NCBI GenBank assembly: GCA_016934415.1
Contig: JAFGSW010000010.1
Coordinates: 1-64,000 of the forward strand
Length of the DNA: 64,000 nucleotides
From: Spirochaetales bacterium
Lineage (GTDB): Bacteria > Spirochaetota > Spirochaetia > SZUA-6 > RPPD01
Direction of reading: 5' to 3'
Shown here: piece by piece, positions 1 to 64,000 of the stretch
Numbering within the stretch: position 1 is the first letter of the stretch
Layout: every line of letters starts with the position of its first letter
Notes under the pieces: model-generated
Database searches by the model: none
What the model saw: the letters and a program-made list of their open reading frames with translations, nothing else
Told to the model about the DNA's origin: nothing
Made by a program: the position numbers and the translations under genes

Positions 1-12
1 CACCTCTCGTAA

Positions 13-188
13 AGCATGGGTCGACGGTTCAATTCCGTTACCGAAGCCGAATTCATGCGCCTGCTTTTCGCCCTGCGGGACGAAGGCGCGGCGAATTTCG
101 TGAGCTCTCACGCGCCGCGTACCGGAGCGAAGTCGACGAGGTCGTCGCCTACGCCCGGGAACGAGGCATGGACCGAATCCTCGGTTGA
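13..188 (+). pseudogene. frameshifted 3' end of an unidentified gene
   Basis: The best protein-like reading crosses frames. Frame 1 gives TEAEFMRLLFALRDEG up to about base 95. A shift into frame 3 then gives FRELSRAAYRSEVDEVV followed by YARERGMDRILG and a TGA at 186-188. The joined text looks like the helical C-terminus of an enzyme, loosely reminiscent of radical SAM proteins, but that resemblance is weak. The upstream end is outside the window, so a decayed gene and an assembly indel cannot be told apart. No start or ribosome site can be assigned. Confidence 0.25.
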
Positions 189-305
189 GCGTGATCTTCT
201 CCAGACCGACGACCGACCGAGTAACACCGCATGCAAAAACTTTAGTATATTGACTCTACCGGCAGCGTCCGCCGCCTGAATTTATCGACCTTCGTGGAGG
301 TTCTT

Positions 306-1682
306 TTGAATCGATTCACCCGCCTGCGCCCCGCCGGCGCGCTCATGCTTCCGCTCGCGATATCGGCGCTCGCGTTCTCCTGCGCCACGCCGTTGTCGTA
401 CCACTACCGCTGGAGTTCCGGCCTGGCCGCGCTCCTGGAATCGTACTCACCCTCATATCCGGAGGCCTCGTTCGCGGTGATAAGCGACATCCACTACCAC
501 GACCCGTCGCTCGGCGTGTCCGGCACGGCCTTCGAGGAGTGCCTCGACCGGGACCGGAAGCTCATCCGCGAGAGCCGGGAGATCGCCGAGGCCGCCTTCG
601 CGGCCGTGGAGAAGGAGTCGCTCGATTTCGTGATCATTCCCGGCGACCTCACCAAGGACGGGGAATACGACAACCACCTGGCCGTGGCCGCGCTCTGCGC
701 CCGGCTGCGGGAGAGCGGAAAGAAAGTGTTCGTCGCGCCGGGCAACCACGACGTGAAGAACGGCCTGTCGTATCGATACACGGGCGACGGGAGGGAGCGG
801 GTGCGCAATGTCACTCCGGCCGGGTTCGCCGACATCTACGCGGACTGCGGCTACCGGGACGCCCTCTTCCGCGATCCGAACTCATTGAGCTACGTCGCCG
901 AGCCGGTGCCGGGCCTCCGGCTCCTCGCCCTGGACTCCTGCCGCTACGCGGAAAACGAGGAAAACCGGGCGGCGATCGTCGGCGGCCGCTTCGAGGCGGA
1001 GACGCTCGTCTGGATCGAAGACGTATTGGAGCGGGCGGCGCGGAACGGGAAGGCGGTCATCGCCATGATGCATCACGGCATCCTCGAGCATTTTCCGTCA
1101 CAGGCGAAATACTTCAATTCCTACGTGATCGAGCGTTACGAGCAGATCTCCCGGATGCTGGCCGACTATAAGGTGCGCGCCGTGTTCACCGGCCACTTTC
1201 ACGCCCAGGACATCGCGGCCGTCCGGTGGGACGACCGGACCTTTCTCTTCGACGTCGAGACCGGCTCGCTGGCGAGCTACCCCTGCCCCTACCGGTTCGT
1301 CCGCCTCTCGGGCGGCGCCCTGTCGATCGCATCGCACCGGGTGGACTCGATCCCGAGCCGGCCCGAGGGCTTCCGGGAGTACGCGAAGGAATTCATAGCG
1401 GGCGGCGTAGCCGGAGTCGCCTCCGCGATGATGAGGCGCTACGGCGTGCCGGAATCGGACATCGCCCTCATCTCCCAGCAGCTCGCCGACGCCATGACGG
1501 CCCACTTCGCGGGCGACGAGCGCCTGCCCCCCGGACGGGAGGCCGTGACGACCGCCGGCTTGAGTCTTCTGGGATCGGTCGCCCTGGGGAGCCGCGCATC
1601 GCTCGTGGAAGGGGTGTGGAACGATTCGCCCTGTCCCGACAATGACGTCGTCATCGACCTCGCGATCGGCGCCTGGCGCTGA
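306..1682 (+). CDS. calcineurin-like metallophosphoesterase lipoprotein
   Basis: Predicted exported metal-dependent phosphoesterase anchored by a lipid. The metallophosphoesterase motifs appear in order: SDIHYH near residue 60, GDLTKDG near 113, GNHDV near 145, MMHHG near 253 and GHFHAQD near 295. These supply the Asp, His and Asn ligands of the two-metal site. A hydrophobic leader ends at a lipobox (AFSC, Cys about 26). I place the start at TTG 306 because GTGGAGG at 294-300 is a good ribosome site at the right distance; the in-frame GTG at 294 would consume that site. The substrate is unknown. The C-terminal 150 residues are specific to this protein and unassigned. It is a single gene with no clear operon partner. 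Confidence 0.8.
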   Translation: MNRFTRLRPAGALMLPLAISALAFSCATPLSYHYRWSSGLAALLESYSPSYPEASFAVISDIHYHDPSLGVSGTAFEECLDRDRKLIRESREIAEAAFAAVEKESLDFVIIPGDLTKDGEYDNHLAVAALCARLRESGKKVFVAPGNHDVKNGLSYRYTGDGRERVRNVTPAGFADIYADCGYRDALFRDPNSLSYVAEPVPGLRLLALDSCRYAENEENRAAIVGGRFEAETLVWIEDVLERAARNGKAVIAMMHHGILEHFPSQAKYFNSYVIERYEQISRMLADYKVRAVFTGHFHAQDIAAVRWDDRTFLFDVETGSLASYPCPYRFVRLSGGALSIASHRVDSIPSRPEGFREYAKEFIAGGVAGVASAMMRRYGVPESDIALISQQLADAMTAHFAGDERLPPGREAVTTAGLSLLGSVALGSRASLVEGVWNDSPCPDNDVVIDLAIGAWR

Positions 1683-2059
1683 ACGGCCGAGAGGATTTCC
1701 CCCGTTTCCCACAAGCCCATGGAGAAATTGATGAGCGTCTCTATCATAGCAGCATAGGCTCCGACGAAAACTTACGTAAAGCCCGAAGGGAAACAAAACA
1801 AGGCTTGAGTGAAATTGAAACAGGGCCCGTCGAGACGCGCGATGAGTCCTTTGTTCCCAAACATCGGCCGTCATCAGGAGTGAAACAGCGCCTGCGGCTC
1901 CGCTCCCCGATCCCGCGCGGTCGGGACGATTCCCATACCCTGAACGGGGTATTTTCGGCCCCCTTCGTCTTTTTCTTCCGAATGTCCCTTTCGGGATACT
2001 AGTGATTTTTCCCGCCGCGATATATTGGAATTCGAATTCATTCCACCACGGAGGTATGT
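1683..2059. other. intergenic region, nothing assigned
   Basis: About 377 bases without a convincing gene. Short reading frames here have no ribosome site or protein-like composition. The last 20 bases carry the GGAGG site of the following lipoprotein gene. No terminator or RNA gene was recognised. Confidence 0.5.
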
Positions 2060-3016
2060 ATGAAAAACATGATTCGCGTCTGCGCGGGGGGGATGGCCGC
2101 GTTCCTGTTCTGCCTGCTCTGCTCCTGCTCGTTCACAAGCTCCACGAACGTCGACACGTCCGGCATCTGGATGTCGTACGTCGTCGAGCACCAGAGCGAT
2201 TCCAACATCCAGGTCCGGGCTTATGCCCGGGTCGGCGGACCGTTCGGTACGCTCATTACGATGGCGTCGGGGGAAAGCCTCACCTGCAACGGAGTCACGC
2301 TGACGAGAGGCATTCTCTATTACTACACCCAGTTCAACGCGCCGGCGGCCGGCGGCTCGTACGAGTTCGTCTTCCACCGGGTGAGTGAAGACGTCGCCAC
2401 CACGGTGACAATGCCCGCCTCCCCGGACGCGGCTTCCACCGATCCGACGACCGATTACAACGAATGGGATCCGCTCGATGTGTATTGGAACGCGTCAGGC
2501 TCGCAGGCGGGAGACACCGTCGAAATCGACATTTCGGGCGCGGCCGTCAGCGGCTTTACCCGTTCCAGTCTCCCGGACAACGGCTCCTACACCGTGAACA
2601 GCCCGCCGGGAACCGGCCTGTCCTCGCCCGACAACTCTGTAGCGGGCCCGATCACGGTCTCGGTGCGGCGGGTCCGCTCCGGCTCGGTGAACGCCGCCTT
2701 CCAGGGCGGATCGACGAGCGCCGAACGCTGGGCGGGCGGCGTCGTCATCCCCAATTTCCAGCCGAAACTGACGCTCTCCCTCTCCGTCTCTCCCGCCGCC
2801 TCCGGCACGGTGACCTCGACCGGAAGCGTCTCCGGCACCCAGACCGACGGCGCGACCCGGCGCTTTCAAGTGGGCGAGCAGGTCACCCTGACGCCCGTGC
2901 CGACCGCGGGCTGGACCTTTTACAACTGGTCCGGCGACATCGGCGGTTCGGACAATCCCCACATCATCAATTCCCTGACAGGCAATACGAGCGTCACGGC
3001 CGCCTTCGGGCCCTGA
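2060..3016 (+). CDS. lipoprotein with C-terminal InlB-type B-repeat domain
   Basis: Surface or periplasmic lipoprotein of unknown role. A signal peptide of about 22 residues ends in the lipobox LCSC with the lipidated Cys at 23. The central part (about 30-235) is beta-rich, Ser/Thr/Gly-rich and unassigned. The last 80 residues match the divergent InlB B-repeat pattern: a Val-Thr-Leu-Thr stretch, AGWTFYNWSGD, then TGNTSVTAAF at the very end. Such repeats usually sit in adhesive or surface proteins. The ATG follows GGAGG with normal spacing. A strong hairpin terminator follows the stop, so the gene appears monocistronic. Confidence 0.75.
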   Translation: MKNMIRVCAGGMAAFLFCLLCSCSFTSSTNVDTSGIWMSYVVEHQSDSNIQVRAYARVGGPFGTLITMASGESLTCNGVTLTRGILYYYTQFNAPAAGGSYEFVFHRVSEDVATTVTMPASPDAASTDPTTDYNEWDPLDVYWNASGSQAGDTVEIDISGAAVSGFTRSSLPDNGSYTVNSPPGTGLSSPDNSVAGPITVSVRRVRSGSVNAAFQGGSTSAERWAGGVVIPNFQPKLTLSLSVSPAASGTVTSTGSVSGTQTDGATRRFQVGEQVTLTPVPTAGWTFYNWSGDIGGSDNPHIINSLTGNTSVTAAFGP

Positions 3017-3034
3017 CGACAGGCGCCTCTCTCC

Positions 3035-3067
3035 ATCCCGCGCCCGGCGTCCGCCCGGGCGCGGGAT
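3035..3067. terminator. bidirectional hairpin terminator
   Basis: A perfect 13-bp stem (ATCCCGCGCCCGG at 3035-3047 with its complement at 3055-3067) encloses a 7-base loop and is followed on the plus strand by TTTCTTATT. It lies between two convergent genes and can end both transcripts. Confidence 0.75.
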
Positions 3068-3070
3068 TTC

Positions 3071-3931
3071 TTATTCCGGTCCCCCGCGGCCGCGATCCGA
3101 TCCGCGGCGCGCGCCGCCGGGCGCCGGCCGCTTGAGCAGGGTAAAATCCCAGATAAGGTGCATGAGCTCCATCCGGCCCTTGATCCCGATCTTGCGGTAG
3201 ACGCTCTTCGTGTGGTTTTTCACCGTCCCCTCGGAAATGAACAGTTTCTCGCCCGCCTGCCGGGCGGAACAGCCGTTGACGATACAGGCGCAGATTTCCC
3301 GCTCCCGCGCCGTCAGGCGGTATCCCCGGAGAAACCGGTCGACGTCGTCGTTGTCCAGGCAGACGCTGAGCGATTCCCTCGCGTTGTCGAGGACGTACCG
3401 GAAAAAAAGGTAAAACAGCCCGTAGAACAGCGACATGAAGAAGGCGAAGAGCGCCAGCAGCCACGCGTCGGGTACGGTCCGGCCTTCGGCCAGGCGGAAG
3501 GCCGAGTGGAGGAGGAAAGCGGCGAACGGCAGGGCGATGACGAGGAGGTCTCGTTTCCGGTACCGGACGAAGAGCAGGCAATAGAGAAGGTAGGCGGCGA
3601 TGTGCAGGGTCCACAGGACCGAGATGAACGTATCCGCCAGCGCGACCGCGAGCGCCGGGTTGACGACGAGCAGGACGAACATGGCGATCGTATGGACGCG
3701 TATTTTCGTCTCCGGTTTGCCGGGCCGGCGGATGAAAAAAGTGGTGACGACGAGGCAGACCGAATTTATGGAGAAAAAGACGCAGGGAAACCAGTCTGGA
3801 TACCGGCAGATCCCGATGAGGGCCCGAAAATAGAACCAGAGGGTGATCAGTCCCATGGCGAGACAGGCGCCGATCGTCTCCCACCGGTAAAAGTATTTGA
3901 TGAAGAAATAATTCTTTTTTTTGCTGACCAT
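3071..3931 (-). CDS. LuxR-family regulator with N-terminal membrane domain
   Basis: Membrane-anchored transcription regulator of 286 residues. About six hydrophobic segments fill residues 20-177. A LuxR-type helix-turn-helix follows at about 198-255, with the signature elements LTAREREI, SEGTVKNH and YRKIGIKGR. No receiver or autoinducer-binding domain is visible, so the membrane part is presumably the sensor. The ligand and target genes are unknown. Fused membrane-LuxR proteins of this layout are known from several phyla, including spirochaetes. The Arg/Gly-rich C-terminal tail is odd. The gene ends against the shared hairpin at 3035-3067. Confidence 0.8.
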   Translation of the reverse strand: MVSKKKNYFFIKYFYRWETIGACLAMGLITLWFYFRALIGICRYPDWFPCVFFSINSVCLVVTTFFIRRPGKPETKIRVHTIAMFVLLVVNPALAVALADTFISVLWTLHIAAYLLYCLLFVRYRKRDLLVIALPFAAFLLHSAFRLAEGRTVPDAWLLALFAFFMSLFYGLFYLFFRYVLDNARESLSVCLDNDDVDRFLRGYRLTAREREICACIVNGCSARQAGEKLFISEGTVKNHTKSVYRKIGIKGRMELMHLIWDFTLLKRPAPGGARRGSDRGRGGPE

Positions 3932-4056
3932 GTTTTACCGCCTGGCATCATCATACCGATCATTCGACGATAAACAAGGGGGGAAAGGTGATCGACGTGA
4001 ACCGTTTTTTTTCGGGACCGCAGATACGGGAAGAAGGAGAGCGCCGGCGGATGTCC

Positions 4057-4269
4057 CTACCGGTTGATGATATGCCCGGCCTCTTCCCCATTTCGCCTTA
4101 TGGAGAGATTCCTCATCAGGTATGCATCCACGGATTTTTTGGGGACCGAATTCGCCGGGTAAAACCTGCAATTCACGTTTCCGCATCCCGGGTAGACACA
4201 GAGTATGAGCAGCGCGCCGACGGGCGCGGCCACAGCCCGGAAGGCGACGGCGTCTTTTTTCGAGCTCAT
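4057..4269 (-). CDS. small exported or lipidated protein
   Basis: A 70-residue protein with one hydrophobic segment (about 10-27) followed by PGC-GNVNC, which could be a degenerate lipobox or a Cys-rich motif. The ATG has a good ribosome site (AGGAG, 7-8 bases upstream). It lies 46 bases downstream of the ABC permease at 4316-5566 on the same strand, so it may be the last gene of that operon. No family recognised. Confidence 0.5.
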   Translation of the reverse strand: MSSKKDAVAFRAVAAPVGALLILCVYPGCGNVNCRFYPANSVPKKSVDAYLMRNLSIRRNGEEAGHIINR

Positions 4270-4315
4270 TACTCTTCTCCTACATATTGTATCGATGGAG
4301 GCGCGTTATCCCCGC

Positions 4316-5566
4316 TCATTTGGCCGCCTGCGCGCCCATGGCCCGGGCGATGACGCGCTTGGCGGCCCGCTGCGCGGGAGCGAGACCGGAGAGGATCGCC
4401 GTCAGGCAGCCGAAGAGAACCGCGATGAGGAAATCGTAGGCGCGGAAATCGGCGGTGAACCGGCTCCCGAAGGGAATGGGGATGTCGGCCGGCATGAGCG
4501 AGCCGAAATCGAAGCCCACGTTCTGCAGCACCCAGGCGGCCGCCCCGCCCGCGACGAGACTCGCCGCGATCCCGAGGCCGGCAAGAAAGGTGCTCTCGGC
4601 CAGGAACATGAGCATCACCGTGCGCTTTTTCATGCCGATGGCCCGCAAGGTTCCCACTTCGCTCACCCGCTCCTCGACCGACATGGACATCGAGTTGCGG
4701 ATGCCGATGACGATGAGGATATAAATAATGAGGAAAATGAATCCGAAGCTTGAGCCGTCGGCCGCGACCGCGGACACCACCACCTGGGCGAAACGCTCCC
4801 AGGGATAGGCCTGATACGGCGTGCCGGCCAGGCGGGCCTGCACGTCGGGAAGCACCGCGCCGGGATCGTCGCCCGGCTTGACCCGGAGGACGAGCTTGGT
4901 CGCCTCGTCGCGCATGAGCAGGAATCCGGAGGCCGAGGCGAAATCCACGTAGACAACGTTCTCGTCGATGGCGGGATAGCCGTAATGGAAGATGCCCGCC
5001 ACTTTCATGTACTCGAAATTTTCCTGCGCGTTGGCCGCGCTCGACAGCTTCGTCTCAGCGGTGACGGCCACGCTGTCCCCGGCCTGGAGGCCGTATTTTT
5101 CCGCGAGCGGCCGGCCGATCAAGACGCCCGGCGATTTGTCCAGGTAATTCCCGGAGACGATGAGCGTATGAAGAATGGTCACGCGGGACTCCGGCACCGG
5201 GTCGATGGCGCGCGCCAGAAGCGTGCGCGATTTTCCCCTGAAACCGAGCGTCATCATGAAGTTGATGCGCGGCGCCGCCTCCTCGATCCGGGGATCGGTC
5301 AGGAGCCTTGCGCGCAGTTCGGACGCCCGCTCCACGTTGAGGTCGAGCGGCAGCCGGCGCTCCTGGGCCAGGTAATCCTTGTCGAGCACCTGGATGTGTC
5401 CGGTCTCGAAATTGATCATCGCGTTGAAAATTCCCGTCTGGTACCCGCGCATCCAGCCCAGGCCGATGATCACCATGATCATCCCGATGGCGACCGCGAT
5501 CACGTTCAGGATCGTCCTCCGCTTGTTTCTGAAAACGTTCCGCCAGGCGACGTAGATCAAACCCAT
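4316..5566 (-). CDS. ABC transporter permease, LolC/MacB (FtsX) type
   Basis: Inner-membrane permease of 416 residues with the four-helix FtsX/MacB layout. One N-terminal membrane helix (about 18-40) is followed by a large periplasmic domain (about 45-270), then three membrane helices (about 275-400). The EERVSEVGTLRAIGMKK segment is the typical coupling region that contacts the ATPase. It is the second permease of the operon, 10 bases downstream of its partner at 5577-6788. With the ATPase and a LolA-like protein upstream, the system probably extracts a lipid or lipoprotein from the inner membrane rather than importing a solute. The cargo is unknown. Confidence 0.85.
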   Translation of the reverse strand: MGLIYVAWRNVFRNKRRTILNVIAVAIGMIMVIIGLGWMRGYQTGIFNAMINFETGHIQVLDKDYLAQERRLPLDLNVERASELRARLLTDPRIEEAAPRINFMMTLGFRGKSRTLLARAIDPVPESRVTILHTLIVSGNYLDKSPGVLIGRPLAEKYGLQAGDSVAVTAETKLSSAANAQENFEYMKVAGIFHYGYPAIDENVVYVDFASASGFLLMRDEATKLVLRVKPGDDPGAVLPDVQARLAGTPYQAYPWERFAQVVVSAVAADGSSFGFIFLIIYILIVIGIRNSMSMSVEERVSEVGTLRAIGMKKRTVMLMFLAESTFLAGLGIAASLVAGGAAAWVLQNVGFDFGSLMPADIPIPFGSRFTADFRAYDFLIAVLFGCLTAILSGLAPAQRAAKRVIARAMGAQAAK

Positions 5567-5576
5567 ACCGGCCTCC

Positions 5577-6788
5577 TCAATTGTACCTGAGCATTTCCAC
5601 GAGCCGCTTGCGCGAGTTTACGGCGGCGGCGTAGAGCGATCCCGCCGCCGCGATCAGGGCGCCGAAGAAAAACGACAGCAGCAGAACTCGCGCGGACAGC
5701 ACGTAGGGATAGGAGCTCCCCAGGTGGATCGATTCAACGAATTGCCCCCCATTAATGCCGGTGGATTGGACCAGCAGGCCCAGCGGTACGGCCAGCGCCG
5801 TGCCGAAAAGGCTCCCCAGCACACCCTCGAGCGCCCCTTCCGCCATGATCATGCCGAACACGTGACGGCGCTTCAGGCCCACGGCGCGCAGGGTGCCGAA
5901 GTCGCGCACGCGCTCGAACACGGACATGAGGATGGTGTTGGTGATCACCGTGGCCGCCACCACCAGCACGATGAAATTAAGGAAGATCATGAACACGTCG
6001 AAAAACTGCAGGAGCGTGACGAGCGTGCCGAAAATCTCCCGCCAGGTCTCGGCCTCCAGTCCGTTCGCCCGGAAGAAAGCCTTGTGCCGGGCGACAAACG
6101 ACTCGGCCAGGTTGGGATCGCGCAGGGCCGCGCGGATCTCGATCGTGCCCCCCCCGAGGGCGAGAAGCTCGTCCGCCCGGGCGTGGCTTATAAAGACGTG
6201 ACTGTCGTCGAAGTCGCTTGAGTCGGTCTTGAAAATTCCCGTCATCGGGAAATCAAGGTAGTAGGGCGTCCCGTCCGACCAGGCCACGAGCAGGCTGACA
6301 TTGTCCCCGAGTCCGCATTGAAGAAGCGACGCGCTGCGCTCGGACAGGGCGATGCCCTTGCCTTCGGGCAAAAAAGATCCCATTACAATTCCATGCCTGG
6401 CGCTTTCGAAGAACGTCCCGGCGGGGTCGACCCCGTACCCGGCGATGTCGAGGCGCCGATTCTTGAAGATGGCCCGGGTGCCGAAAACGAGAATTTTCTC
6501 GACGTTGACCGCGGCCGGGTCCTTCCGGAACTCGGCGAGCGCCGCATCAGGCCGGTCGATGACGTCATCGAGCGACAGCGGGTCGAATCGATCACGGTAG
6601 CCTTCAGCGTGCACCTGGACGTGGCCGCTCTCCTGGAACATGGAGTTGAAGAAACGGCCACGCAATCCGTCCAGGAGCCCGCCCACCAACACCATGACGA
6701 CCACGGCGAAGGCGACGACGGCTGTAATGAGAAGGCTGCGTTTAGGATGCTTGACGATGTTGAGAAAAGCCATTTTTACGAAGATCAT
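5577..6788 (-). CDS. ABC transporter permease, LolC/MacB (FtsX) type
   Basis: A permease of 403 residues with the same architecture as its neighbour: an N-terminal helix, a periplasmic domain and three C-terminal helices. The coupling segment is FERVRDFGTLRAVGLKRR. The two permeases are distant paralogues and probably form a heterodimer on the shared ATPase. Its start codon overlaps the stop of the ATPase gene by four bases, which suggests translational coupling. Candidate functions are lipoprotein release or efflux of a lipid-like molecule. The LolA-like protein in the operon favours the first. Confidence 0.85.
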   Translation of the reverse strand: MIFVKMAFLNIVKHPKRSLLITAVVAFAVVVMVLVGGLLDGLRGRFFNSMFQESGHVQVHAEGYRDRFDPLSLDDVIDRPDAALAEFRKDPAAVNVEKILVFGTRAIFKNRRLDIAGYGVDPAGTFFESARHGIVMGSFLPEGKGIALSERSASLLQCGLGDNVSLLVAWSDGTPYYLDFPMTGIFKTDSSDFDDSHVFISHARADELLALGGGTIEIRAALRDPNLAESFVARHKAFFRANGLEAETWREIFGTLVTLLQFFDVFMIFLNFIVLVVAATVITNTILMSVFERVRDFGTLRAVGLKRRHVFGMIMAEGALEGVLGSLFGTALAVPLGLLVQSTGINGGQFVESIHLGSSYPYVLSARVLLLSFFFGALIAAAGSLYAAAVNSRKRLVEMLRYN

Positions 6789-7480
6789 GACGCGCGCTCC
6801 GTATTCTCGATCGAGGCGATCGCGCCGTCCCTCAAGGTGACGATGCGGTGCGCGAAACGCATCACCTCGGGGTTGTGCGTGGAGAAGATGAAGGTCACTT
6901 TTTCCTCGCGGTTGAGCCGCTCCATCACGCTCAAGACGGCGTCGCCGGTGGCGCTGTCCAGATTGGCGGTCGGCTCGTCGGCGATGACAAGATCGGGCGA
7001 GTTGACGAGGGCGCGGGCGATGGCCACGCGCTGGCGCTGGCCTCCGGAAAGCTCGTCCGGCTTATGGTCAGAAAATTCCTCCAAGCCCACGGTGCGCACA
7101 AGGTAGGCGACCCGCTCCCTCCTCTTCGCACGCGGCACTCTCGCCACGACGAGCGGCAGCTCGATGTTCTCGAAGATGTTCAGGACCGGGATGAGGTTGA
7201 ACGACTGGAAGATGAAGCCGATCTTGGTGAGCCTGATTTCCGCCTGGGCGTTGTCCGACAGGCGTTTCAAATCCTTCCCTTCGAACATAACCCGCCCGTC
7301 CGTCGGCTGGTCGATGCATCCGATCATGTTGAGGAGGGTCGTCTTGCCGCAGCCGGACGGTCCCACGATCGAGAGAAAATCGCCCTCCTTCACCTCGAGG
7401 GTGACGCCCCGGATGGCGTGGATGACCGTTTTTCCGAGCGCGTAATCCTTTTGAACGTTATCCAAAGCGATAAGCGGCAT
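6785..7480 (-). CDS. ABC transporter ATP-binding protein, LolD/MacB type
   Basis: Cytoplasmic ATPase of 231 residues powering the two permeases downstream. It has Walker A GPSGCGKTT, Q-loop near FQSFNLIPV, signature LSGGQRQR, Walker B LVIADEPT and H-loop STHNPE. I start it at the ATG at 7480 because GGAAGGAGA lies 5-6 bases upstream. The longer in-frame reading adds an implausible Arg-rich extension. The length is right for the LolD family. The gene follows the beta-barrel gene closely, so the order in the transcript is LolA-like, barrel, ATPase, permease, permease. Confidence 0.9.
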   Translation of the reverse strand: MPLIALDNVQKDYALGKTVIHAIRGVTLEVKEGDFLSIVGPSGCGKTTLLNMIGCIDQPTDGRVMFEGKDLKRLSDNAQAEIRLTKIGFIFQSFNLIPVLNIFENIELPLVVARVPRAKRRERVAYLVRTVGLEEFSDHKPDELSGGQRQRVAIARALVNSPDLVIADEPTANLDSATGDAVLSVMERLNREEKVTFIFSTHNPEVMRFAHRIVTLRDGAIASIENTERAS

Positions 7481-7494
7481 GATCGTCTCCTTCC

Positions 7495-8661
7495 TCAAAA
7501 GTAATAAACGGCGCCGGCGGACAGGCGCAGGCGCTCGGGCGCCGCGGCGAATTCGGTTTCGCTCGCCCCGGCCGTCCACACGACCTCGCAATAGAGGTCC
7601 AGGTTTTCGATTTTCTGCAGCACGATTTTATGCCAGAAGAACCAGCTCCCGTCCTGCGCGTTCCAGACGCCGGCGTTTTCAAAGGAAAACAAATTCTCCA
7701 CGGCCATCGAAATTGAAAAAAGGGCGTAGTGTCGTCCCAGGTGCTCGGGCGCGACGGCCAGGCCGAGAGGCGCTGCCTGGAAAAACCGATCCTCCTCATC
7801 GGGCGTGAACCCGGCTCCGGTGAAAAAATATTCCGCGACGGCGAACAGGGTGAAGTCGCCCGCGGTGAAGTTTCTGCGGACGCCGCCGTCGAAATACGGG
7901 AACGGCGTGAGGAGCGGCCGCTCCTCCCAGGTCGCGGGCGAGGTCGGGTAGAGCGTCCGGTTGTTGAGCTCGACGGCCGCCTCGCCGAAAAAGATGAAGC
8001 CTCCCAGGTCGAGGGTGAACCCGCCGCCGGGCCGAAACACCCGGTCGATCTCATAGATGACGTCCGCCTTGAGGTTGAGCGGGCCGAGGACGAGGGAGGC
8101 GGCGAGCGCGTAGCGGAAGTCGCGGAAGAATTCATCCCGCAGGCGGGCGAGCGAGTCCTCGAAGGAGAGCGATGCGGTCAGGGTGAAATCGGCGCTCGGG
8201 GCGAGGGTGAGGGTGAGGCCCGGGAAACCGTAATCGCGGTGCCCGTCGCTCGGGTCCAGGACGACGGGGTTGAGCCTGTCGGCGGGAAAAAAGAAGTAAC
8301 TGGTGCCCAGGCTCAGGTGGCGTTTCCCGATGGTCACCGTGAACCAGCCGGCAGGCGAAAACGAGGCGTATCCCTCGAACAGCCGGTAGCGGAAGGAAGC
8401 CTCCTCGTCGAACGCGAGGTCCTGGTGCACGCGGATCTCGGCGGAAGGAGTCGTCAGGCGCAGGTCGGCCTCGGCCAGCACGAAAGCCGTCTGCCAGTCG
8501 GTGAGGCCGTACCAGGGGAGCGCCGGGTCCGCGACGGGCAAAGCCGCGTGGTGCCAGGCGGAATCGATTCTTACGTTTCCGGAGTATGAAAAATCCTGGG
8601 CGGAAAGCGCCGGGGCGCTCAAGAGGAGCGCCGGCAGGGCGAGGAGAAGCGCGCGTTTCAC
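7495..8661 (-). CDS. predicted outer-membrane beta-barrel protein
   Basis: A 388-residue secreted protein with a clean signal peptide ending ALSA-Q. The rest is an alternation of short amphipathic beta strands rich in Phe, Tyr and Leu, and it ends in YYF, the aromatic C-terminus typical of BamA substrates. It starts at a GTG four bases after the LolA-like gene, with GAGGTGAGG just upstream. Its place inside the LolA-like/ABC operon suggests it is the outer-membrane partner of that export system, or a barrel helped by it. No specific family name is supported. Confidence 0.7.
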   Translation of the reverse strand: MKRALLLALPALLLSAPALSAQDFSYSGNVRIDSAWHHAALPVADPALPWYGLTDWQTAFVLAEADLRLTTPSAEIRVHQDLAFDEEASFRYRLFEGYASFSPAGWFTVTIGKRHLSLGTSYFFFPADRLNPVVLDPSDGHRDYGFPGLTLTLAPSADFTLTASLSFEDSLARLRDEFFRDFRYALAASLVLGPLNLKADVIYEIDRVFRPGGGFTLDLGGFIFFGEAAVELNNRTLYPTSPATWEERPLLTPFPYFDGGVRRNFTAGDFTLFAVAEYFFTGAGFTPDEEDRFFQAAPLGLAVAPEHLGRHYALFSISMAVENLFSFENAGVWNAQDGSWFFWHKIVLQKIENLDLYCEVVWTAGASETEFAAAPERLRLSAGAVYYF

Positions 8662-8665
8662 TGCC

Positions 8666-9421
8666 TCACCTCGTGAGCGCGGCTTCGGTGAACATGGCGT
8701 CGGGCAGATTGTTGCGGACGGTCATGTCTTCGAAGGTGACGGTGGAGACGACTCCCTCCTCCTCTAGCGACACCATCGTGATTGTGGAGGGACGCCGGCG
8801 CCCGGCCATGTGTTTGACGTCCGAGAGGGTCATGCGCTTGAAGAGCGCGCCGGAGCGCGCGTAAAAATCCATGCGCAGCGGCAGGTCGTCCGAGGCGCGC
8901 CCCCACACGCGGATGCGCGCGTAGGGCGACACTTCGGTTTTCGCAGCGCACTCGAGCACCCGGCAGGCGACCTTCCCGAGACCGGCGATCTCGATGGTTT
9001 CATCCCGGCCGAACGCGACGTCGTAGTCGTCGGAATACTTGGGATCGCTCACGTCGTTGTTGGAAAAGACGCTCCCCTGGAACGAGCTCCGCGGCGAGAG
9101 GCGGATGGCGTTGCCCGAGCCGGCTTTGGGATTGTACATCCACAGACCGTTCGACCGCTCCAGGAAACGAATGCCCTTGGAGCGCGCCGGCGAGAGGATC
9201 GTCATGACGGAGCCGACGTCCTTTTTATGAAAGACGTCGAAGACGAGCGGTACGCCAGACTTGCCCGGACCGGTCGTGGTCAGTGCGTTTTTGACGTGGA
9301 AGTTGTCCGGGTAGATGATCAGCTCCATCCGTTTGAGGACCGCCAGAGCCGCCTCATCGGCGCTGACCGTCCACGCCGCGGACAGAAAAAGCAGCGCCAT
9401 AAGAATACAATTTCGTTTCAT
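8666..9421 (-). CDS. LolA-like outer-membrane lipoprotein-sorting protein
   Basis: A 251-residue periplasmic protein with a signal peptide ending in VSA-D. It belongs by pattern to the LolA_like group found beside ABC and RND exporters: an early VLKRMELI helix, then a curved sheet with phrases such as GLWMYNPKAG. These proteins shield a hydrophobic cargo in the periplasm. I choose the ATG at 9421 because it directly precedes the signal peptide and has AGGAGGG upstream. There is also an in-frame ATG at 9523 behind an even stronger site (AAGGAGGAGATAC). It would add 34 residues before the signal peptide, which is unlikely to be functional. It is the first gene of the ABC operon. Confidence 0.8.
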   Translation of the reverse strand: MKRNCILMALLFLSAAWTVSADEAALAVLKRMELIIYPDNFHVKNALTTTGPGKSGVPLVFDVFHKKDVGSVMTILSPARSKGIRFLERSNGLWMYNPKAGSGNAIRLSPRSSFQGSVFSNNDVSDPKYSDDYDVAFGRDETIEIAGLGKVACRVLECAAKTEVSPYARIRVWGRASDDLPLRMDFYARSGALFKRMTLSDVKHMAGRRRPSTITMVSLEEEGVVSTVTFEDMTVRNNLPDAMFTEAALTR

Positions 9422-9605
9422 CGGGCACGCCCTCCTTCGTGAACGAACTTGCGCGTTCGCGGCGATTGGATCGAAATCCGGCCCGCTCTTACCGGGGAAA
9501 CGAAAATCGCATACTTGATTCATGTATCTCCTCCTTCAAGCAACGGCGCACGTTTCGGTGTGCGCGCGTGTTGACAATCGTACTCCGTCACTGAAAAGGC
9601 GCATG

Positions 9606-9944
9606 TCAGCCGCCTTGACCGCCGCTTTTTCCCGGCCCCTTCTTCCTCCCGGCCAGCACCGTCTCGAGGAAGGCGAGGTAATCCCGGAAGGCGTCCCTCC
9701 CCTTGCCGGCGAGGGAATACTGCGTGGCGACCGCGCCGCCGGAAATCGTTTTTTTCGAATCGACGTATCCCGCCTCGGCGAGTTTTTTCAAATGGCTGTA
9801 CAACGCCCCGTCGCTGCCTCCCAGAATCTTCTTGAAGCGGTTGAAGGTCACCCGCGTTTCCTTATAGAGGAGGGTGAGCATGGAGAGGCGAGTCTTCTCG
9901 AAGAAGACTCCGTCGAAGCGGATGTAGAGCTCGTCGGGGGTCAT
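9606..9944 (-). CDS. winged-helix transcription regulator (HTH_34-like)
   Basis: A 112-residue DNA-binding protein. The core LSMLTLLYKETRVTFNRFKK, then GALYSHLKKLAEAGYV and a KKTISGG wing, is the winged-helix fold of the small MarR/PadR-like 'HTH_34' group. The start ATG overlaps the stop of the upstream membrane protein gene by four bases, so the two are translationally coupled. In this family the regulator commonly controls its own operon. The tandem palindromes at 10582-10616 are the obvious operator. No ligand-binding domain is visible. Confidence 0.8.
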   Translation of the reverse strand: MTPDELYIRFDGVFFEKTRLSMLTLLYKETRVTFNRFKKILGGSDGALYSHLKKLAEAGYVDSKKTISGGAVATQYSLAGKGRDAFRDYLAFLETVLAGRKKGPGKSGGQGG

Positions 9945-10558
9945 TTCCCGTCCTTGATCCAGGCGGCCCAACCGGCCCAGATGAAAGCCGTGCCGATGGA
10001 ACACGACGTCACCAGCACTGAATAGGGCGCCGGTATCTGGAAAATGAAATTGACTACCCCGCCCAGCATCACGAAATACGCCTGGGCGAAAATCGACGGG
10101 CAGGAGAGCAGGGCGTAACCGATCAGACTGATGCCGACGAACAGGCTGACCAGGACGGGCAGAAACGCCTCGGCATGAAAGCGGACGAAAATGATGACGA
10201 TGACCGCGAAAGCGAGGCAGACGCCCGCAAAAGCCAGCATCAGCCATAGGGCGGTTTTCGAGGTCAGCGGAAGAGCCTCCCGGGCCATGCGCCGGACAAA
10301 GCCGACCGCCTCGAAAAAACCGCCCACCGCAAAGACGGGAATCCAGACGAACAGGAAATAGTTGAAGGCCGGATGATTGACCGTCATGGCGATGATAGAA
10401 TGGGCGATCCCGCCCAAAATGCTGACGATGCCCCAGACGCAATAGGAATACGGTTCCACCAAGTGCTTTTTCGATACGCGCAGCAGCACCTCCTTGATGG
10501 TCTGAATGTCGTCCAGCCGGCGTTCGTCTCCGCCGTCCGGTTTCGTCGCCTCGTTCAT
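9941..10558 (-). CDS. multi-spanning inner-membrane protein of unknown function
   Basis: A 205-residue protein with about six membrane helices between residues 38 and 198, preceded by a charged cytoplasmic N-terminus. It starts at an ATG with GGGAGG five bases before it. It is the first gene of a two-gene operon with the winged-helix regulator. Membrane proteins paired this way with HTH_34 regulators are common but uncharacterised. One possibility is that the membrane protein sequesters or senses for the regulator; that is inference only. Confidence 0.7.
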   Translation of the reverse strand: MNEATKPDGGDERRLDDIQTIKEVLLRVSKKHLVEPYSYCVWGIVSILGGIAHSIIAMTVNHPAFNYFLFVWIPVFAVGGFFEAVGFVRRMAREALPLTSKTALWLMLAFAGVCLAFAVIVIIFVRFHAEAFLPVLVSLFVGISLIGYALLSCPSIFAQAYFVMLGGVVNFIFQIPAPYSVLVTSCSIGTAFIWAGWAAWIKDGK

Positions 10559-10581
10559 GGCCGCCTCCCGAATCGATCTTT

Positions 10582-10616
10582 ACTTTGTAATATAAAGTAA
10601 CTTTGTTTTTTAAAGT
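10582..10616. promoter_or_regulatory. two tandem 17-bp palindromic operators
   Basis: ACTTTGTAATATAAAGT (10582-10598) and ACTTTGTTTTTTAAAGT (10600-10616) are separate dyads with identical arms (ACTTT/AAAGT), set 18 bases apart, that is, nearly on adjacent helical turns. They lie 24-58 bases upstream of the membrane protein/regulator operon and overlap where its promoter must be. The natural reading is an autoregulatory site for the winged-helix protein at 9606-9944. Confidence 0.65.
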
Positions 10617-10718
10617 ACAATGGCGACCGCGGATCGTCAAGTATTTTTTCGGAATGCCGATCTCTCGCCAGAGAGAAAAACGGACGCGAACACATCAGTC
10701 GCGTAATTCCAGGCACAC

Positions 10719-10814
10719 GCCGGAGACGAAAACTCCGGCCGGGTGAAAGCAAATACAACCCGGCCGGATTGACCGCCAGCTGGATAATGTGTAAACATGA
10801 TTCCCGGCCGGGAA
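10719..10814 (+). repeat. cluster of overlapping inverted repeats
   Basis: GCCGGAG/CTCCGGC (10719-10739, 7-bp stem) shares bases 10735-10739 with CCGGCCGGGT/ACCCGGCCGG (10735-10767, 10-bp stem), so the two hairpins are mutually exclusive. A 14-base palindrome TTCCCGGCCGGGAA follows near 10801-10814. The cluster lies in the 300-base gap before the FMN-binding gene. It could be a leader with alternative folds, or a set of REP-like elements. Confidence 0.5.
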
Positions 10815-10840
10815 CGGTGCATAAAATCGTAATATACACT

Positions 10841-10870
10841 TGTAGAGACGCACGGCCGTGCGTCTCTACA
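10841..10870. repeat. perfect 30-bp palindrome
   Basis: The 30 bases are their own exact reverse complement, built on TGTAGAGACGCACGG and its complement. It ends 7 bases before the AAGGAG of the FMN-binding gene. Palindromes of this kind (GTAGAGACGCACGGCC...) occur as dispersed intergenic repeats in many environmental genomes, so it is more likely a repeat than a specific operator. It would nevertheless form a stable RNA hairpin just ahead of the ribosome site. Confidence 0.7.
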
Positions 10871-10887
10871 AGACTCAAGGAGCGATT

Positions 10888-11298
10888 ATGGCCAGACGCG
10901 GAAGAACCGTTTTAATCGTATTAGGCTGCGTGTTCGGGACACTCATCGTCCTGGGCATCATCGGCTACGCGGCGGGGATAGCCGGGCAGGACGAAGTCCG
11001 GAAGTACAAGCTGCCGTCGATCGACATGAGCCGCATCCCGGACGGGACGTACGAGGGCGCCTGCGATATCGGTCGCTTCGCGACGAAGCTTACCGTGACC
11101 GTGAAGGACCACCGGGTGATCGACGTGACGCCCGTCAGCGGACCGTGGTCAAACATCGGGGGGAAAATGCTGACCGGACTGAGAGAACGGGTCGTGGGGC
11201 GGGAAACGCTTGTCTACGACGCGGTATCGGGCGCTTCCATCACGAGCAAAGCCTTTTTCATCGCCCTCACGGACGCGTTGGCGAAGGGGATGAAATAG
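10888..11298 (+). CDS. membrane-anchored FMN-binding domain protein
   Basis: A 136-residue protein with one N-terminal membrane helix (about 7-27) and an extracytoplasmic FMN_bind domain (about 45-136). The covalent flavin site reads YDAVSGASITSKA. The usual motif is D-x-x-SGAT, so Ser stands at the position normally taken by the flavinylated Thr. Such domains carry electrons outside the membrane in Rnf, Nqr and related chains. Their FMN is attached by an ApbE transferase, which is not in this window. The start ATG at 10888 is fixed by AAGGAG 5-6 bases upstream. No redox partner is adjacent. Confidence 0.8.
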   Translation: MARRGRTVLIVLGCVFGTLIVLGIIGYAAGIAGQDEVRKYKLPSIDMSRIPDGTYEGACDIGRFATKLTVTVKDHRVIDVTPVSGPWSNIGGKMLTGLRERVVGRETLVYDAVSGASITSKAFFIALTDALAKGMK

Positions 11299-11482
11299 TC
11301 GCCCGGCAGACAGCTCATGGCGATGTGAATATCTTTTCTATAGGCCATTTTTTTCTTTATTCATCTTCCTTTTTTTCCTCTCGTGTCAGGTGTTTTTCCC
11401 GAGCCTGTCGAGGAATGCCCCCCGGCTATCCCGGATTTTGAGAAGAATGCAGAACATGTTTCAATGAAATAAATGAAAGATT

Positions 11483-12634
<1,152 letters not shown>

Positions 12635-12672
12635 ACCACCACATTGTATCGCTATTCCGGGAATAATCAACA

Positions 12673-12694
12673 GGCGCCGCCGGACGGCGGCGCC
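12673..12694 (-). terminator. hairpin terminator of the sugar ABC operon
   Basis: GGCGCCGCC and GGCGGCGCC form a 9-bp G+C stem with a 4-base loop, directly after the stop codon of the permease at 12695. On the minus strand it is followed by the T-rich TGTTGATTATT. Confidence 0.65.
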
Positions 12695-13588
12695 TTACCC
12701 CTTGACGGAGCCGGCGACGATGCCGCGGATGAAATACTTCTGCAATGAGAAAAAGACGATCATGGGCAGAAGCATGGAGATGAAGGCGGCGGCGGTGAGA
12801 TACTCCCACCCGCTTCCCTGCGAGCTCACCAGGTGGCTGATGGTGACCGTCATGGGCGCCACGTCGGGCGTTCCCCCCAGGTAGATGAGCGCCACCAGGA
12901 GGTCGTTCCATACCCACATGAACTGGAAGATGGCCAGCGACGCCAGGGCGGGCACCGAGGTGGGGATGACGAGCGAGACGATGATCCGGAAATGGCTCGC
13001 CCCGTCCATCTGCGCCGATTCGAACATCTCAACGGGCAGCTCGTCGATAAAATTGCGGAGCAGGTAAATGGCGAAGGGGAGCCCGTAGGCGGCGTGCGCC
13101 AGCCAGACTCCCAGGAACGTACCGGTGAGCCGCAGCTGGTTGAAGACGCGCAGCACCGGGATGAGAGTCATCTGGATGGGGACCACGAGCAGACCCACGA
13201 TGACGAGAAAGACGGCGTCCCGGCCGAAAAATTTAAGGCGCGAGAAGGCATAGGCGGTGAAAACGGCGATGACGGTCGGAAAAACGGTGGCCGGGACGGC
13301 GATGAGCAGGCTGTTTATGAAACTCCGGCCCATGTTGGAGCTTTCGATGACGTGGCTGTAATTGTCCAGCGTGAACTGGAAGGGCGTCTCGAAGGCCGTC
13401 CACCAGCCCGACTGCTGGATGAGGTGGCGGGGCCGGAGTGAGCTCACGAACAGGCCCAGCGACGGCAGCAGCCAGAGAAAGCAGATGACGACGATCACCG
13501 CGTGCAGGGGCGTTTTCAGGACCGCCCGCACGAGAATCCTCGACCCGCGGCGAGTGCGGCGCGCGTCGCCGCCGGAGGCGCGCTTCAT
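12695..13588 (-). CDS. sugar ABC transporter permease, MalG type
   Basis: A 297-residue inner-membrane permease with six helices. The EAA loop that docks the ATPase is EMFESAQMDGASHFRI. The C-terminus YFIRGIVAGSVKG is the hallmark ending of MalG/UgpE-like proteins. The start ATG at 13588 overlaps the stop of the partner permease by four bases. It works with 13585-14565 and the binding protein at 14678. No ATP-binding subunit is encoded nearby, so a shared MsmK/MalK-like ATPase elsewhere is expected. Substrate unknown; an oligosaccharide is likely. Confidence 0.9.
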   Translation of the reverse strand: MKRASGGDARRTRRGSRILVRAVLKTPLHAVIVVICFLWLLPSLGLFVSSLRPRHLIQQSGWWTAFETPFQFTLDNYSHVIESSNMGRSFINSLLIAVPATVFPTVIAVFTAYAFSRLKFFGRDAVFLVIVGLLVVPIQMTLIPVLRVFNQLRLTGTFLGVWLAHAAYGLPFAIYLLRNFIDELPVEMFESAQMDGASHFRIIVSLVIPTSVPALASLAIFQFMWVWNDLLVALIYLGGTPDVAPMTVTISHLVSSQGSGWEYLTAAAFISMLLPMIVFFSLQKYFIRGIVAGSVKG

Positions 13589-14565
13589 TTCCCCGCCTTT
13601 CCGCGCGCGAACTTGCGCATGTTCATCACCACCACGGGCACGACCGCGACCAGGAGCATCACGGCGATGACGCTGGCCCGCCCGAAATTCCTGAAATTGA
13701 ACATTTCCTTGTACATGCGGTTGGCGAGCACCTCCGTGTCCAGGTTGCCATTGGTCATCACGTAGACGATGTCGAAAATCTTCAGCACCGTGATCACGAA
13801 ATACGTGACCACCACGGTGACGGTCTTTGACATCAGGGGCAGGACGATCCTGAAAAAAACGGTGATCTCGCGCGCCCCATCGATGCGGGCCGCCTCCACC
13901 AGGTCCTTTGAAATCCCCTTGAGGCTGGCTGAGAAAATGACCAGGGCGAAGCCGGTCCAGATCCAGACCCCGACGACCATGAGCGCCGCGTTGTTGAAGG
14001 GAACGTCGAAAAGCCAGGCCTGCGGCTGGAAGCCCGGGACGACCGAAAGCGCCGCGTTCACCAGGCCGATCTGGGACTCCCCCGCCGGGCGAAAGGCGTA
14101 CATGAACTTCCAGATGACCGACGCCGCCACCAAAGAGATGGAGGCCGGGAGAAAAAGAACGGCCTTGGCCACCGCCTCGTAGCGCACCCGGTCCGTCAGG
14201 ACCGCCAGGATGAGGCCAAGGGTGACGGTCACCAGCGTGAAGAACACGATCCAGAGCAGGTTGTTGCGCAGGGCGATCAGAAACGCCCGGTCGGAAAAAA
14301 GATGGGCGTAGTTTTCCCCGCCCGCGAAGCGGGTGGAGTCGGCGTTCATGAAGCTCAAGACGATCGTATCGATCATCGGGTAGATGAGAAAAAAACCGAG
14401 CACGACGGCGGCGGGGATGAGCCAGAACACGGGGAGCGACCGGGCGGTTTGAGTCCCGCGGCGGCGGCCGCCCGCGGCCTTCTCCGATACGAAGAGGTAG
14501 GATAAAAATACAACCGGCACGATCAGCGCCATGGCGAGGGTGAAGAGAATGCCCGCTATCTCCAT
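13585..14565 (-). CDS. sugar ABC transporter permease, MalF type
   Basis: A 326-residue permease. An extra N-terminal helix and a basic cytoplasmic stretch precede the canonical six-helix core. The EAA loop reads DLVEAARIDGAREITVF. It is the heterodimer partner of the MalG-type permease, whose start overlaps this stop. A rho-independent terminator lies between the binding-protein gene and this gene, a common way to make binding protein in excess. Confidence 0.9.
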   Translation of the reverse strand: MEIAGILFTLAMALIVPVVFLSYLFVSEKAAGGRRRGTQTARSLPVFWLIPAAVVLGFFLIYPMIDTIVLSFMNADSTRFAGGENYAHLFSDRAFLIALRNNLLWIVFFTLVTVTLGLILAVLTDRVRYEAVAKAVLFLPASISLVAASVIWKFMYAFRPAGESQIGLVNAALSVVPGFQPQAWLFDVPFNNAALMVVGVWIWTGFALVIFSASLKGISKDLVEAARIDGAREITVFFRIVLPLMSKTVTVVVTYFVITVLKIFDIVYVMTNGNLDTEVLANRMYKEMFNFRNFGRASVIAVMLLVAVVPVVVMNMRKFARGKAGK

Positions 14566-14636
14566 GTTCGCTCCGATCCTCCACGGGCGGGGTATTATTC
14601 CAGGGCTCAGTGTTTCCGGCGCCCGGTTGACGGGTG

Positions 14637-14665
14637 AAAAAAAGGCGGCCGCGGATGCGGCCGCC
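14637..14665 (-). terminator. rho-independent (partial) terminator
   Basis: On the minus strand a 9-bp stem GGCGGCCGC/GCGGCCGCC with a 4-base loop (14644-14665) is followed by seven T residues (14637-14643). It is placed just after the binding-protein gene and ahead of the permeases. Partial read-through would set the ratio of binding protein to permease. Confidence 0.85.
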
Positions 14666-14677
14666 GTCGATCATTCG

Positions 14678-15952
14678 TCACTTATTATAGACGTCTTGTC
14701 TCGTCTTCTCCAATTGCGCCAGGATCGCGTCCAGGCGCGCCGGGTTCTTGATGTAGTCGATGGTGGCGGACCAGAACGCGGCGTTGATCTCGCTCGGCAT
14801 CATGTCCGACGCGTCAAAAACCACCGTGTCGGCGGAATTCAAGATCGCGGCGAACTCACGGTCGAGCTCGTTCCCGTAGGCGGAGAGGGGCACGGTATGA
14901 TTGGGCATGGTGGCCCCGGTGGCCGCGAAGGGCGCCTGGGCGTCGGACGAGGACATGTACTCCAGGAAGGCCTTCACCTGCGGCGTCGAGGAGAAGGCGG
15001 CCAGGACGTCGCCGCCGATTTCCACGGCTTTATTCTCCGGGTCGATGGGCGGCAGGACGAAGAAATTGATGTCAGTGACCGGCTTAAGATCTGGGAAGGC
15101 CTGCTCGATCATTCCGGCCATGAAGCTCGCCTGTTGGAAAAGGTAGGCCTTGGGCGGATCGGAAAAAACCGGATTGCCCGCCTCCTGGAAGGCGGTGGAG
15201 AGGACGCCGCTCGCGCCCCCGTATGTCCAGCCCTGGCGCGCGGCGATGTCGCCGAACATCTGGAACGCCTTCTTCACCTGGGGCGATGTCCAGGCAAGCG
15301 TCCCGTCGTACCACCGGCGATACGGCCCGGCGCCGTACTGGCGCACGAAGATGTTCTCGATCCAATCCGTGGCGGGCCAGCCGCTGGCATTGCCCGATTC
15401 GATACCGATCGCCCACGGGGTTTTTTTCATGTCGATGAGTTTCTGCGAAAGCCGCATCATTTCGTCCCACGTCTTCGGCGCCTGCAGCCCGAGTTCCTTG
15501 AACCGCTGCGGATCGTAGTAGACCAATCCCTTGACCGCGGTCTTGAAGAACAGGCCGTAGAACTTGCCGTCGACCGACCCCAGGTCGATCCAGGACGGGG
15601 AATACTCGTTTTTAATTTTGCCCACGTCGATCAGGGTGGAAAGATCGACGAGTTTGCCCTTGCGCGCGAAATCGACCACAAGCGAGAGTTGGGGCAGGAT
15701 GGCGACATCGGGCGGATTGCCGGACTCCACCCGCGTGGTGAGCACGGCGTTGATGTCACGGGTGGCCTCGAATTCGACGTCGATATTTTTCGTCTTCTTG
15801 AGGTCGGCGGTGATCTTGTTGAACACGTCGAGTTCGCTGCCGCCCCAGACCCCGAGGACGGTCACTTTGCCTCCCATACTGGGCTGGCAGGCGGGCATGC
15901 CCACTACAGCCGATAAAACGACGATGTAAATGACAGTGACGGCTTTTTTCAT
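14678..15952 (-). CDS. sugar-binding lipoprotein of ABC importer (SBP family 1)
   Basis: A 424-residue extracytoplasmic solute-binding protein. The signal peptide ends VGMPAC, giving a lipidated Cys at about 22. The fold features fit family 1 binding proteins: VTVLGVWGGSELDVF at the mature N-terminus, GNPPDVAI near residue 80, and a Trp/Tyr-rich cleft with WPATDW. It delivers a saccharide to the MalF/MalG-type permeases downstream. The ATG has AAGGAGGAG upstream. A possible promoter in the upstream AT-rich gap is TTGCGA-17-TAAAAT on the minus strand. Confidence 0.88.
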   Translation of the reverse strand: MKKAVTVIYIVVLSAVVGMPACQPSMGGKVTVLGVWGGSELDVFNKITADLKKTKNIDVEFEATRDINAVLTTRVESGNPPDVAILPQLSLVVDFARKGKLVDLSTLIDVGKIKNEYSPSWIDLGSVDGKFYGLFFKTAVKGLVYYDPQRFKELGLQAPKTWDEMMRLSQKLIDMKKTPWAIGIESGNASGWPATDWIENIFVRQYGAGPYRRWYDGTLAWTSPQVKKAFQMFGDIAARQGWTYGGASGVLSTAFQEAGNPVFSDPPKAYLFQQASFMAGMIEQAFPDLKPVTDINFFVLPPIDPENKAVEIGGDVLAAFSSTPQVKAFLEYMSSSDAQAPFAATGATMPNHTVPLSAYGNELDREFAAILNSADTVVFDASDMMPSEINAAFWSATIDYIKNPARLDAILAQLEKTRQDVYNK

Positions 15953-16442
15953 ACACTCCTCCTTATAAAATTTTATGGATTGCTCGTTCCGATCGCAAAA
16001 ATATCAACCACATAACCTTTCCGCGCTCGGAAACAGAAACGAAAAACCATTTTTTACATGCTAAAATCCATGTCCGTAGAGATAAATGACTGTGTTCAGC
16101 TTTTGATTGACTTTTTTCCACCTCACGAGCCGATTTCGTGCCCCCAAGATTGTCATTTTATGTATTGAAGGGGGGATACCCTACAAGAGAGGTCGATAGG
16201 GATTCAAGACGCGTTTCGGAACACACTCCTCCACGTTTGAAGCTCAAGCAATGTCTCAATCCTTGGGGGGGCATTTTATGTGGCGTTGGAACTCCGTAAG
16301 GCAAAGAGTGGCTAAAAAAAAAATAAATATACTGGACAAAATGGACAAAAAAATATATAAGAAACTAACCATATAGTAACTCGATTCCAAAAACTTAACT
16401 GATAAAGTTCCAATTAAGCATGGAAACGGCAGAGAAGTTAAT
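15953..16442. other. AT-rich intergenic region between divergent genes
   Basis: About 490 bases, clearly richer in A+T than the flanks. It holds an inverted repeat, GCCCCCAAGATTG (16140-16152) and CAATCCTTGGGGGGGC (16257-16272), in imperfect register. It also holds a TGGACAAAA direct repeat near 16333 and promoter-like sequences toward both flanking genes. No gene or RNA was recognised. Confidence 0.45.
16333..16361 (+). promoter_or_regulatory. candidate promoter for the methyltransferase/kinase pair
   Basis: TGGACA (16333-16338), a 17-base spacer and TATAAG (16356-16361) lie about 82 bases ahead of the methyltransferase start. The -35 box is part of a TGGACAAAA direct repeat. Position and spacing fit a sigma-70 type promoter; the surrounding sequence is very AT-rich, so chance is possible. 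Confidence 0.35.
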
Positions 16443-17336
16443 ATGGATGAGTTATTCCTTTATCTGGAAAATCTTATAGAAAAAGGCGGGCCGGATCCGG
16501 CGGATTACAAACGACTCGACAACTGGGTGCATAAAGTCATCTCTCGACGGAGGTCGGGCAGTTACGGCGAACGGGAGATGAACGCCCTGCGCCGCCTCTG
16601 GGGCAGGGGTCTCTCTCCGGATACCTGTCAAGGCATCGCATACCTCAAGCCCCGCGGGTACGCCGGGGATTTTGAAATTCTCGACAAGCTGTACTCCGAG
16701 TACGTTTCACCCGATGAACACTACGCCAAATGGGACCGGTACTCCCACCACCACCCCGCGGTCCGCGCGGTTCGGAATCGACCTCCTTACCTGAAAAAGT
16801 TGGTCCTCGCCAACCTGCCGCGGAAGCGGACGCTTCACGTACTCAACGTGGGAAGCGGACCGGGCCGCGATCTCGCATACTTCTTCGAGAATGTCCGGCT
16901 CAACGGCGGTCACGTGCCGCACTTTCATTGCCTGGAACAGGACAATCAGGCTATCGCCCACGCGCGCGCGCTCTGCCGCGATTACAAATCATATCTCTCC
17001 TTCATCAAAGGCAACATACTCCGCTTTCCCCTCCCCCGAAAATACGACGTCATCTGGGCCAGCGGCATCTTCGATTATTTCAACGACCGAATATTCCTCC
17101 GCATCCTGAAGAAACTTCTTGCGGCTCTCGACGAGGGCGGTGAATGCGTCGTCGGCAACCTGGCGGCGGACAACCCCTCGAAGAGCTACTTGGAAATCCT
17201 GGAATGGCACATTCACCACCGCTCTCCCCGGGAGCTCAGGCAATTGGCGCGGCTCGCCGGCGTCTCGCCGAGAAAGATGACTGTCGGGCGGGATAAAACC
17301 GGCGCCAATCTTTTTCTGCACGTCAAACAAGGGTAA
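16443..17336 (+). CDS. PhcB-like SAM-dependent methyltransferase
   Basis: A 297-residue class I methyltransferase. The SAM site VLNVGSGPGRDL is near residue 140. The N-terminal half carries the pattern I associate with the PhcB / '3-hydroxypalmitic acid methyl ester biosynthesis' group: LKPRGYAGDFEILDKLY followed by HHPAVRAVRNRPPYL. In Ralstonia, PhcB makes a hydroxy-fatty-acid methyl ester signal sensed by the kinase PhcS. Here the next gene, 18 bases downstream, is also a membrane sensor kinase, which strengthens the reading. The actual substrate is not shown by the sequence. The ribosome site before the ATG is weak. Confidence 0.65.
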   Translation: MDELFLYLENLIEKGGPDPADYKRLDNWVHKVISRRRSGSYGEREMNALRRLWGRGLSPDTCQGIAYLKPRGYAGDFEILDKLYSEYVSPDEHYAKWDRYSHHHPAVRAVRNRPPYLKKLVLANLPRKRTLHVLNVGSGPGRDLAYFFENVRLNGGHVPHFHCLEQDNQAIAHARALCRDYKSYLSFIKGNILRFPLPRKYDVIWASGIFDYFNDRIFLRILKKLLAALDEGGECVVGNLAADNPSKSYLEILEWHIHHRSPRELRQLARLAGVSPRKMTVGRDKTGANLFLHVKQG

Positions 17337-17354
17337 TCATGGAGGAGGACCCCA

Positions 17355-19160
17355 ATGAAGCGACAACACACCGATTGGCCGCTCTCACCCGGCAATCTCA
17401 ACCTGGAGTTGAAACACGTCATCACGCGTTTCCATCCCTCCCTGGAGAAAGAGTATTTCGACGATTTTTATAAGAACTCACTCCTCTTCGTTCGGTTGAG
17501 TCTCGGCTTGGGATTTCTCCTTTATGCGGCCTTCGGCATCCTCGACACGTGGATCGTCCCCATGAGCAAGACCTTCACCTGGATCGTCCGGTACGCCATC
17601 GTCTGCCCCATCACCATTCTCTATTTCGCCTTCACGTTCACACCGTCTTTTAAAAAGGTGATGCAGGGGGCCCTCGCCCTCTACAGCCTGATCATGGGTT
17701 TCGGCATCGTCGTCATGATCGCCGTCACCCGCGACAGCGAACCGGGGTTCCACTTCTATTACGCCGGCTTGATGCTCGTCATCAGCGGCACCTTCATGCT
17801 TTTCCGGCTGCGCTTTATTTACGCCACTCTCGTAAGCGTCGCCATCCTTCTCGGGTACGAATTCGTGTTGATCTTCATCCAGGGTTTCTTGAAACGGCCC
17901 GAGCTCGTCCCCATTTTCCTCAACAATAATTTCTTTTTCGTTTCCGACATCATCCTGGGGATCATAGCCGCACTCTGGATCGAGTACTCCATCCGGAAGG
18001 ATTTCCTCCTCCGCAAGAGACTGTGGATCGAGGAGGAGAAGGAGAAGATCAGGGCGATCGAGGAGCTCGCGGAAACGAAGAAGGATCTCGTCGAGGCCCA
18101 GGCCACGCTCCAGGTCATGGAGTACGAGACCGAGAGCGGCCTGCAGAGCATCGCCACGACCATCCGCAACAGGCACGCCGTCCAGAAGGAGGCCAGCATC
18201 AAGATGGCGCAGCGCATGCTCCACTTGCGGTACACGGTCGGCCAGCTCAAGCGGAGGGTGCCCAAGGCGCTCACCAAGTCCATCACCGTCGTTCTCAACG
18301 CCTTCGAGAAGAACGCACTCGCCGCCCTTGACGGGGGGAATCCGGCTCCCTCCTACGCGAAGGCGCTCCAGAAAATCAAGAAACAGATTTGCGCCGCCTT
18401 CGAGCGCACGCACTTCGGGAGCATCGAAGGGTACCTGAGCCAGGCCGTCCGCGACTGCACCGAGGCGGCGATCAATTCCACCGAGGACGCGGTCAACAAC
18501 ATGGACAACATCGTCGCCTATATGCACGCCATCCTCGCCTACCAGCGGGGCGAGGCCGTCGCCATCGAGGGGCACGTCAACGCCCACCTGCAGAAGATCT
18601 ATTACAACATCCAGAGTTCGTACAAGAAGGAGCTGGAGCAGTACCGCATCGGTTTCTCCTACGACAACCGCACCGATTCACTCGTCGTCCTCCCCGTCTA
18701 CGATTTCATCCTCGAGGAGGACATCATCCGCAACCTGTTCCTCAATTCCTTCCGGTCGCTGGTCGAGGACGATCCGGAGAACAAGCGGACCGGCAAGAAG
18801 ATCTGGATCGAGGTGCACGAGAAGCGCATCCGCGGCGCGGGTTATTACTACATGATCTGCTTCCGGGACAACGGCCCCGGCGTTCCGGACGACAAGAAAA
18901 AAGCGATCTTCGAGGGGTATTCGAACAAGATCTCCTTCGGCAAGAAGCCGGCGGGCTTCACCCCCGGCATCGGCCTCCGGACGGTCAGGCGGCGCGTCGA
19001 AGAGGTGGGCGGCAAAATCGAGGAGAGCGGCGCGCCGGGCGAAGGCGCCAATTTCATCCTCACCATCCCGAAACACCAGGCGGCGCCCGAACCGCGCGTC
19101 TCCCTCGATGAGCTTTCAAAGGAGGAGGCCCCCCTCCTCACCCCGGTGGAAGCGGAGTAG
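17355..19160 (+). CDS. membrane sensor histidine kinase, PhcS-like context
   Basis: A 601-residue protein. About six membrane helices (40-210) are followed by a coiled coil (about 220-260), a long helical region and an HATPase domain (about 450-580). The N-box is IIRNLFLNSF, the G1 box FRDNGPGVP and the G2 box GIGLRTV. The canonical H-box (H-E/D-x-x-x-P/T) is not evident. RNRHAVQKEA near 275 or LHLRYTVGQL near 290 are the only His-bearing candidates, so the phospho-acceptor is uncertain. No receiver domain or response-regulator gene is adjacent. A strong GGAGGAGG precedes the ATG. With the methyltransferase it may sense a lipid signal. Confidence 0.75.
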   Translation: MKRQHTDWPLSPGNLNLELKHVITRFHPSLEKEYFDDFYKNSLLFVRLSLGLGFLLYAAFGILDTWIVPMSKTFTWIVRYAIVCPITILYFAFTFTPSFKKVMQGALALYSLIMGFGIVVMIAVTRDSEPGFHFYYAGLMLVISGTFMLFRLRFIYATLVSVAILLGYEFVLIFIQGFLKRPELVPIFLNNNFFFVSDIILGIIAALWIEYSIRKDFLLRKRLWIEEEKEKIRAIEELAETKKDLVEAQATLQVMEYETESGLQSIATTIRNRHAVQKEASIKMAQRMLHLRYTVGQLKRRVPKALTKSITVVLNAFEKNALAALDGGNPAPSYAKALQKIKKQICAAFERTHFGSIEGYLSQAVRDCTEAAINSTEDAVNNMDNIVAYMHAILAYQRGEAVAIEGHVNAHLQKIYYNIQSSYKKELEQYRIGFSYDNRTDSLVVLPVYDFILEEDIIRNLFLNSFRSLVEDDPENKRTGKKIWIEVHEKRIRGAGYYYMICFRDNGPGVPDDKKKAIFEGYSNKISFGKKPAGFTPGIGLRTVRRRVEEVGGKIEESGAPGEGANFILTIPKHQAAPEPRVSLDELSKEEAPLLTPVEAE

Positions 19161-19451
19161 GCGATACGCGAAGGGGAATCTATCAGGAACCCAGGAAAGC
19201 GGGAAGCCAGGAAAGGAAAACATCAGGATCATTCGGAAAAAAGAACGCCCTTTTTCCTTTTCGGTCCGCGCGGCATAGGCATAGGAACCTCTTTCAATGT
19301 ATCTTATTTATTGCCGCTACCATTTGAATATCCTAATGCAGAATTTGCATGTCTTCCGTCAAAACCCATGACCGCTGGCACAAGAGTGGAAACTACACTG
19401 TAAGTATGTGAACACGGTTTATCAGCGGTCGTAAATTTCCGCCCATTCACA

Positions 19452-19796
19452 TTCGCACCTGCTCCATCACCGTTCGCGGCTGCCCAGCCCTCTGTGTCAG
19501 CACTCTCGACCGGCACATCACCGTTCGCAGCTATTCGGTCAGAGCTCGCGGTCGGCACATCGCCGTTCGTAACCGCCCCGTCGGCGTTCGCAAGCCGCCC
19601 ATCGACGTTCGCGACTGCCTTGTCAGCACTCGCAAGTCTTCGGTCGATGTTCGTAAACCGTCCGTCAACGTTCGCAAGCGGCCGGTCAGCGCTCGCAAGT
19701 CCTTCGTCAACGTTCGTAACCGCTGAATTGACGCCCGCACGTGGTCCAGCGGCATTCGTAATCGCCTTGTCAGCGCCCGTCATCGTCGGATCACCC
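19452..19796. repeat. degenerate 21-bp tandem repeat array
   Basis: From 19524 to 19796 thirteen units of exactly 21 bases run in register, each opening with TTCG, CTCG or CCCG (plus-strand flavour TTCGcAAgcgg...GTCaaCG). Two more units at 19452 and 19473 are 9 bases out of phase. The unit is a multiple of three, so several frames stay open. On the minus strand they read as heptads such as NVDGRLA/SADKAVA or LRTLTDG; on the plus strand as STFASGR. No frame has a convincing start site, so coding status is undecided. It lies downstream of the helical protein gene at 19920-20627. Confidence 0.75.
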
Positions 19797-19890
19797 GGCA
19801 CAGGACGGTTCAGGATTCCCATATCGCATGAACGTCGAATCCGGAACCGCACCACATGGTTCGACAAGCTCGCCATGACGGCTTGAAGGC

Positions 19891-19910
19891 GCGCCGGGTT
19901 TCCCCGGCGC
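19891..19910 (-). terminator. hairpin after the helical protein gene
   Basis: GCGCCGGG (19891-19898) pairs with CCCGGCGC (19903-19910) around a 4-base loop, 9 bases beyond the stop of the minus-strand gene at 19920. There is no T-run, so termination would be weak or rho-assisted. Confidence 0.45.
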
Positions 19911-19919
19911 GAATCGAAC

Positions 19920-20627
19920 TTATGCATTGGCGGCCGCGGCGGCTTTCTTTCCACCCACGCGCCTGTTCAGAATGGATAAATTGTACTTGGTCGCGGCGGC
20001 CGGATCGTGGACGTGAAGCTCCCGTCCCGCGCCGTTGATCACCTTGATCGCGATGTACACGAGTCCCTTCTGATAATGGAACTCATGCACCTTCTCGGAA
20101 AGCTCCCTGAGACGCTTGACCTCCTGGGAGGCGTCGACGGCTTTGAGCCCGTCCGACAGGTCCTTTCCCTCGTCGATCAGGGACCGGAGACCCGCGCCGG
20201 ACAGGGAGGAAACGTTGGCTTCGAGCAGTTTCACCATCTTGTCCAGTTGCGTAATGACCCCCGGAACGCCTTTTACCCCTTCGGCGGTGATCAATGCGGC
20301 GGGAATCTGCTTGCCCATTCTCGCGGCGCGGTCCGCGCGGTTGTTCACCTTCCTCCGCCAGATTTTGGCCGCCCGCACGGCCTCATTGACCGCCTGGGTC
20401 GAGCTCTTCGATTCTTCGGCGGCGAGAGCGCGGTCCTTGAGCGAATCGCGCACCTGGTCGATCGCGGCGGTGAATTCCTGAATGTAGTTGTCGGGGAGAA
20501 GCTCATAGAGCGGCTCGCCGTCAAGCTTGGCCAAAGCCAGTGTGTAACCCGCCTGTTCCAGCAGGTACCCGGCCTTGTGCCTGATTCCAAGCTCGATAAC
20601 CTGATCTCTTGCCGTTTCAGTAATCAT
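19920..20627 (-). CDS. helical protein of unknown function beside a repeat array
   Basis: A 235-residue soluble protein, almost entirely alpha-helical by composition and ending in an Ala-rich tail after YNLSILNRRVGGKK. No signal peptide or membrane segment is visible. The ATG has a strong site (AGGAGG, spacing about 7). I do not recognise an enzyme family. Its distinguishing context is the 21-bp/heptad repeat array starting some 120 bases downstream on the same strand. The two may form one unit, but the sequence alone cannot prove it. Confidence 0.65.
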   Translation of the reverse strand: MITETARDQVIELGIRHKAGYLLEQAGYTLALAKLDGEPLYELLPDNYIQEFTAAIDQVRDSLKDRALAAEESKSSTQAVNEAVRAAKIWRRKVNNRADRAARMGKQIPAALITAEGVKGVPGVITQLDKMVKLLEANVSSLSGAGLRSLIDEGKDLSDGLKAVDASQEVKRLRELSEKVHEFHYQKGLVYIAIKVINGAGRELHVHDPAAATKYNLSILNRRVGGKKAAAAANA

Positions 20628-20933
20628 TTTTTAACCTCCTATTACGATTTGATTAAAACATTCCATATTATTGAGTTTTTAGAATCGACCGTCAAGAGAA
20701 AATCTTAAGAACAAGGACGGCAAGGAAGGTTGATAAATTCTCGGCGCCCGGCATGGACGCTGGGCGGACTCACAGTGCGGGAAAAAGTGTAATGCCGGCC
20801 CAGCCCCAGAACAAATAAAGCTGTTCCGCCTTTCGCACAACTCCGGATATATACTTTCCTTTTCCCGGTTTCCCGGTTTCCTTCTTGTTTTTTCCGGATT
20901 AAATATTCTCTTCGTGTATCGGATCAGTGAGTC
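20628..20933. other. intergenic region, nothing assigned
   Basis: About 306 bases between two minus-strand genes. I see no gene, RNA or convincing hairpin terminator. Confidence 0.4.
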
Positions 20934-21989
20934 CTATATCCTCAGCGCTTCCTGCCGCTTCCAGTGGTCCTCGATCACCAGGGCGGCCATCGCCTCGACC
21001 ACCGGCACGATGCGGGGGCAGATGCACGGGTCGTGCCGGCCGTGGGTTTGGATCGCGGCCGCCCGACCCTCGAGGTCGATTGTGTTCTGGGCGACCGCGA
21101 TCGAGGATGTCGGCTTCACCGCCACGCGGAAGACGATCTCCTGGCCGGTCGAGATGCCGCCCAATATCCCGCCCGCCCGGTTGGATGCGAACCCGTTCTC
21201 GGTGAGTTCGTCGTTGTGCTCGGAGCCCGACATCTCCGCGGCCTTGAAGCCGGCGCCGAATTCGATTCCCTTGGTCGCGCCGATGGAAAGCATCGCCTTG
21301 GCCAGATCGGCCTCGAGCTTGTCGAATACCGGCTCGCCCAGGCCCGCGGGCACCCCGCGGATCCGGCACTCGACGACGCCGCCCACGCTGTCTCCCGCCT
21401 CCTTGGCCTTCGTCACCCGTTCGAGCATGGCCGCCGCCGCCTCGGGGTCCGCGGCGCGGAGCGGATTGTTCTCGATCGCCTCGGGCGCGAACTTCTTTCC
21501 CGCGATCCCGCCGACCGCCAGGGTGAAGGCCGTGATCGCCGCGCCGCGCCGGACGAGAATTTTTTTCGCGATCGCGCCGGCGGCGACGCGGGCGGACGTC
21601 TCCCGGCCCGAGGCGCGTCCGCTGCCGCGGTAATCCCTGTAACCGTATTTCTTGAGATAGGTATAGTCGGCGTGTCCGGGACGGAAGAGGTTCTTGATTT
21701 CCTTGTAGGCGGACGGATCGGCGTCCTGATTATACAGAATGAGGAGGATGGGCGTGCCCGTGGTTTTGCCCTCGAATACGCCGGAGAGGATATGGACCGT
21801 GTCCGGCTCGCGGCGGGGAGTGGTGACGTCCGACTGGCCCGGCTTGCGCCTGTCGAGCTCCTTCTGCACGTCCGCTTCGGTGAGATCGAGTCCGGGCATG
21901 ACCCCGTCCACGATCACGCCCACCGCGTCCCCGTGGGACTCGCCGAAGGTGGTGATCCGAAAGAGTGTGCCGAACGTGTTACCCGCCAT
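20934..21989 (-). CDS. aroC: chorismate synthase
   Basis: A 351-residue enzyme that converts 5-enolpyruvylshikimate 3-phosphate to chorismate with reduced FMN, the last step of the shikimate pathway. Signatures are clear: TFGESHGDAVGVIVDG at the N-terminus, RRKPGQSD, the GYRDYRGSGRASGRET block near residue 130, and the GGISTGQEI and THGRHDPCICPR motifs toward the C-terminus. The length is normal. The start at 21989 has GGAG seven bases upstream and overlaps the end of aroK by 11 bases, so the pair is co-transcribed and probably coupled. Confidence 0.97.
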   Translation of the reverse strand: MAGNTFGTLFRITTFGESHGDAVGVIVDGVMPGLDLTEADVQKELDRRKPGQSDVTTPRREPDTVHILSGVFEGKTTGTPILLILYNQDADPSAYKEIKNLFRPGHADYTYLKKYGYRDYRGSGRASGRETSARVAAGAIAKKILVRRGAAITAFTLAVGGIAGKKFAPEAIENNPLRAADPEAAAAMLERVTKAKEAGDSVGGVVECRIRGVPAGLGEPVFDKLEADLAKAMLSIGATKGIEFGAGFKAAEMSGSEHNDELTENGFASNRAGGILGGISTGQEIVFRVAVKPTSSIAVAQNTIDLEGRAAAIQTHGRHDPCICPRIVPVVEAMAALVIEDHWKRQEALRI

Positions 21990-22524
21990 ACGTGCGCTCC
22001 TTCCTGAGGCCGGCTTCGATCCGGCCGGCGATCTCTTCGGGCGAGCCCGATCCGTCCACGACAAGCCGCGCGAGCCTCACGTACACGGGATGCCGTTCGT
22101 CGTAGAGGGACCGCAGCGTTTTTTCCGGATCGGCGCCGTCGAGCAGAACCGACGTCCCCCGCGCCAGAATCCGCCGCCGGATGGTTGCGAACGGCGTATT
22201 AATATAGACGAGAACGCCGCATTGCTCAAGCGCGCCGGCCAGGAAGGGATTGAGCGGCGCGCGGCCGCCGAGGGCGAGGACGAATCCTCCCGGCGGCGCC
22301 GAGGAGCAGATCGATCCGAAGGCGTCGGCCTCGAGGCGGAAGAACGTTTCAGGCCCGCGCCGGCGGAAAATCCCCTCGATCCCGCCCGGAGGGCCGCCCC
22401 CCCCTTCCGATTCGGCCAGGAGCAGCGCATCGAGGTCGAAGAAGGGCAGACTCAAGCTTTTCGCCAAGAGCGCCCCGACCGTGGACTTTCCGCAATGTTT
22501 CATACCCATGAGGATGACGTTCAT
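21979..22524 (-). CDS. aroK: shikimate kinase
   Basis: A 181-residue kinase that phosphorylates shikimate at the 3-hydroxyl. The P-loop is GMKHCGKST at residues 7-15, the substrate/metal motif FFDLDAL near 32, and the glycine-rich LALGGRAPL near 90 corresponds to the usual GGG substrate loop. The start is the ATG at 22524, immediately before the MNVILMG strand. No strong ribosome site is visible, which is unusual here. It overlaps aroC by 11 bases, forming a two-gene aromatic amino acid operon. Confidence 0.88.
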   Translation of the reverse strand: MNVILMGMKHCGKSTVGALLAKSLSLPFFDLDALLLAESEGGGGPPGGIEGIFRRRGPETFFRLEADAFGSICSSAPPGGFVLALGGRAPLNPFLAGALEQCGVLVYINTPFATIRRRILARGTSVLLDGADPEKTLRSLYDERHPVYVRLARLVVDGSGSPEEIAGRIEAGLRKERTYGG

Positions 22525-22615
22525 GACGACGAACAGCTTACCGGGGTCCGCACTGAAAAGCAAGCAACGGTTGATACAAACCGTATAAAAATCGAACCCG
22601 GACACGGCGGCCGGC

Positions 22616-22644
22616 TTGTAAAAACCGTCTCGGCAATCTATACT
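22616..22644 (+). promoter_or_regulatory. candidate sigma-70 promoter of galE
   Basis: TTGTAA (22616-22621), exactly 17 bases, then TATACT (22639-22644). It ends about 40 bases before the galE ATG and leaves room for the GGAGAGGAG ribosome site. Confidence 0.6.
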
Positions 22645-22684
22645 GTTAATCGGATAAAATTGATCTCTGGAGAGGAGTGAACGA

Positions 22685-23665
22685 ATGAGAGTGCTTGTGA
22701 TCGGCGGGGCGGGATATATAGGGAGCCACGTCAGCCGCCAGTTGCTGGACAAGGGACACGACGTGACGGTGTACGACAACCTCTCCAGCGGCTTGCGAAA
22801 AAACATCTTCGCCGAAGAAGAGTTCGTCCAAGGCGATATCATGGACTACGAGTCGCTGGCCGCGACCATGAAAAAGGGGTTCGACGCGGTCGTGCATTTG
22901 GCCGCCTTCAAGGCCGCCGGTGAGTCAATGCTGATGCCGGAAAAGTACTCGCGCAACAACATCAGCGGATCCATCAACATCATGAACGCCATGTGCGAGA
23001 CGGGGATAAAAAACATCTGTTTTTCTTCTTCCGCGGCGGTCTACGGCGAGCCGCGGTACAATCCGATAGACGAAAAACATCCGCAAGAGCCGCTCAACTA
23101 CTACGGTTTCACCAAACTCGCCATCGAACAGATTCTTTCCTGGTACGACACCCTGAAAGGAATCAAGGCCGCCGTGTTGCGCTATTTCAACGCGGCGGGC
23201 TACGACGTGAAAGGCCGGGTGACGGGTCTTGAGAAGAATCCCCAAAACCTCATCCCCGTCATCATGGAAACGGCCTGCGGCGTACGGAAGAAATTGGAGA
23301 TTTTCGGCGACGATTATCCGACGCGCGACGGCAGCGGGGTGCGCGACTACATCCACGTGAGCGACCTGGCGGATGCCCATATCGCCGCCCTCGAATATAT
23401 AGGCACAAACAAAAGGAGTCTGCTTGTGAACCTGGGAAGCGAAGAAGGCATCAGCGTCAAGGAAATGCTGGCCGCCGTGAAACGGATCACCGGGAAAGAG
23501 GTTCCTTTCACCATCGTGGAGCGGCGCCCGGGGGATTCGGCGGAGCTGTACGCCTCATCGAAAAAGGCGCATGCCGAACTGGGCTGGAAGGCCGAGCGGA
23601 GCGGCGTCGACACGATCGTGGAATCAACCTGGAATGCGTACCGAAAAGAAATTTTACATGAATAA
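22685..23665 (+). CDS. galE: UDP-glucose 4-epimerase (or UDP-GlcNAc 4-epimerase)
   Basis: A 326-residue NAD-dependent extended SDR that epimerises UDP-sugars at C4. The Rossmann motif GGAGYIGSH is at residues 7-15, VYGEPRYNPI near 120, and the catalytic Tyr-Lys pair sits in YYGFTK near 140. GRVTGLEKNP and GSGVRDYIHVSDLADAH are GalE signatures. It could supply UDP-Gal or UDP-GalNAc. The second would be relevant to the GalNAc-rich Pel-type polymer encoded 5 kb downstream. Substrate range cannot be read with certainty here. It has its own promoter and a good ribosome site. Confidence 0.92.
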   Translation: MRVLVIGGAGYIGSHVSRQLLDKGHDVTVYDNLSSGLRKNIFAEEEFVQGDIMDYESLAATMKKGFDAVVHLAAFKAAGESMLMPEKYSRNNISGSINIMNAMCETGIKNICFSSSAAVYGEPRYNPIDEKHPQEPLNYYGFTKLAIEQILSWYDTLKGIKAAVLRYFNAAGYDVKGRVTGLEKNPQNLIPVIMETACGVRKKLEIFGDDYPTRDGSGVRDYIHVSDLADAHIAALEYIGTNKRSLLVNLGSEEGISVKEMLAAVKRITGKEVPFTIVERRPGDSAELYASSKKAHAELGWKAERSGVDTIVESTWNAYRKEILHE

Positions 23666-23675
23666 CAGGGCGATA

Positions 23676-23722
23676 TTTCGGGAAATGCCGGACGGACGAT
23701 TCCCGTCCGGCCCGCATTCCCG
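23676..23722 (+). terminator. hairpin after galE
   Basis: CGGACGG and CCGTCCG form the core, extended by an imperfect outer stem (CGGGAAATG with CATTCCCG) for about 15 paired bases. The base of the stem is followed by ATAAATAATT rather than a pure T-run, so termination efficiency is uncertain. Confidence 0.5.
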
Positions 23723-23752
23723 GATAAATAATTCGCGGCGGAACGGCCGGCC

Positions 23753-24472
23753 ATGACCAGCGTGAAGATCATCTTCTGCAGTGCGCTTCTTCTATTTCAA
23801 CTCGATACGATACACGCCCATGTTTTCAACCTCTACGCGGATACGAACGAGGAGATGAAGGACAGCGTCGACATCCGTCTTTCCCCTTCCGGGTTGGTCA
23901 TCAGTATCGAATCGGTCTACAGCGGACAAATCGCTCCGCATATCCGGTTCATGGCGGATCGAAACGGAGACAAACGGTTGACTTCCCAAGAAGTTTCGTC
24001 GTTCTTCCGGGCGTACGAATCCGGCCTCGTGAAACAACTCCCTGAATTCCCCGCCGCCCTCGACGGGAGGCCTTTGGCTCTGGTGGTGACATCCGTCGCC
24101 GCGCCCACAATCACGAAGGACGACTTCGTCTCCGACCTGACGATACAAACCACCATCGCAGTGAAGGGTTTTGCCGCGCCTCGCGGAAAACACAGGCTCT
24201 CCATCGATCCCCGGCTTTTCTTCCAGATCGGGAATCAGTATATCGACTGCGCGAAAGACCGGGCCGCGTTCACGGAACAGCAGGAGAACGCGATCGCCCG
24301 GTTCATTCAGGTGAAAATGGCGGGCGCAAAGAAGATTTATTTCGAATCGGTCTACCCGGGGTATGTCGACGCGAATAAAAAAACGGTTTTCGGGATATTT
24401 TTCGACAAGACCGCGATTCACGTTCAGTTTTTGCCGTACGTAAAACTGGAAATCGCGCTCAAAGTGGAGTGA
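23753..24472 (+). CDS. secreted metal-binding partner of NicO transporter
   Basis: A 239-residue exported protein with a signal peptide ending at about HAHVF. DRNGDKRLTSQEV near residue 68 is a good EF-hand loop (D-x-N-x-D-x-R...E), suggesting calcium binding. The rest is beta-rich. It precedes the NicO-type transporter by seven bases. Periplasmic proteins of the DUF1007-like kind are often coupled to such transporters and are thought to hand over or sense divalent metal. The exact family assignment is tentative. The ribosome site at ATG 23753 is weak. Confidence 0.6.
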   Translation: MTSVKIIFCSALLLFQLDTIHAHVFNLYADTNEEMKDSVDIRLSPSGLVISIESVYSGQIAPHIRFMADRNGDKRLTSQEVSSFFRAYESGLVKQLPEFPAALDGRPLALVVTSVAAPTITKDDFVSDLTIQTTIAVKGFAAPRGKHRLSIDPRLFFQIGNQYIDCAKDRAAFTEQQENAIARFIQVKMAGAKKIYFESVYPGYVDANKKTVFGIFFDKTAIHVQFLPYVKLEIALKVE

Positions 24473-24479
24473 CGGAAAT

Positions 24480-25289
24480 TTGACCCAGGATTTCATCAAC
24501 CGGTTTTTATACTCCCCGGAATCGAATCCGCTGGTGCTGTTGGCGGTGCTGGGGGTCGCTTTCGTTCTCGGCGCGATTCACGCCGTCGGCCCCGGGCACG
24601 GGAAAACCCTCATGGCCGCCTACCTCGTCGGATCGAAAGGCAGAATCCGGGACGTCGCGGTCCTCTCCCTGACGCTTACCGTCTCCCACGTGGCAAGCGT
24701 CATCGTGTTGGCCTTCGTCGCCCTGTGGGTCACGAATTTCTTTTTGCCCGAAACGGCCAACAAATGGATCGGCCTCTTCTCGGGGATCACCGTCCTCGGC
24801 ATCGGCGTGTGGCTCTTCATCACCCGCCTCATCGCCTATAAAAACCCGAAGCCGCGCGCGTATCACGATCATAATCACGACTCAGATCATGACCGCGATC
24901 ATGATAATGATCATGCCCATGATCAAGATTACGGCCACGACCATGCTCACCATCACCATCATCACGCGCCCGCTCAACACAATTTCTCCCTTTGGAACAA
25001 CATCCTCCTCGGCATCTCCGGCGGCATCATCCCCTGCCCCAAAGCGATCGTCATTCTGCTCTTGGCCATTTCATTGCAGAAAATCTCCCTTGGTATCGTC
25101 ATTATCACGGTTTTCAGCATGGGCCTCGCGGCGGTGCTTTTCACCATCGGACTTATCATGGTGAAGGCCGCGCACGTGTTGAAAAACCGCCTCAGGGACA
25201 ACAGGCTGCGACTGCTGCCGGTCCTCGGCTCGGTCATCATCTTCGGTTTGGGCGTTTTCATCGGCGTTCGGGCCCTGCTTATGTTATGA
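24480..25289 (+). CDS. NicO/RcnA-type nickel-cobalt transporter
   Basis: A 269-residue inner-membrane protein with six helices. The family motif HAVGPGHGKT is in the first helix, and GGIIPCPKAIVILL opens the second half. The cytoplasmic loop (about 125-165) is extremely rich in His and Asp with HDHNHD-type runs, as in RcnA efflux proteins, and should bind divalent metal. The start is TTG 24480. Efflux or uptake direction cannot be settled by sequence. It forms an operon with the EF-hand protein upstream. Its TGA overlaps the ATG of the following DUF4832 gene. Confidence 0.85.
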   Translation: MTQDFINRFLYSPESNPLVLLAVLGVAFVLGAIHAVGPGHGKTLMAAYLVGSKGRIRDVAVLSLTLTVSHVASVIVLAFVALWVTNFFLPETANKWIGLFSGITVLGIGVWLFITRLIAYKNPKPRAYHDHNHDSDHDRDHDNDHAHDQDYGHDHAHHHHHHAPAQHNFSLWNNILLGISGGIIPCPKAIVILLLAISLQKISLGIVIITVFSMGLAAVLFTIGLIMVKAAHVLKNRLRDNRLRLLPVLGSVIIFGLGVFIGVRALLML

Positions 25290-26722
25290 ACAAAGGCTTT
25301 CTTTTCCCGGCGGTATGCGTTATGCTGTGCTCGGCAGTCATAATGGATTCGTGTTCTACAAGCGGCGCCCAAATCGCCTTTACTCCCCCCGCGTACGACG
25401 CTCCCCTGCCCCTGAATCCTTTCAAAGGTTGGGTGGCCTGGGGGAAAAGCCCGTATTACGAACGATACAGCCAACCCAGCAGCATGATCTACGCCCGCGT
25501 GTTCTGGGCGGACGTTGAACCGAATAAAAACCGGTTCGAATGGGAAAATTTCGAGCGCGACTGGAACTTTGATAAGGCGGTCGGGACCAAGAAGATCATC
25601 TTGCGCGTGGTGCTCGACAATCCCGGAGAGCACCCGCCCGGCGCCGATAAGGACATCCCGGAATGGCTGTATGAAGAAATGCGGGGCGGCGGCGCGTTCT
25701 ACCGCACGACGGGTTCTCCGGACGGCGATATCGGGGACGGCTTTTCGCCGGATTACACCAATCCCGTCCTGATGCGCGAACACAAACGATTCATCGCCGC
25801 GTTGGGCCGCCGCTACAATGGCGACGCCAGGATCGCGTTCATTGAAATCGGTTCGCTGGGACATTGGGGCGAATGGCATACCTGGCCCGCGGGAACAGGG
25901 GAGTTCCCGCCCTATCCGACCGCCAAGCTCTACATCAAGCACTATGCGGAGGCCTTTCCGGACAAGCTGTTCCTGCTTCGCCGGCCGCTTGAGTATCAAC
26001 TCGACCACCCGCAGGTGGGCCTTTTCAACGACGTCATCGGAGACGGCACCCCCTGGGGCACGCCCGCCTGGCTTACCATGATCGCCTCGGGGTATAAAAG
26101 CGAATGGGACAGGAACGCCCACCCCCCCCTCGCCTCCGATTGGTGGCACACCGCCCCATCGGGCGGTGAGTTGGCCAGCCACGCGGACGGGGTTCTCCAT
26201 TGGCTGCAGGACGACAACTTCAAGGTCACCCTGGATCAAATCAGGGATTCGCATACCTCATGGATAGGGCCCAGCTCTCCAGGAAAAATGCTCGACTCCG
26301 GGAAATGCCAGGCCCGCATCGACGAGCTGGTGAAGACCATGGGATACCGCTTCGTCATTGCCAGGATCGCGCACAATTCATGGGTCGAAGCGGGAGGAAG
26401 CTTGGGCGTCGCCCTTGAGATCGACAATCAAGGGACGGCCCCCTTCTATTACAACTGGCCCCTGGAGATCAGCCTGATCAAGAATAACCGGGTCGCGGTG
26501 TTCTACCGTCTGAAACAGGTCGATATACGGCGCTGGCTGCCGGGGAAGAGGGAAGTCAAAGCGGCGGTGAGGATACCGGGCGAGCTGGGGAGCGGCCAGT
26601 ACGATATCGGGATCGCGATCATAGATCCCGCCGCCAACAAACCGGCCGTCGATTTCGCCGTCGACAGAAGCCTGCGCCGGGCGGACGGAAGATTCGTCAT
26701 GGGCCGGGTTGAAATCAGGTAG
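25286..26722 (+). CDS. DUF4832-type secreted lipoprotein, glycosidase-like fold
   Basis: A 478-residue exported protein. The leader ends with MDSCSTS, a lipobox-like site with Cys near 23. The N-terminal part resembles a (beta/alpha)8 glycosidase: NPFKGWVAWG, VFWADVEPNKNRFEW, IILRVVLDNPGEH and FIEIGSLGHWGEWHTWP are typical of the DUF4874/DUF4832 pair. The C-terminal beta domain starts around residue 370. A GSLGHWGEWH Glu could be catalytic, but activity is unproven. The ATG overlaps the transporter stop by four bases. Functionally it fits better with the polysaccharide genes that follow than with metal transport. Confidence 0.7.
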   Translation: MNKGFLFPAVCVMLCSAVIMDSCSTSGAQIAFTPPAYDAPLPLNPFKGWVAWGKSPYYERYSQPSSMIYARVFWADVEPNKNRFEWENFERDWNFDKAVGTKKIILRVVLDNPGEHPPGADKDIPEWLYEEMRGGGAFYRTTGSPDGDIGDGFSPDYTNPVLMREHKRFIAALGRRYNGDARIAFIEIGSLGHWGEWHTWPAGTGEFPPYPTAKLYIKHYAEAFPDKLFLLRRPLEYQLDHPQVGLFNDVIGDGTPWGTPAWLTMIASGYKSEWDRNAHPPLASDWWHTAPSGGELASHADGVLHWLQDDNFKVTLDQIRDSHTSWIGPSSPGKMLDSGKCQARIDELVKTMGYRFVIARIAHNSWVEAGGSLGVALEIDNQGTAPFYYNWPLEISLIKNNRVAVFYRLKQVDIRRWLPGKREVKAAVRIPGELGSGQYDIGIAIIDPAANKPAVDFAVDRSLRRADGRFVMGRVEIR

Positions 26723-26845
26723 AAATTCCCAGGCGGGAAAAACCGTCCCTTATCAAGAGCCGATAATTTCTGCGAAGTTTTTTTTCTCCCGCTTTTTGTA
26801 TAGCTCCAATTCGTTTGCGGCTAAAAAAATCCCAAAACGAAATCT

Positions 26846-28360
26846 CTATTGCTCGACCGCCCCCCGGTCAATCCTCCCGCCCTGTGTTCGTGGTTGTCCG
26901 TAAAAATCCGTATCTCCCTGTCCTTCAGTCTGAAGCCCCGTATTATGCGCGGGCGAGTTCGGCCGGAGATAACATCCGCCCTCCGATTCCCGGGGAGGGC
27001 TGACAAACAGAGGGTCGCCGTACACGGAGTGAATATCCAGGCCGGTCGTGGTCCGGTAACCATGAAACTGAGAGTACTCCCTCCCATTGACAATGAAGGA
27101 AGACGGATATTGATCGTAACCGTAGACATAATAAAGATTATAATCCAGGTCATTACGGGAAATGCCGATCGCGGTATCATTACTCAGCAACACCACTTCC
27201 CCGGCTTTATTCGGCTTGCCCGAGACAATGTTGTTTACTATGAGATTATTGCTCGTATGCTGCACTATAATCTCGCCGTTCGCTTCCACCCTGTTATTTT
27301 CATAGACGGTATTATTGATCACCATGCAGTTTCTCACCGTGCCCTGATCTCCCGCGGAAGGCGGCCCGAGGCTGATGCCGACCTTGTCGTTGTGATACAC
27401 AAGATTGTTGCGGACGATAATGTTTTCCACAAGGGCGCCGACTTGTTCCGCGCCGATTTCCATCCCCATGTCGCATTCGAAGACTCTATTCCGCTCAAGC
27501 ACGATGTTTTTCGCGCCGTCGACATAGATGCCGGCGCCCCAGCCTCCCCCGTAGTTCGCTTTCGCTCGATAGACAATGTTCTCATTGCATATGCCGTCGC
27601 GCACAACCTCGCGGCTGAGCCATTTTTCACCGCCGATCATGTCGATGCCGATATTGTTGACATCATGAATGATATTGGCGGTTATTTGAAACTTTCTAAC
27701 ATTGCCGTTCAATGTCAATGCTTCGCTGTGCGCCGGATCGCAATGAAAAATCTCATTCCCTTGAATGAGAATATCGCTGATGGGATCACCGTCCGTCCCG
27801 TATGCGGAAATACCCATGGCGTCCGAACCCCGTATTTCGTAAATTTTGTTGTTCAGAATTCGAATATGGCGGCCTGAGCCGTACACCCGAATCCCGGCGC
27901 CGTCATGCACCCTCGCATTGGCGATTTCAAATCCTTTGATCGTGATGAAATTTTTCCCACGCATGAAAATAATGCAATCGCCGACGGTGTTGGGAGGCTG
28001 TCCGCTTTGGGAACCGTCAATGACGACCTTGTGACCGGGAAAGGGTTGAAAAGTGATGGGGCCGTCCGCCTCGTTTCCGGAAACCTGAATGACGATTTTC
28101 TCATAATAGCGCCCTTCCTTGGCATACACCACGCCGCCGGGCGTTGCACAACCCGCGGCGTGCTGGATTGTGCGCCAGGGCCTGTCTTCAGTACCCGGAT
28201 TTGAATCATTTCCCCGGGGTGAGATATAATATGAATTATGAACGGGCAAAGGATTTCCCGGCGCATCGGGAATATTGACGACGTTATCCCGTATCATTTT
28301 ATTGCAGGAAAAAAACAGCATGCTTGAAAGAAGAACTACTATTGCGCGGGCGCCTATCAT
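26846..28360 (-). CDS. right-handed beta-helix lipoprotein
   Basis: A 504-residue lipoprotein (lipobox FFSC, Cys 19). After YYISPRGNDSNPGTEDRPW, the usual DUF1565-like entry, it runs through repeated Asn/Val/Ile ladders such as ILNNKIYEIRG, ILIQGNEIFHCD, VENIIVRNNLVY and MVINNTVYENN. This is a classic PbH1 right-handed parallel beta-helix. Such folds include pectate lyases, alginate epimerases and lyases. No catalytic residues can be assigned here. It is divergent from the PelA-like operon and so probably acts on the same polymer. The ATG has AGGAG six bases upstream. Confidence 0.8.
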   Translation of the reverse strand: MIGARAIVVLLSSMLFFSCNKMIRDNVVNIPDAPGNPLPVHNSYYISPRGNDSNPGTEDRPWRTIQHAAGCATPGGVVYAKEGRYYEKIVIQVSGNEADGPITFQPFPGHKVVIDGSQSGQPPNTVGDCIIFMRGKNFITIKGFEIANARVHDGAGIRVYGSGRHIRILNNKIYEIRGSDAMGISAYGTDGDPISDILIQGNEIFHCDPAHSEALTLNGNVRKFQITANIIHDVNNIGIDMIGGEKWLSREVVRDGICNENIVYRAKANYGGGWGAGIYVDGAKNIVLERNRVFECDMGMEIGAEQVGALVENIIVRNNLVYHNDKVGISLGPPSAGDQGTVRNCMVINNTVYENNRVEANGEIIVQHTSNNLIVNNIVSGKPNKAGEVVLLSNDTAIGISRNDLDYNLYYVYGYDQYPSSFIVNGREYSQFHGYRTTTGLDIHSVYGDPLFVSPPRESEGGCYLRPNSPAHNTGLQTEGQGDTDFYGQPRTQGGRIDRGAVEQ

Positions 28361-28373
28361 CTTTAGCTCCTAC

Positions 28374-28402
28374 TACAATCTGATTGTATCACATACGTAT
28401 GT
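28374..28402 (-). promoter_or_regulatory. promoter region with two palindromes
   Basis: TACAATCTGATTGTA (28374-28388) and ACATACGTATGT (28391-28402) are separate palindromes just upstream of the beta-helix gene. On the minus strand TTGACA is followed by these sequences, and TTGAAT-16-TACAAT is a plausible promoter. The dyads may be regulator sites. The core ACATACGTATG recurs at 53797-53807. Confidence 0.45.
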
Positions 28403-28508
28403 CAATTCAACATGATTTCATCTTTTCTAAAAAATCCAATGTATAACGAAACGATCATGCGCCATATGGCATATTTGAGCGGGGATATAATTCAGGGAAA
28501 AGTGGTTC

Positions 28509-28537
28509 TTGTTTTTTAATATTAACAGTGATATGAT
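28509..28537 (+). promoter_or_regulatory. candidate promoter of the PelA-like operon
   Basis: TTGTTT (28509-28514), a 17-base spacer and TATGAT (28532-28537) lie about 56 bases ahead of the PelA-like start. The flanking sequence is AT-rich. Expected transcription start is near 28544. Confidence 0.55.
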
Positions 28538-28593
28538 GAGTACCGCTCCGATGATGCGCGCTGAAAATATTCTTTTTTCGTGGTAATCTGCAA

Positions 28594-31548
28594 GTGACGT
28601 TAAAATTGAAAATTGCACTATTCCAAATTTTATTACTCTCCTGCTTTGCGCTCCACAATCTCTCGGCCCAGGAACAGAGAGTACTGTTGCTGTATAAGGA
28701 GCGTGACACCTACCATAAGGAATCGATCGACTACGTGGGAAAAGCCGCGCGTCAGGCGGGCTACCAGTGGGACAGTCGGGACGTGGAGAAGCTGCTGACC
28801 GGCAGGGAGAAGGTCGATTTCTCGCGCTATCGGGGAATCATCACCTGCTACCTGAGCACCAAAATGATCGGGGCCGAACACTATACGCGATTTCTTATCG
28901 ACCAGATGGAAGCGGGGCGCAAAATCATCATTATTGGAAGCTATGGGGCCTATCAGGGCATGATTCCCCGAGCCGACGGGACCTTCCTCGAATGGAACGA
29001 AAGCACGATCGCCATCAACACCTTTTTCCGGCCCTTCGGCCTGGAGTTCCTCTTCGGCTGGACGAACGCGAACAAAAAATTGCGCATCACCCGCATCGAT
29101 CCGGCCATGGCGGAATACCAGATTCGTCTCTCGCAGAGGGACCTCCACTATTACCAGTATTTCAAAAGCGTCAATCCGGCCAATAAAGTCTATCTCGAGC
29201 TGGAACGAACCGATATCCTTGATTCAAAAAGCGCCGCCATCGTCCACACTCCGTTCGGAGGAATGGTGCTGGAGGACTACATCAGGGTCTGGGACAAGCG
29301 GCGCGGGCAAATGAAACAACGGGTCAACCTCGTCCGCTTCATCAAGGAAGGGCTCCAGGGGAAATCGCCGCCGGTGCCCACGTATAACCTGAAAACCCAC
29401 CGTCAGCTGATCGAAGAAAATCCGATTCCCCCTCTGCCCCCGGCGCGGAAAATCGACATCACGCGGGACGAGGTGAAACGCCGCCTCCTGGTGCTCTATA
29501 AAAAAAGTGAAGCGCCGTCATTGGAAGAGCATCCGCTTTTCGACCGCGCTGGCATCGCGCTCAATTACCTCGGCCTTATATGCGATTACCGCGCGGTGGA
29601 GGACGGGCTCCCCGCGAATCGCGAGATGGAAAAATACCGGGGCATCGTTACCTGGCATACGACTCCGTTCATGGTTCACGCGCGCCGATACAACGACTGG
29701 ATGCTGCATCAGATCAAAGCCGGCGTGAAGGCCGTCATTATTGAAAATTACGGGGCCTATTGCGATCAAGACACCCTGGTGGAGGCTCCGAACGCGGCGC
29801 CCGTGTTCGCCGCCCTGGGAATCAAGCACGAGAAACTCGCCCTCGCCAGGGCGGAATATCTCCCCTCCGTCATCACCCTCGACAAGCGCATGATCGGATT
29901 CGAGTACCAGCCGAACCTCGATTATCTCGAGTATACCCACAAATATCTCTCGACGGATCCGTCCAACCGCGTCTTTCTCGCCCTGGACGACCGTTACAGC
30001 GGACGGATCGACCTGGTCGTAACGAACAACCGCGGCGGCGTGGCCATGGACAACAGCCCCTTTTATTTTCCCTACAAGGACATGGATCGGATCGAACGCA
30101 TACACAAATCATTGGCCGGAAAATTGCAGTACGAGATAGCCGAGGGCTCGACCATCGGGAAATGGATTGTAAACCCCTATCTCTTTTTTACGGAAGCGCT
30201 GGACCTTCATTTTCCCGTTCCCGATTACACGACGTTGTGCGGATCGCGGATGTTCTACATTCATATTGACGGCGACGCTTTGGAATCCATTTCGCTCATC
30301 GACGGGACCAACTACGCGGGCACGTACGTCCTGGAAAAACATTTCCGGCCGTACAGCGATCTTCCCTTTTCCGCCTCCACCATCAGCCTGCTTCTGGAAA
30401 ACAACGGGAACAAGTACTACAATCCCTTCCTGGAATTGGCGAGGGAAATATACGACTTGCCGAACGTCGAGATCGCCTCCCATACGACGACCCATCCCTT
30501 CAACTGGGTGCGGGGTGATCCCTATATCGTCAACCCCGACTCATACCCGTGGCGGATCGATTACAAGCCCCAGGACTACGTGTACGAGCTGTGGGGCACG
30601 AGACTATTCATCGATACGTACGCGGCCCCGCCGGGGAAAAAATTGAAAATCGTGCTCTGGTCGGGCGAATGCAATCCCAATGCGGCGGCGCTGGATGCGG
30701 CCGCCCGGGCCGGGCTGAAAAACCTGAACGGGGGCGATCCGATTTTCGACAGCGAACATCCCTCGATCGCGGGTCTCTGCCCCCTCTCCATTCCGCAGGG
30801 GAATTTCAGGCAGTACTTCACGTCCGCCCAGAACGATTACATCTATTCGCTCTTTTTAACCGGAGACTGGGGCGGACAAAAGAAAGTCCTCGATCACTAT
30901 CGAAAAACCGAAACCCCCTACCGCATCGTTCCCATGAACCTGTATTACCACTACTACGCGGGCATCAAGTGGGAGAGCATCAACGCCTGCATCACCGTCT
31001 TTAAGTACTTCCGCTCGGGAAACTTTGCGGGCGTGTTCGGCAGCGACTACGTGAAGATCGTCGAAGATTTTTACGCGACCCGCGTCAGGAAAGACGGGGA
31101 CGCCTATCTGTTCGAGAACGACGGGGATGTACGCACCGTCCGTTTCGCCGCGGAGACGTATCCCGACCTGGAAAAATCGAGGGGCGTCATCGGATTCCTG
31201 TGGAAGGACGGCCAGACGTACTTCCATTTGGACGGCGCCAAAAACTACAAGCTCGTTTTTTCCGACACGAAACCGGACCTGCCTTTCCTGCGGCAATCGA
31301 CCATGAAGGCCGGAGAGCTCAAGCGAAGCGGGGACGGAATATCGCTCGCCTGCGAGGGGTTCGGGAAGGGCTATTTCAACTTCGGGGGATTGAGGCCGAA
31401 GAGAGCCTACAGCCTGTCGATCGTCGATCAGAACGAGGCGCCGGTGTTCAAGCGGACCCTGTCCGCCGACGCCGACGGAACCGCGAGCTTCACGACAATG
31501 TTTCCCGCCCCTCCCCGCCGGTACCGACTTCGTCTGGCGGTGAAATGA
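28594..31548 (+). CDS. pelA: PelA-like polysaccharide deacetylase
   Basis: A 984-residue secreted protein. The signal peptide ends at about residue 25. Two homologous alpha/beta domains follow (about 28-265 and 300-520). Both open with an LLxLYK strand and share RYRGI(I/V)T and the pattern I-x-x-Y-GAY. The deacetylase domain starts near 540 with FYIHIDGDAL; its Asp pair at about 558/560 and ASHTTTHPF, giving His 628/632, match the PelA metal site. A beta-rich tail closes the protein. The N-terminal hydrolase domain of Pseudomonas PelA is missing. Expected role: partial N-deacetylation of the exported polymer. The start is GTG with no clear ribosome site. Confidence 0.75.
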   Translation: MTLKLKIALFQILLLSCFALHNLSAQEQRVLLLYKERDTYHKESIDYVGKAARQAGYQWDSRDVEKLLTGREKVDFSRYRGIITCYLSTKMIGAEHYTRFLIDQMEAGRKIIIIGSYGAYQGMIPRADGTFLEWNESTIAINTFFRPFGLEFLFGWTNANKKLRITRIDPAMAEYQIRLSQRDLHYYQYFKSVNPANKVYLELERTDILDSKSAAIVHTPFGGMVLEDYIRVWDKRRGQMKQRVNLVRFIKEGLQGKSPPVPTYNLKTHRQLIEENPIPPLPPARKIDITRDEVKRRLLVLYKKSEAPSLEEHPLFDRAGIALNYLGLICDYRAVEDGLPANREMEKYRGIVTWHTTPFMVHARRYNDWMLHQIKAGVKAVIIENYGAYCDQDTLVEAPNAAPVFAALGIKHEKLALARAEYLPSVITLDKRMIGFEYQPNLDYLEYTHKYLSTDPSNRVFLALDDRYSGRIDLVVTNNRGGVAMDNSPFYFPYKDMDRIERIHKSLAGKLQYEIAEGSTIGKWIVNPYLFFTEALDLHFPVPDYTTLCGSRMFYIHIDGDALESISLIDGTNYAGTYVLEKHFRPYSDLPFSASTISLLLENNGNKYYNPFLELAREIYDLPNVEIASHTTTHPFNWVRGDPYIVNPDSYPWRIDYKPQDYVYELWGTRLFIDTYAAPPGKKLKIVLWSGECNPNAAALDAAARAGLKNLNGGDPIFDSEHPSIAGLCPLSIPQGNFRQYFTSAQNDYIYSLFLTGDWGGQKKVLDHYRKTETPYRIVPMNLYYHYYAGIKWESINACITVFKYFRSGNFAGVFGSDYVKIVEDFYATRVRKDGDAYLFENDGDVRTVRFAAETYPDLEKSRGVIGFLWKDGQTYFHLDGAKNYKLVFSDTKPDLPFLRQSTMKAGELKRSGDGISLACEGFGKGYFNFGGLRPKRAYSLSIVDQNEAPVFKRTLSADADGTASFTTMFPAPPRRYRLRLAVK

Positions 31549-31559
31549 AGGAGAATCGC

Positions 31560-33362
31560 GTGCGGTTTGAGAAAAAGTTTCGGTTGTGTTTATTCGCATT
31601 TCTCATGACCGTTGTCGCGTCCCCCTCCCTGTCGGCCGACGAAAAGCAAAAAGACGTCATCGACAAGGAAATAAAGCAAGCCCTCTTGCTCTTCGACATG
31701 GACAGGGGCGAAGCGGCGATTTACAGGCTCCAACAGCTGCAGGAGCGATATCCGAACGACGCTTCCATTTTACAGCGATTGTGCGAAATGGCGATCGCCG
31801 GCAAGAACTGGGCCTATGCGATCGTGGTGCTGGAAAAGCTCGCCGCCGTGAAGCCGAAGGATGTCGGCGTCCGCGTCATCCTGATGGACGTGTACAAGGC
31901 CTACCAGATGCCCATTCAGGAAATCAAGACCGCCAAGGACATCATCGACATCGATCCCGGCGACGTCGACACGTTGGAGCGGTTGGCCAAGCTCTATCAC
32001 GGGGAAAACATGTTCCTGGAAGAAGAGCGGGTGAGGCTCATGCTCGACGGCCTCAAACCTTTCGACCTCGACAATCTTGAAAAGCTGGCCGTCTTCTACG
32101 CGGAGGAGGGCAACGTTCGCGAGGAGACCGTCATCCGGGAACGGATTCATTCCCTCGCTCCCCACGATATCGCCAACAGCACGCGGCTCATCTACCTGTA
32201 CAATGAAGCCAAGGACATGTATCAAAAATTGCTTCTCTTGCGGGAAGTCCTCGCGGAGGTGAAAGACCCGTCGGGTGAGCTTGCGGCGGAATACAACGCG
32301 ACCTACTCGGCGTATAAAAAATCCCTCCTCATCTTCGATGTCATCGGTTCAACGACCAGCGCCCAGTACAAGGATATAGGCGACGATCGTATCATCACCA
32401 TGGTGGAGAATTTCGGTTATTCGTACACGTCTCTCGAGAGCGTCTCCACCGTCAAGCTCAATATCATCTACACCCATTTGTTCGATATCCCCAGAGATCC
32501 GGAGCAGGACCAACCCTATCACGTGGGGAACATCACGCTGCAAACGAGCTATAACACCGCCACCCCGGACCAGAAGGTCAATTTTTCCGCGGTGGTCGGC
32601 TTTGAAAACATACTGATCTACGACGCCGGCAGCAGCACCCCCTATCCGTATTTTTCGGAAGACAAACTGACGGCCGTCTGGAACGATACGTATAAAATTT
32701 TCCCCACCGCCGGCCTGGACTTTGACGCAGAAATCGCGCGTTATTTTTATCTTCACGCCTCCTGCCACAGCGTTCTGTTCGAAGAGATCGAATCCTATCG
32801 CAGTCCCCTGAGGGACAATGACGCCGGGGCCGGGCTCCGCCTTCTCCTGCCCGACGGCACATCGATCATGGGCAATTACGAGCTGCACTGGGTCTGGAAC
32901 AGGCTTCTCCGCTCCCGGGTGACGGCCGAGCTCGCGTTCGTCATTTTTTCCTCGGACGCGGTATACGACTACCGCGGCGGCCGCGTCGGCTACGTCAAAG
33001 AAATACCGGGCACGCAGCTTGAATTCAGCTACGAATTCGAATTCATGACCGCCACGAACGACATTCCTTTTTATACCGAGGGGGAATTCACTCACACGCA
33101 CCTCGTCGACCTTATCTTCAAGCAACGACTGAGCGAAACGGTGGCCTTCAACATTGCGGCCGAGGCGAAATACTCAAGCACCAATGAATATACGGTGGGG
33201 GGAAGATTCTCTCTCTTCGATCTTCATTCCGAAAGTAACGTCAAATTTTCGCTTGACCTCTTTTACGAATATCAAAACGTTTTGCCCATACCGGATGCGT
33301 CCGCAGACAATCCCGTCCATGAGGCCGGGCTCAGTTTTTTCATCAGTTTCAATCTCACCTAG
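31560..33362 (+). CDS. PelB-like TPR plus outer-membrane barrel protein
   Basis: A protein of about 600 residues. A signal peptide ends SLSA-D. TPR-like helix pairs span about 25-230, for example EAAIYRLQQLQERYPND and YAIVVLEKLAAVKPKD. A beta-strand-rich C-terminal half ends in FFISFNLT. This is the PelB layout (TPR scaffold plus export porin) at half the usual length of about 1,190 residues. I prefer the GTG at 31560, which has AAGGAG six bases upstream. The ATG at 31545 overlapping the PelA stop is the alternative. Likely function: bring the deacetylase to the pore and export the polymer. Confidence 0.7.
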   Translation: MRFEKKFRLCLFAFLMTVVASPSLSADEKQKDVIDKEIKQALLLFDMDRGEAAIYRLQQLQERYPNDASILQRLCEMAIAGKNWAYAIVVLEKLAAVKPKDVGVRVILMDVYKAYQMPIQEIKTAKDIIDIDPGDVDTLERLAKLYHGENMFLEEERVRLMLDGLKPFDLDNLEKLAVFYAEEGNVREETVIRERIHSLAPHDIANSTRLIYLYNEAKDMYQKLLLLREVLAEVKDPSGELAAEYNATYSAYKKSLLIFDVIGSTTSAQYKDIGDDRIITMVENFGYSYTSLESVSTVKLNIIYTHLFDIPRDPEQDQPYHVGNITLQTSYNTATPDQKVNFSAVVGFENILIYDAGSSTPYPYFSEDKLTAVWNDTYKIFPTAGLDFDAEIARYFYLHASCHSVLFEEIESYRSPLRDNDAGAGLRLLLPDGTSIMGNYELHWVWNRLLRSRVTAELAFVIFSSDAVYDYRGGRVGYVKEIPGTQLEFSYEFEFMTATNDIPFYTEGEFTHTHLVDLIFKQRLSETVAFNIAAEAKYSSTNEYTVGGRFSLFDLHSESNVKFSLDLFYEYQNVLPIPDASADNPVHEAGLSFFISFNLT

Positions 33363-33387
33363 AGTGCCGCTGACACAAGGGGGCCGC

Positions 33388-35394
33388 GTGGTCATACAAA
33401 GAGCGCTTTTTGTTTTTCTTTTCACCTGCCTGTTCTCCGCCGCGTTCGCCGACGGGCCCGATTGGCTCCGGACCGCGCGCATCGCCGGCTTCGGCATGCA
33501 TGAAACGATCAAAGACGTCGATCTGGACGAATTACTCGACGGTTTCGCGGCGCAGCACGTCAACGTGCTCGAATGCGACACGTCGCTCTCGGATTACCTG
33601 GACGTTGAGGGTTTCGAATACCAATGCGAGTTCATCAAGCGGATCGTCAAGCGCGCCCACGCGCACGGCCTCAAAGTTGTCTGGTATTACCCGACGCTGG
33701 AATGCGTCACCCCGGACGGAGAAATCAAGCCGCATTCCATGCAGAAGGACCACCCCGAATGGGTGCAGCGCAACTTCGATCGGAAGACGTACAACTATTT
33801 TTACGGCTCGAAGGCGTTCTGGGTGGAACCCCACGACGAAAGCGCCTGGCTCTGCCCCAACACGTCGTTCGGCGATTTTTATTACAAACGACTCGAAAAG
33901 CTGGCGCACACCGGTCTCGACGGCATCTGGCTCGACGTGCCTCTCCGCAACACCATCGTCGGGGAATGGACCTGCTCGTGTCCCTCTTGCATCGCCAAAT
34001 TCAAGGCGGAAACGGGGATGGAGTTTCCCACGGCGGTCGACTTTCACAACCCTTCATTCAGGCGCTGGATCAAATGGCGGCATGAAAACTTGGCCGATTT
34101 TTTGGAAGGCGCCGCAAAAACGGTTCATCGCATCGATCCGAAGATGCGGATCATCGTGGAAGTCGTCAGCACGGACCATTTGATCAACACCCGAGAAGGC
34201 CTGGATGCGACTTTTTTCAGCGACGATCTGGACATCGTGTGGGAAGTCGACGCGATCAGCGACACCACGAGCATGAAGGACGCGAAAGTCGAAGACTGGT
34301 TGTGCCTGTTCACCGCCTACCGTTTTTGCCGGGGTATCTCCCGCGACAGGAGCAGTTGGGCCTTTTCGTACGGGTTCGCCGATGATGACGCGCAGCTCGC
34401 CATGGCATCGGTGTTGGCGGCGCAGTGCAATCCCTATGAGACGAGAATCCCGGAAATGTGCACCTCGGTGGGGAAAAAATTCCGCTCCACGATGTTCGGC
34501 TGGATCGAGGCTTATTCGGACGAGATCTATCATTCGCGATCGAAGGCGGACATCGCCCTCCTCTATTCGCCGTCGACCAGAGACCTCATCGACGGCGATC
34601 TCGACGGCGGATTCTATATTTCGGAGGCTCCCCCCTCGCCCGCTTACCGATGGTGGATAAAGGCGCCCGAAATGAGCCTTCTCTACTCCAACTACATGTG
34701 CGAGTACCGGGGCTGGGCCCTCATGCTCATCAAGGATCACGTCCCGTTCAACGTCTTCTCCCTCAATCAGATGACGGCGGCCGATCTCGCCCCGCACCGC
34801 ACTCTCGTCCTTCCCCGCGCCGTCTGCCTCACCACGGCCCAGACGGAGTTGCTGCTGAAATACGTCGCCCGGGGCGGGAACCTGATCGTGACCGGAAACG
34901 ACAGCGGCACGTTTGAATCGATAGACAAGCAGCTCGCTCAAAGTCAATGGCGCGAGCTCAGGAAAAACGGCGCGCCCTCCATTTCCCACGGCAAGGGCAG
35001 GATCGTTTTTTTAAGCGAACTGCCGGGCAAGGATTTTTTAAATAGGTTGTACCGCGAAAGAAATCCCCGCATCCATCCGGTCCTGGAAGAGACCGGCATC
35101 ACGCCGTGGATCGACGGCCGGGCGGAAGCGTACATCCAAGCCTACCAATTGGGCAAAAAAACGATCTGCCAGCTGGTGAATTTCGGTTGGGTGTCGAATA
35201 AAGACAAAAAAGCCGTGCCGGCAAAAATAAATCTTTCCATCCCCTGGCCGCACGGTCAAGAAGTAAAAAGCGTGATTTTCACGAGTCCGGAAAAGAGCGG
35301 CGGGCGGCCGGTTCAATTCACCCAAAGCGGTGACGCCATCCAGTGCGAAGTCGAAGTATTGATTAACGGCTTGTTGATCATCGAGCGGAAATAA
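33388..35394 (+). CDS. secreted glycoside hydrolase with trimerisation-like domain
   Basis: A 668-residue exported enzyme candidate (signal peptide ending AAFA-D). Residues about 30-330 look like a TIM-barrel glycosidase: VNVLECDTSL, HGLKVVWYYP, CPNTSFGDFYYKRL, GLDGIWLDVP and RIIVEVVSTDH. Residues about 390-540 fit a beta-galactosidase trimerisation-type Rossmann domain (LVLPRAVCLTTAQTELL, RGGNLIVTGNDSG). A beta sandwich ends the protein. In canonical Pel systems the hydrolase is fused to PelA. Here this stand-alone enzyme in the same operon may fill that role. The start is GTG 33388 with AAGGGGG just upstream. Confidence 0.7.
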   Translation: MVIQRALFVFLFTCLFSAAFADGPDWLRTARIAGFGMHETIKDVDLDELLDGFAAQHVNVLECDTSLSDYLDVEGFEYQCEFIKRIVKRAHAHGLKVVWYYPTLECVTPDGEIKPHSMQKDHPEWVQRNFDRKTYNYFYGSKAFWVEPHDESAWLCPNTSFGDFYYKRLEKLAHTGLDGIWLDVPLRNTIVGEWTCSCPSCIAKFKAETGMEFPTAVDFHNPSFRRWIKWRHENLADFLEGAAKTVHRIDPKMRIIVEVVSTDHLINTREGLDATFFSDDLDIVWEVDAISDTTSMKDAKVEDWLCLFTAYRFCRGISRDRSSWAFSYGFADDDAQLAMASVLAAQCNPYETRIPEMCTSVGKKFRSTMFGWIEAYSDEIYHSRSKADIALLYSPSTRDLIDGDLDGGFYISEAPPSPAYRWWIKAPEMSLLYSNYMCEYRGWALMLIKDHVPFNVFSLNQMTAADLAPHRTLVLPRAVCLTTAQTELLLKYVARGGNLIVTGNDSGTFESIDKQLAQSQWRELRKNGAPSISHGKGRIVFLSELPGKDFLNRLYRERNPRIHPVLEETGITPWIDGRAEAYIQAYQLGKKTICQLVNFGWVSNKDKKAVPAKINLSIPWPHGQEVKSVIFTSPEKSGGRPVQFTQSGDAIQCEVEVLINGLLIIERK

Positions 35395-35446
35395 ACGATC
35401 ACCGGCAGAGCCGGAATAAGGAAACAGATCATCGTAGGGAGATTGA

Positions 35447-36439
35447 GTGAGGAAAACGGGCGCAACGCTTTTTTTTCTTATTGTTCTATTTTTCGTTTCC
35501 ACCGTCCGCCCCCAATCAGACCGGCTGGACTCGTCGGTTGAGCTCGCCATCCCCTTGACGGGCAGTCTCCAAAATCCCTCGTTTTCACCGGATAATCGTT
35601 CGATCGTGTTCACCCGGTTTCTCCGCGGATATAACGAGGGTCCGTCGGAAATCTACACCTACGATCTTCTTTCAAAAAAGCTTCGCAGAATCGTCTCAAA
35701 CGACAGCGACAATGTCGTCATGCCCGGCCACGCCTGGCGAAACGGCACAATCTGCTTCGCCTCCGACTACCATGGACCGACGGAAGACATTTTTACCGTC
35801 ACGGAGGACGGTGCGAACGTTGTGCAGGTGACGGAGAATCGGGAACAGGGCTCATACTATATCGAACCGGTCTTTCATCCCGCCCGGTCCGATATTATGG
35901 CTTTTGAAATCGGTTTTCTCGACGGCGGGAAACCGCATACGCTCGCCGTCGTCGAACGGGACCGCGGCGACCGGGTCACCCGCCTCCTCAACGACCCCGA
36001 ACACGATTACCGGCAGCCGAATTGGTCCTGGGACGGAACGCGCATCGTCTTCCAACGCGCCGACCGCGGCGGGGACAACTGGCGCATCTACACGGCCGCG
36101 GTTGATTTTTCGGGGAACAGGCCGTCGCTCAAGAAGATTCGCCGGCTCCCGCAACCCGAGGCGGGCAATACCGACAATGCCTGGTATTCGAACGACCTCT
36201 CCATCCTGTCGTCGAGCGATGACGGCGGGGCATACTCAAGCATTTACGCGTTCGGCGTGAACGGCCGGGCGCCGCTCCGCATTTCCCATTCGCTCCAATT
36301 CGAGGACGGGGCCCCGGCGTGCTCCTCGGACGGACGGCAGGTTGTCTTTGAAGCTCACACCGCCCGCGATCCGTCCAGTCCCACGAGGATTCGCCTGATT
36401 CGCCTGTCCCGGGAGGAATTGAGGTTCTTGTCCCAATAG
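35447..36439 (+). CDS. TolB-like beta-propeller protein (paralogue 1)
   Basis: A 330-residue secreted protein with an N-terminal hydrophobic leader. Repeats of the WD40-like/TolB type are clear: NPSFSPDNRSIVFTRF, QPNWSWDGTRIVFQR and APACSSDGRQVVFEA. It is the last gene of the plus-strand Pel arm. It resembles the lipoprotein at 42109-43086 over its whole length, so the two are paralogues lying on either side of pelDEFG. Binding of a peptidoglycan-linked or outer-membrane partner is the known role of TolB; the function here is not known. The start is GTG 35447 after AGGGAG. Confidence 0.75.
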   Translation: MRKTGATLFFLIVLFFVSTVRPQSDRLDSSVELAIPLTGSLQNPSFSPDNRSIVFTRFLRGYNEGPSEIYTYDLLSKKLRRIVSNDSDNVVMPGHAWRNGTICFASDYHGPTEDIFTVTEDGANVVQVTENREQGSYYIEPVFHPARSDIMAFEIGFLDGGKPHTLAVVERDRGDRVTRLLNDPEHDYRQPNWSWDGTRIVFQRADRGGDNWRIYTAAVDFSGNRPSLKKIRRLPQPEAGNTDNAWYSNDLSILSSSDDGGAYSSIYAFGVNGRAPLRISHSLQFEDGAPACSSDGRQVVFEAHTARDPSSPTRIRLIRLSREELRFLSQ

Positions 36440-36565
36440 GAGTTGGAGGTGTTATCCGGTGTCCCGCGGCTCTGCTTGGAAAAAAGTCCGCCGAAGGGGG
36501 TTCGCCTTCACTCAGCCCAAGCCCACATCAGTATTGGCCGAAGAGCCCGGCCTCCGCAGACAGCA

Positions 36566-36598
36566 GGTTGTTGAAAAAGCTCAATTTTTTCAACAACC
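36566..36598. terminator. hairpin between the converging Pel arms
   Basis: GGTTGTTGAAAAA (36566-36578) pairs exactly with TTTTTCAACAACC (36586-36598) around a 7-base loop. It lies two bases past the pelG stop codon and can end transcription from both directions. The core is shared with the hairpins at 61209-61242 and 61353-61397. Confidence 0.7.
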
Positions 36599-36600
36599 AG

Positions 36601-38073
36601 CTACGGATTGATCAACGGTTTTTCGTCCTTGACGTAATATCTGCCGAAAGACCCCGTCTTGTGTAAATAGATCCGCCGCTCCATCCTGGTGGCGTAGGGC
36701 AATTCCCGCTTGGTAAAAGTATAGAAAATGGCGTTGCGCAGATAAAACCTCAACAAACGGGTGGCGTAGATGAAACACACGACGGAAGCGATGGTCATTC
36801 CGAGGCCATTGAACTGCTCCCCCGCTTGAAGGAAAACGAGCGTCAGCACGAGGTTGATGACGAAAAAAAAGCCGTAGACCTTGATCGATTCCTTCCGTAA
36901 ATCGAAATACAACAGCAGCACGCAGACGATGAGCATCATCATTTGAAAGAACCTTCCGATGATCACGACGGCCAGGAGCGTATCGACGCTCTCCGACATG
37001 TTGAACAGCTTCAAAATATTCCGCGAAAGGAGAATGGCGCCGAGGGTGACGATCGTCTGCACGAGAATGAGCATCCGGAGGGACGAGTCGACGCACTTAA
37101 TCAACTTGACGCCGGCGATTTTAATCTTCTCGAGGTTTCCCCAATAGCCTTTCCTCATCATGCGGCTGAAAAAACCGTAGTACGCTTTGTAGAAATCCGT
37201 CTCGATGACGATGAAAAAGATGGCGATAATCGGCGTCGAGAGGAGAAAGGCCAGGTAAAAAACGTCATCGTAATGGGGGTTGTAAAACAATATCGAATTG
37301 AACTGGATGCCGGACGGTCCGTACCACATGATGACCTTGTCCACCCACATGCCGGCGTAGAGCAGGAATCCGCTCGCCAGCAGATCGGAATAATACAGTT
37401 TCGACGTGATATCCTTCACGTTCAGCTTGGCCGGAAACCCGAACACCCTGATCGTCTTGATGAACAGGATGGCGGCGATGTACACCTGACCCAAAATAAA
37501 GCCCACGTAGAGGCCCAGGAAACTGAAAAAATAACCGAGGACGTATCCCAAGAGGAGGCTCGAACCGGCCCCGATCAGGTAATGCTTGATGAATTTCAGA
37601 AAACTGTCGCTGGCGCTGACGTAATTAATGAGCACCCAGGCGACGGTGATCGCGATGAAAAAGGTATACGTCAGGACTTTGACGTCGAACGGAATGTCGA
37701 TGACGATAAGCAAGGGAATCGACACAATGGAGACGGCGAAGAGCGCGGCGATGAGATTGCACATGATGACGTTGGGCAAGGCCTCCCGCTGCTTTTCAAA
37801 CATCTTGTCCGCGAAAATGCGCGTGAAGAAAAGCTGCAGCGTGCCGGTCACCATGATGGTGAGGAAATAAACGTTGACTAAAAGTATTTTAAACAACTGG
37901 CGCGAGGGAAGATTGATGATGAACGTCGAATAGACGGACAGCGTTCCCAGAGAGGTGACGATAATGAGCCAGGGGCCGGAGGTGAGGATGATCGCGTAAA
38001 TGAATCCCCGGATGACGGACGTGTACGATTCATTCGAGACGATTCGCTGCAGTTTGAACGCGATGCCGGCCAT
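36601..38073 (-). CDS. pelG: Pel polysaccharide transporter PelG
   Basis: A 490-residue inner-membrane protein with about twelve helices (Pseudomonas PelG is about 456). The N-terminus MAGIAFKLQRIVSNESYTSV followed by SGPWLIIV is characteristic of PelG, a member of the MOP flippase superfamily. It moves the growing Pel chain across the inner membrane together with PelD, PelE and PelF. It is the last gene of the pelDEFG arm, two bases after pelF. A hairpin follows immediately. Confidence 0.92.
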   Translation of the reverse strand: MAGIAFKLQRIVSNESYTSVIRGFIYAIILTSGPWLIIVTSLGTLSVYSTFIINLPSRQLFKILLVNVYFLTIMVTGTLQLFFTRIFADKMFEKQREALPNVIMCNLIAALFAVSIVSIPLLIVIDIPFDVKVLTYTFFIAITVAWVLINYVSASDSFLKFIKHYLIGAGSSLLLGYVLGYFFSFLGLYVGFILGQVYIAAILFIKTIRVFGFPAKLNVKDITSKLYYSDLLASGFLLYAGMWVDKVIMWYGPSGIQFNSILFYNPHYDDVFYLAFLLSTPIIAIFFIVIETDFYKAYYGFFSRMMRKGYWGNLEKIKIAGVKLIKCVDSSLRMLILVQTIVTLGAILLSRNILKLFNMSESVDTLLAVVIIGRFFQMMMLIVCVLLLYFDLRKESIKVYGFFFVINLVLTLVFLQAGEQFNGLGMTIASVVCFIYATRLLRFYLRNAIFYTFTKRELPYATRMERRIYLHKTGSFGRYYVKDEKPLINP

Positions 38074-38075
38074 AT

Positions 38076-39566
38076 TCAGCTCTTGACGTACTTGAGATAC
38101 ACGGATTTATAGAGTTGGATGATCCTCTCCTGTTTATAGTATTTATCGATCCGCTCGATCCCTATTCTCTTCATGTTTTCCCTCAAGGTATCATCTTTCA
38201 GTATTCTGATACAAGACTCGGCGAATCGGTCGACATCGCCGATGGGAACGACGAATCCGCATTTCCCCAAGGCCTTGTCCTCCTCCGTCCGTCCGTAGAG
38301 CAGTTCGCTGCACGCCCCGACGTCGGTGGTCACGCAGGCCACTCCCACGCACATCGCCTCCAGAATGGTCAGGGGCTGCCCTTCGCTGATGCTGGTGAGC
38401 GCCATGATATCGAGCGTGGTGTACGTTTTATCCTTCACCAGGTTTTTCGGGCCGGTAAAAATGCACTTTTCCTCCAATCCCAGAATTTCCACCAGCTCGA
38501 GGCATTCCTGAACGTAATCCGCGTCCTCCTCGAACGGGCCGATGACGTGGAACAGGCAATTCGGCACCCAGTTGGTCACGATCTTGCAGACCTTGATGAA
38601 CATCTTGATGTCCTTGATCGGGACGACCCGTCCCACCAGGCCGACGATGAAGGTGGAGGGATCCGGCTTCGGAGTCCCCCGCTGCGTTCCGTACTGCTCG
38701 ACCCGCACGCCGTTGGGAATGATGGTGATGCGGTCGAAATTCGCGCCGAATTCGACCGCCAGTTTCTTGTTGCCCTCGAAGAGGGTGATGATATCATCGC
38801 ACAGATCGTAGGTCGCCTGCCCCAGCCGCCTGAAGTGATCCATCCATAAATCCTTCAGCATCCCCTGCGACTTCTGGATGTACACCCGGCTGCGTTCGTC
38901 TTTTTGAATCCAGGTCGCCTGGTTGATTTCAATCCTCCGCTCGTTCGTGTAGATCCCGTGCTCGGAAAGGACGAGGGGACGATTATATTTGATTTTCGCG
39001 ATCACGCCGACCAATCCGGCGTAGCCGGTGCTCGTCGCGTGATACAGGCGCGCGGGGGGAATTTCCATGTGCAGGGTCTGGATCAAAATGAGCAGCATCG
39101 ACCGCCAGGTCCAGAAAAAATCGAAAAATGAGCACATCCCCTTCTTTTGCTCGTACAGCTTTTCCGTGATTTTATGCGATTCTTCGGAGTAGAGCAGCTC
39201 GTAACTGCTCACCACCCGCTGTTTCGGATCGATCAGCATCGGCAGCAGTTCGGCGAAATGCGAGCCGTAGCTTTCATCCTTGCCGGATAAAAAATCGTAG
39301 AATTTCCGCCAAAAAACGTCCTTTTTGTGCTCCATGGGACACGGCTGCTTGGGAATAATCGCCGTGTAAAGAAAGACTTCCAGCAGGTTTTTCACATTGG
39401 GAGGCAGGACGTATTTGTATTTCTTCGGCTTTCCGATTTTCGGTGAGAGCGCCAGGATGGAAAAGTTGATGTCGGGCATGCTCTCCAGGAGATTCTGGAC
39501 CCAAACCGACACCCCCCCGCCGATGAAAGGATACGTACCTTCTAAAATAAAGCAGACATCATCCAT
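38076..39566 (-). CDS. pelF: Pel polysaccharide glycosyltransferase PelF
   Basis: A 496-residue cytoplasmic GT-B glycosyltransferase of family GT4 that polymerises the Pel chain from UDP-sugars. The N-terminal VCFILEGTYPFIGGGVSVWV is the PelF signature. Further motifs are LSEHGIYTNERRIE near 205, IPNGVRVEQYG near 290, GLVGRVVPIKDIK near 315 and the EX7E element EGQPLTILE near 395. The length matches known PelF (about 507). It is in one operon with pelD, pelE and pelG. The donor is presumably UDP-GlcNAc or UDP-GalNAc, which the galE product could help to supply. Confidence 0.95.
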   Translation of the reverse strand: MDDVCFILEGTYPFIGGGVSVWVQNLLESMPDINFSILALSPKIGKPKKYKYVLPPNVKNLLEVFLYTAIIPKQPCPMEHKKDVFWRKFYDFLSGKDESYGSHFAELLPMLIDPKQRVVSSYELLYSEESHKITEKLYEQKKGMCSFFDFFWTWRSMLLILIQTLHMEIPPARLYHATSTGYAGLVGVIAKIKYNRPLVLSEHGIYTNERRIEINQATWIQKDERSRVYIQKSQGMLKDLWMDHFRRLGQATYDLCDDIITLFEGNKKLAVEFGANFDRITIIPNGVRVEQYGTQRGTPKPDPSTFIVGLVGRVVPIKDIKMFIKVCKIVTNWVPNCLFHVIGPFEEDADYVQECLELVEILGLEEKCIFTGPKNLVKDKTYTTLDIMALTSISEGQPLTILEAMCVGVACVTTDVGACSELLYGRTEEDKALGKCGFVVPIGDVDRFAESCIRILKDDTLRENMKRIGIERIDKYYKQERIIQLYKSVYLKYVKS

Positions 39567-39581
39567 GTAATCGCCTTTTTT

Positions 39582-40763
39582 TTACACTGCGGATAAAGCG
39601 CCGAGCGGTTCTTCGAGCGGATGAACGGTCAAATCCTTGATATCGTTCCTGATTTGGATCAAGGCGGGAATATCGCGCAAGGCGAAAAAGGCGCGCGTTT
39701 TGAACGACCGGGCGTGCTCGAAGTTTTCATCGCCCTCCTCGACTTCAAAACAATACCTGATGCACAAATCGTAATTCCTGTTGTAATACAGCGCGGGGAT
39801 GAGGCGGTAAATGATGTCGCGCTTGTGCTCCGGGAATTTCTTCAGGAGCTCTTCATATATCTTGATCGCCTTGGCCCTGTACGATTCCACGATGGCGGGA
39901 TGCTCGATATCCGCCTCGGCGAAGAGCGAATAAAGATCCGCCAACTCCTTCCGTTTTTGGTAATCGGGCGTTTTCATCCCCTTGAGTTCCTTCAGGATCG
40001 CCGTAATGCGCGAAAAATACATGTCGGCGATTTTCTTTATCGCTTCATTGGCGTAATACTGAACTTCCTTCGAGGTATCTTTCATGGCGGAGACGAGATT
40101 TTGCCTGGTCGTCTGCGAATCCACCTCCTCCATGGCGAGAATGGCCGCCACCCGGACGTTTTTTTCCTCGTCGGTCAGCCCGTCGATGAGGGGGCTGACG
40201 TTGGAAAGCTCCTCCAGGTTGATTTGAATGTCCTGCTTCTCCTCCTTCAGCTCCTCCTCACCCTCCTCCTGGTCGATATGATATAATTTCGACGGATCGG
40301 TCTCCGGGTTGACGATGGTTCGGTACAGGAAGAGAATGGTGATGATTCCCAAAATGCTGAAACACGCGAAAAAGAAGATCGTGAAAAACACCAGCATCTT
40401 TTTTTTATCCGGATCGATTTCCTTCAGCGCGTTTATTCTCAGGAAAAGGATGGGCGCGAACGCGATGCGTGAGAAAAAGATAACCGCCTGCCATACTTCG
40501 CCGTGAACGAACGTGACGATGCAAACCAGACCGGCCGCATCGACGGCCCCGCAGATCAGGAAAAAAACGTATAATGAAATCCCCTTCCGTAAGTCCGCCA
40601 GCACCGCGCGTACCGCACCCAGCGGACGCTTCGCGGACTCCGGAATCTCCTCGAGCTCGGAAAGCTCCTCGAGTTCCGGACTCTCGTCTGCCTCCAGAAG
40701 CCCCGCAGGCTCCGGAGGCAACGGAAACTCCGGACGCTCTATGATCTTTTTGTAAAGTCCCAT
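39582..40763 (-). CDS. pelE: PelE-like inner-membrane scaffold with HEAT/TPR repeats
   Basis: A 393-residue protein. A Glu-rich N-terminal stretch with near-repeats (ELEELSELEEIPE) precedes three to four membrane helices (about 50-150). After an acidic segment, a helical repeat domain follows: HEAT-like in DEEKNVRVAAILAMEEV and KEVQYYANEAIKKIAD, then TPR-like to the end. Pseudomonas PelE (about 329 residues) also combines membrane helices with TPRs and recruits PelF. Position between pelD and pelF supports the name. The acidic N-terminus and HEAT repeats are differences from the classical protein. Confidence 0.75.
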   Translation of the reverse strand: MGLYKKIIERPEFPLPPEPAGLLEADESPELEELSELEEIPESAKRPLGAVRAVLADLRKGISLYVFFLICGAVDAAGLVCIVTFVHGEVWQAVIFFSRIAFAPILFLRINALKEIDPDKKKMLVFFTIFFFACFSILGIITILFLYRTIVNPETDPSKLYHIDQEEGEEELKEEKQDIQINLEELSNVSPLIDGLTDEEKNVRVAAILAMEEVDSQTTRQNLVSAMKDTSKEVQYYANEAIKKIADMYFSRITAILKELKGMKTPDYQKRKELADLYSLFAEADIEHPAIVESYRAKAIKIYEELLKKFPEHKRDIIYRLIPALYYNRNYDLCIRYCFEVEEGDENFEHARSFKTRAFFALRDIPALIQIRNDIKDLTVHPLEEPLGALSAV

Positions 40764-40789
40764 ATCATCGATCCCACTTTCGATTAAAG

Positions 40790-41809
40790 TCAGATTTTCA
40801 ATTCTTCCTTACCCACGACCCATCGATACGTCGAATTCGCCTTTCCGTATTTGTAGTAGAGAATCTCGCTCACCCAGCGGCATAGATTCCTGATGGTGCG
40901 AAGCTTGTTTTCATTGAAAAGCATAAAATCGATTTCCCTGATGATGACCAGGCCGAAAAAACTCCGGGAGGCTTGATGGAAAATCGGCCCGATAAAGTAC
41001 GGGACCGCATGATCGTGATTCTCCTTCGACACCATTTTAAAATAATGGAATTTGAAGGTCTTCACCGATTGGGCGATCAGTTCCTTGTTGTTGATTAAAA
41101 GCATGATTCCCTCGCCGCGCGCTTCCTCGGGAAAATTGCAGCGCAGGGATTTGTCATTAATTGAGTACACGTAAAAGACGGCTCCCCGAATGATGATCTT
41201 GAGAATATTGTAGAGCGAGCCGAATATCTGCTCGATATCGTCCGTAAAAAGATTCTTCGTCTTGTCGAAGACGATATTGAAACTGTGCTCGGCGTTGATC
41301 AGCTGGTGTGAAAGATCCTCGTTGATCTTGAGAATCTGCTTTATCTCCTTGTCCTTTTTGCTTATCTTCTCATTTTGCTCAGCGATCAACGCCTCCGAGG
41401 TCTTGATCTTTTTTTTATCGATGCTCACGAGCAATCCCAGGGTGAGGCCGAAGAGAATGAAGGCCAGGGGCTGATAGCACTCCCGCCACAAAGCGGAGAC
41501 GTGGAAACCGCTTTGAAATATTTTCTCGAAAAAGATCCGAGGCCGCGTCAGGTCGTCGACGGAGATTCCAGCGATGCGCGCCAGGTACAGACAAAAGTAG
41601 ACGACGCCGGCGGAAATGATCGCGGGGAGGCTTCTCCGCAGCCCGTAGCGAAGCACGATCACCAATATGTAAAAGTAAAAGGGATGGATCTCAAGACCGA
41701 TGAAGCCGGCGTTTCCGATGATAAAGCTGAAAACGAGAAGAGCGATTAAAAAGACGACCGTTTCCGCCAAGAATAGATTTTTTTTGGCCCATATCTTTGG
41801 CAACCTCAA
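40790..41809 (-). CDS. pelD: PelD-like membrane protein lacking the GGDEF domain
   Basis: A 339-residue protein. Four membrane helices (about 12-130) are followed by a coiled coil (about 132-175) and a GAF domain (about 180-325), exactly the first part of PelD. Known PelD (about 455) continues with a degenerate GGDEF domain whose RxxD site binds c-di-GMP and switches on Pel synthesis. Here the protein stops at GKEELKI, so no such receptor exists. TTG at 41809 is supported as the start by AGGAGA about seven bases upstream. First gene of the pelDEFG arm. Confidence 0.85.
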   Translation of the reverse strand: MRLPKIWAKKNLFLAETVVFLIALLVFSFIIGNAGFIGLEIHPFYFYILVIVLRYGLRRSLPAIISAGVVYFCLYLARIAGISVDDLTRPRIFFEKIFQSGFHVSALWRECYQPLAFILFGLTLGLLVSIDKKKIKTSEALIAEQNEKISKKDKEIKQILKINEDLSHQLINAEHSFNIVFDKTKNLFTDDIEQIFGSLYNILKIIIRGAVFYVYSINDKSLRCNFPEEARGEGIMLLINNKELIAQSVKTFKFHYFKMVSKENHDHAVPYFIGPIFHQASRSFFGLVIIREIDFMLFNENKLRTIRNLCRWVSEILYYKYGKANSTYRWVVGKEELKI

Positions 41810-42108
41810 CCACGGTCTCCTCTTGGACTTTTGCGATGTATTTTCACTGTATAAGATTGATTTTTTAAAAAAATACTTTCTAAACTATCATAGATAAATC
41901 AAAGGAAAAAATCAAGCGTTTCTTTCTTTAGAGAGATGTTCAGCCTTCTTCCCGCGAATGAATTTCAAGCACGGCACAAGAGGAACATAAAAACATGCCA
42001 AAAGGCATATTTAAAATCAGGAAAAGCGATCCCATATTTACCAACGTTATCAATGTTTATTTTGAAAAGGCACATCATGGTTGCCGCATCGCCTGAGAGG
42101 AGGTTACC
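41810..42108. other. divergent regulatory gap between pelD and a propeller lipoprotein
   Basis: About 300 bases, AT-rich near pelD. It must contain the pelDEFG promoter on the minus strand, but no -35/-10 pair stands out. ATGCC-AAAA-GGCAT near 41995 is a small hairpin. The plus-strand end holds GAGAGGAGG for the next gene. Confidence 0.4.
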
Positions 42109-43086
42109 ATGAACACGAATCTTCTGGTTTTCCTTGTCATGTTTTTTTTCTCAAGCGCCGCTTTTTTAGCATGCCAATTTATTCCGCACACTGTCGCCGG
42201 GGACGATCCGACCGAGCCCCACGACGGTACCGTCTACAAGCTCGACATCACCTTGAGCGGCAGTTGTCAGAATCCCGCCTGGTCTCCGGACGGAAGATCG
42301 ATCGTCTTTACGAATTTCAAAGGCGGGTACAACAGGGGACAGGCCAATCTGATGGTCTACAACCTCGCGACGAAAGAGCTCAGGCCCCTGGTACTGGACG
42401 GAAACGACAATGTCAACGTGCCCGGATCGTCATGGAATCCCGCCATCCGGCACATTACCTTCGCCTCGTCGAGGGAACCCCATGACGAAATTTTCATCAT
42501 CCCGGACACCGGCGCGAGCGGGGACGAAATCAGGATCACGAACCGATCCCGGGACATGGCCTATGAGCCGACCTTCTCCCCCGACGGCCGATGGGTCGTC
42601 TTCGAATCCCATCCGGTCGACGTCGAGGACGAGGGCGTTATCATGAAGCACCGCGTGGATCAGACCGTGCAGTACGTTCCCCTGACCGATAACGGCCAGG
42701 ATTGCCGGCTCCCGAACTGGTCTCCCGCGGGCAATCTGATCGTCTACCAAAAATACTCATCCGGCCAATGGGACCTGTGGGTGATGGGCGCGGACGGCTC
42801 CGGCAAAAGGCAAATCACCTTCCGGCGGGGGGATGAGACGGACCCCTCCTTTTCACCCGACGGGAATTGGGTTATTTACAGCGAAGATTACGATCTCGCT
42901 CACGCCAATATCTATAAAATTGCGGCCGACGGCTCCACGGGACCGATCCGACTGACGTTCCACGACGATGGGTACGACGGAGCCCCCGCCATGTCCCGGG
43001 ACGGCACGAAGATAGCCTTTGAATCGTGCCGGGGCGATCCCGACGATTCGGCGGGCACGACGATCTGGGTACTCAACTATAACTGA
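42109..43086 (+). CDS. TolB-like beta-propeller lipoprotein (paralogue 2)
   Basis: A 325-residue lipoprotein (lipobox FLAC, Cys 22). At least five propeller blades are visible, marked by NPAWSPDGRSIVFTNF, EPTFSPDGRWVVFES, LPNWSPAGNLIVYQK, DPSFSPDGNWVIYSE and APAMSRDGTKIAFES. It is homologous along its length to 35447-36439; both share SG/TGS-x-QNP, a GGYN/RGYN turn and a DN-V-PG-W blade. Strong ribosome site GAGAGGAGG. Probably part of the exopolysaccharide machinery or its peptidoglycan/outer-membrane link, by location only. Confidence 0.8.
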   Translation: MNTNLLVFLVMFFFSSAAFLACQFIPHTVAGDDPTEPHDGTVYKLDITLSGSCQNPAWSPDGRSIVFTNFKGGYNRGQANLMVYNLATKELRPLVLDGNDNVNVPGSSWNPAIRHITFASSREPHDEIFIIPDTGASGDEIRITNRSRDMAYEPTFSPDGRWVVFESHPVDVEDEGVIMKHRVDQTVQYVPLTDNGQDCRLPNWSPAGNLIVYQKYSSGQWDLWVMGADGSGKRQITFRRGDETDPSFSPDGNWVIYSEDYDLAHANIYKIAADGSTGPIRLTFHDDGYDGAPAMSRDGTKIAFESCRGDPDDSAGTTIWVLNYN

Positions 43087-43184
43087 CGGCCCCTGTATCT
43101 TCAGCCGGCCAAGCATGCGCGCCAATGCGCGCCGCTCACTTCTCCTCGAGCTTTATCTCAACCTCGAAGGTATGGTTTGAATCG

Positions 43185-43214
43185 AAAAAACCGCCGATCG
43201 GTTCTTCGGCGGTT
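43185..43214 (-). terminator. rho-independent terminator of the small lipoprotein gene
   Basis: On the minus strand AACCGCCGA/TCGGCGGTT (9-bp stem, 8-base loop, 43189-43214) is followed by a run of six T residues. It lies about 35 bases beyond the stop codon at 43250. Confidence 0.75.
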
Positions 43215-43249
43215 GGGTCATTCTCTTTTTCCACATCGAGAGCGGTTAT

Positions 43250-43675
43250 TTACTTGAAAATCTCTTGGTAGACTTTTTTAAACTCTTCCGTGGCTTTCAC
43301 CACAACGGAATCGTTCGCCCATTCCAATCGCTGGGTGGTGCTGTACGAATTAAACGTTTCCACCTCTTTCAGCAGTTTGTTCAGATCCTCCGCGGAAACT
43401 CCTTCCGGCAGAAAATTCACGTCCGGCTTGCCCGAAAAAAACCCCGGGTAATCCGCCTTCAGTCTGTTCAACTTCGGCTCGAGGGAGATAAGTTCGTTTT
43501 TCAAATTCGTGGTAAGGTCGGCCAAATCGTCCGCGCTCTTTATCTCTTCCATTCTCTTATTCGCCTTCTCCATGACATCGGCGAGTTCCCTTATTCCGTA
43601 CTTTGTCCCGCCCCCGCAGGAAACGATACAAAGCGCCGAAATCAGGCAGCACAGTAAAACAATCGCTCGTTTCAT
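43250..43675 (-). CDS. small lipoprotein of unknown function
   Basis: A 141-residue lipoprotein (lipobox IVSC, Cys 20). The mature part is highly charged and helical, with a likely coiled coil around residues 30-75 and no recognised domain. It stands alone with its own terminator, between the propeller lipoprotein and the O-acetylation genes. AGGGG precedes the ATG at normal distance. Confidence 0.7.
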   Translation of the reverse strand: MKRAIVLLCCLISALCIVSCGGGTKYGIRELADVMEKANKRMEEIKSADDLADLTTNLKNELISLEPKLNRLKADYPGFFSGKPDVNFLPEGVSAEDLNKLLKEVETFNSYSTTQRLEWANDSVVVKATEEFKKVYQEIFK

Positions 43676-43950
43676 ATCAGCATCCCCTGTTGAAAAAATA
43701 TCGCGTCCGATCGGTGTGCATCATGACGCTTAATCGAAACGGTTATTCTCGAACAGTATAATAAATGGAAAGTGATTTGTAAACCTTATAGAGAGAACCC
43801 GCCGGAGGGAAATTAAGGGCCGGCGGCGGCAGACTTTATCCCCATTGACTTAAATCCGCGAGAGGCCTATTATCGATCAGCAAGGAAATTGCTGTACAAT
43901 TAAGCAATCCGCATTATTTTCTGAAGCTCTACCGGTTCAAAGGAGGAAAA

Positions 43951-44436
43951 ATGAAAAAGGGTTCGCTTGTGCTCATTGCGCTCATTTCATTGGGATGCAT
44001 CCCGCCCGCGGACGATAACGCCGTCGCGCCCACCGCCGGCAATGCCGTCGCGCCCGCCCAGGCCGTGCAATACGCGGTGGAGCCGCCTCATGTGCTTTTA
44101 ACCGCCGGCGCCACGTGTCCCGGCAATGCGGCCCGGTTGAATATCATATACTGCAATTTCGGAACGGCGCGATTGGTTGAAATCTACCAGGCCATCGGGA
44201 CGGGACCGTTCGTTAAAATAAGGGCGTTTCGGGGCTCCATCACACAGTATGACGTAAGGCCATTGATCAATCGCGTCTCTTACAGATTCTACGCGAGAGT
44301 CTTACGGCGGGCCGACAATCTCTGGTACAACTCGAGCATCAGTTCCGTGATGGTCGATTGCCAGGGCGGCTCAAGCAGCTCAAGCAGCTCCAGTTCCAGC
44401 AGTTCGAGTAGCTCCAGCTCAAGCAGCGGAATGTAG
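43951..44436 (+). CDS. lipoprotein with C-terminal poly-serine tract
   Basis: A 161-residue lipoprotein (lipobox SLGC, Cys 16). The mature part has an Ala/Val/Pro-rich segment, then a fibronectin-III-like beta domain (about 50-140) with three Cys residues. It ends with a run of nineteen serines and GM. The serines use mixed codons (TCA, AGC, TCC, AGT, TCG), so the tract is not simple slippage of one codon. Poly-Ser runs usually link two domains; here nothing follows, which suggests loss of a downstream domain or a surface tail. Strong AGGAGG ribosome site. Confidence 0.7.
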   Translation: MKKGSLVLIALISLGCIPPADDNAVAPTAGNAVAPAQAVQYAVEPPHVLLTAGATCPGNAARLNIIYCNFGTARLVEIYQAIGTGPFVKIRAFRGSITQYDVRPLINRVSYRFYARVLRRADNLWYNSSISSVMVDCQGGSSSSSSSSSSSSSSSSSSSGM

Positions 44437-44518
44437 AGCCCCCGCGTAGTATAGCAGACCGGCTGAAAAGAGCCGGACCCGCGAAGAAGGCCCGCGCATT
44501 GACCGCCAAACGATGTTG

Positions 44519-44557
44519 ATAACAAAACGGCGGAACAAGGGCCCGTCGTTTTGTTAT
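44519..44557. terminator. bidirectional hairpin terminator
   Basis: ATAACAAAACG (44519-44529) pairs with CGTTTTGTTAT (44547-44557). It sits between converging genes, with TTTT inside the arm on the plus strand and equally on the minus strand. A smaller hairpin, CCGGCT/AGCCGG, lies at 44459-44476. Confidence 0.6.
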
Positions 44558-44595
44558 TTGAGAAAGAATATCCCGGTGCCACGACCGGCCGCTTC

Positions 44596-46653
44596 CTAAT
44601 ATCCGTAGATATCTATTCCGGAAAAATCCCCCGGCTTCTTCAGATTATCATCGAAGACGATTTCCTTTTTCACCGCCGGACCGGTCAACCTCACATATGC
44701 GGCGGGATGGACGGAATCAAAGGCAATGACCTGTTCGTCGTCCGCGCCGCCGGCGCTTCGGCACGTGTAAAGGGAAAACCAGTTCTTTCCGTCGATCGAG
44801 GTCTCGATGGCGAACGGCGCCCGTTCGACGGTATCGCGGCGGAGCCTCAACCTCATGCTGGCGACGAGGTTCGTCTTTTCCAGCTTGAAGGTCAGGGCCT
44901 CCAGGGGATTCCCGTCCTTGTCGGCCGCGTTCTTTTCCAGATACGTTTTTTTCAATTTCGTCAATTGCGCATCCGCCCGGACCGCATGGAAATGGTCGAA
45001 GTAGACATCGCTGTCGTAATCCTCCAGATCGTCGACCACCTGCATCGTTCCAATTTTCTTCGTGTTGTGGGTCGCCGGGAGCCATTTCTCCAGGTAGAAG
45101 TGGAGCGCGTTTCCCTTTTTCAGTATCGAGTCCTTTATTATTTTGAAATTTTCCAAAAATCTGCCGTACACGATGATCGTCTTGTCTTTGGTCAAATCGG
45201 AGGAAAGCCCGTCCGTGACCCGCACGTGAAATGCGTACAGCGCGTCCGGGTAATCGAATTTTTTCACTTCCGGAATTACCGAAACCCGGGCCACTTCTCC
45301 GGCGACCCATTCAAGCTTTCTGTCCTGCGTTACGGTAAAGCCGTTCCGCAGCGCGACGGGCTGCGGGTCGATGCGCCGCGCCGGTTCGGAGGCGGTTCTC
45401 TCAGGCTCCGGCATCGTGACGACGTGCCAAGCGTCCTGATCGGTGACGCCTTGGAACGTCGAACCGTATATCTCCCAGATGACGACCTTCGGTTCCTTTC
45501 CCCTTCCCGCGACGTACTGCCTGTACCAGTTCGGCGGTTCGGCGGCCCCCGCGTCTTTGCTGATGGCGGCGGGGATGATCCGCGTGTAGTAGGCCAGATG
45601 GGCGTAGATCCCGGATGAGGTGTCCGCCGCGTGGGGGATGAAGCTGTCCCCCATGAGGAGCACGGGCGAGTCTTCGAACGACCTGGCCGGCTCGATCTTT
45701 CGATTCTTATAGGTGATGCTCACTCTCCGGTATGTCGGACTATACGGCATGCGGGACGCTATATAGGAAATGCTCAATTTGTCCCAATGCGGAATCAGAG
45801 CGGGCGTCTTGACGGTGATGGGGACCCTCTCGATCGAAGCGGGATCCAGGTAATACTTCTCTTCGAACCGGAATCTTTGGAGCCGCTGCCCGAGCTCCCA
45901 GCCGACGATATCGAGACCGGCCTGCCCCCAGTGGTGGTCGATGTAATTGATCGTCGTATTGTCCCCGGAATAGGTCTTGTAGAGGTCGAGAAGATCGATC
46001 ACCTCGACGTCGTATTGCAGGAGCTTGGCGATCATGTGCGCCCAGGGATGCCAGATGACGTCCTCCACGTGGATATCCTTGTGCAGTTTATGCGCGTGTA
46101 ATTGCGCGGCATTGGGCACGGGCACGACGATGAGAGAGACGCCTCTTTTTTTGAGCTGCCGGTCGAACTGAATGATGGCCGTCATCGCGTCGCTCCCCGC
46201 AGCCCCGAGCAGCGGCGTTATTTCCTTATAGGCATAGTTGGCCGGATCGGCCGGCGTAAAGTCCTGCCGGGGCACGCGCGTGACGTCGCGCAACCTGAAA
46301 ATATGGCCGGTCGGGTTGGTTCCGTCCACTCTTTTCGTCGCGCCGATCACTTGCTTCACCAGCCGGGAATCGGCCATATGCTCGAGGCGCTTCTCGGCGA
46401 TTTTCCGGTCCCGCTCGATGTACAATCGCCTCTGCTCGGCCGGATCCTTCGCGTCCTTCAATAAAAGATCGTAGGTTGCCTGGATTTTATTGAAATACTG
46501 ATAGTATTCCGAATCATGATTGACGCGCCAGTAGGCGTCCCCTTCCCGTTCCAGGGAATAGGTTTCAGGCGGAGCGAGGCTGAGAGGAGTCGTCTGGCAG
46601 CCCGCACAAAGCGCCATTAAAACGAATAAAACAAGAAATACGGTCTTTTTCAC
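44596..46653 (-). CDS. AlgJ/AlgX-like SGNH acetylation protein with C-terminal sandwich domain
   Basis: A lipoprotein of about 685 residues (lipobox CAGC). The SGNH-type domain holds VPVPNAAQLHAHK, the catalytic dyad in YIDHHWGQAG (about 240) and the nucleophile Ser in VLLMGDSFIPH (about 335), as in alginate O-acetylation proteins AlgJ/AlgX. The C-terminal 170 residues look like a discoidin-type sandwich (AIETSIDGKNWFSLY, AAYVRLTGP) and may bind carbohydrate. I prefer GTG 46653, which has AAAGGA at good spacing; an in-frame ATG at 46668 lacks a site. It is divergent from the MBOAT gene. Confidence 0.75.
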   Translation of the reverse strand: MKKTVFLVLFVLMALCAGCQTTPLSLAPPETYSLEREGDAYWRVNHDSEYYQYFNKIQATYDLLLKDAKDPAEQRRLYIERDRKIAEKRLEHMADSRLVKQVIGATKRVDGTNPTGHIFRLRDVTRVPRQDFTPADPANYAYKEITPLLGAAGSDAMTAIIQFDRQLKKRGVSLIVVPVPNAAQLHAHKLHKDIHVEDVIWHPWAHMIAKLLQYDVEVIDLLDLYKTYSGDNTTINYIDHHWGQAGLDIVGWELGQRLQRFRFEEKYYLDPASIERVPITVKTPALIPHWDKLSISYIASRMPYSPTYRRVSITYKNRKIEPARSFEDSPVLLMGDSFIPHAADTSSGIYAHLAYYTRIIPAAISKDAGAAEPPNWYRQYVAGRGKEPKVVIWEIYGSTFQGVTDQDAWHVVTMPEPERTASEPARRIDPQPVALRNGFTVTQDRKLEWVAGEVARVSVIPEVKKFDYPDALYAFHVRVTDGLSSDLTKDKTIIVYGRFLENFKIIKDSILKKGNALHFYLEKWLPATHNTKKIGTMQVVDDLEDYDSDVYFDHFHAVRADAQLTKLKKTYLEKNAADKDGNPLEALTFKLEKTNLVASMRLRLRRDTVERAPFAIETSIDGKNWFSLYTCRSAGGADDEQVIAFDSVHPAAYVRLTGPAVKKEIVFDDNLKKPGDFSGIDIYGY

Positions 46654-46997
46654 GGCAAATCCTTTCATGAGAGGTTTTCAACATTGGGATTGCTTAAGAA
46701 GTTCAAAAATACCAATAAAAAACCATGACTCAACGGTTTCACCAGATGGATTAAAACCCGAAAACTTGGTTCTTCGGCCTTTTTATTAATGTATAATGTA
46801 CGCGTCATATTTCTGTCAAGTTAATCTCCATGGATGATTCATTCGAAGACGAGGGAATGCCCGCGCCGGCCGCGCGAAACTACCCCTTGAAAAAATTCCC
46901 GTGATATATATTATTCTTAAGAGGGCGGCATCGACGAGCGGCGGCATTGCTCCGTTTTTCAATATTACGCCCGATATTTCGCAGGGCGTACATATTC

Positions 46998-48434
46998 ATG
47001 GTATTCAGCTCGCATGTATTCATTTTTTATTTCCTGCCCCTGGTACTCATCGTCTACTACATTCTGCCCAAGAAACTGAAGCACCTGGCTCTGACTCTCT
47101 TGAGCTACGTCTTTTACGGCTGGGCGAATCCGATTTTCATCGTCCTGATGTTCGTCTCGACCGTCATCGATTACACCTGCGGCTGGATCATTCACAGCCA
47201 GTTTCCAAAAGCGAAGGATCGGATCACCGGCCGGACGACGATCCAGAAATTGGCATTGGTCGCCTCGATCTGCACGAATTTGTCCCTGCTGGGATTCTTC
47301 AAATACTTCAATTTATTCGTCGACAGCGGCAATGCGGTCTTGTCCTTTTTGGGGTTGAGCGATCACGCGATCAGCCTCGCTTTCACCGTGGCGCTCCCCC
47401 TGGGCATCAGTTTTTACACCTTTCAGTCCATGAGTTACACGATCGACGTCTACCGGGGCAGGGTCGGCGTCATGAAAAACTTCATCGATTTCGCCTGCTA
47501 CGTGTCCCTGTTCCCCCAGCTGGTGGCCGGCCCCATCATCAGGTTCGCGGAAGTGGCGGATCAATTCAAGAACCGAACGCACACGTTCGAAAAATTCGCG
47601 CGGGGGTTCGCCTTCCTGGCCCTGGGCCTGGCCAAGAAGGTCCTGATCGCCAACGCCTGCGGCAAGGCGGCGGACCTGGTCTTCGGCACCTCGGGCGTCC
47701 CATTTTACACCGCCTGGTACGGCGTCGCCGCGTACGCCTTCCAGATATATTTCGATTTCAGCGGCTATTCCGACATGGCGATCGGCCTGGGATTGATGCT
47801 CGGGTTCGTGTTCCCGAAAAACTTCGATTCGCCGTACCACGCCCAATCGTTCACGGAATTCTGGAGACGATGGCATCTCTCCCTGTCGACCTGGCTGCGG
47901 GATTACCTGTACATCCCCCTGGGCGGGAACAGAAAGGGGGACCTGCGCACGTTCGGCAATCTCCTGGTGGTCATGCTCCTGGGCGGCCTCTGGCACGGCG
48001 CGTCCTGGAACTTCGTCATTTGGGGGGGGATCCACGGCCTGCTTTTGGCGATCGAGCGGCTGAACGGGGGCAAGCCCCTGTACCACAGGCTGCCCGCCCC
48101 CTTGCGGACGGCGGTCACCTTCGTCATCACCCTGTTTACCTGGGTGTTTTTCAGGGCGGAAACCCTGCCCCGGGCGATCGAATACATCGGCAGCATGTTC
48201 GGATTGACGCCGGTTTTGGAGACGTCATTTTTGCAGCATCCGATTTTATACAATCCATATTACGTCGTCACGCTCATCGTCGCGGTCGTCATCACCTGGT
48301 TCGGCAAGCAAACCTGGGACTGGACGAAAAAAATATCCTGGAAAAAGGCGGCCGTCGCCGCCGGTCTTTTCGGCGTTTCGGTGGTCATGCTCACGACCCA
48401 GGCGTACAATCCGTTCATTTACTTCATATTTTAG
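46998..48434 (+). CDS. algI: AlgI-type MBOAT O-acyltransferase
   Basis: A 478-residue inner-membrane protein with about eleven helices. It moves acetyl groups across the membrane for polysaccharide O-acetylation. MBOAT hallmarks are FQIYFDFSGYSDMAIGLG, EFWRRWHLSLSTWLRDY followed by IPLGGNRKG, and the catalytic His in GGLWHGASWNF (about 332). I start at ATG 46998, which begins the first helix (MVFSSHVFIFYFLPL); upstream codons are not membrane-like. The two following genes are AlgJ/AlgX-like, completing an acetylation module. Confidence 0.93.
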   Translation: MVFSSHVFIFYFLPLVLIVYYILPKKLKHLALTLLSYVFYGWANPIFIVLMFVSTVIDYTCGWIIHSQFPKAKDRITGRTTIQKLALVASICTNLSLLGFFKYFNLFVDSGNAVLSFLGLSDHAISLAFTVALPLGISFYTFQSMSYTIDVYRGRVGVMKNFIDFACYVSLFPQLVAGPIIRFAEVADQFKNRTHTFEKFARGFAFLALGLAKKVLIANACGKAADLVFGTSGVPFYTAWYGVAAYAFQIYFDFSGYSDMAIGLGLMLGFVFPKNFDSPYHAQSFTEFWRRWHLSLSTWLRDYLYIPLGGNRKGDLRTFGNLLVVMLLGGLWHGASWNFVIWGGIHGLLLAIERLNGGKPLYHRLPAPLRTAVTFVITLFTWVFFRAETLPRAIEYIGSMFGLTPVLETSFLQHPILYNPYYVVTLIVAVVITWFGKQTWDWTKKISWKKAAVAAGLFGVSVVMLTTQAYNPFIYFIF

Positions 48435-48461
48435 GAGGCCGACACAAGCGGGACGGGAATC

Positions 48462-50171
48462 ATGAAGGAAAAGCTGTCAAGGGAAGAACAGGCGAAACTC
48501 GAAATCGGTAAAACCGACATCTCGAAGGCCGCATCGCGCGCGTTGGTCGTCGTCTTCCTCCTCGCGATCGCCTCCGTGCCGATCGTGCAGGGGATTCACG
48601 AGCTCGCCGGCTACCTCGCCGGAAAAGAAAAATCGCTTTTACCCTCGTTTTTCACCATGTATTCCGATGTCGGCGAAAGCGTAAAGAAGCTCGCGGACGG
48701 CCGGAAGGATTTCGCGTCAGGCGTGTTCGACGCGAACGAACATCTTCTCCAGGGCATCATCAGGTACGAGGACGATCTGGAGAACGATTCGGTGTTTCGA
48801 AACGCCGTCATTCCCCCCTCCCAGGCCCTCTTCGCCAAGGCGTTTCACCTCGGCAACGAAAACGTCGTCATCGGAAGGGACGGCTGGCTTTTTTACGAAC
48901 CGGGCATACGGTACCTCACCTCGGCGGTCGGCGAAAACGCCGTCGCGGCAGACAGGAGCTCGGCCAAGGCCAATACGGTCTTCGTGGAAAAGAAGGCGGG
49001 CCCCCTGCAGGCGATCGTCGATTTCAACCGGCAGCTCCGGGAGAGAAACATCAGGCTTATTCTTATGCCCGTTCCCATCAAGCCCATGTTTTATCCGGAA
49101 AAAATATCCGTTCAATTCAACGGCGCGAACGGATACCTGCGCAATCCCTATTTCGACGAACTGAAAAAGGAACTGGAAGAACAGGGCATCCCGATCGTGG
49201 ATACGGCGCCCCTGCTCGAGCGACTGAAAAAAACATCCGGCCGTGAAATTTTCCTCAAAATGGATTCCCACTGGACACCGGAAACCGTCGCCGCCGCGGC
49301 CGAGAGCCTGGCGGCGTTCATTGAAAAGAATATCGATCTTTCCATATACAATTCCCGGCCGTTGAAAACGAGGACCATCGACGTCGTCAATGTCGGGGAC
49401 ATCGCCCGAATGCTTTTGAAAAGCGATACGGCGGGCCCGGAATACACGGAGCGGGCGTCGATCACGCAAATCGTATCGAACAACAACGAACCCTGGTCTT
49501 CAGACCGAAACGCGGAGATTCTCTTCCTGGGAGACAGCTTCGCCAACATCTATTCCCTCGGCGCCATGGGCTGGGGGGAATCGGCCGGTCTCGTCGAGCA
49601 GCTTTCGTTTTTTCTGAATCGCCCCATAGACAGAATAGTGCGGAACGACAACGGCGCCTTCGCCACCAGGCAGGCCCTGCAGTACGAGCTCTCCCGCGGC
49701 AGGGACCGGCTGGCCGGCAAGAAGGTCGTCGTCTGGGAGTTCGCCGTCCGCGAATTGGCGACGGGCGACTGGAAAACGCTCCCCCTGAAACTGAACGAAA
49801 GCCGGGAGAGCTCCTTCTTCACGCCCGAAGCGGGCAAGGAGGCCGTGGTGACGGGCGTCGTCGGCGACGTTTCCTCGCGGCCGATTCCCGGCACCACTCC
49901 GTACAAAGACCACATCATGACGTTTCACCTGGTGGATGTTATAATTAATGGGGAGACGGAGAAAACGTACGACGCGCTGGTGTACGCGTTCAGCATGACG
50001 GACAACGTTCCCGCCCCCGCCTCCCAGTACCGGGTGGGGCAGAACATCACCGTGCGCCTGAAAAGATGGTACGACGTGAACGACAAGTACGACAGCATCA
50101 ACCGGTCGGAAATCGACGACGGGGAACTGCTGTTCGAGGACCCGTGCTGGGCCGAGGAGATCATCCAATGA
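48462..50171 (+). CDS. AlgJ-like membrane-anchored SGNH acetyltransferase
   Basis: A 569-residue protein with one N-terminal membrane helix (about 26-46) and a periplasmic SGNH domain. Key motifs are GRDGWLFYEPG near 143, LMPVPIKPMFYPEK near 200, the D-x-H dyad in KMDSHWTPE (about 268) and the Ser nucleophile in LFLGDSFANIY (about 352). It probably takes acetyl groups from the MBOAT protein and passes them to the polymer. It lies 27 bases downstream of the MBOAT gene and its stop overlaps the next start. Confidence 0.85.
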   Translation: MKEKLSREEQAKLEIGKTDISKAASRALVVVFLLAIASVPIVQGIHELAGYLAGKEKSLLPSFFTMYSDVGESVKKLADGRKDFASGVFDANEHLLQGIIRYEDDLENDSVFRNAVIPPSQALFAKAFHLGNENVVIGRDGWLFYEPGIRYLTSAVGENAVAADRSSAKANTVFVEKKAGPLQAIVDFNRQLRERNIRLILMPVPIKPMFYPEKISVQFNGANGYLRNPYFDELKKELEEQGIPIVDTAPLLERLKKTSGREIFLKMDSHWTPETVAAAAESLAAFIEKNIDLSIYNSRPLKTRTIDVVNVGDIARMLLKSDTAGPEYTERASITQIVSNNNEPWSSDRNAEILFLGDSFANIYSLGAMGWGESAGLVEQLSFFLNRPIDRIVRNDNGAFATRQALQYELSRGRDRLAGKKVVVWEFAVRELATGDWKTLPLKLNESRESSFFTPEAGKEAVVTGVVGDVSSRPIPGTTPYKDHIMTFHLVDVIINGETEKTYDALVYAFSMTDNVPAPASQYRVGQNITVRLKRWYDVNDKYDSINRSEIDDGELLFEDPCWAEEIIQ

Positions 50172-51214
50172 ACAATAGCGCGCTCGCATTCGTATTCGCG
50201 ATACTGGGCGGTTTCGCCGCGTACGGCCAGCCGGCGGTTGACGCCGCGTTCTTCGATTACTGCGCACAGACCGTCCGCACAACCGTCGATCCGAGAACGG
50301 TGCGGGGCCTCGACGACTGGTTTTTTTTCAAACCCGAACTGGCCCATCTCTCCAAAAAGGCCTTTTGGGGCAACAACAGCCGGACGGTTTCCGCGTCGAA
50401 AAAAGCGGAATGGGCGGACCCCCTGCCCGCCGTCGTCGATTTCAACGAACGGCTTAATAAGAGGGGCATCGAGCTCATCTTCATCCCGGTGCCCGCGAAA
50501 GCGGCCGTCTACCCGGACATGCTGAAGGGGTCTCCCGTCACAAACGCCGCCAATCGCCTGGACTATTTTCACGCCGAGTTCTACAAGCTGCTGCGCAGCA
50601 AGGGCGTGAACGTCGTCGATATCGCGCCGCTCTTGCTCGCTCATCGCAATGACAAGCGCGGCCCCGTCTACTGCGCAACCGACACCCATTGGTCGGGTTC
50701 GGCGTGCGAGCTCGCCGCGGACGCGCTGGCGAAGGAAATCAAGAAGGAAAATTGGTATACTAGCGTTTCGAAACTCAGTCTCTCGGCGGAAAGAAAGAGC
50801 ATTTCCATCAGCGGGGACCTGGTCGATAAAAAGTCATCCCCGGTGAAAGAAAAAATCAACCTGCGCCGTATCGTCGACAAAAAAACCGGGTCGCCCGTTT
50901 CGCCGCGGGACTCGAGCCCCGTGGTCCTCCTGGGAGACAGCCACACCCTGGTTTTCCACGCGGGCGGCGACATGTACGCGGAAGGCGCAGGTCTGGCGGA
51001 CCAACTCGCCTACGAGCTGGGATTCCCGGTGGATTTGATCGGCGTGCGCGGCTCGGGATCGACCGCCTCCAGGGTCAACCTGTACCGGAAGAGCAAAGCC
51101 GATCCGAACTACCTGTCCGGCAAAAAAGTCGTGATCTGGTGCCTGTCCGTCAGGGAATTCACCGAGAGCGCCGAGGGGTGGAGATCGGTCCCGATCGGTC
51201 CCGGGAACGAATGA
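50168..51214 (+). CDS. AlgX/AlgJ-like SGNH O-acetyltransferase
   Basis: A 348-residue secreted protein (signal peptide ending AAYG-Q). GLDDWFFFKPEL, FIPVPAKAAVYPD, the dyad ATDTHWSGSA (about 175) and VVLLGDSHTLVFH (about 257) give a complete SGNH active site. It is the third such protein in the locus and the second in this operon; its ATG overlaps the upstream stop. Having several AlgJ/AlgX-like proteins suggests separate transfer steps or several acetylation positions. Confidence 0.85.
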   Translation: MNNSALAFVFAILGGFAAYGQPAVDAAFFDYCAQTVRTTVDPRTVRGLDDWFFFKPELAHLSKKAFWGNNSRTVSASKKAEWADPLPAVVDFNERLNKRGIELIFIPVPAKAAVYPDMLKGSPVTNAANRLDYFHAEFYKLLRSKGVNVVDIAPLLLAHRNDKRGPVYCATDTHWSGSACELAADALAKEIKKENWYTSVSKLSLSAERKSISISGDLVDKKSSPVKEKINLRRIVDKKTGSPVSPRDSSPVVLLGDSHTLVFHAGGDMYAEGAGLADQLAYELGFPVDLIGVRGSGSTASRVNLYRKSKADPNYLSGKKVVIWCLSVREFTESAEGWRSVPIGPGNE

Positions 51215-51370
51215 ATCACTTTTCTTGATCAGAAAAACGAAATAACCCTACGCCGCTGCGATTCGTTTCCTTATAAACAAAGTTCACAACCGTCTTAATC
51301 GTGAGGTTTGACGAATAGACGGCGCCTGTGGCGCGGCGGTCTCATCGCTGAAGAAAGTGCGTTACCAACT

Positions 51371-51399
51371 CTGAAAAAGCGCGCCCCGCGTGGTATAAT
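51371..51399 (+). promoter_or_regulatory. candidate promoter of the repeat lipoprotein
   Basis: A perfect -10 box TATAAT (51394-51399) follows CTGAAA (51371-51376) at 17 bases; the -35 match is poor. The leader to the ATG would be about 95 bases. Confidence 0.45.
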
Positions 51400-51500
51400 T
51401 CAAACATGTTTTTTATAAACAGTATCGGGCCTCCGCGAATCGTATTTCTCCCACCGAAAGACACCCTTCGTTTTTTAACCCAGACACAAGGAGACGACCG

Positions 51501-52451
51501 ATGAAGCTGGAAACCGTTCCTTTCATTTTGCTTGCGCTCTTGCCGCTCGCGTCCTGCGGCGCCCCGGCAGGCGAGCCGGCGCCGCACTTTATCGCCGTGG
51601 GCATGCTGGGCTCCGTCTATCTTTCGCCCGACGGTTACTCGTGGTCCGGAAACGTCGGACCGGGCGGACTGAATCTCTACGGCGTCGCCTACGGGGGCGG
51701 CACCATCGTCGCCGTCGGCGACAGTTCCACCGTCCATCACTCGACCGACGGACGCACATGGACTCAGGCTTCGTCTCCCCCGGCCGGGCCCGTCACCCTC
51801 TACGGCGTCGCCTACGGCAACAGCCGCTTCGTCGCCGTGAGCTTTGGCGGCGGCGCCTTTTATTCCGCGGACGGCGACGTCTGGACGTCCGCCGCCGCTC
51901 CGCCTTCGGGCACCGGAGATACCGACACCCTCCGCGCCGTCGTCTACGGCGACAACGAATTTGTGGCCGTCGGGGACGCCAACACCGCCCATTTATCGGA
52001 TTCCACCGGCAATGTCTGGGGCGTCGATTCCAATCCCGGGACTACCACCACTAGCGCCTTGGGCGGAGTCGCCTGGAGCGGCAGCCGCTATGTAGTCGCG
52101 GGGAATTTCGGGGTGGCGTGCTGGTCGACCACCGGCACCACCTGGTCGGCCGACACCTTCACCCTCACGGATCACTTGATGAACGTCACCTACGCCGACG
52201 GTCAATTCCGCGCGGTGAGCAACGGCGGCTACGTCTTCAATTCCGCGGACGGGACGTCCTGGAGCGCCGGCTTCGGCCCGGGTTCTCCGAACGAATTCTA
52301 CGCCATCGCCTACGGGAGCGGCCGTTACGTGGTCGTCGGGTCCTTGAACCTGGACACGGCCGCCTACTGGTCGACCGACGGGACCAATTGGAACCCCAGC
52401 CAATCGGTAAGCGGCGTGCCCAATCTTTTCGCGATAGCGTACATTCCGTGA
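51501..52451 (+). CDS. lipoprotein built of BNR-like propeller repeats
   Basis: A 316-residue lipoprotein (lipobox LASC, Cys 19). The whole mature part repeats a unit of about 40 residues around LYGVAYG-x-x-x-FVAVG followed by S-x-DG-x-x-WT, seen some seven times. This is a sialidase/BNR-like propeller blade pattern. The asp-box motifs are conserved (STDGRTWTQ, SADGDVWTS, SADGTSWSA, STDGTNWNP). No catalytic residues, so it is probably a binding or structural surface protein. AAGGAG precedes the ATG. Coding repeats make it prone to length variation. Confidence 0.8.
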   Translation: MKLETVPFILLALLPLASCGAPAGEPAPHFIAVGMLGSVYLSPDGYSWSGNVGPGGLNLYGVAYGGGTIVAVGDSSTVHHSTDGRTWTQASSPPAGPVTLYGVAYGNSRFVAVSFGGGAFYSADGDVWTSAAAPPSGTGDTDTLRAVVYGDNEFVAVGDANTAHLSDSTGNVWGVDSNPGTTTTSALGGVAWSGSRYVVAGNFGVACWSTTGTTWSADTFTLTDHLMNVTYADGQFRAVSNGGYVFNSADGTSWSAGFGPGSPNEFYAIAYGSGRYVVVGSLNLDTAAYWSTDGTNWNPSQSVSGVPNLFAIAYIP

Positions 52452-52487
52452 TTTCGTTCGCGCGGATACACCGCCGGGTGCGGATCT

Positions 52488-52861
52488 AGGGAGAAACCGC
52501 ATACACGCAGCACGGGTACCGGCTGTCCAAGGATTTTGTTACTGGTTTTTCCGGCTGCGCGCCTGAACCGGCGCAACAGGCCGTGTCCCGATTCCGTCCG
52601 GCGAATGATTACAACAGTGGTTCGGCCACAATTTTCGAATCGGATCAAGTCATCATTCATCCCGACTTTGACGGAACCAACAACGATATCGCCCTGATTC
52701 ACCTCTCAACGCCTGCCCCCGGCTTCTTCACCACGCCTCTCCCATTGGCGGTGTGGCCGGAAGCCTGTGCGGCGGGGACGCAGTATTACTGGAAGGTGAC
52801 CGCTATCGACGCCCGCGGTTTGGAAACCGAGAGCTCCGCGTGGAGCTTCACGACCCAATAA
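52488..52861 (+). pseudogene. remnant joining a trypsin-like fragment to an Fn3-like end
   Basis: An open stretch after a TAG near 52485 has no usable start. It reads as part of an S1 (trypsin-like) protease: VSRFRPANDYNSG, QVIIHPDFDGTNNDIALI (the conserved Asp region) and HLSTP. It then passes abruptly into ACAAGTQYYWKVTAIDARG and ESSAWSFTT, the end of a fibronectin III-like domain. The His and Ser parts of the protease are absent. It is best explained as an internally deleted gene. Confidence 0.5.
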
Positions 52862-52923
52862 ATCCGGTGACGCAGGCGCTGAACGAAACCTCTGCGCTCA
52901 GGCGCAGTGGCGCGTTCCGCGTG

Positions 52924-53274
52924 TTACCCGAACGTCGTCCCGTTCCATCCCCAGGAAGACGCTTCGATATCCGAAAACACGATGTAGATTCTCTCCTCGG
53001 GGATTCCCAGCTCCTTTTGCAGCAGGCCGCAGCAGGCCTCGCTTAACCCCTTGCAGACCGACGGCGACAACCCCCCGATGCTCTTTATTTCGAGAGAGGC
53101 GGCCGGCTCGAACGTTCCCGCGAACGTCATCGGAACGTTCGCTTCGAAGATCGTCTGGACGTATTTCTCCGGTTTGCCGATCTTCTCCGCAATCGAGAGA
53201 GACAGTCGCTTTAGAACGTCTTTCTTCTTCGTTTCATCGACGGCTGCGGACACCGCCACTTTCGCCAAAGGCAT
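52924..53274 (-). CDS. MIF-family tautomerase
   Basis: A 116-residue protein of the macrophage migration inhibitory factor / phenylpyruvate tautomerase family. Pro2, the catalytic base, is present (MPLAKVAVS). The family core SIGGLS, then EERIYIVFSDIEASSWGWNG ending TTFG, parallels the animal MIF C-terminus closely, and the length (about 115) is right. It would interconvert keto and enol forms of aryl pyruvates; the natural substrate in bacteria is unclear. GGAGG precedes the ATG by 5-6 bases. It stands alone between two decayed genes. Confidence 0.88.
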   Translation of the reverse strand: MPLAKVAVSAAVDETKKKDVLKRLSLSIAEKIGKPEKYVQTIFEANVPMTFAGTFEPAASLEIKSIGGLSPSVCKGLSEACCGLLQKELGIPEERIYIVFSDIEASSWGWNGTTFG

Positions 53275-53444
53275 GTGATCCTCCTTTTTCGATTGTTTGC
53301 CAGGTACAGTTTATCGCATTTCGCCGCGACCTGTCTCCCGGGATCGGCGATAATGCCTTTTGCTTTCAGTGAAAAAGATCCGGCATGTTTCTTTGTCGCC
53401 GATCGCCGGGGCATTATCCGATCGGAAGGCGATGTGATTTCCGT

Positions 53445-53636
53445 TTACCGGCCCTCGAGCGCCATGAATCTTTCCATATGATAGGTGAAGACCTGATTGA
53501 ACGGCTCCCAGAACAGAAGCTCACTCCCGTGGCCGGCCGGTGATGACGACCGTATTGCCCGCCCGCAGAAATTTTTCGCGAATGAACAACCGATGCCGGT
53601 CGATCCGCCGGTGACGAGCACCGTATTGCCTGACAT
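53445..53636 (-). pseudogene. decayed SDR oxidoreductase
   Basis: From an ATG at 53636 the minus strand reads MSGNTVLVTGGSTGIG, the NAD(P)-binding start of an SDR enzyme, then SFAK. A one-base shift is needed to continue as KFLRAGNTVVITGR. After that the sequence stops or jumps to WEPFNQVFTYHMERFMALEG, unlike an SDR interior. The gene is frameshifted and most of it is deleted. Confidence 0.6.
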
Positions 53637-53770
53637 TTTCACAAACCGCCTCCTTGACTCTCGAGCATTTTTGATCGCCTGCGGGCGGTCAATCACGAGG
53701 ACGCCGTCAGGGTTCTCCTCGAATATCGAACACGGGCTTTGATAAATTCAAAGAGCCGGAGACCGGCAAT

Positions 53771-53799
53771 TTGACTATTTATTGCCAAGCAATTATACA
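53771..53799 (+). promoter_or_regulatory. strong promoter abutting a start codon
   Basis: TTGACT (53771-53776), exactly 17 bases, TATACA (53794-53799). The ATG of the next gene begins at 53805, five bases later, so transcription would begin at or beside the start codon. No ribosome site exists, consistent with a leaderless message. Confidence 0.6.
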
Positions 53800-53804
53800 T
53801 ACGT

Positions 53805-54956
53805 ATGAATCAAAAACCGCATGCTTTGTTTCTAGTCATAATGATGTTACTCTTCTGCGCTTTCCACATAAACGCCCAGGAAAAAACAATTTCCGAGACC
53901 CTTCCGTTTTTACAGGAGCTTTTGAAGACACGGGTGAATGCGATCACTCCCTCCCGGGCGATCCCGTCGGCTTTCCGCCGGCTTCAGGATGAGTATTTCT
54001 CCGAAACGGAGGCCTCCGACGAAAACATCATGGCTGTCAGGGCGCTCCTGCCGTGGATTGCGGATGCGTCGCTTCTGAAAAGGAACAGAGCCTATTGCCT
54101 GTCCGGCCTGCGCACGTTTCATATTCCGGAGGCCGTGCCCCCGCTCAAGGAGTTGTTGAAGACGAGCGCCGATGTCGGGGAACCGTCAATTGCGGTTCAC
54201 CTGCTCGCCCAATACGGCGTCAAACCGTTTTCAAAGGATATCCTGTCCCATATATACCAGGCGGGATATATCGTATTTTTCAAGAGCGGTGATGATGATC
54301 AATACGATCACATGGCAACGCAGGCCGTCATCGACTTCACCAGGAGCCATCAACGGGAATCTTCAATCGTTCTCTCCCATTTTCTGGCGGCCGCCGGGTT
54401 TGATGAAACAGCTTCGAAACGGTTACACCTTTTCTCCGCGGCATTCCGAAGCAAAATACGGGACCTTGGTCTTTCCATCGCCGATTTGCGCGCGGTGCTC
54501 TCCTTGGGTGACGCGTTCCCCCGGGAGTGGGCCGACGTCTTGGCCTCGCTTTCCGGAAAAAGCGGACCGGCCGGCGCCCGTGAGATGCATTTCTATTGTT
54601 CGATCGACTATGATTCCCGCGAACAAAACGCCTGTATCGCCGTCTATAAGGATTCGGCGGTCCTCGCCATTTTCAAGCTCGAGCAAGGGCGCATCGTCGT
54701 CACGCAGACGCGCCCGCTTCGGAAAAACGAGATTTCCGCCTTTCAAAAACTATTGGTTGACAACACCGTCAATCGCCTTCCTTTCTTCCCCCGCTGGGAC
54801 ACGTGCGGTTACGGCGGAGGGTATTGCTACTACCAGTTCAGGTTGGACGGCGGATTCAGGATCGTCGCGGAGGACGGGCCCCCGGACGAGTATGGGAGGC
54901 TCCGGAGTTTCCTTTGGGGGCTCTTTCCGAAGAACGAAAAGAGCGCCGGCCCATGA
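53805..54956 (+). CDS. secreted protein of unknown function
   Basis: A 383-residue exported protein; the signal peptide ends INA-Q at about 25. The first 230 residues are helical with HEAT-like features (IPEAVPPLKELLKTSADVG). The C-terminal 120 residues form a beta-rich domain with a Cys-Gly-Tyr cluster (WDTCGYGGGYCYYQF). No family recognised. The gene has no ribosome site; the promoter lies directly against the ATG. The next in-frame ATGs (about residues 13-14) would leave a broken signal peptide, so the first Met is preferred. Confidence 0.7.
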   Translation: MNQKPHALFLVIMMLLFCAFHINAQEKTISETLPFLQELLKTRVNAITPSRAIPSAFRRLQDEYFSETEASDENIMAVRALLPWIADASLLKRNRAYCLSGLRTFHIPEAVPPLKELLKTSADVGEPSIAVHLLAQYGVKPFSKDILSHIYQAGYIVFFKSGDDDQYDHMATQAVIDFTRSHQRESSIVLSHFLAAAGFDETASKRLHLFSAAFRSKIRDLGLSIADLRAVLSLGDAFPREWADVLASLSGKSGPAGAREMHFYCSIDYDSREQNACIAVYKDSAVLAIFKLEQGRIVVTQTRPLRKNEISAFQKLLVDNTVNRLPFFPRWDTCGYGGGYCYYQFRLDGGFRIVAEDGPPDEYGRLRSFLWGLFPKNEKSAGP

Positions 54957-55235
54957 TACGCAGGAATCCTTCATGCCGGGATGCGGTTTGATTTTTATAA
55001 CGGAAAAAGACACACACGGTGCTCCTCCTTGGTGTGCGGGCAGGCAGCGTACGGCAGCCCCATACGCCGAAGGCGGCGGTTTCCGGGCGGGGCAAGGGGC
55101 GGGACCGATGCCTTCCGGCACAAGGCCCGCGCGCGCAATGAACCGCTGTGCGCCGGAGATTTTTTCCATAATAAATTTGCTCAATAAAACCATCGTTGAT
55201 TATATTGAAGCCAATACGAATATAGGAGGAACTCT

Positions 55236-56039
55236 ATGAAGTCCGCGGTCAGCAATAAGCTTATTGCCGTCGTTTCCATTGTTTTTTTTCTGGGGGTGCT
55301 CGCGATCAACAGCCTCGCTAATACGACGATTTTTGGAGGCCGCACCACCGGCGCCGTCGCCGACGCCATCCCCAACCTGTTCGTCCCCGCCGGACTGACC
55401 TTTTCCATCTGGGGGGTCATTTATCTCCTGCTCATCGCCTTCGTCGCCTATCAGACCCGCTGGCTCTTCAGCGCCGATGAGAGGAGGACCGCCCGCCTGC
55501 GGCCGATCGGTATCTTGTTTATCATCACCTGCGCGCTCAATATCGGCTGGCTCCTCGCGTGGCAGTATTCCCTTGTCGGCCTGTCCGTCGTGATCATGCT
55601 CGCCTTTCTCGCCACCCTCATCCTCGCCTACCTTCGGCTGCGCGCCGGGTCCGAACGCCCGCGCTGGATCGAATATGTTTTCGTCCGCCTGCCTTTCAGC
55701 GTGTACCTGGGCTGGATCTCCGTGGCCACCATCGCCAATGTCACGGCGCTCCTCGTGACCCTGGGTTGGAACGGGTTCGGAGCGAGCCAGGCCTTTTGGA
55801 CCGTGCTCATGATCGGCATTGCCCTGGCCCTCGCCCTGACCGTGCTCTTCTCCCGCCGCGATCCGGCCTACGCCCTGGTCTTCGTCTGGGCTTTCCTCGG
55901 CGTCTATATCAAGCGCACCGCCTCGGGCGTCCCGTTCGTGCCCGAGGTCGCCTACGCCGCCCTCGCCGCCTGCCTTGTTGCGGCCGCGGCGGCGACGGTC
56001 ATATTCGGACTGAACCTCTCCCGGATCCCCCGCCGTTAA
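55236..56039 (+). CDS. TspO/MBR-related tryptophan-rich membrane protein
   Basis: A 267-residue membrane protein with about seven to eight helices. The segment PNLFVPAGLTFSIWGVIYLL is the TspO-like entry, and Trp is frequent (GWLLAWQ, WISVATIAN). It is longer than true TspO (about 160), matching the larger 'tryptophan-rich sensory protein' relatives. Members bind tetrapyrroles or act in stress and pigment regulation, but function here is unknown. AGGAGG precedes the ATG. It sits ahead of a carotenoid-like gene pair, which fits a pigment link but does not prove it. Confidence 0.75.
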   Translation: MKSAVSNKLIAVVSIVFFLGVLAINSLANTTIFGGRTTGAVADAIPNLFVPAGLTFSIWGVIYLLLIAFVAYQTRWLFSADERRTARLRPIGILFIITCALNIGWLLAWQYSLVGLSVVIMLAFLATLILAYLRLRAGSERPRWIEYVFVRLPFSVYLGWISVATIANVTALLVTLGWNGFGASQAFWTVLMIGIALALALTVLFSRRDPAYALVFVWAFLGVYIKRTASGVPFVPEVAYAALAACLVAAAAATVIFGLNLSRIPRR

Positions 56040-56155
56040 CCCGGCGCGCTCCATAATTTTCATCCCGAGCGAGTTCGACCGGCGAATCACCCGCCTGATC
56101 GAGCGGAGGCTGCAGCCGGCCGAACACGACGAACGCCATCGGTGAAGGGAAAGGT

Positions 56156-57277
56156 ATGAACTGGTACGACATTCTGTTCTTCGCCGGCTGCTGGCTCTGC
56201 GGCTTTCTCGCCCTGTGGCGCGTACGGACCATTCCGCCGGCTTCGGCCGCCGGCCGCCCGCCGCGGGCGCCCGTATCCATCGTCATCCCGGCGCGCAATG
56301 AAGAGACCGCCCTGCCGGCTCTCCTCGACAGTCTCCGCGGGCAGACGGCGCCGGACGACGAGGTGATCGTCGTCGACGACCATTCCGAAGACCGAACCGC
56401 CGAAATCGCCGCAGGCCGCCCCGGGGTCACCCTGCTTCGCGCGCCCGAACGGCACGCCCGCCAGAACGGCAAGAGCCTCGCCTGTGACGCCGGCGCGCGG
56501 GCGGCGCGCCGTTCCCGTCTCCTGTTCGTCGACGCCGACGTCGTCTTCCTGCCCGGCGCGCTCGACCGCATTATGAGGGAATATCCGGGCGAGGGCCTTC
56601 TCTGGAGCGTCCAACCGTATCACCGCCTGCGGAAGCTCTACGAGAATTTTTCCCTGTTCTTCAACATCATCATGATGATGGGGCAGAACTCATTTTCCGC
56701 CTTCAGCCGCCTGTCAAGGCCGGCGGGCGCCTTCGGACCGTTTCTCCTCTGCAGCCGGGACGAGTACTTCGCCGTCGGCGGGCACGCCGCGGTCAACGAC
56801 GCGGTGATCGAGGACATGGCCCTCGGGAGGCTTTTCCTCAAACGGGGCGTCGCGATCCGATCCTTCGCCGGACGGGGGGCGGTGGAATTCCGCATGTATC
56901 CGGACGGGCTCCGCCGGCTCGCGGGAGGCTGGATGAAGAACTTCTCCCTCGGCGCCGTCTCCGTCCAGCCGGCCCTTTTTCTGCTTATTCTGTTTTGGAT
57001 CATCGGCGCGGTGTCCGCCGTCACCCGACTCATCGAGGCCGCACCCCGGCCGGCGTCCCTGGCGCTCGCCGGCGCGTGCTTCCTCCTCTCCGTCCTGCAG
57101 ATCGCCCTGTTCGCCCGGCGGGTCGGCAATTTTTCTCCCCTTTTCATCGTCTTCTACCCCGCGCCGCTCCTTTTCTTTTTCATCATCTTCTTTTTTTCCT
57201 TGTTTTCGTCCTTTATTCTGCGGCGGGTGTCCTGGAAGGGACGCGTCATCGATCTGCGAAAGGGGAAAAAACGATGA
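56156..57277 (+). CDS. crtQ: CrtQ-like family 2 glycosyltransferase
   Basis: A 373-residue membrane-bound GT2 enzyme. An N-terminal helix is followed by the GT-A core: SIVIPARNEE near 40, VIVVDDHSEDRTA near 70, the metal motif FVDADVVFL near 122, LLWSVQPYH, and RMYPDGLRRLAGGWMKN near 245. C-terminal helices follow. The pattern and length match 4,4'-diaponeurosporenoate glycosyltransferase (CrtQ, staphyloxanthin pathway). It probably glucosylates a carotenoid or similar lipid acid. Its TGA overlaps the ATG of the CrtO-like gene, as expected for consecutive steps. Confidence 0.82.
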   Translation: MNWYDILFFAGCWLCGFLALWRVRTIPPASAAGRPPRAPVSIVIPARNEETALPALLDSLRGQTAPDDEVIVVDDHSEDRTAEIAAGRPGVTLLRAPERHARQNGKSLACDAGARAARRSRLLFVDADVVFLPGALDRIMREYPGEGLLWSVQPYHRLRKLYENFSLFFNIIMMMGQNSFSAFSRLSRPAGAFGPFLLCSRDEYFAVGGHAAVNDAVIEDMALGRLFLKRGVAIRSFAGRGAVEFRMYPDGLRRLAGGWMKNFSLGAVSVQPALFLLILFWIIGAVSAVTRLIEAAPRPASLALAGACFLLSVLQIALFARRVGNFSPLFIVFYPAPLLFFFIIFFFSLFSSFILRRVSWKGRVIDLRKGKKR

Positions 57278-57789
57278 ACGTCTTCGGCCTGCGGGGCGCC
57301 GGGGAAATCATCCTGATCAACTGCGCCGCGTGGCTCGTCGTCCACCTGGCCGCGGCCTGGAGCTGTTCCCTCGCTCCGAGACGATGGTTCGACGCTCGGG
57401 CATTCCCCTACCGGCACCGCCGCTGGGAACGGGATGGCCGTTTCTACCAGACGGCGTTCCGCGTCAGAGCGTGGAAATCCCGCCTCCCCGACCTGGGGAA
57501 GTTCAGGAAAAAGCGCCTCGCCTCGGGAAGCCGGGAATACCTGGGAAAATTCGTCGAGGAAACCTGCCGTGCCGAGCTGACCCACTTCATCGTCATCCTC
57601 GCCGTCCCCCTCTTCGTCATCTGGAACAATTGGCTCGCCGCCGCCTGCATGGTCCCCTACGTCCTGCTCGAGAATCTCCCCTGCGTCATCGCCCAGCGGT
57701 ACAACCGGGGAAGAATCCTGCGCATCCTCGACCCGGGGCGGCATACGGACGCCCGCCCCGCCCGTACCAAGCGGAACGCGGGCGGATGA
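57274..57789 (+). CDS. crtO: CrtO-like glycosyl-carotenoid acyltransferase
   Basis: A 171-residue membrane protein. The pattern FYQTAFRVRAWKSRLPD, then EETCRAELTHFIVIL and CVIAQRYNRGRILRIL, lines up with CrtO of the staphyloxanthin pathway (about 165 residues), which acylates the glucosylated carotenoid. Two to three membrane helices. It starts within the stop codon of the CrtQ-like gene, so the two final tailoring steps are translationally coupled. No CrtM or CrtN is in the window. Confidence 0.8.
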   Translation: MNVFGLRGAGEIILINCAAWLVVHLAAAWSCSLAPRRWFDARAFPYRHRRWERDGRFYQTAFRVRAWKSRLPDLGKFRKKRLASGSREYLGKFVEETCRAELTHFIVILAVPLFVIWNNWLAAACMVPYVLLENLPCVIAQRYNRGRILRILDPGRHTDARPARTKRNAGG

Positions 57790-57966
57790 GGCGGCCATGG
57801 CGGCAAAAAAACACGACAGGCTCAGGACAAGCGCCGCTCATGCGACGGGTCGGACGCGCGGGGAGGCACGCGCGTATTTTCTTTTCCGGTGATTGAATCT
57901 GCGGGAGATTTTTTCTATGATGGGACCGTCACCGGACGATGCATGCGGCGAGGCGTTCAGAAGGGC

Positions 57967-58905
57967 ATGAAGAAGTATGAAGAAAAAATCCTCATCAACA
58001 CCACATCATGTCAGGAGCCGGGCCAGGCCGAACACGATCCGACGCAGAAACGCGTCAGCCATACGAAGGGCTTTGTTGAAATACTGAAAGTGATCGGTTC
58101 GTTCGGCCTCAAGAACTCATTCGCCAATGTGTTCTACCGGCCTTCTCGCGAAGCGTACAGGGAACCGCGCGATCTCGAGTCTCCCGCCGCGCCCACGACA
58201 TTTCAAAGCCGGGACGGCCTGAAGCTTTCCGGCTGGCTGTTGCGACCCCGAAGCGGAAGCCGCGCCCGGGCGACGGTCGTCCATTTCCACGGCTGCTGCC
58301 ACAACATGAAATTCGACGCCCATCAGGTCGATTGGCTGACCGGCGCGGGGTTCAACGTCTTTATCTTCGACTACCGGGGCTACGGGGAATCCCAGGGCGC
58401 TCCCGACCGTCACGGCATACACCAGGACGGACTGACCGCTCTCGATTACGTGCGCGGCCTGCCGGACGTTGACCCCGAGCGCATCCTGGTGTTGGGCCAA
58501 AGCCTGGGCGGATGCATCTGCCTGGCCGCTCTTTCCGACGCCGACCGGAGGGGCATCCGCGGAATCGCCGTCGACGGCACGTTCGGATCATACCGGGCCC
58601 TGGTCAATTCCAAAATGACCGGCACGTTTTTCAGTTACCCTCTGGCGAGCCTCATCGTGTCCGACGAATTGGCCGCCATCAATGCCGTGGCCGACCTGTC
58701 GCCCATCCCCCTCTGCTTTTTTCACGGGAAACGGGACAGGGTGATCCCGATCCGGTTGGGACAACGGCTGTATGAATCCGCCGAGTCGCCCAAGGAGTTT
58801 CACATCGTCGAAGAGGGCCGGCACATGCAGACCTTCACCGTGTTCGGCGGGGAAACCAGGCCCAAGCTGATCGGGTTTTTCAACTCCTGTCTTGAAGGCC
58901 GTTGA
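57967..58905 (+). CDS. alpha/beta hydrolase
   Basis: A hydrolase of about 312 residues. The oxyanion region is VVHFHGCCHN, the FDYRGYGES strand follows, the nucleophile elbow is GQSLGG (Ser about 182), the acid probably lies in HGKRDRVIP, and the base in EEGRHMQTF. The fold and order are those of Bem46/FrsA-like esterases. No signal peptide. The start is uncertain: ATG 57967 (MKKYEEK) or the longer GTG 57889. It may be an esterase for lipid or carotenoid esters, inferred only from its neighbours. Confidence 0.75.
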   Translation: MKKYEEKILINTTSCQEPGQAEHDPTQKRVSHTKGFVEILKVIGSFGLKNSFANVFYRPSREAYREPRDLESPAAPTTFQSRDGLKLSGWLLRPRSGSRARATVVHFHGCCHNMKFDAHQVDWLTGAGFNVFIFDYRGYGESQGAPDRHGIHQDGLTALDYVRGLPDVDPERILVLGQSLGGCICLAALSDADRRGIRGIAVDGTFGSYRALVNSKMTGTFFSYPLASLIVSDELAAINAVADLSPIPLCFFHGKRDRVIPIRLGQRLYESAESPKEFHIVEEGRHMQTFTVFGGETRPKLIGFFNSCLEGR

Positions 58906-59095
58906 AAACCCGGATGCACGATACGATCGATGAAACCATTGACTTGCGCGTTTTCCCTGAGTAATTTTCCCTCAAGCCGGAAGGTGCCGGATACCGCCGG
59001 TCGGGAATGGCCGTTTGTTGCGGTTTTTAAATTACATAAGAATTTTTCGCTCTTGATCCGCACAGGATTAATAATGAAGTTGCGAGGAGAACCCC

Positions 59096-60097
59096 GTGGC
59101 GATTCATGAGGATGAGAGATTCATCAAACTGGTGGAAAACCTGATCGATCCCGCGGAAGTATGCGACCTGTACTTCTTTCAGCGGTTCAAGGCCCTCCTT
59201 CCCGCAACACTCTTTAAAAAAATGCTCGCCAAAACATCGAAAAAAACGCCGTACATGGGTTTCGTCATCGAGCCGTACGCCCTGTTCATGTTCTACGGAT
59301 TGAAGGACGTCGCACGGGCCCGGGCGCTTCTGCCGGATCGGTACGAGCTTATGCAAAGCGCCGTATTCGCGGACGAGGAACCCGGGTATTACCTCGGCAT
59401 GGGGATATTCAACACGAAAGCCAGCACCTTCTGGGGAACCAGGCTGGAAGTCTACCTGATCGCGAAAGACAGGGAGACCGGGCTCGTTTCCTGGATCTTC
59501 ATCGACATCATCAGCGACACCGTGATCGCCCTGCCCGCGGCGGGCGTGGCCGACCGGAACACGAAACGCGCCGTCTACACCACGAGCTCCAAGGGCGATG
59601 TTTTTCTGGACATACGCGAGGACCGGTCGGGCCGCCGGCTTCATGTGAAGGGGAACATCTCACAGGGCGTCAGGAGGGGTTTGGACCGGCCGTTGTGGGT
59701 GCTCGGGAACACCTCCATCGCCCACAGCCGGGAGCTGGCCGGCAATACGGAGGACCCATTCGCGGTGATCTTCGATCCCGCGGAATACGATACCGCGCTG
59801 GACATCCCCCTCAGCGACATCCAGGTACGGGAGAACACGCTTTTCCCCGGGCTGGCGGAACCGGAGCCGCGCAAGGTATTGTGCTTTCCCTTCGCCCAGC
59901 ATTACGTCGCCGACAGCCCGGGATGCCGCACCGTCGTCAGGAACGAACGGAACCTGGAGGAAAACTACAATCGACTGGCCGGGCTCACGGAAGTGAAGAC
60001 CTTCTCGACGCGGGGCATCAAGAGGATGTTCCTCTCGACCGTCATCCTCTCGATCCTGACGGTGACGGTCCTGTTCGTTTTACTGCTGTTGAAATGA
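59096..60097 (+). CDS. tail-anchored protein, tandem paralogue 1
   Basis: A 333-residue protein with a single C-terminal membrane helix (about 312-332) and no signal peptide, so the bulk is cytoplasmic if tail-anchored. The core pattern PYMGFVIEPYALFMFYGLKD, ARALLPDRYEL and RLEVYLIAKDRETG is shared with the next gene. Short phrases such as ARALLPDRYEL recall acetoacetate-decarboxylase-like folds, but this is only suggestive. The start is GTG 59096 behind GAGGAGA. The pair forms an operon. Confidence 0.6.
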   Translation: MAIHEDERFIKLVENLIDPAEVCDLYFFQRFKALLPATLFKKMLAKTSKKTPYMGFVIEPYALFMFYGLKDVARARALLPDRYELMQSAVFADEEPGYYLGMGIFNTKASTFWGTRLEVYLIAKDRETGLVSWIFIDIISDTVIALPAAGVADRNTKRAVYTTSSKGDVFLDIREDRSGRRLHVKGNISQGVRRGLDRPLWVLGNTSIAHSRELAGNTEDPFAVIFDPAEYDTALDIPLSDIQVRENTLFPGLAEPEPRKVLCFPFAQHYVADSPGCRTVVRNERNLEENYNRLAGLTEVKTFSTRGIKRMFLSTVILSILTVTVLFVLLLLK

Positions 60098-60114
60098 AAC
60101 ACGGGAGAGAACGC

Positions 60115-61131
60115 ATGACGAAAGAAGAAAACAGAAGTTACATCAAGAAATCGGAGTCCCTGGTGAAGCCCCGGGACATTACGGCCATCGCCTTTCTGGG
60201 GGATTTCAACAGATATCTTCCGAAGAAAGTCCAGCGGAGCATCATGAGGAAGGGCGGCGGGAAGATTCCCTATATGGGATTCATCGTGGAGCCCTATGGT
60301 TTCTTCGCGGCCTTCAGAATACTGGACACGGCGGCGGCCCGGGCGATGCTGCCCGACGGATACGAGCTCGCGGACGCCTCGCTCTTCAAGAACGGGGAAA
60401 AGCACCCCCTTGCGATCTTGAGCGCGTTTTCCACCCGCACCTCGGCGTTCATGGGAATGCGCCTCGAGTGCTACGTCATCGCCCGCAAGAGAGAGACCGG
60501 CTCGCTGTCCTGGATCATCGTCGATTACCGGACCAACACCAACAGCCATGACCCGAAAAACGGATTCTGCGGCTACACGGGCGATCCCGCGATCCATACG
60601 ACGACGCCCTACGGCGAGCTTCTGGTGGACGTGAAGGACCCGGCCGGCGGCGGCGATTTCGCCGCCCGGGCGGACCTCAACGCCGGAGTGACGGAGGAGC
60701 TGGACGAGGAGCTCTGGGTCGAGGGGAACATGTGCGTGGATTACGGCGGGGCGCTGAAGGACGAATCGTCCGTTCCCTTCTCCCTGATATTCGATCCGGT
60801 CCTGATGGAGAAAGCCGCGCGGATCCCGCCGGACAAGGTCGAGATCGAAGCCAATGCCTTCCTGAACGGAATCATCGACCCGAAACGGCCCGAAAGCGTT
60901 GCGGTGTTCCCCTACAGCCAGCACTTCATCATCCGGCAGGACCTGAAGGATCGGCGCATCGCCCGGAAAGACGACCTGCTTCGGGAGATAAAAACCTTCC
61001 TGGACCGCGGCAAACTGAAGACGATGTCCGGCGACGATTTGAAGAAACCGATCTTCAGGGGAATGGCCACCAGCTTCTTCGTGAACCTGGCAATCATCGT
61101 TTTCCTGATCGTCCTGCTCCTGACCCGATGA
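60115..61131 (+). CDS. tail-anchored protein, tandem paralogue 2
   Basis: A 338-residue protein homologous to the preceding one: PYMGFIVEPYGFFAAFRILD, ARAMLPDGYEL, RLECYVIARKRETG and SWIIVDY correspond position by position. It ends in a membrane helix (about 315-336). The start ATG follows GGGAG and the intergenic gap is only 17 bases. The N-terminal 40 residues differ between the two copies. Function unknown; an acetoacetate-decarboxylase-like enzyme acting on a membrane substrate is one possibility. A composite inverted repeat follows. Confidence 0.6.
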   Translation: MTKEENRSYIKKSESLVKPRDITAIAFLGDFNRYLPKKVQRSIMRKGGGKIPYMGFIVEPYGFFAAFRILDTAAARAMLPDGYELADASLFKNGEKHPLAILSAFSTRTSAFMGMRLECYVIARKRETGSLSWIIVDYRTNTNSHDPKNGFCGYTGDPAIHTTTPYGELLVDVKDPAGGGDFAARADLNAGVTEELDEELWVEGNMCVDYGGALKDESSVPFSLIFDPVLMEKAARIPPDKVEIEANAFLNGIIDPKRPESVAVFPYSQHFIIRQDLKDRRIARKDDLLREIKTFLDRGKLKTMSGDDLKKPIFRGMATSFFVNLAIIVFLIVLLLTR

Positions 61132-61208
61132 GGAGTTACGCTGAGCCTGCCGAAGGGCTCGGGATATACTCCGCCGAAGCGACACGCGCCTCGGGTTAAC
61201 TGTATCAG

Positions 61209-61397
61209 GCTGTTGAAAAACCGAAAGCGGTTTTTCAACAGCTTCCATAGATGTAAACTAGAAATTGCCGGAACCCAAACTGAGGATTTTTCACGCTTGT
61301 TGGGCTACTATTACTCAATCGCAGGTATAAAAATTCGACTCCGGCAATTTCATTATCTGGTTGTTGAAAAAGGTCAACTTTTTCAACAACCAGATAA
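61209..61397. repeat. composite nested inverted-repeat element
   Basis: Three dyads are nested. A perfect 15-bp hairpin lies at 61209-61242 (GCTGTTGAAAAACCG and complement). GAAATTGCCGGA (61261-61272) is mirrored by TCCGGCAATTTC (61340-61351). A perfect 20-bp hairpin (61353-61372 with 61378-61397, core GGTTGTTGAAAAA) ends three bases from the stop codon of the next minus-strand gene. The outer hairpins share TGTTGAAAAA with the one at 36566-36598. It resembles a REP doublet or MITE; no transposase is nearby. Confidence 0.7.
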
Positions 61398-61399
61398 GC

Positions 61400-63001
61400 T
61401 CACCATGACGCCCCATTTCTCCCCATGGCCGTCGCGGCTATTCGACCCGTAAGAATGGCGATGGGGACTCCCGCCGGGCTGTAACTCCACTGGCCGGATT
61501 TGAACACGCCGGGAACCGCCGTCTTTACCGCGGCCGTTATTCCCGTGAGGCTCGATGGCACGGGGGGCTTCCCCTCCAGGCTCCAACCGGTGATGGCCCC
61601 GTTCGCCGTATTGAACATCCTCATCAGCGTGACCGGCGCGGCCGACTCCACGAAGAGAATTTTCCTCCCGAGCCCGGGATAGACGGAACGCTCCAGGGCG
61701 TCCAGCATGAAATCCCGCGTTTTTTCCCTCAATTCATCCAGCCGGCCGGCCCGTTCCGCCATCGCGAAAAGCCCGCCGTCGCAGAGCACGCTGATCACGA
61801 GTCCCGTCTTGCCGGGCGGGGCCAGGGAACGGTCCTTCAAGACCGGGATCGATATTTCATAGGAATTTCGTTCGCAGAAATCCCTCAACCAGTCGAGAAG
61901 CTCCCGCTGCGAAACGCGCGGGAAATTTTTTTTCAGGTCTTCCAGCCTCGACCGGTGAAGCCCTCCGAGGCCGTCGGATCTCGGCGTGTAGATGAAATGG
62001 CCCCTCGATATCTTCGCGAAGTACCCGGGTGATTCGTCCACGCCGAGGAAGATCGTAAACGCCGATTCGCCCGGAAGGGCGGAAAGGTACCGCCGCCCTT
62101 CCCGCTCGACGGAGCGAAAGACGCGGGGCGCCAGGGACGATCCGTCGAGCCTCCGGTACAGTGAGCGAAGATCCGCGGCCCACAACAGCCTGTCATACGG
62201 ATATTCTTCTCCGTGCCGGTCCACGAGCTTCCTTTCGGCGGGGAATATTTTCACGACCTCCCGTTCCTTCACAATGACGCCGCCCCCGGAAACGATTTTC
62301 TCTTCCAGGGCGCGGGGAAGCGCTCCGGTCCCGCCGAGGGGATATTGATAGTCCAGATAATTTTCGAAATACCCCAACGCGAAGCTCGCCGGGGTCCCCT
62401 TGAAGAAGTGCTGGCACACCATGTCCTTCAGCGAGGAATTGTCCGTCAGCGCGTCCAGGGCCTCTTCCACCGTCCTTTTTCTCAGGCTCGTCTTCGCGAG
62501 GGCCCGGAGAAAGGAGGGAAGCCAGGGCAGAAACTCCCGGAAAAGAAATCGCAGGTCCCGCAGGGGGTTTTTGATAAAGGGATTCGGCACGCGGTTCATC
62601 ACGCTCGCGACCGAGCAGTACTCGATGATGTTCTTTTCGATTTTCCCGACGTCCTCACGGGATTCCGGGAACAGCCTTTTCAGGGACGCGATATAGTCCC
62701 GGACGGCCCCTCGGTCGTCATAGTGGACGATTTCGTCCTTGATCCCGGTCGAAACCGGCCCCTTCACCAGGGGAAGCCGGATCTTCAGGTCGTCCAGCAT
62801 GGGAACGAGAATCCCCGCGTTCCCGAAAGCCCTGGGGCCGGTGTCGAAGACAAAACCTTCTTTTTGAAAGGAGCTCACGAGCCCCCCGCACCGCGACGTC
62901 TTTTCGAGGATGAGCACCTCGTGCCCGCTGCGGACGAGATAGGCGCCCGCGGTCAGGCCCGAGACGCCGCCCCCGACAATGACCATTCTCATCCCGCTCA
63001 T
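61400..63001 (-). CDS. phytoene-desaturase-like FAD oxidoreductase
   Basis: A 533-residue flavoprotein of the COG1233 (CrtI/RetSat-like) group. The FAD motif VIVGGGVSGLTAGAYL is at the N-terminus, followed by EKTSRCGGLVSSF and FDTGPRAFGN. The C-terminal FAD-contact block is less exact (NTANGAITGW-S). It could desaturate or saturate a polyene or isomerise a carotenoid. Starting at ATG 63001 overlaps the stop of the SDR gene by four bases, so the two are coupled. No signal peptide. Substrate unknown; the CrtQ/CrtO-like genes nearby favour an isoprenoid. Confidence 0.82.
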   Translation of the reverse strand: MSGMRMVIVGGGVSGLTAGAYLVRSGHEVLILEKTSRCGGLVSSFQKEGFVFDTGPRAFGNAGILVPMLDDLKIRLPLVKGPVSTGIKDEIVHYDDRGAVRDYIASLKRLFPESREDVGKIEKNIIEYCSVASVMNRVPNPFIKNPLRDLRFLFREFLPWLPSFLRALAKTSLRKRTVEEALDALTDNSSLKDMVCQHFFKGTPASFALGYFENYLDYQYPLGGTGALPRALEEKIVSGGGVIVKEREVVKIFPAERKLVDRHGEEYPYDRLLWAADLRSLYRRLDGSSLAPRVFRSVEREGRRYLSALPGESAFTIFLGVDESPGYFAKISRGHFIYTPRSDGLGGLHRSRLEDLKKNFPRVSQRELLDWLRDFCERNSYEISIPVLKDRSLAPPGKTGLVISVLCDGGLFAMAERAGRLDELREKTRDFMLDALERSVYPGLGRKILFVESAAPVTLMRMFNTANGAITGWSLEGKPPVPSSLTGITAAVKTAVPGVFKSGQWSYSPAGVPIAILTGRIAATAMGRNGASW

Positions 63002-63942
63002 GGCAGTCCGCACAGTTCGAGGCTCTTCTTCCACACCGCTTCGGCCGCGGCGCGGTCCCGGGCGTGGGGCGCGGGCTTTTCAGGCGTCGTCAGGTTGAAG
63101 AACCTTCCGGAATCCCGCTCGACGTCGGCCGAGACCGAAAGATAGAGCAATGCCGCGGCCGAGACGGCGGGGTCCCCGGCGGAGGCCAGGATCAACCTCC
63201 TTTTCAGCCAGCGATAGAACCGGCCGTTGTTTTCGCCGAGGGCGGATTTCACGTTTCCGGGATGCATGGCGTTGACGGTCACCGTGGACCCGGAAAAGTA
63301 TTCGGCGAATTTCATCATGGTGAGAAGCTGGGCGGTCTTCGCGGCGCCGTAGCTTTTCAGGCCCGTGTAGCGGCGCCTGTTCCAGTCGAGGTCGTCAAGG
63401 TGCACCCCGGCGAGCGCAAAGCGATGGCCTTCCGAATTCACGTAGAGAATCCTCGCCCTGTTTTCCCCGCGGAGCCGTTCCTTCAGCAGGTAGTTCAGGC
63501 AAAAGTGACTCAGATGGTTCACCTGAAACACGATTTCCAGGCCGTCCGCCGAGAACCGCCTCCTCGTGTGGTAGACGCCGGAATTATGGATGAGAACGTC
63601 CATGGGCTCGGACAACTCCAGCAACCGCCGGGCGCACTCCTTCGTCCGCTTGAGGGAGCCGAAATCGACCGGAATCGTCCTGGGACGGCGGCCGTAGCGG
63701 TTCTCCAGCTCATTTTCCAATCGTTCCGATTTTACGGGATCGCGGTTTAAGCAGACGAGATTCGCCCCCCGGGAGGCGAAAAGACGCGCCGTTTCCAGGC
63801 CGATCCCCGAGGTCGCTCCCGAAATGACGACGGTCTTGCCTTGAAGATCGCCGCCGCATTGAGCGGGAGGCTTCTTCTCGTTCCGGAGGAATTCGGCCAT
63901 GTCGCGGACACTGTATTGAAGCAGATAACGGAACAGCCCCAT
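62998..63942 (-). CDS. short-chain dehydrogenase, retinol-dehydrogenase-like
   Basis: A 314-residue classical SDR. The cofactor motif is SGATSGIGLE (about 42-51), the NNAG equivalent is HNSGVY, the catalytic Ser is in YVNSEGHRF and the Tyr-Lys pair in YGAAKTAQ (about 200). An extra N-terminal helix of about 30 residues and the HPGNVKSALGENN segment resemble retinol dehydrogenases. It is coupled to the FAD enzyme downstream. Its ATG shares one base with the stop of the preceding gene, so the operon continues beyond the window. Confidence 0.88.
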   Translation of the reverse strand: MGLFRYLLQYSVRDMAEFLRNEKKPPAQCGGDLQGKTVVISGATSGIGLETARLFASRGANLVCLNRDPVKSERLENELENRYGRRPRTIPVDFGSLKRTKECARRLLELSEPMDVLIHNSGVYHTRRRFSADGLEIVFQVNHLSHFCLNYLLKERLRGENRARILYVNSEGHRFALAGVHLDDLDWNRRRYTGLKSYGAAKTAQLLTMMKFAEYFSGSTVTVNAMHPGNVKSALGENNGRFYRWLKRRLILASAGDPAVSAAALLYLSVSADVERDSGRFFNLTTPEKPAPHARDRAAAEAVWKKSLELCGLP

Positions 63943-64000
63943 CAGCCGAACGCCTTCCGCATGAACAGGCGGTACGCTTTTCTCACGAAGGGAATGTTGT
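63942..64000 (-). CDS. 3' end of an upstream operon gene (partial)
   Basis: Only the last 18 codons are inside the window: NIPFVRKAYRLFMRKAFG and a TGA that shares its A with the ATG of the SDR gene. Too short to name, but the coupling shows that it is part of the same operon. Confidence 0.6.
   Translation of the reverse strand, partial: NIPFVRKAYRLFMRKAFG

What the first reader, a model, noticed from the sequence alone, without database searches (positions are those of the whole stretch)
28509..41809. Split, convergent Pel exopolysaccharide locus with reshuffled domains
pelDEFG lie together on the minus strand, while a PelA-like deacetylase, a PelB-like export protein, a separate glycosidase and a propeller lie on the plus strand. 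The two arms meet at one hairpin. No PelC-like gene is seen. Known Pel operons are single pelABCDEFG or related orders, so this two-arm arrangement with a stand-alone hydrolase and an added propeller looks like a distinct type.
Basis: partly seen in the sequence, partly recalled or inferred. Interest (0 to 1): 0.85.

Follow-up and report, generated by a model that had tools for sequence, protein, structure and literature searches.

The report
PelC-less Pel exopolysaccharide locus variant
This is an intact-looking but rearranged version of the bacterial Pel biofilm-sugar locus, with a rebuilt deacetylase, a short outer-membrane exporter and its own sugar-cutting enzyme in place of the usual one; the same set of genes recurs in unrelated bacterial phyla, so it is a real variant of a known system for which no earlier description was found.

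Summary
pelG, pelF, pelE and pelD lie on the minus strand (36601-41809). A true PelA-type deacetylase, a TPR plus 16-strand barrel exporter and a glycosidase lie on the plus strand (28594-35394). The strongest new evidence is recurrence outside this phylum. PelA*-PelB*-GH stand in the same order on one strand in Deltaproteobacteria, Methylococcales and Armatimonadetes MAGs. In the deltaproteobacterium they are followed on that strand by pelD-E-F-G and the same beta-helix protein. So the two arms belong to one system, and the convergent layout is a rearrangement, not the defining trait. What defines the variant: PelA without its GH166 hydrolase but with a second copy of its mixed alpha/beta domain; a short PelB; a GH42-like, non-GH166 glycosidase; PelD reduced to TM plus GAF, without the c-di-GMP-binding GGDEF domain; and no PelC. 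No GH114/GH166 or PelC was detected anywhere in the genome. The propeller is not conserved, and the "hairpin" is one of 32 copies of a dispersed palindrome. Verdict: new variant of the Pel system, most likely making a partly deacetylated GalNAc polymer. Polymer identity, GH activity and regulation are inferred.

The parts
28594..31548 (+). PelA* (984 aa): signal peptide, two tandem mixed alpha/beta (DUF2194/ThuA-like) domains (about 27-260 and 290-490), CE21-type deacetylase domain (about 513-800), beta-rich domain; no GH166 hydrolase
   Evidence: phmmer to PelA 9cgy E=3e-59; domain-by-domain hhalign; catalytic residues conserved
31560..33362 (+). PelB* (600 aa): signal peptide, about 7 TPRs (27-256), 16-stranded outer-membrane beta-barrel (260-599)
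   Evidence: AF2 model mean pLDDT 74.8; conserved next to PelA* in three other phyla
33388..35394 (+). Secreted glycoside hydrolase: TIM barrel (GHL6-like) + GH42M/ThuA-like domain + beta-sandwich; not GH166/GH114
   Evidence: Pfam GHL6 sub-threshold in window, above cut-off in L122; Foldseek to GH42/GH164/alpha-L-fucosidase; no profile match to the PelA hydrolase
35447..36439 (+). PD40/TolB-like beta-propeller; in the plus-strand run but not conserved in the related loci
   Evidence: Pfam PF07676; absent from related loci
36565..36599 (.). Palindromic hairpin between the converging arms, probable bidirectional terminator; one of 32 copies in the genome
36601..38073 (-). PelG, inner-membrane exporter
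   Evidence: PF16933 E=3e-85
38076..39566 (-). PelF, GT4 glycosyltransferase
   Evidence: NF038011 E=3.6e-134
39582..40763 (-). PelE-like: transmembrane helices + HEAT/TPR-like repeats
   Evidence: hhalign to PelE family 98.1%; HEAT_2
40790..41809 (-). PelD-like (339 aa): TM + GAF only, lacks the C-terminal degenerate GGDEF c-di-GMP receptor domain
   Evidence: hhalign covers PelD 19-307 of 455
26846..28360 (-). Right-handed beta-helix lipoprotein; its homologue follows pelG directly in the deltaproteobacterial locus
   Evidence: phmmer E=2e-59, 31% identity to L220:1374-3020
25286..26722 (+). DUF4832-domain protein; same family as Pel-degrading SIR_1591 and the DUF4832 accessory gene of Gram-positive pel clusters; association here inferred
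   Evidence: PF16116 E=2.3e-25; PMC12345266, PMC7112168
22685..23665 (+). GalE-like UDP-sugar 4-epimerase, possible UDP-GalNAc supply; 44% identical to the galE inside the deltaproteobacterial locus; association inferred
   Evidence: Epimerase E=3.9e-52; blastp

Best explanation
A synthase-dependent exopolysaccharide locus of the Pel type in a new composition. Proposed working: PelF polymerises UDP-GalNAc (supplied by a GalE-type epimerase) and the polymer crosses the inner membrane through PelG with PelD and PelE. In the periplasm PelA* removes acetyl groups with its CE21-type active site. Its doubled mixed alpha/beta domain probably docks it on the short TPR arm of PelB*, which passes the polymer through a 16-strand barrel without a PelC ring. 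The GH42-like secreted glycosidase takes the trimming or release role of the lost GH166 domain. PelD senses through GAF and does not bind c-di-GMP through a GGDEF I-site. Shown here: gene identities, domain composition, catalytic residues, genome-wide absence of detectable PelC and GH114/166, and recurrence of the module in other phyla. Inferred: polymer identity, GH substrate, docking role, regulation.
For: PelF, PelG, PelD and PelE identities. PelA* deacetylase is 34% identical to solved PelA over about 400 residues, with H526, D528, D530, H600, H604 and H761 equivalents present and E723 replaced by D. Both N-terminal domains are homologous to each other (98.9%); the second matches the PelA mixed alpha/beta domain at 98.8%, and literature assigns that domain to PelB contact (PMC12022489). 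PelB* is TPR plus 16 strands, as described for PelB/BcsC/PgaA (PMC12141448). In Deltaproteobacteria MAG OFTM73 the order is PelA*-PelB*-GH-(galE, opposite)-FHA/GAF-PelD-PelE-PelF-PelG-beta-helix. PelA*-PelB*-GH also recur in Methylococcales and Armatimonadetes MAGs. PelC profile silent in the own genome, positive in the control genome. No GH114/166 in either genome that has the full set. PelD ends before the GGDEF domain here, in L122 and in L023, whereas ordinary spirochaete PelDs of about 475 aa extend further.
Against: PelB* shows no sequence homology to PelB outside the TPRs, and Foldseek returned only TPR hits at the top, so its barrel could be another exporter family. The AF2 model of the GH is weak (pLDDT 60.8). 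Only one other genome shows both arms together. The Armatimonadetes genome has no detectable PelG and housekeeping genes follow its GH. The product has never been analysed.
Confidence: 0.8

Rival explanations
1. The plus-strand arm (PelA*-PelB*-GH) serves a different polymer or synthase, and its neighbourhood to pelDEFG here is accidental.
For: Arms are on opposite strands with a terminator-like palindrome between them. The Armatimonadetes genome has PelA*-PelB*-GH but no detectable PelG. L023, the nearest PelF relative, has a different, larger TPR-barrel partner.
Against: In the deltaproteobacterium all seven genes plus the beta-helix lie together on one strand, and the deacetylase is of the Pel-specific CE21 type.
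Confidence: 0.1
2. It makes a chemically different, Pel-related polymer: PelF-type synthesis with another sugar or modification, for which the beta-helix and GH42-like enzymes are specific.
For: The non-GH166 glycosidase and the beta-helix protein are present in both full loci; the PelF is outside both the canonical and the ordinary spirochaete clades. The literature warns that divergent operons may give different products (PMC7112194).
Against: CE21 catalytic residues are kept; galE lies nearby in both full loci.
Confidence: 0.25
3. Ordinary vertical spirochaete pel locus that merely diverged.
For: Two-arm pel loci with a TPR-barrel protein, some with a DUF2194 protein, are common in the phylum.
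Against: Full-length PelA* and GH were found in no other sampled genome of the phylum (only the own genome among 393 at 1e-20 and among 296 at 1e-15) but in other phyla; PelF falls outside the 32-sequence spirochaete clade.
Confidence: 0.05

Closest known systems
Pseudomonas aeruginosa pelABCDEFG
   Same: PelD, E, F, G core; CE21 deacetylase with conserved active site; TPR plus 16-strand barrel exporter.
   Different: No PelC; no GH166 domain in PelA, mixed alpha/beta domain doubled instead; short PelB (600 against 1193 aa); PelD without GGDEF; separate GH42-like glycosidase; two convergent arms.
Gram-positive pelDEADAFG (Bacillus cereus, streptococci; PMC7112168, PMC13254593, PMC12345266)
   Same: PelA without hydrolase domain; separate hydrolase; galE and DUF4832 accessory genes; GGDEF-less PelD in streptococci.
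   Different: This one has an outer-membrane exporter and a CE21-type deacetylase (B. cereus PelADA is CE26); its PelD has no SDR domain. TM-GAF-only PelD is described only for S. thermophilus JIM8232, attributed to transposon damage.
DUF2194 pel clusters of Fusobacterium nucleatum and Spirochaetota
   Same: Mixed alpha/beta domain and a CE4-like deacetylase beside pelF/pelG; two-arm layout common in spirochaetes.
   Different: The spirochaete DUF2194 proteins (800-860 aa) have a deacetylase that does not align with the window's CE21 domain, and lie with a 1200-1600 aa TPR-barrel protein in a divergent arm. The Fusobacterium cluster is known to me only from locus tags in an RNA-seq table.
Rearranged pel operons of the EPS operon survey (PMC7112194)
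   Same: Rearrangement of pelA and pelB relative to the core, pelB fission, locus gain and loss already noted.
   Different: No description found in the text read of a doubled PelA domain, GH42-like partner, beta-helix partner or this taxon set; its supplementary tables could not be read.

Membership tests
Pel-type synthase-dependent EPS locus (PelDEFG core) | PelF glycosyltransferase | tested here: met
   NF038011 448.5 bits, cut-off 100
Pel-type synthase-dependent EPS locus (PelDEFG core) | PelG exporter | tested here: met
   PF16933 287.3 bits, cut-off 29
Pel-type synthase-dependent EPS locus (PelDEFG core) | PelD (TM + GAF) and PelE | tested here: met
   hhalign 98.3% and 98.1% to Pseudomonas families
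Pel-type synthase-dependent EPS locus (PelDEFG core) | GalNAc polymer de-N-acetylase | tested here: met
   Sequence and catalytic residues of CE21; activity not tested
Canonical Gram-negative pelABCDEFG | PelA with GH166 hydrolase domain | tested here: not met
   N-terminal part is a second mixed alpha/beta domain; no GH114/166 in genome
Canonical Gram-negative pelABCDEFG | PelC lipoprotein | tested here: not met
   8-sequence PelC profile: no hit in own genome at E<=1; positive control 3e-64. Genome is 93% complete
Canonical Gram-negative pelABCDEFG | PelB: TPR scaffold plus 16-strand barrel | tested here: inconclusive
   Architecture met; no sequence homology to the PelB barrel; Foldseek dominated by TPR
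Canonical Gram-negative pelABCDEFG | PelD GGDEF domain with c-di-GMP I-site | tested here: not met
   Match ends at PelD residue 307; protein ends after GAF
Canonical Gram-negative pelABCDEFG | Single operon | tested here: not met
   Convergent arms in the window; one strand in L122 apart from galE
Pel polysaccharide producers | Product is partly deacetylated alpha-1,4-GalNAc | not testable with these tools
   Needs chemistry
GH166/GH114 Pel hydrolases | Sequence match of the stand-alone GH (33388-35394) | tested here: not met
   Pfam gives GHL6/GH42M, not PF03537; hhalign to PelA hydrolase 7%

The most novel reading that the evidence does not exclude
A horizontally spread, PelC-free and c-di-GMP-domain-free Pel machine in which the GH166 hydrolase has been displaced by a non-homologous GH42-like glycosidase family acting on Pel-type galactosaminoglycan, and PelA docks to a short PelB through a doubled domain.
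Probability: 0.4. Interest if true: 0.68.

Novelty: new variant of a known kind. Interest (0 to 1): 0.56.

Why it matters
The role of the PelC ring is called puzzling in the PelBC structure paper, because BcsC and PgaA do without such lipoproteins (PMC12141448). A natural Pel locus with a PelB-like exporter and no PelC would show whether the ring is dispensable when the TPR arm is short. The locus also gives a candidate new family of Pel-cutting enzymes, of interest for biofilm dispersal, and a PelD without the c-di-GMP domain in an organism with an outer-membrane exporter, so regulation would have to run through another signal. The deltaproteobacterial FHA/GAF gene next to pelD is a lead for that signal.

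Tried and rejected
Convergent layout as the defining trait: rejected, since the deltaproteobacterial locus is on one strand and spirochaete loci are divergent. Propeller as a component: no homologue in the related loci; L126 has a different, NHL-type propeller after PelB*. Hairpin as a locus-specific element: 32 copies in the genome. GH as a relative of the PelA hydrolase or of the PelA mixed domain: no profile match. Single-protein scan of genome contigs with PelA* found nothing; an alignment with the PelA crystal sequence worked. Phylum-wide search for PelA* at 1e-20 and for GH at 1e-15 found only this genome. Plasmid search with GH: no match. Foldseek with the PelB* model was uninformative for the barrel because TPR hits filled the list. 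My own ORF caller mislabels genes in high-GC loci because of long antisense ORFs; tblastn was used there instead. A first attempt at one Pfam call failed on wrong coordinates and was repeated.
Full report
Setting. The window is the first 64 kb of a 104-kb contig of a 4.06-Mb genome of 102 contigs (93% complete). The sizes of its relatives in the tool's phylum sample suggest Spirochaetota; this is an inference, since names are not given.

The observation. On the minus strand pelG (36601-38073), pelF (38076-39566), pelE-like (39582-40763) and pelD-like (40790-41809) form a tight run. PelG and PelF pass curated cut-offs by a wide margin. PelD and PelE matched no Pel family in Pfam or NCBIfam, but three-member profiles match the Pseudomonas PelD and PelE families at 98% probability. 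On the plus strand lie 28594-31548, 31560-33362, 33388-35394 and 35447-36439.

The 28594 product is PelA. phmmer against all PDB chains gives one hit, PelA 9cgy, E=3e-59, residues 513-905 on PelA 434-834. The residues named in the PelA structure paper as H526, D528, D530, H600, H604 and H761 are all kept; E723 is D (PMC12022489). Upstream of the deacetylase are two copies of one domain: hhalign gives 98.9% between them, and 98.8% between the second copy and the PelA mixed alpha/beta domain. The GH166 hydrolase domain is missing. That paper models the mixed domain in contact with the PelB TPRs, so a doubled domain suggests stronger or different docking; this is inference.

The 31560 product is PelB-like by build: the AF2 model has TPR helices at 27-256 and 16 long strands at 260-599. 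It has no detectable sequence relation to the PelB barrel, and Foldseek listed only TPR proteins at the top, so homology to PelB is unproven.

The 33388 product is a secreted glycosidase with a TIM barrel, a GH42M/ThuA-like middle domain and a C-terminal beta-sandwich. The model is of low confidence (pLDDT 60.8), with TM-scores near 0.3, but Foldseek consistently finds GH42, GH164 and an alpha-L-fucosidase over the full length. Sequence search shows sub-threshold GHL6 and GH42M, and a homologue passes the GHL6 cut-off. It is not GH166/GH114. D183 in the invariant WLDVP, E151 and E286 are candidate catalytic residues because they are invariant across the four homologues; their roles are inferred.

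PelD is cut short. The match to PelD ends at residue 307 of 455, just after GAF, and the ORF ends soon after. The 353-aa and 344-aa PelDs of L122 and L023 are alike, whereas ordinary spirochaete PelDs of about 475 aa continue with a further C-terminal domain resembling a degenerate GGDEF. A TM-GAF-only PelD has been described for S. thermophilus JIM8232 and attributed to a transposon (PMC7112168).

PelC and Pel hydrolase are absent. An eight-sequence PelC profile found nothing in the genome at E<=1 and found PelC in the control genome at 3e-64. Its weak hits in the deltaproteobacterial genome are on other contigs. PF03537 (GH114) found nothing in this genome or in the deltaproteobacterial one. 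Both absences hold only for a 93%-complete assembly and an assembly of unstated completeness.

Recurrence elsewhere. An alignment-guided scan of genome contigs gave PelA* relatives. In Deltaproteobacteria MAG OFTM73 the genes run PelA* (47% identical over its whole length), PelB*, GH, then on the other strand galE, then FHA/GAF, PelD, PelE, PelF, PelG and a beta-helix protein 31% identical to the window's 26846-28360 product. Methylococcales MAG SW_4_3 has PelA*-PelB*-GH up to a contig end and, elsewhere, pel loci of the Pseudomonas type, one of them with PelC. An Armatimonadetes MAG has PelA*-PelB*-GH followed by dnaG and rpoD, with no PelG found in its 1.7 Mb. Eremiobacterota MAGs have PelA*-PelB* without this GH, with what looks like a third mixed domain and, in several, a separate PelA-hydrolase-like gene upstream. 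So three genes keep their order in genomes assigned to four different lineages (three others plus the window), and in one of these the pelDEFG arm follows on the same strand.

Within the phylum. Two-arm pel loci are common, but the second arm is divergent, beginning beside pelD, with a TPR-barrel protein of 1200-1600 aa and sometimes a DUF2194 protein. PelA* at 1e-20 and GH at 1e-15 were found in no other sampled genome. The PelF tree puts the window with L023 (97/93), outside the 32-sequence spirochaete clade (100/100) and near the deltaproteobacterial and Eremiobacterota sequences; deep forks there are weak. Horizontal origin of the set is therefore likely, not proven.

Wider neighbourhood. 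A GalE-like epimerase (22685-23665) is 44% identical to the galE inside the deltaproteobacterial locus. A DUF4832 protein (25286-26722) belongs to the family of S. intermedius SIR_1591, reported as an active glycoside hydrolase that disrupts Pel-dependent aggregates, and of Gram-positive pel accessory genes (PMC12345266; PMC7112168). Both are plausible associates; neither was shown to be linked beyond proximity and family.

The convergent layout is one of at least three layouts. The propeller (35447-36439), paralogous to 42109-43086 (33% identity), was not found in the related loci. The palindrome between the arms is one of 32 in the genome, none in the reversed-pattern control.

Verdict. A new variant of the Pel system, with a mechanism proposed by homology. 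Strong on gene identity and recurrence, moderate on the PelB assignment, and open on product chemistry, GH substrate and regulation.

Noticed in passing
G000:C40 (L042) about 5027-9993: A second, very divergent pelDEFG-like set in the same genome (PelF 25% identical), also with a short PelD of 360 aa.
   Followed up: partly
whole genome, e.g. window 36569-36595, 61362-61388: A near-perfect palindrome TGTTGAAAAA-loop-TTTTTCAACA occurs 32 times in the genome and never in the reversed-pattern control: a dispersed hairpin family, probably bidirectional terminators.
   Followed up: partly
L122:3356-4282 and L122:4572-8282: Upstream of the deltaproteobacterial locus lie a free-standing copy of the PelA* N-terminal domain (308 aa) and a 1236-aa ORF carrying a second GH homologue with a C-terminal extension.
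   Followed up: no
L122:17260-18639: An FHA-FHA-GAF-like protein sits between GH and pelD: possible alternative regulator where PelD lacks the c-di-GMP domain.
   Followed up: no
L040, L087, L094, L103: Spirochaete pel loci with an arm of TPR-barrel protein plus DUF2194 protein; DUF2194 looks like a distant PelA (97.5% hhalign), giving that domain of unknown function a likely role.
   Followed up: partly
window 44596-46668: AlgX-like SGNH protein with a C-terminal F5/8-type domain near the locus; may O-acetylate an exopolysaccharide.
   Followed up: no
L222, L223 (Methylococcales MAG): The genome carrying PelA*-PelB*-GH also holds two pel loci of the Pseudomonas type, one with PelC; several Pel systems side by side.
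   Followed up: partly
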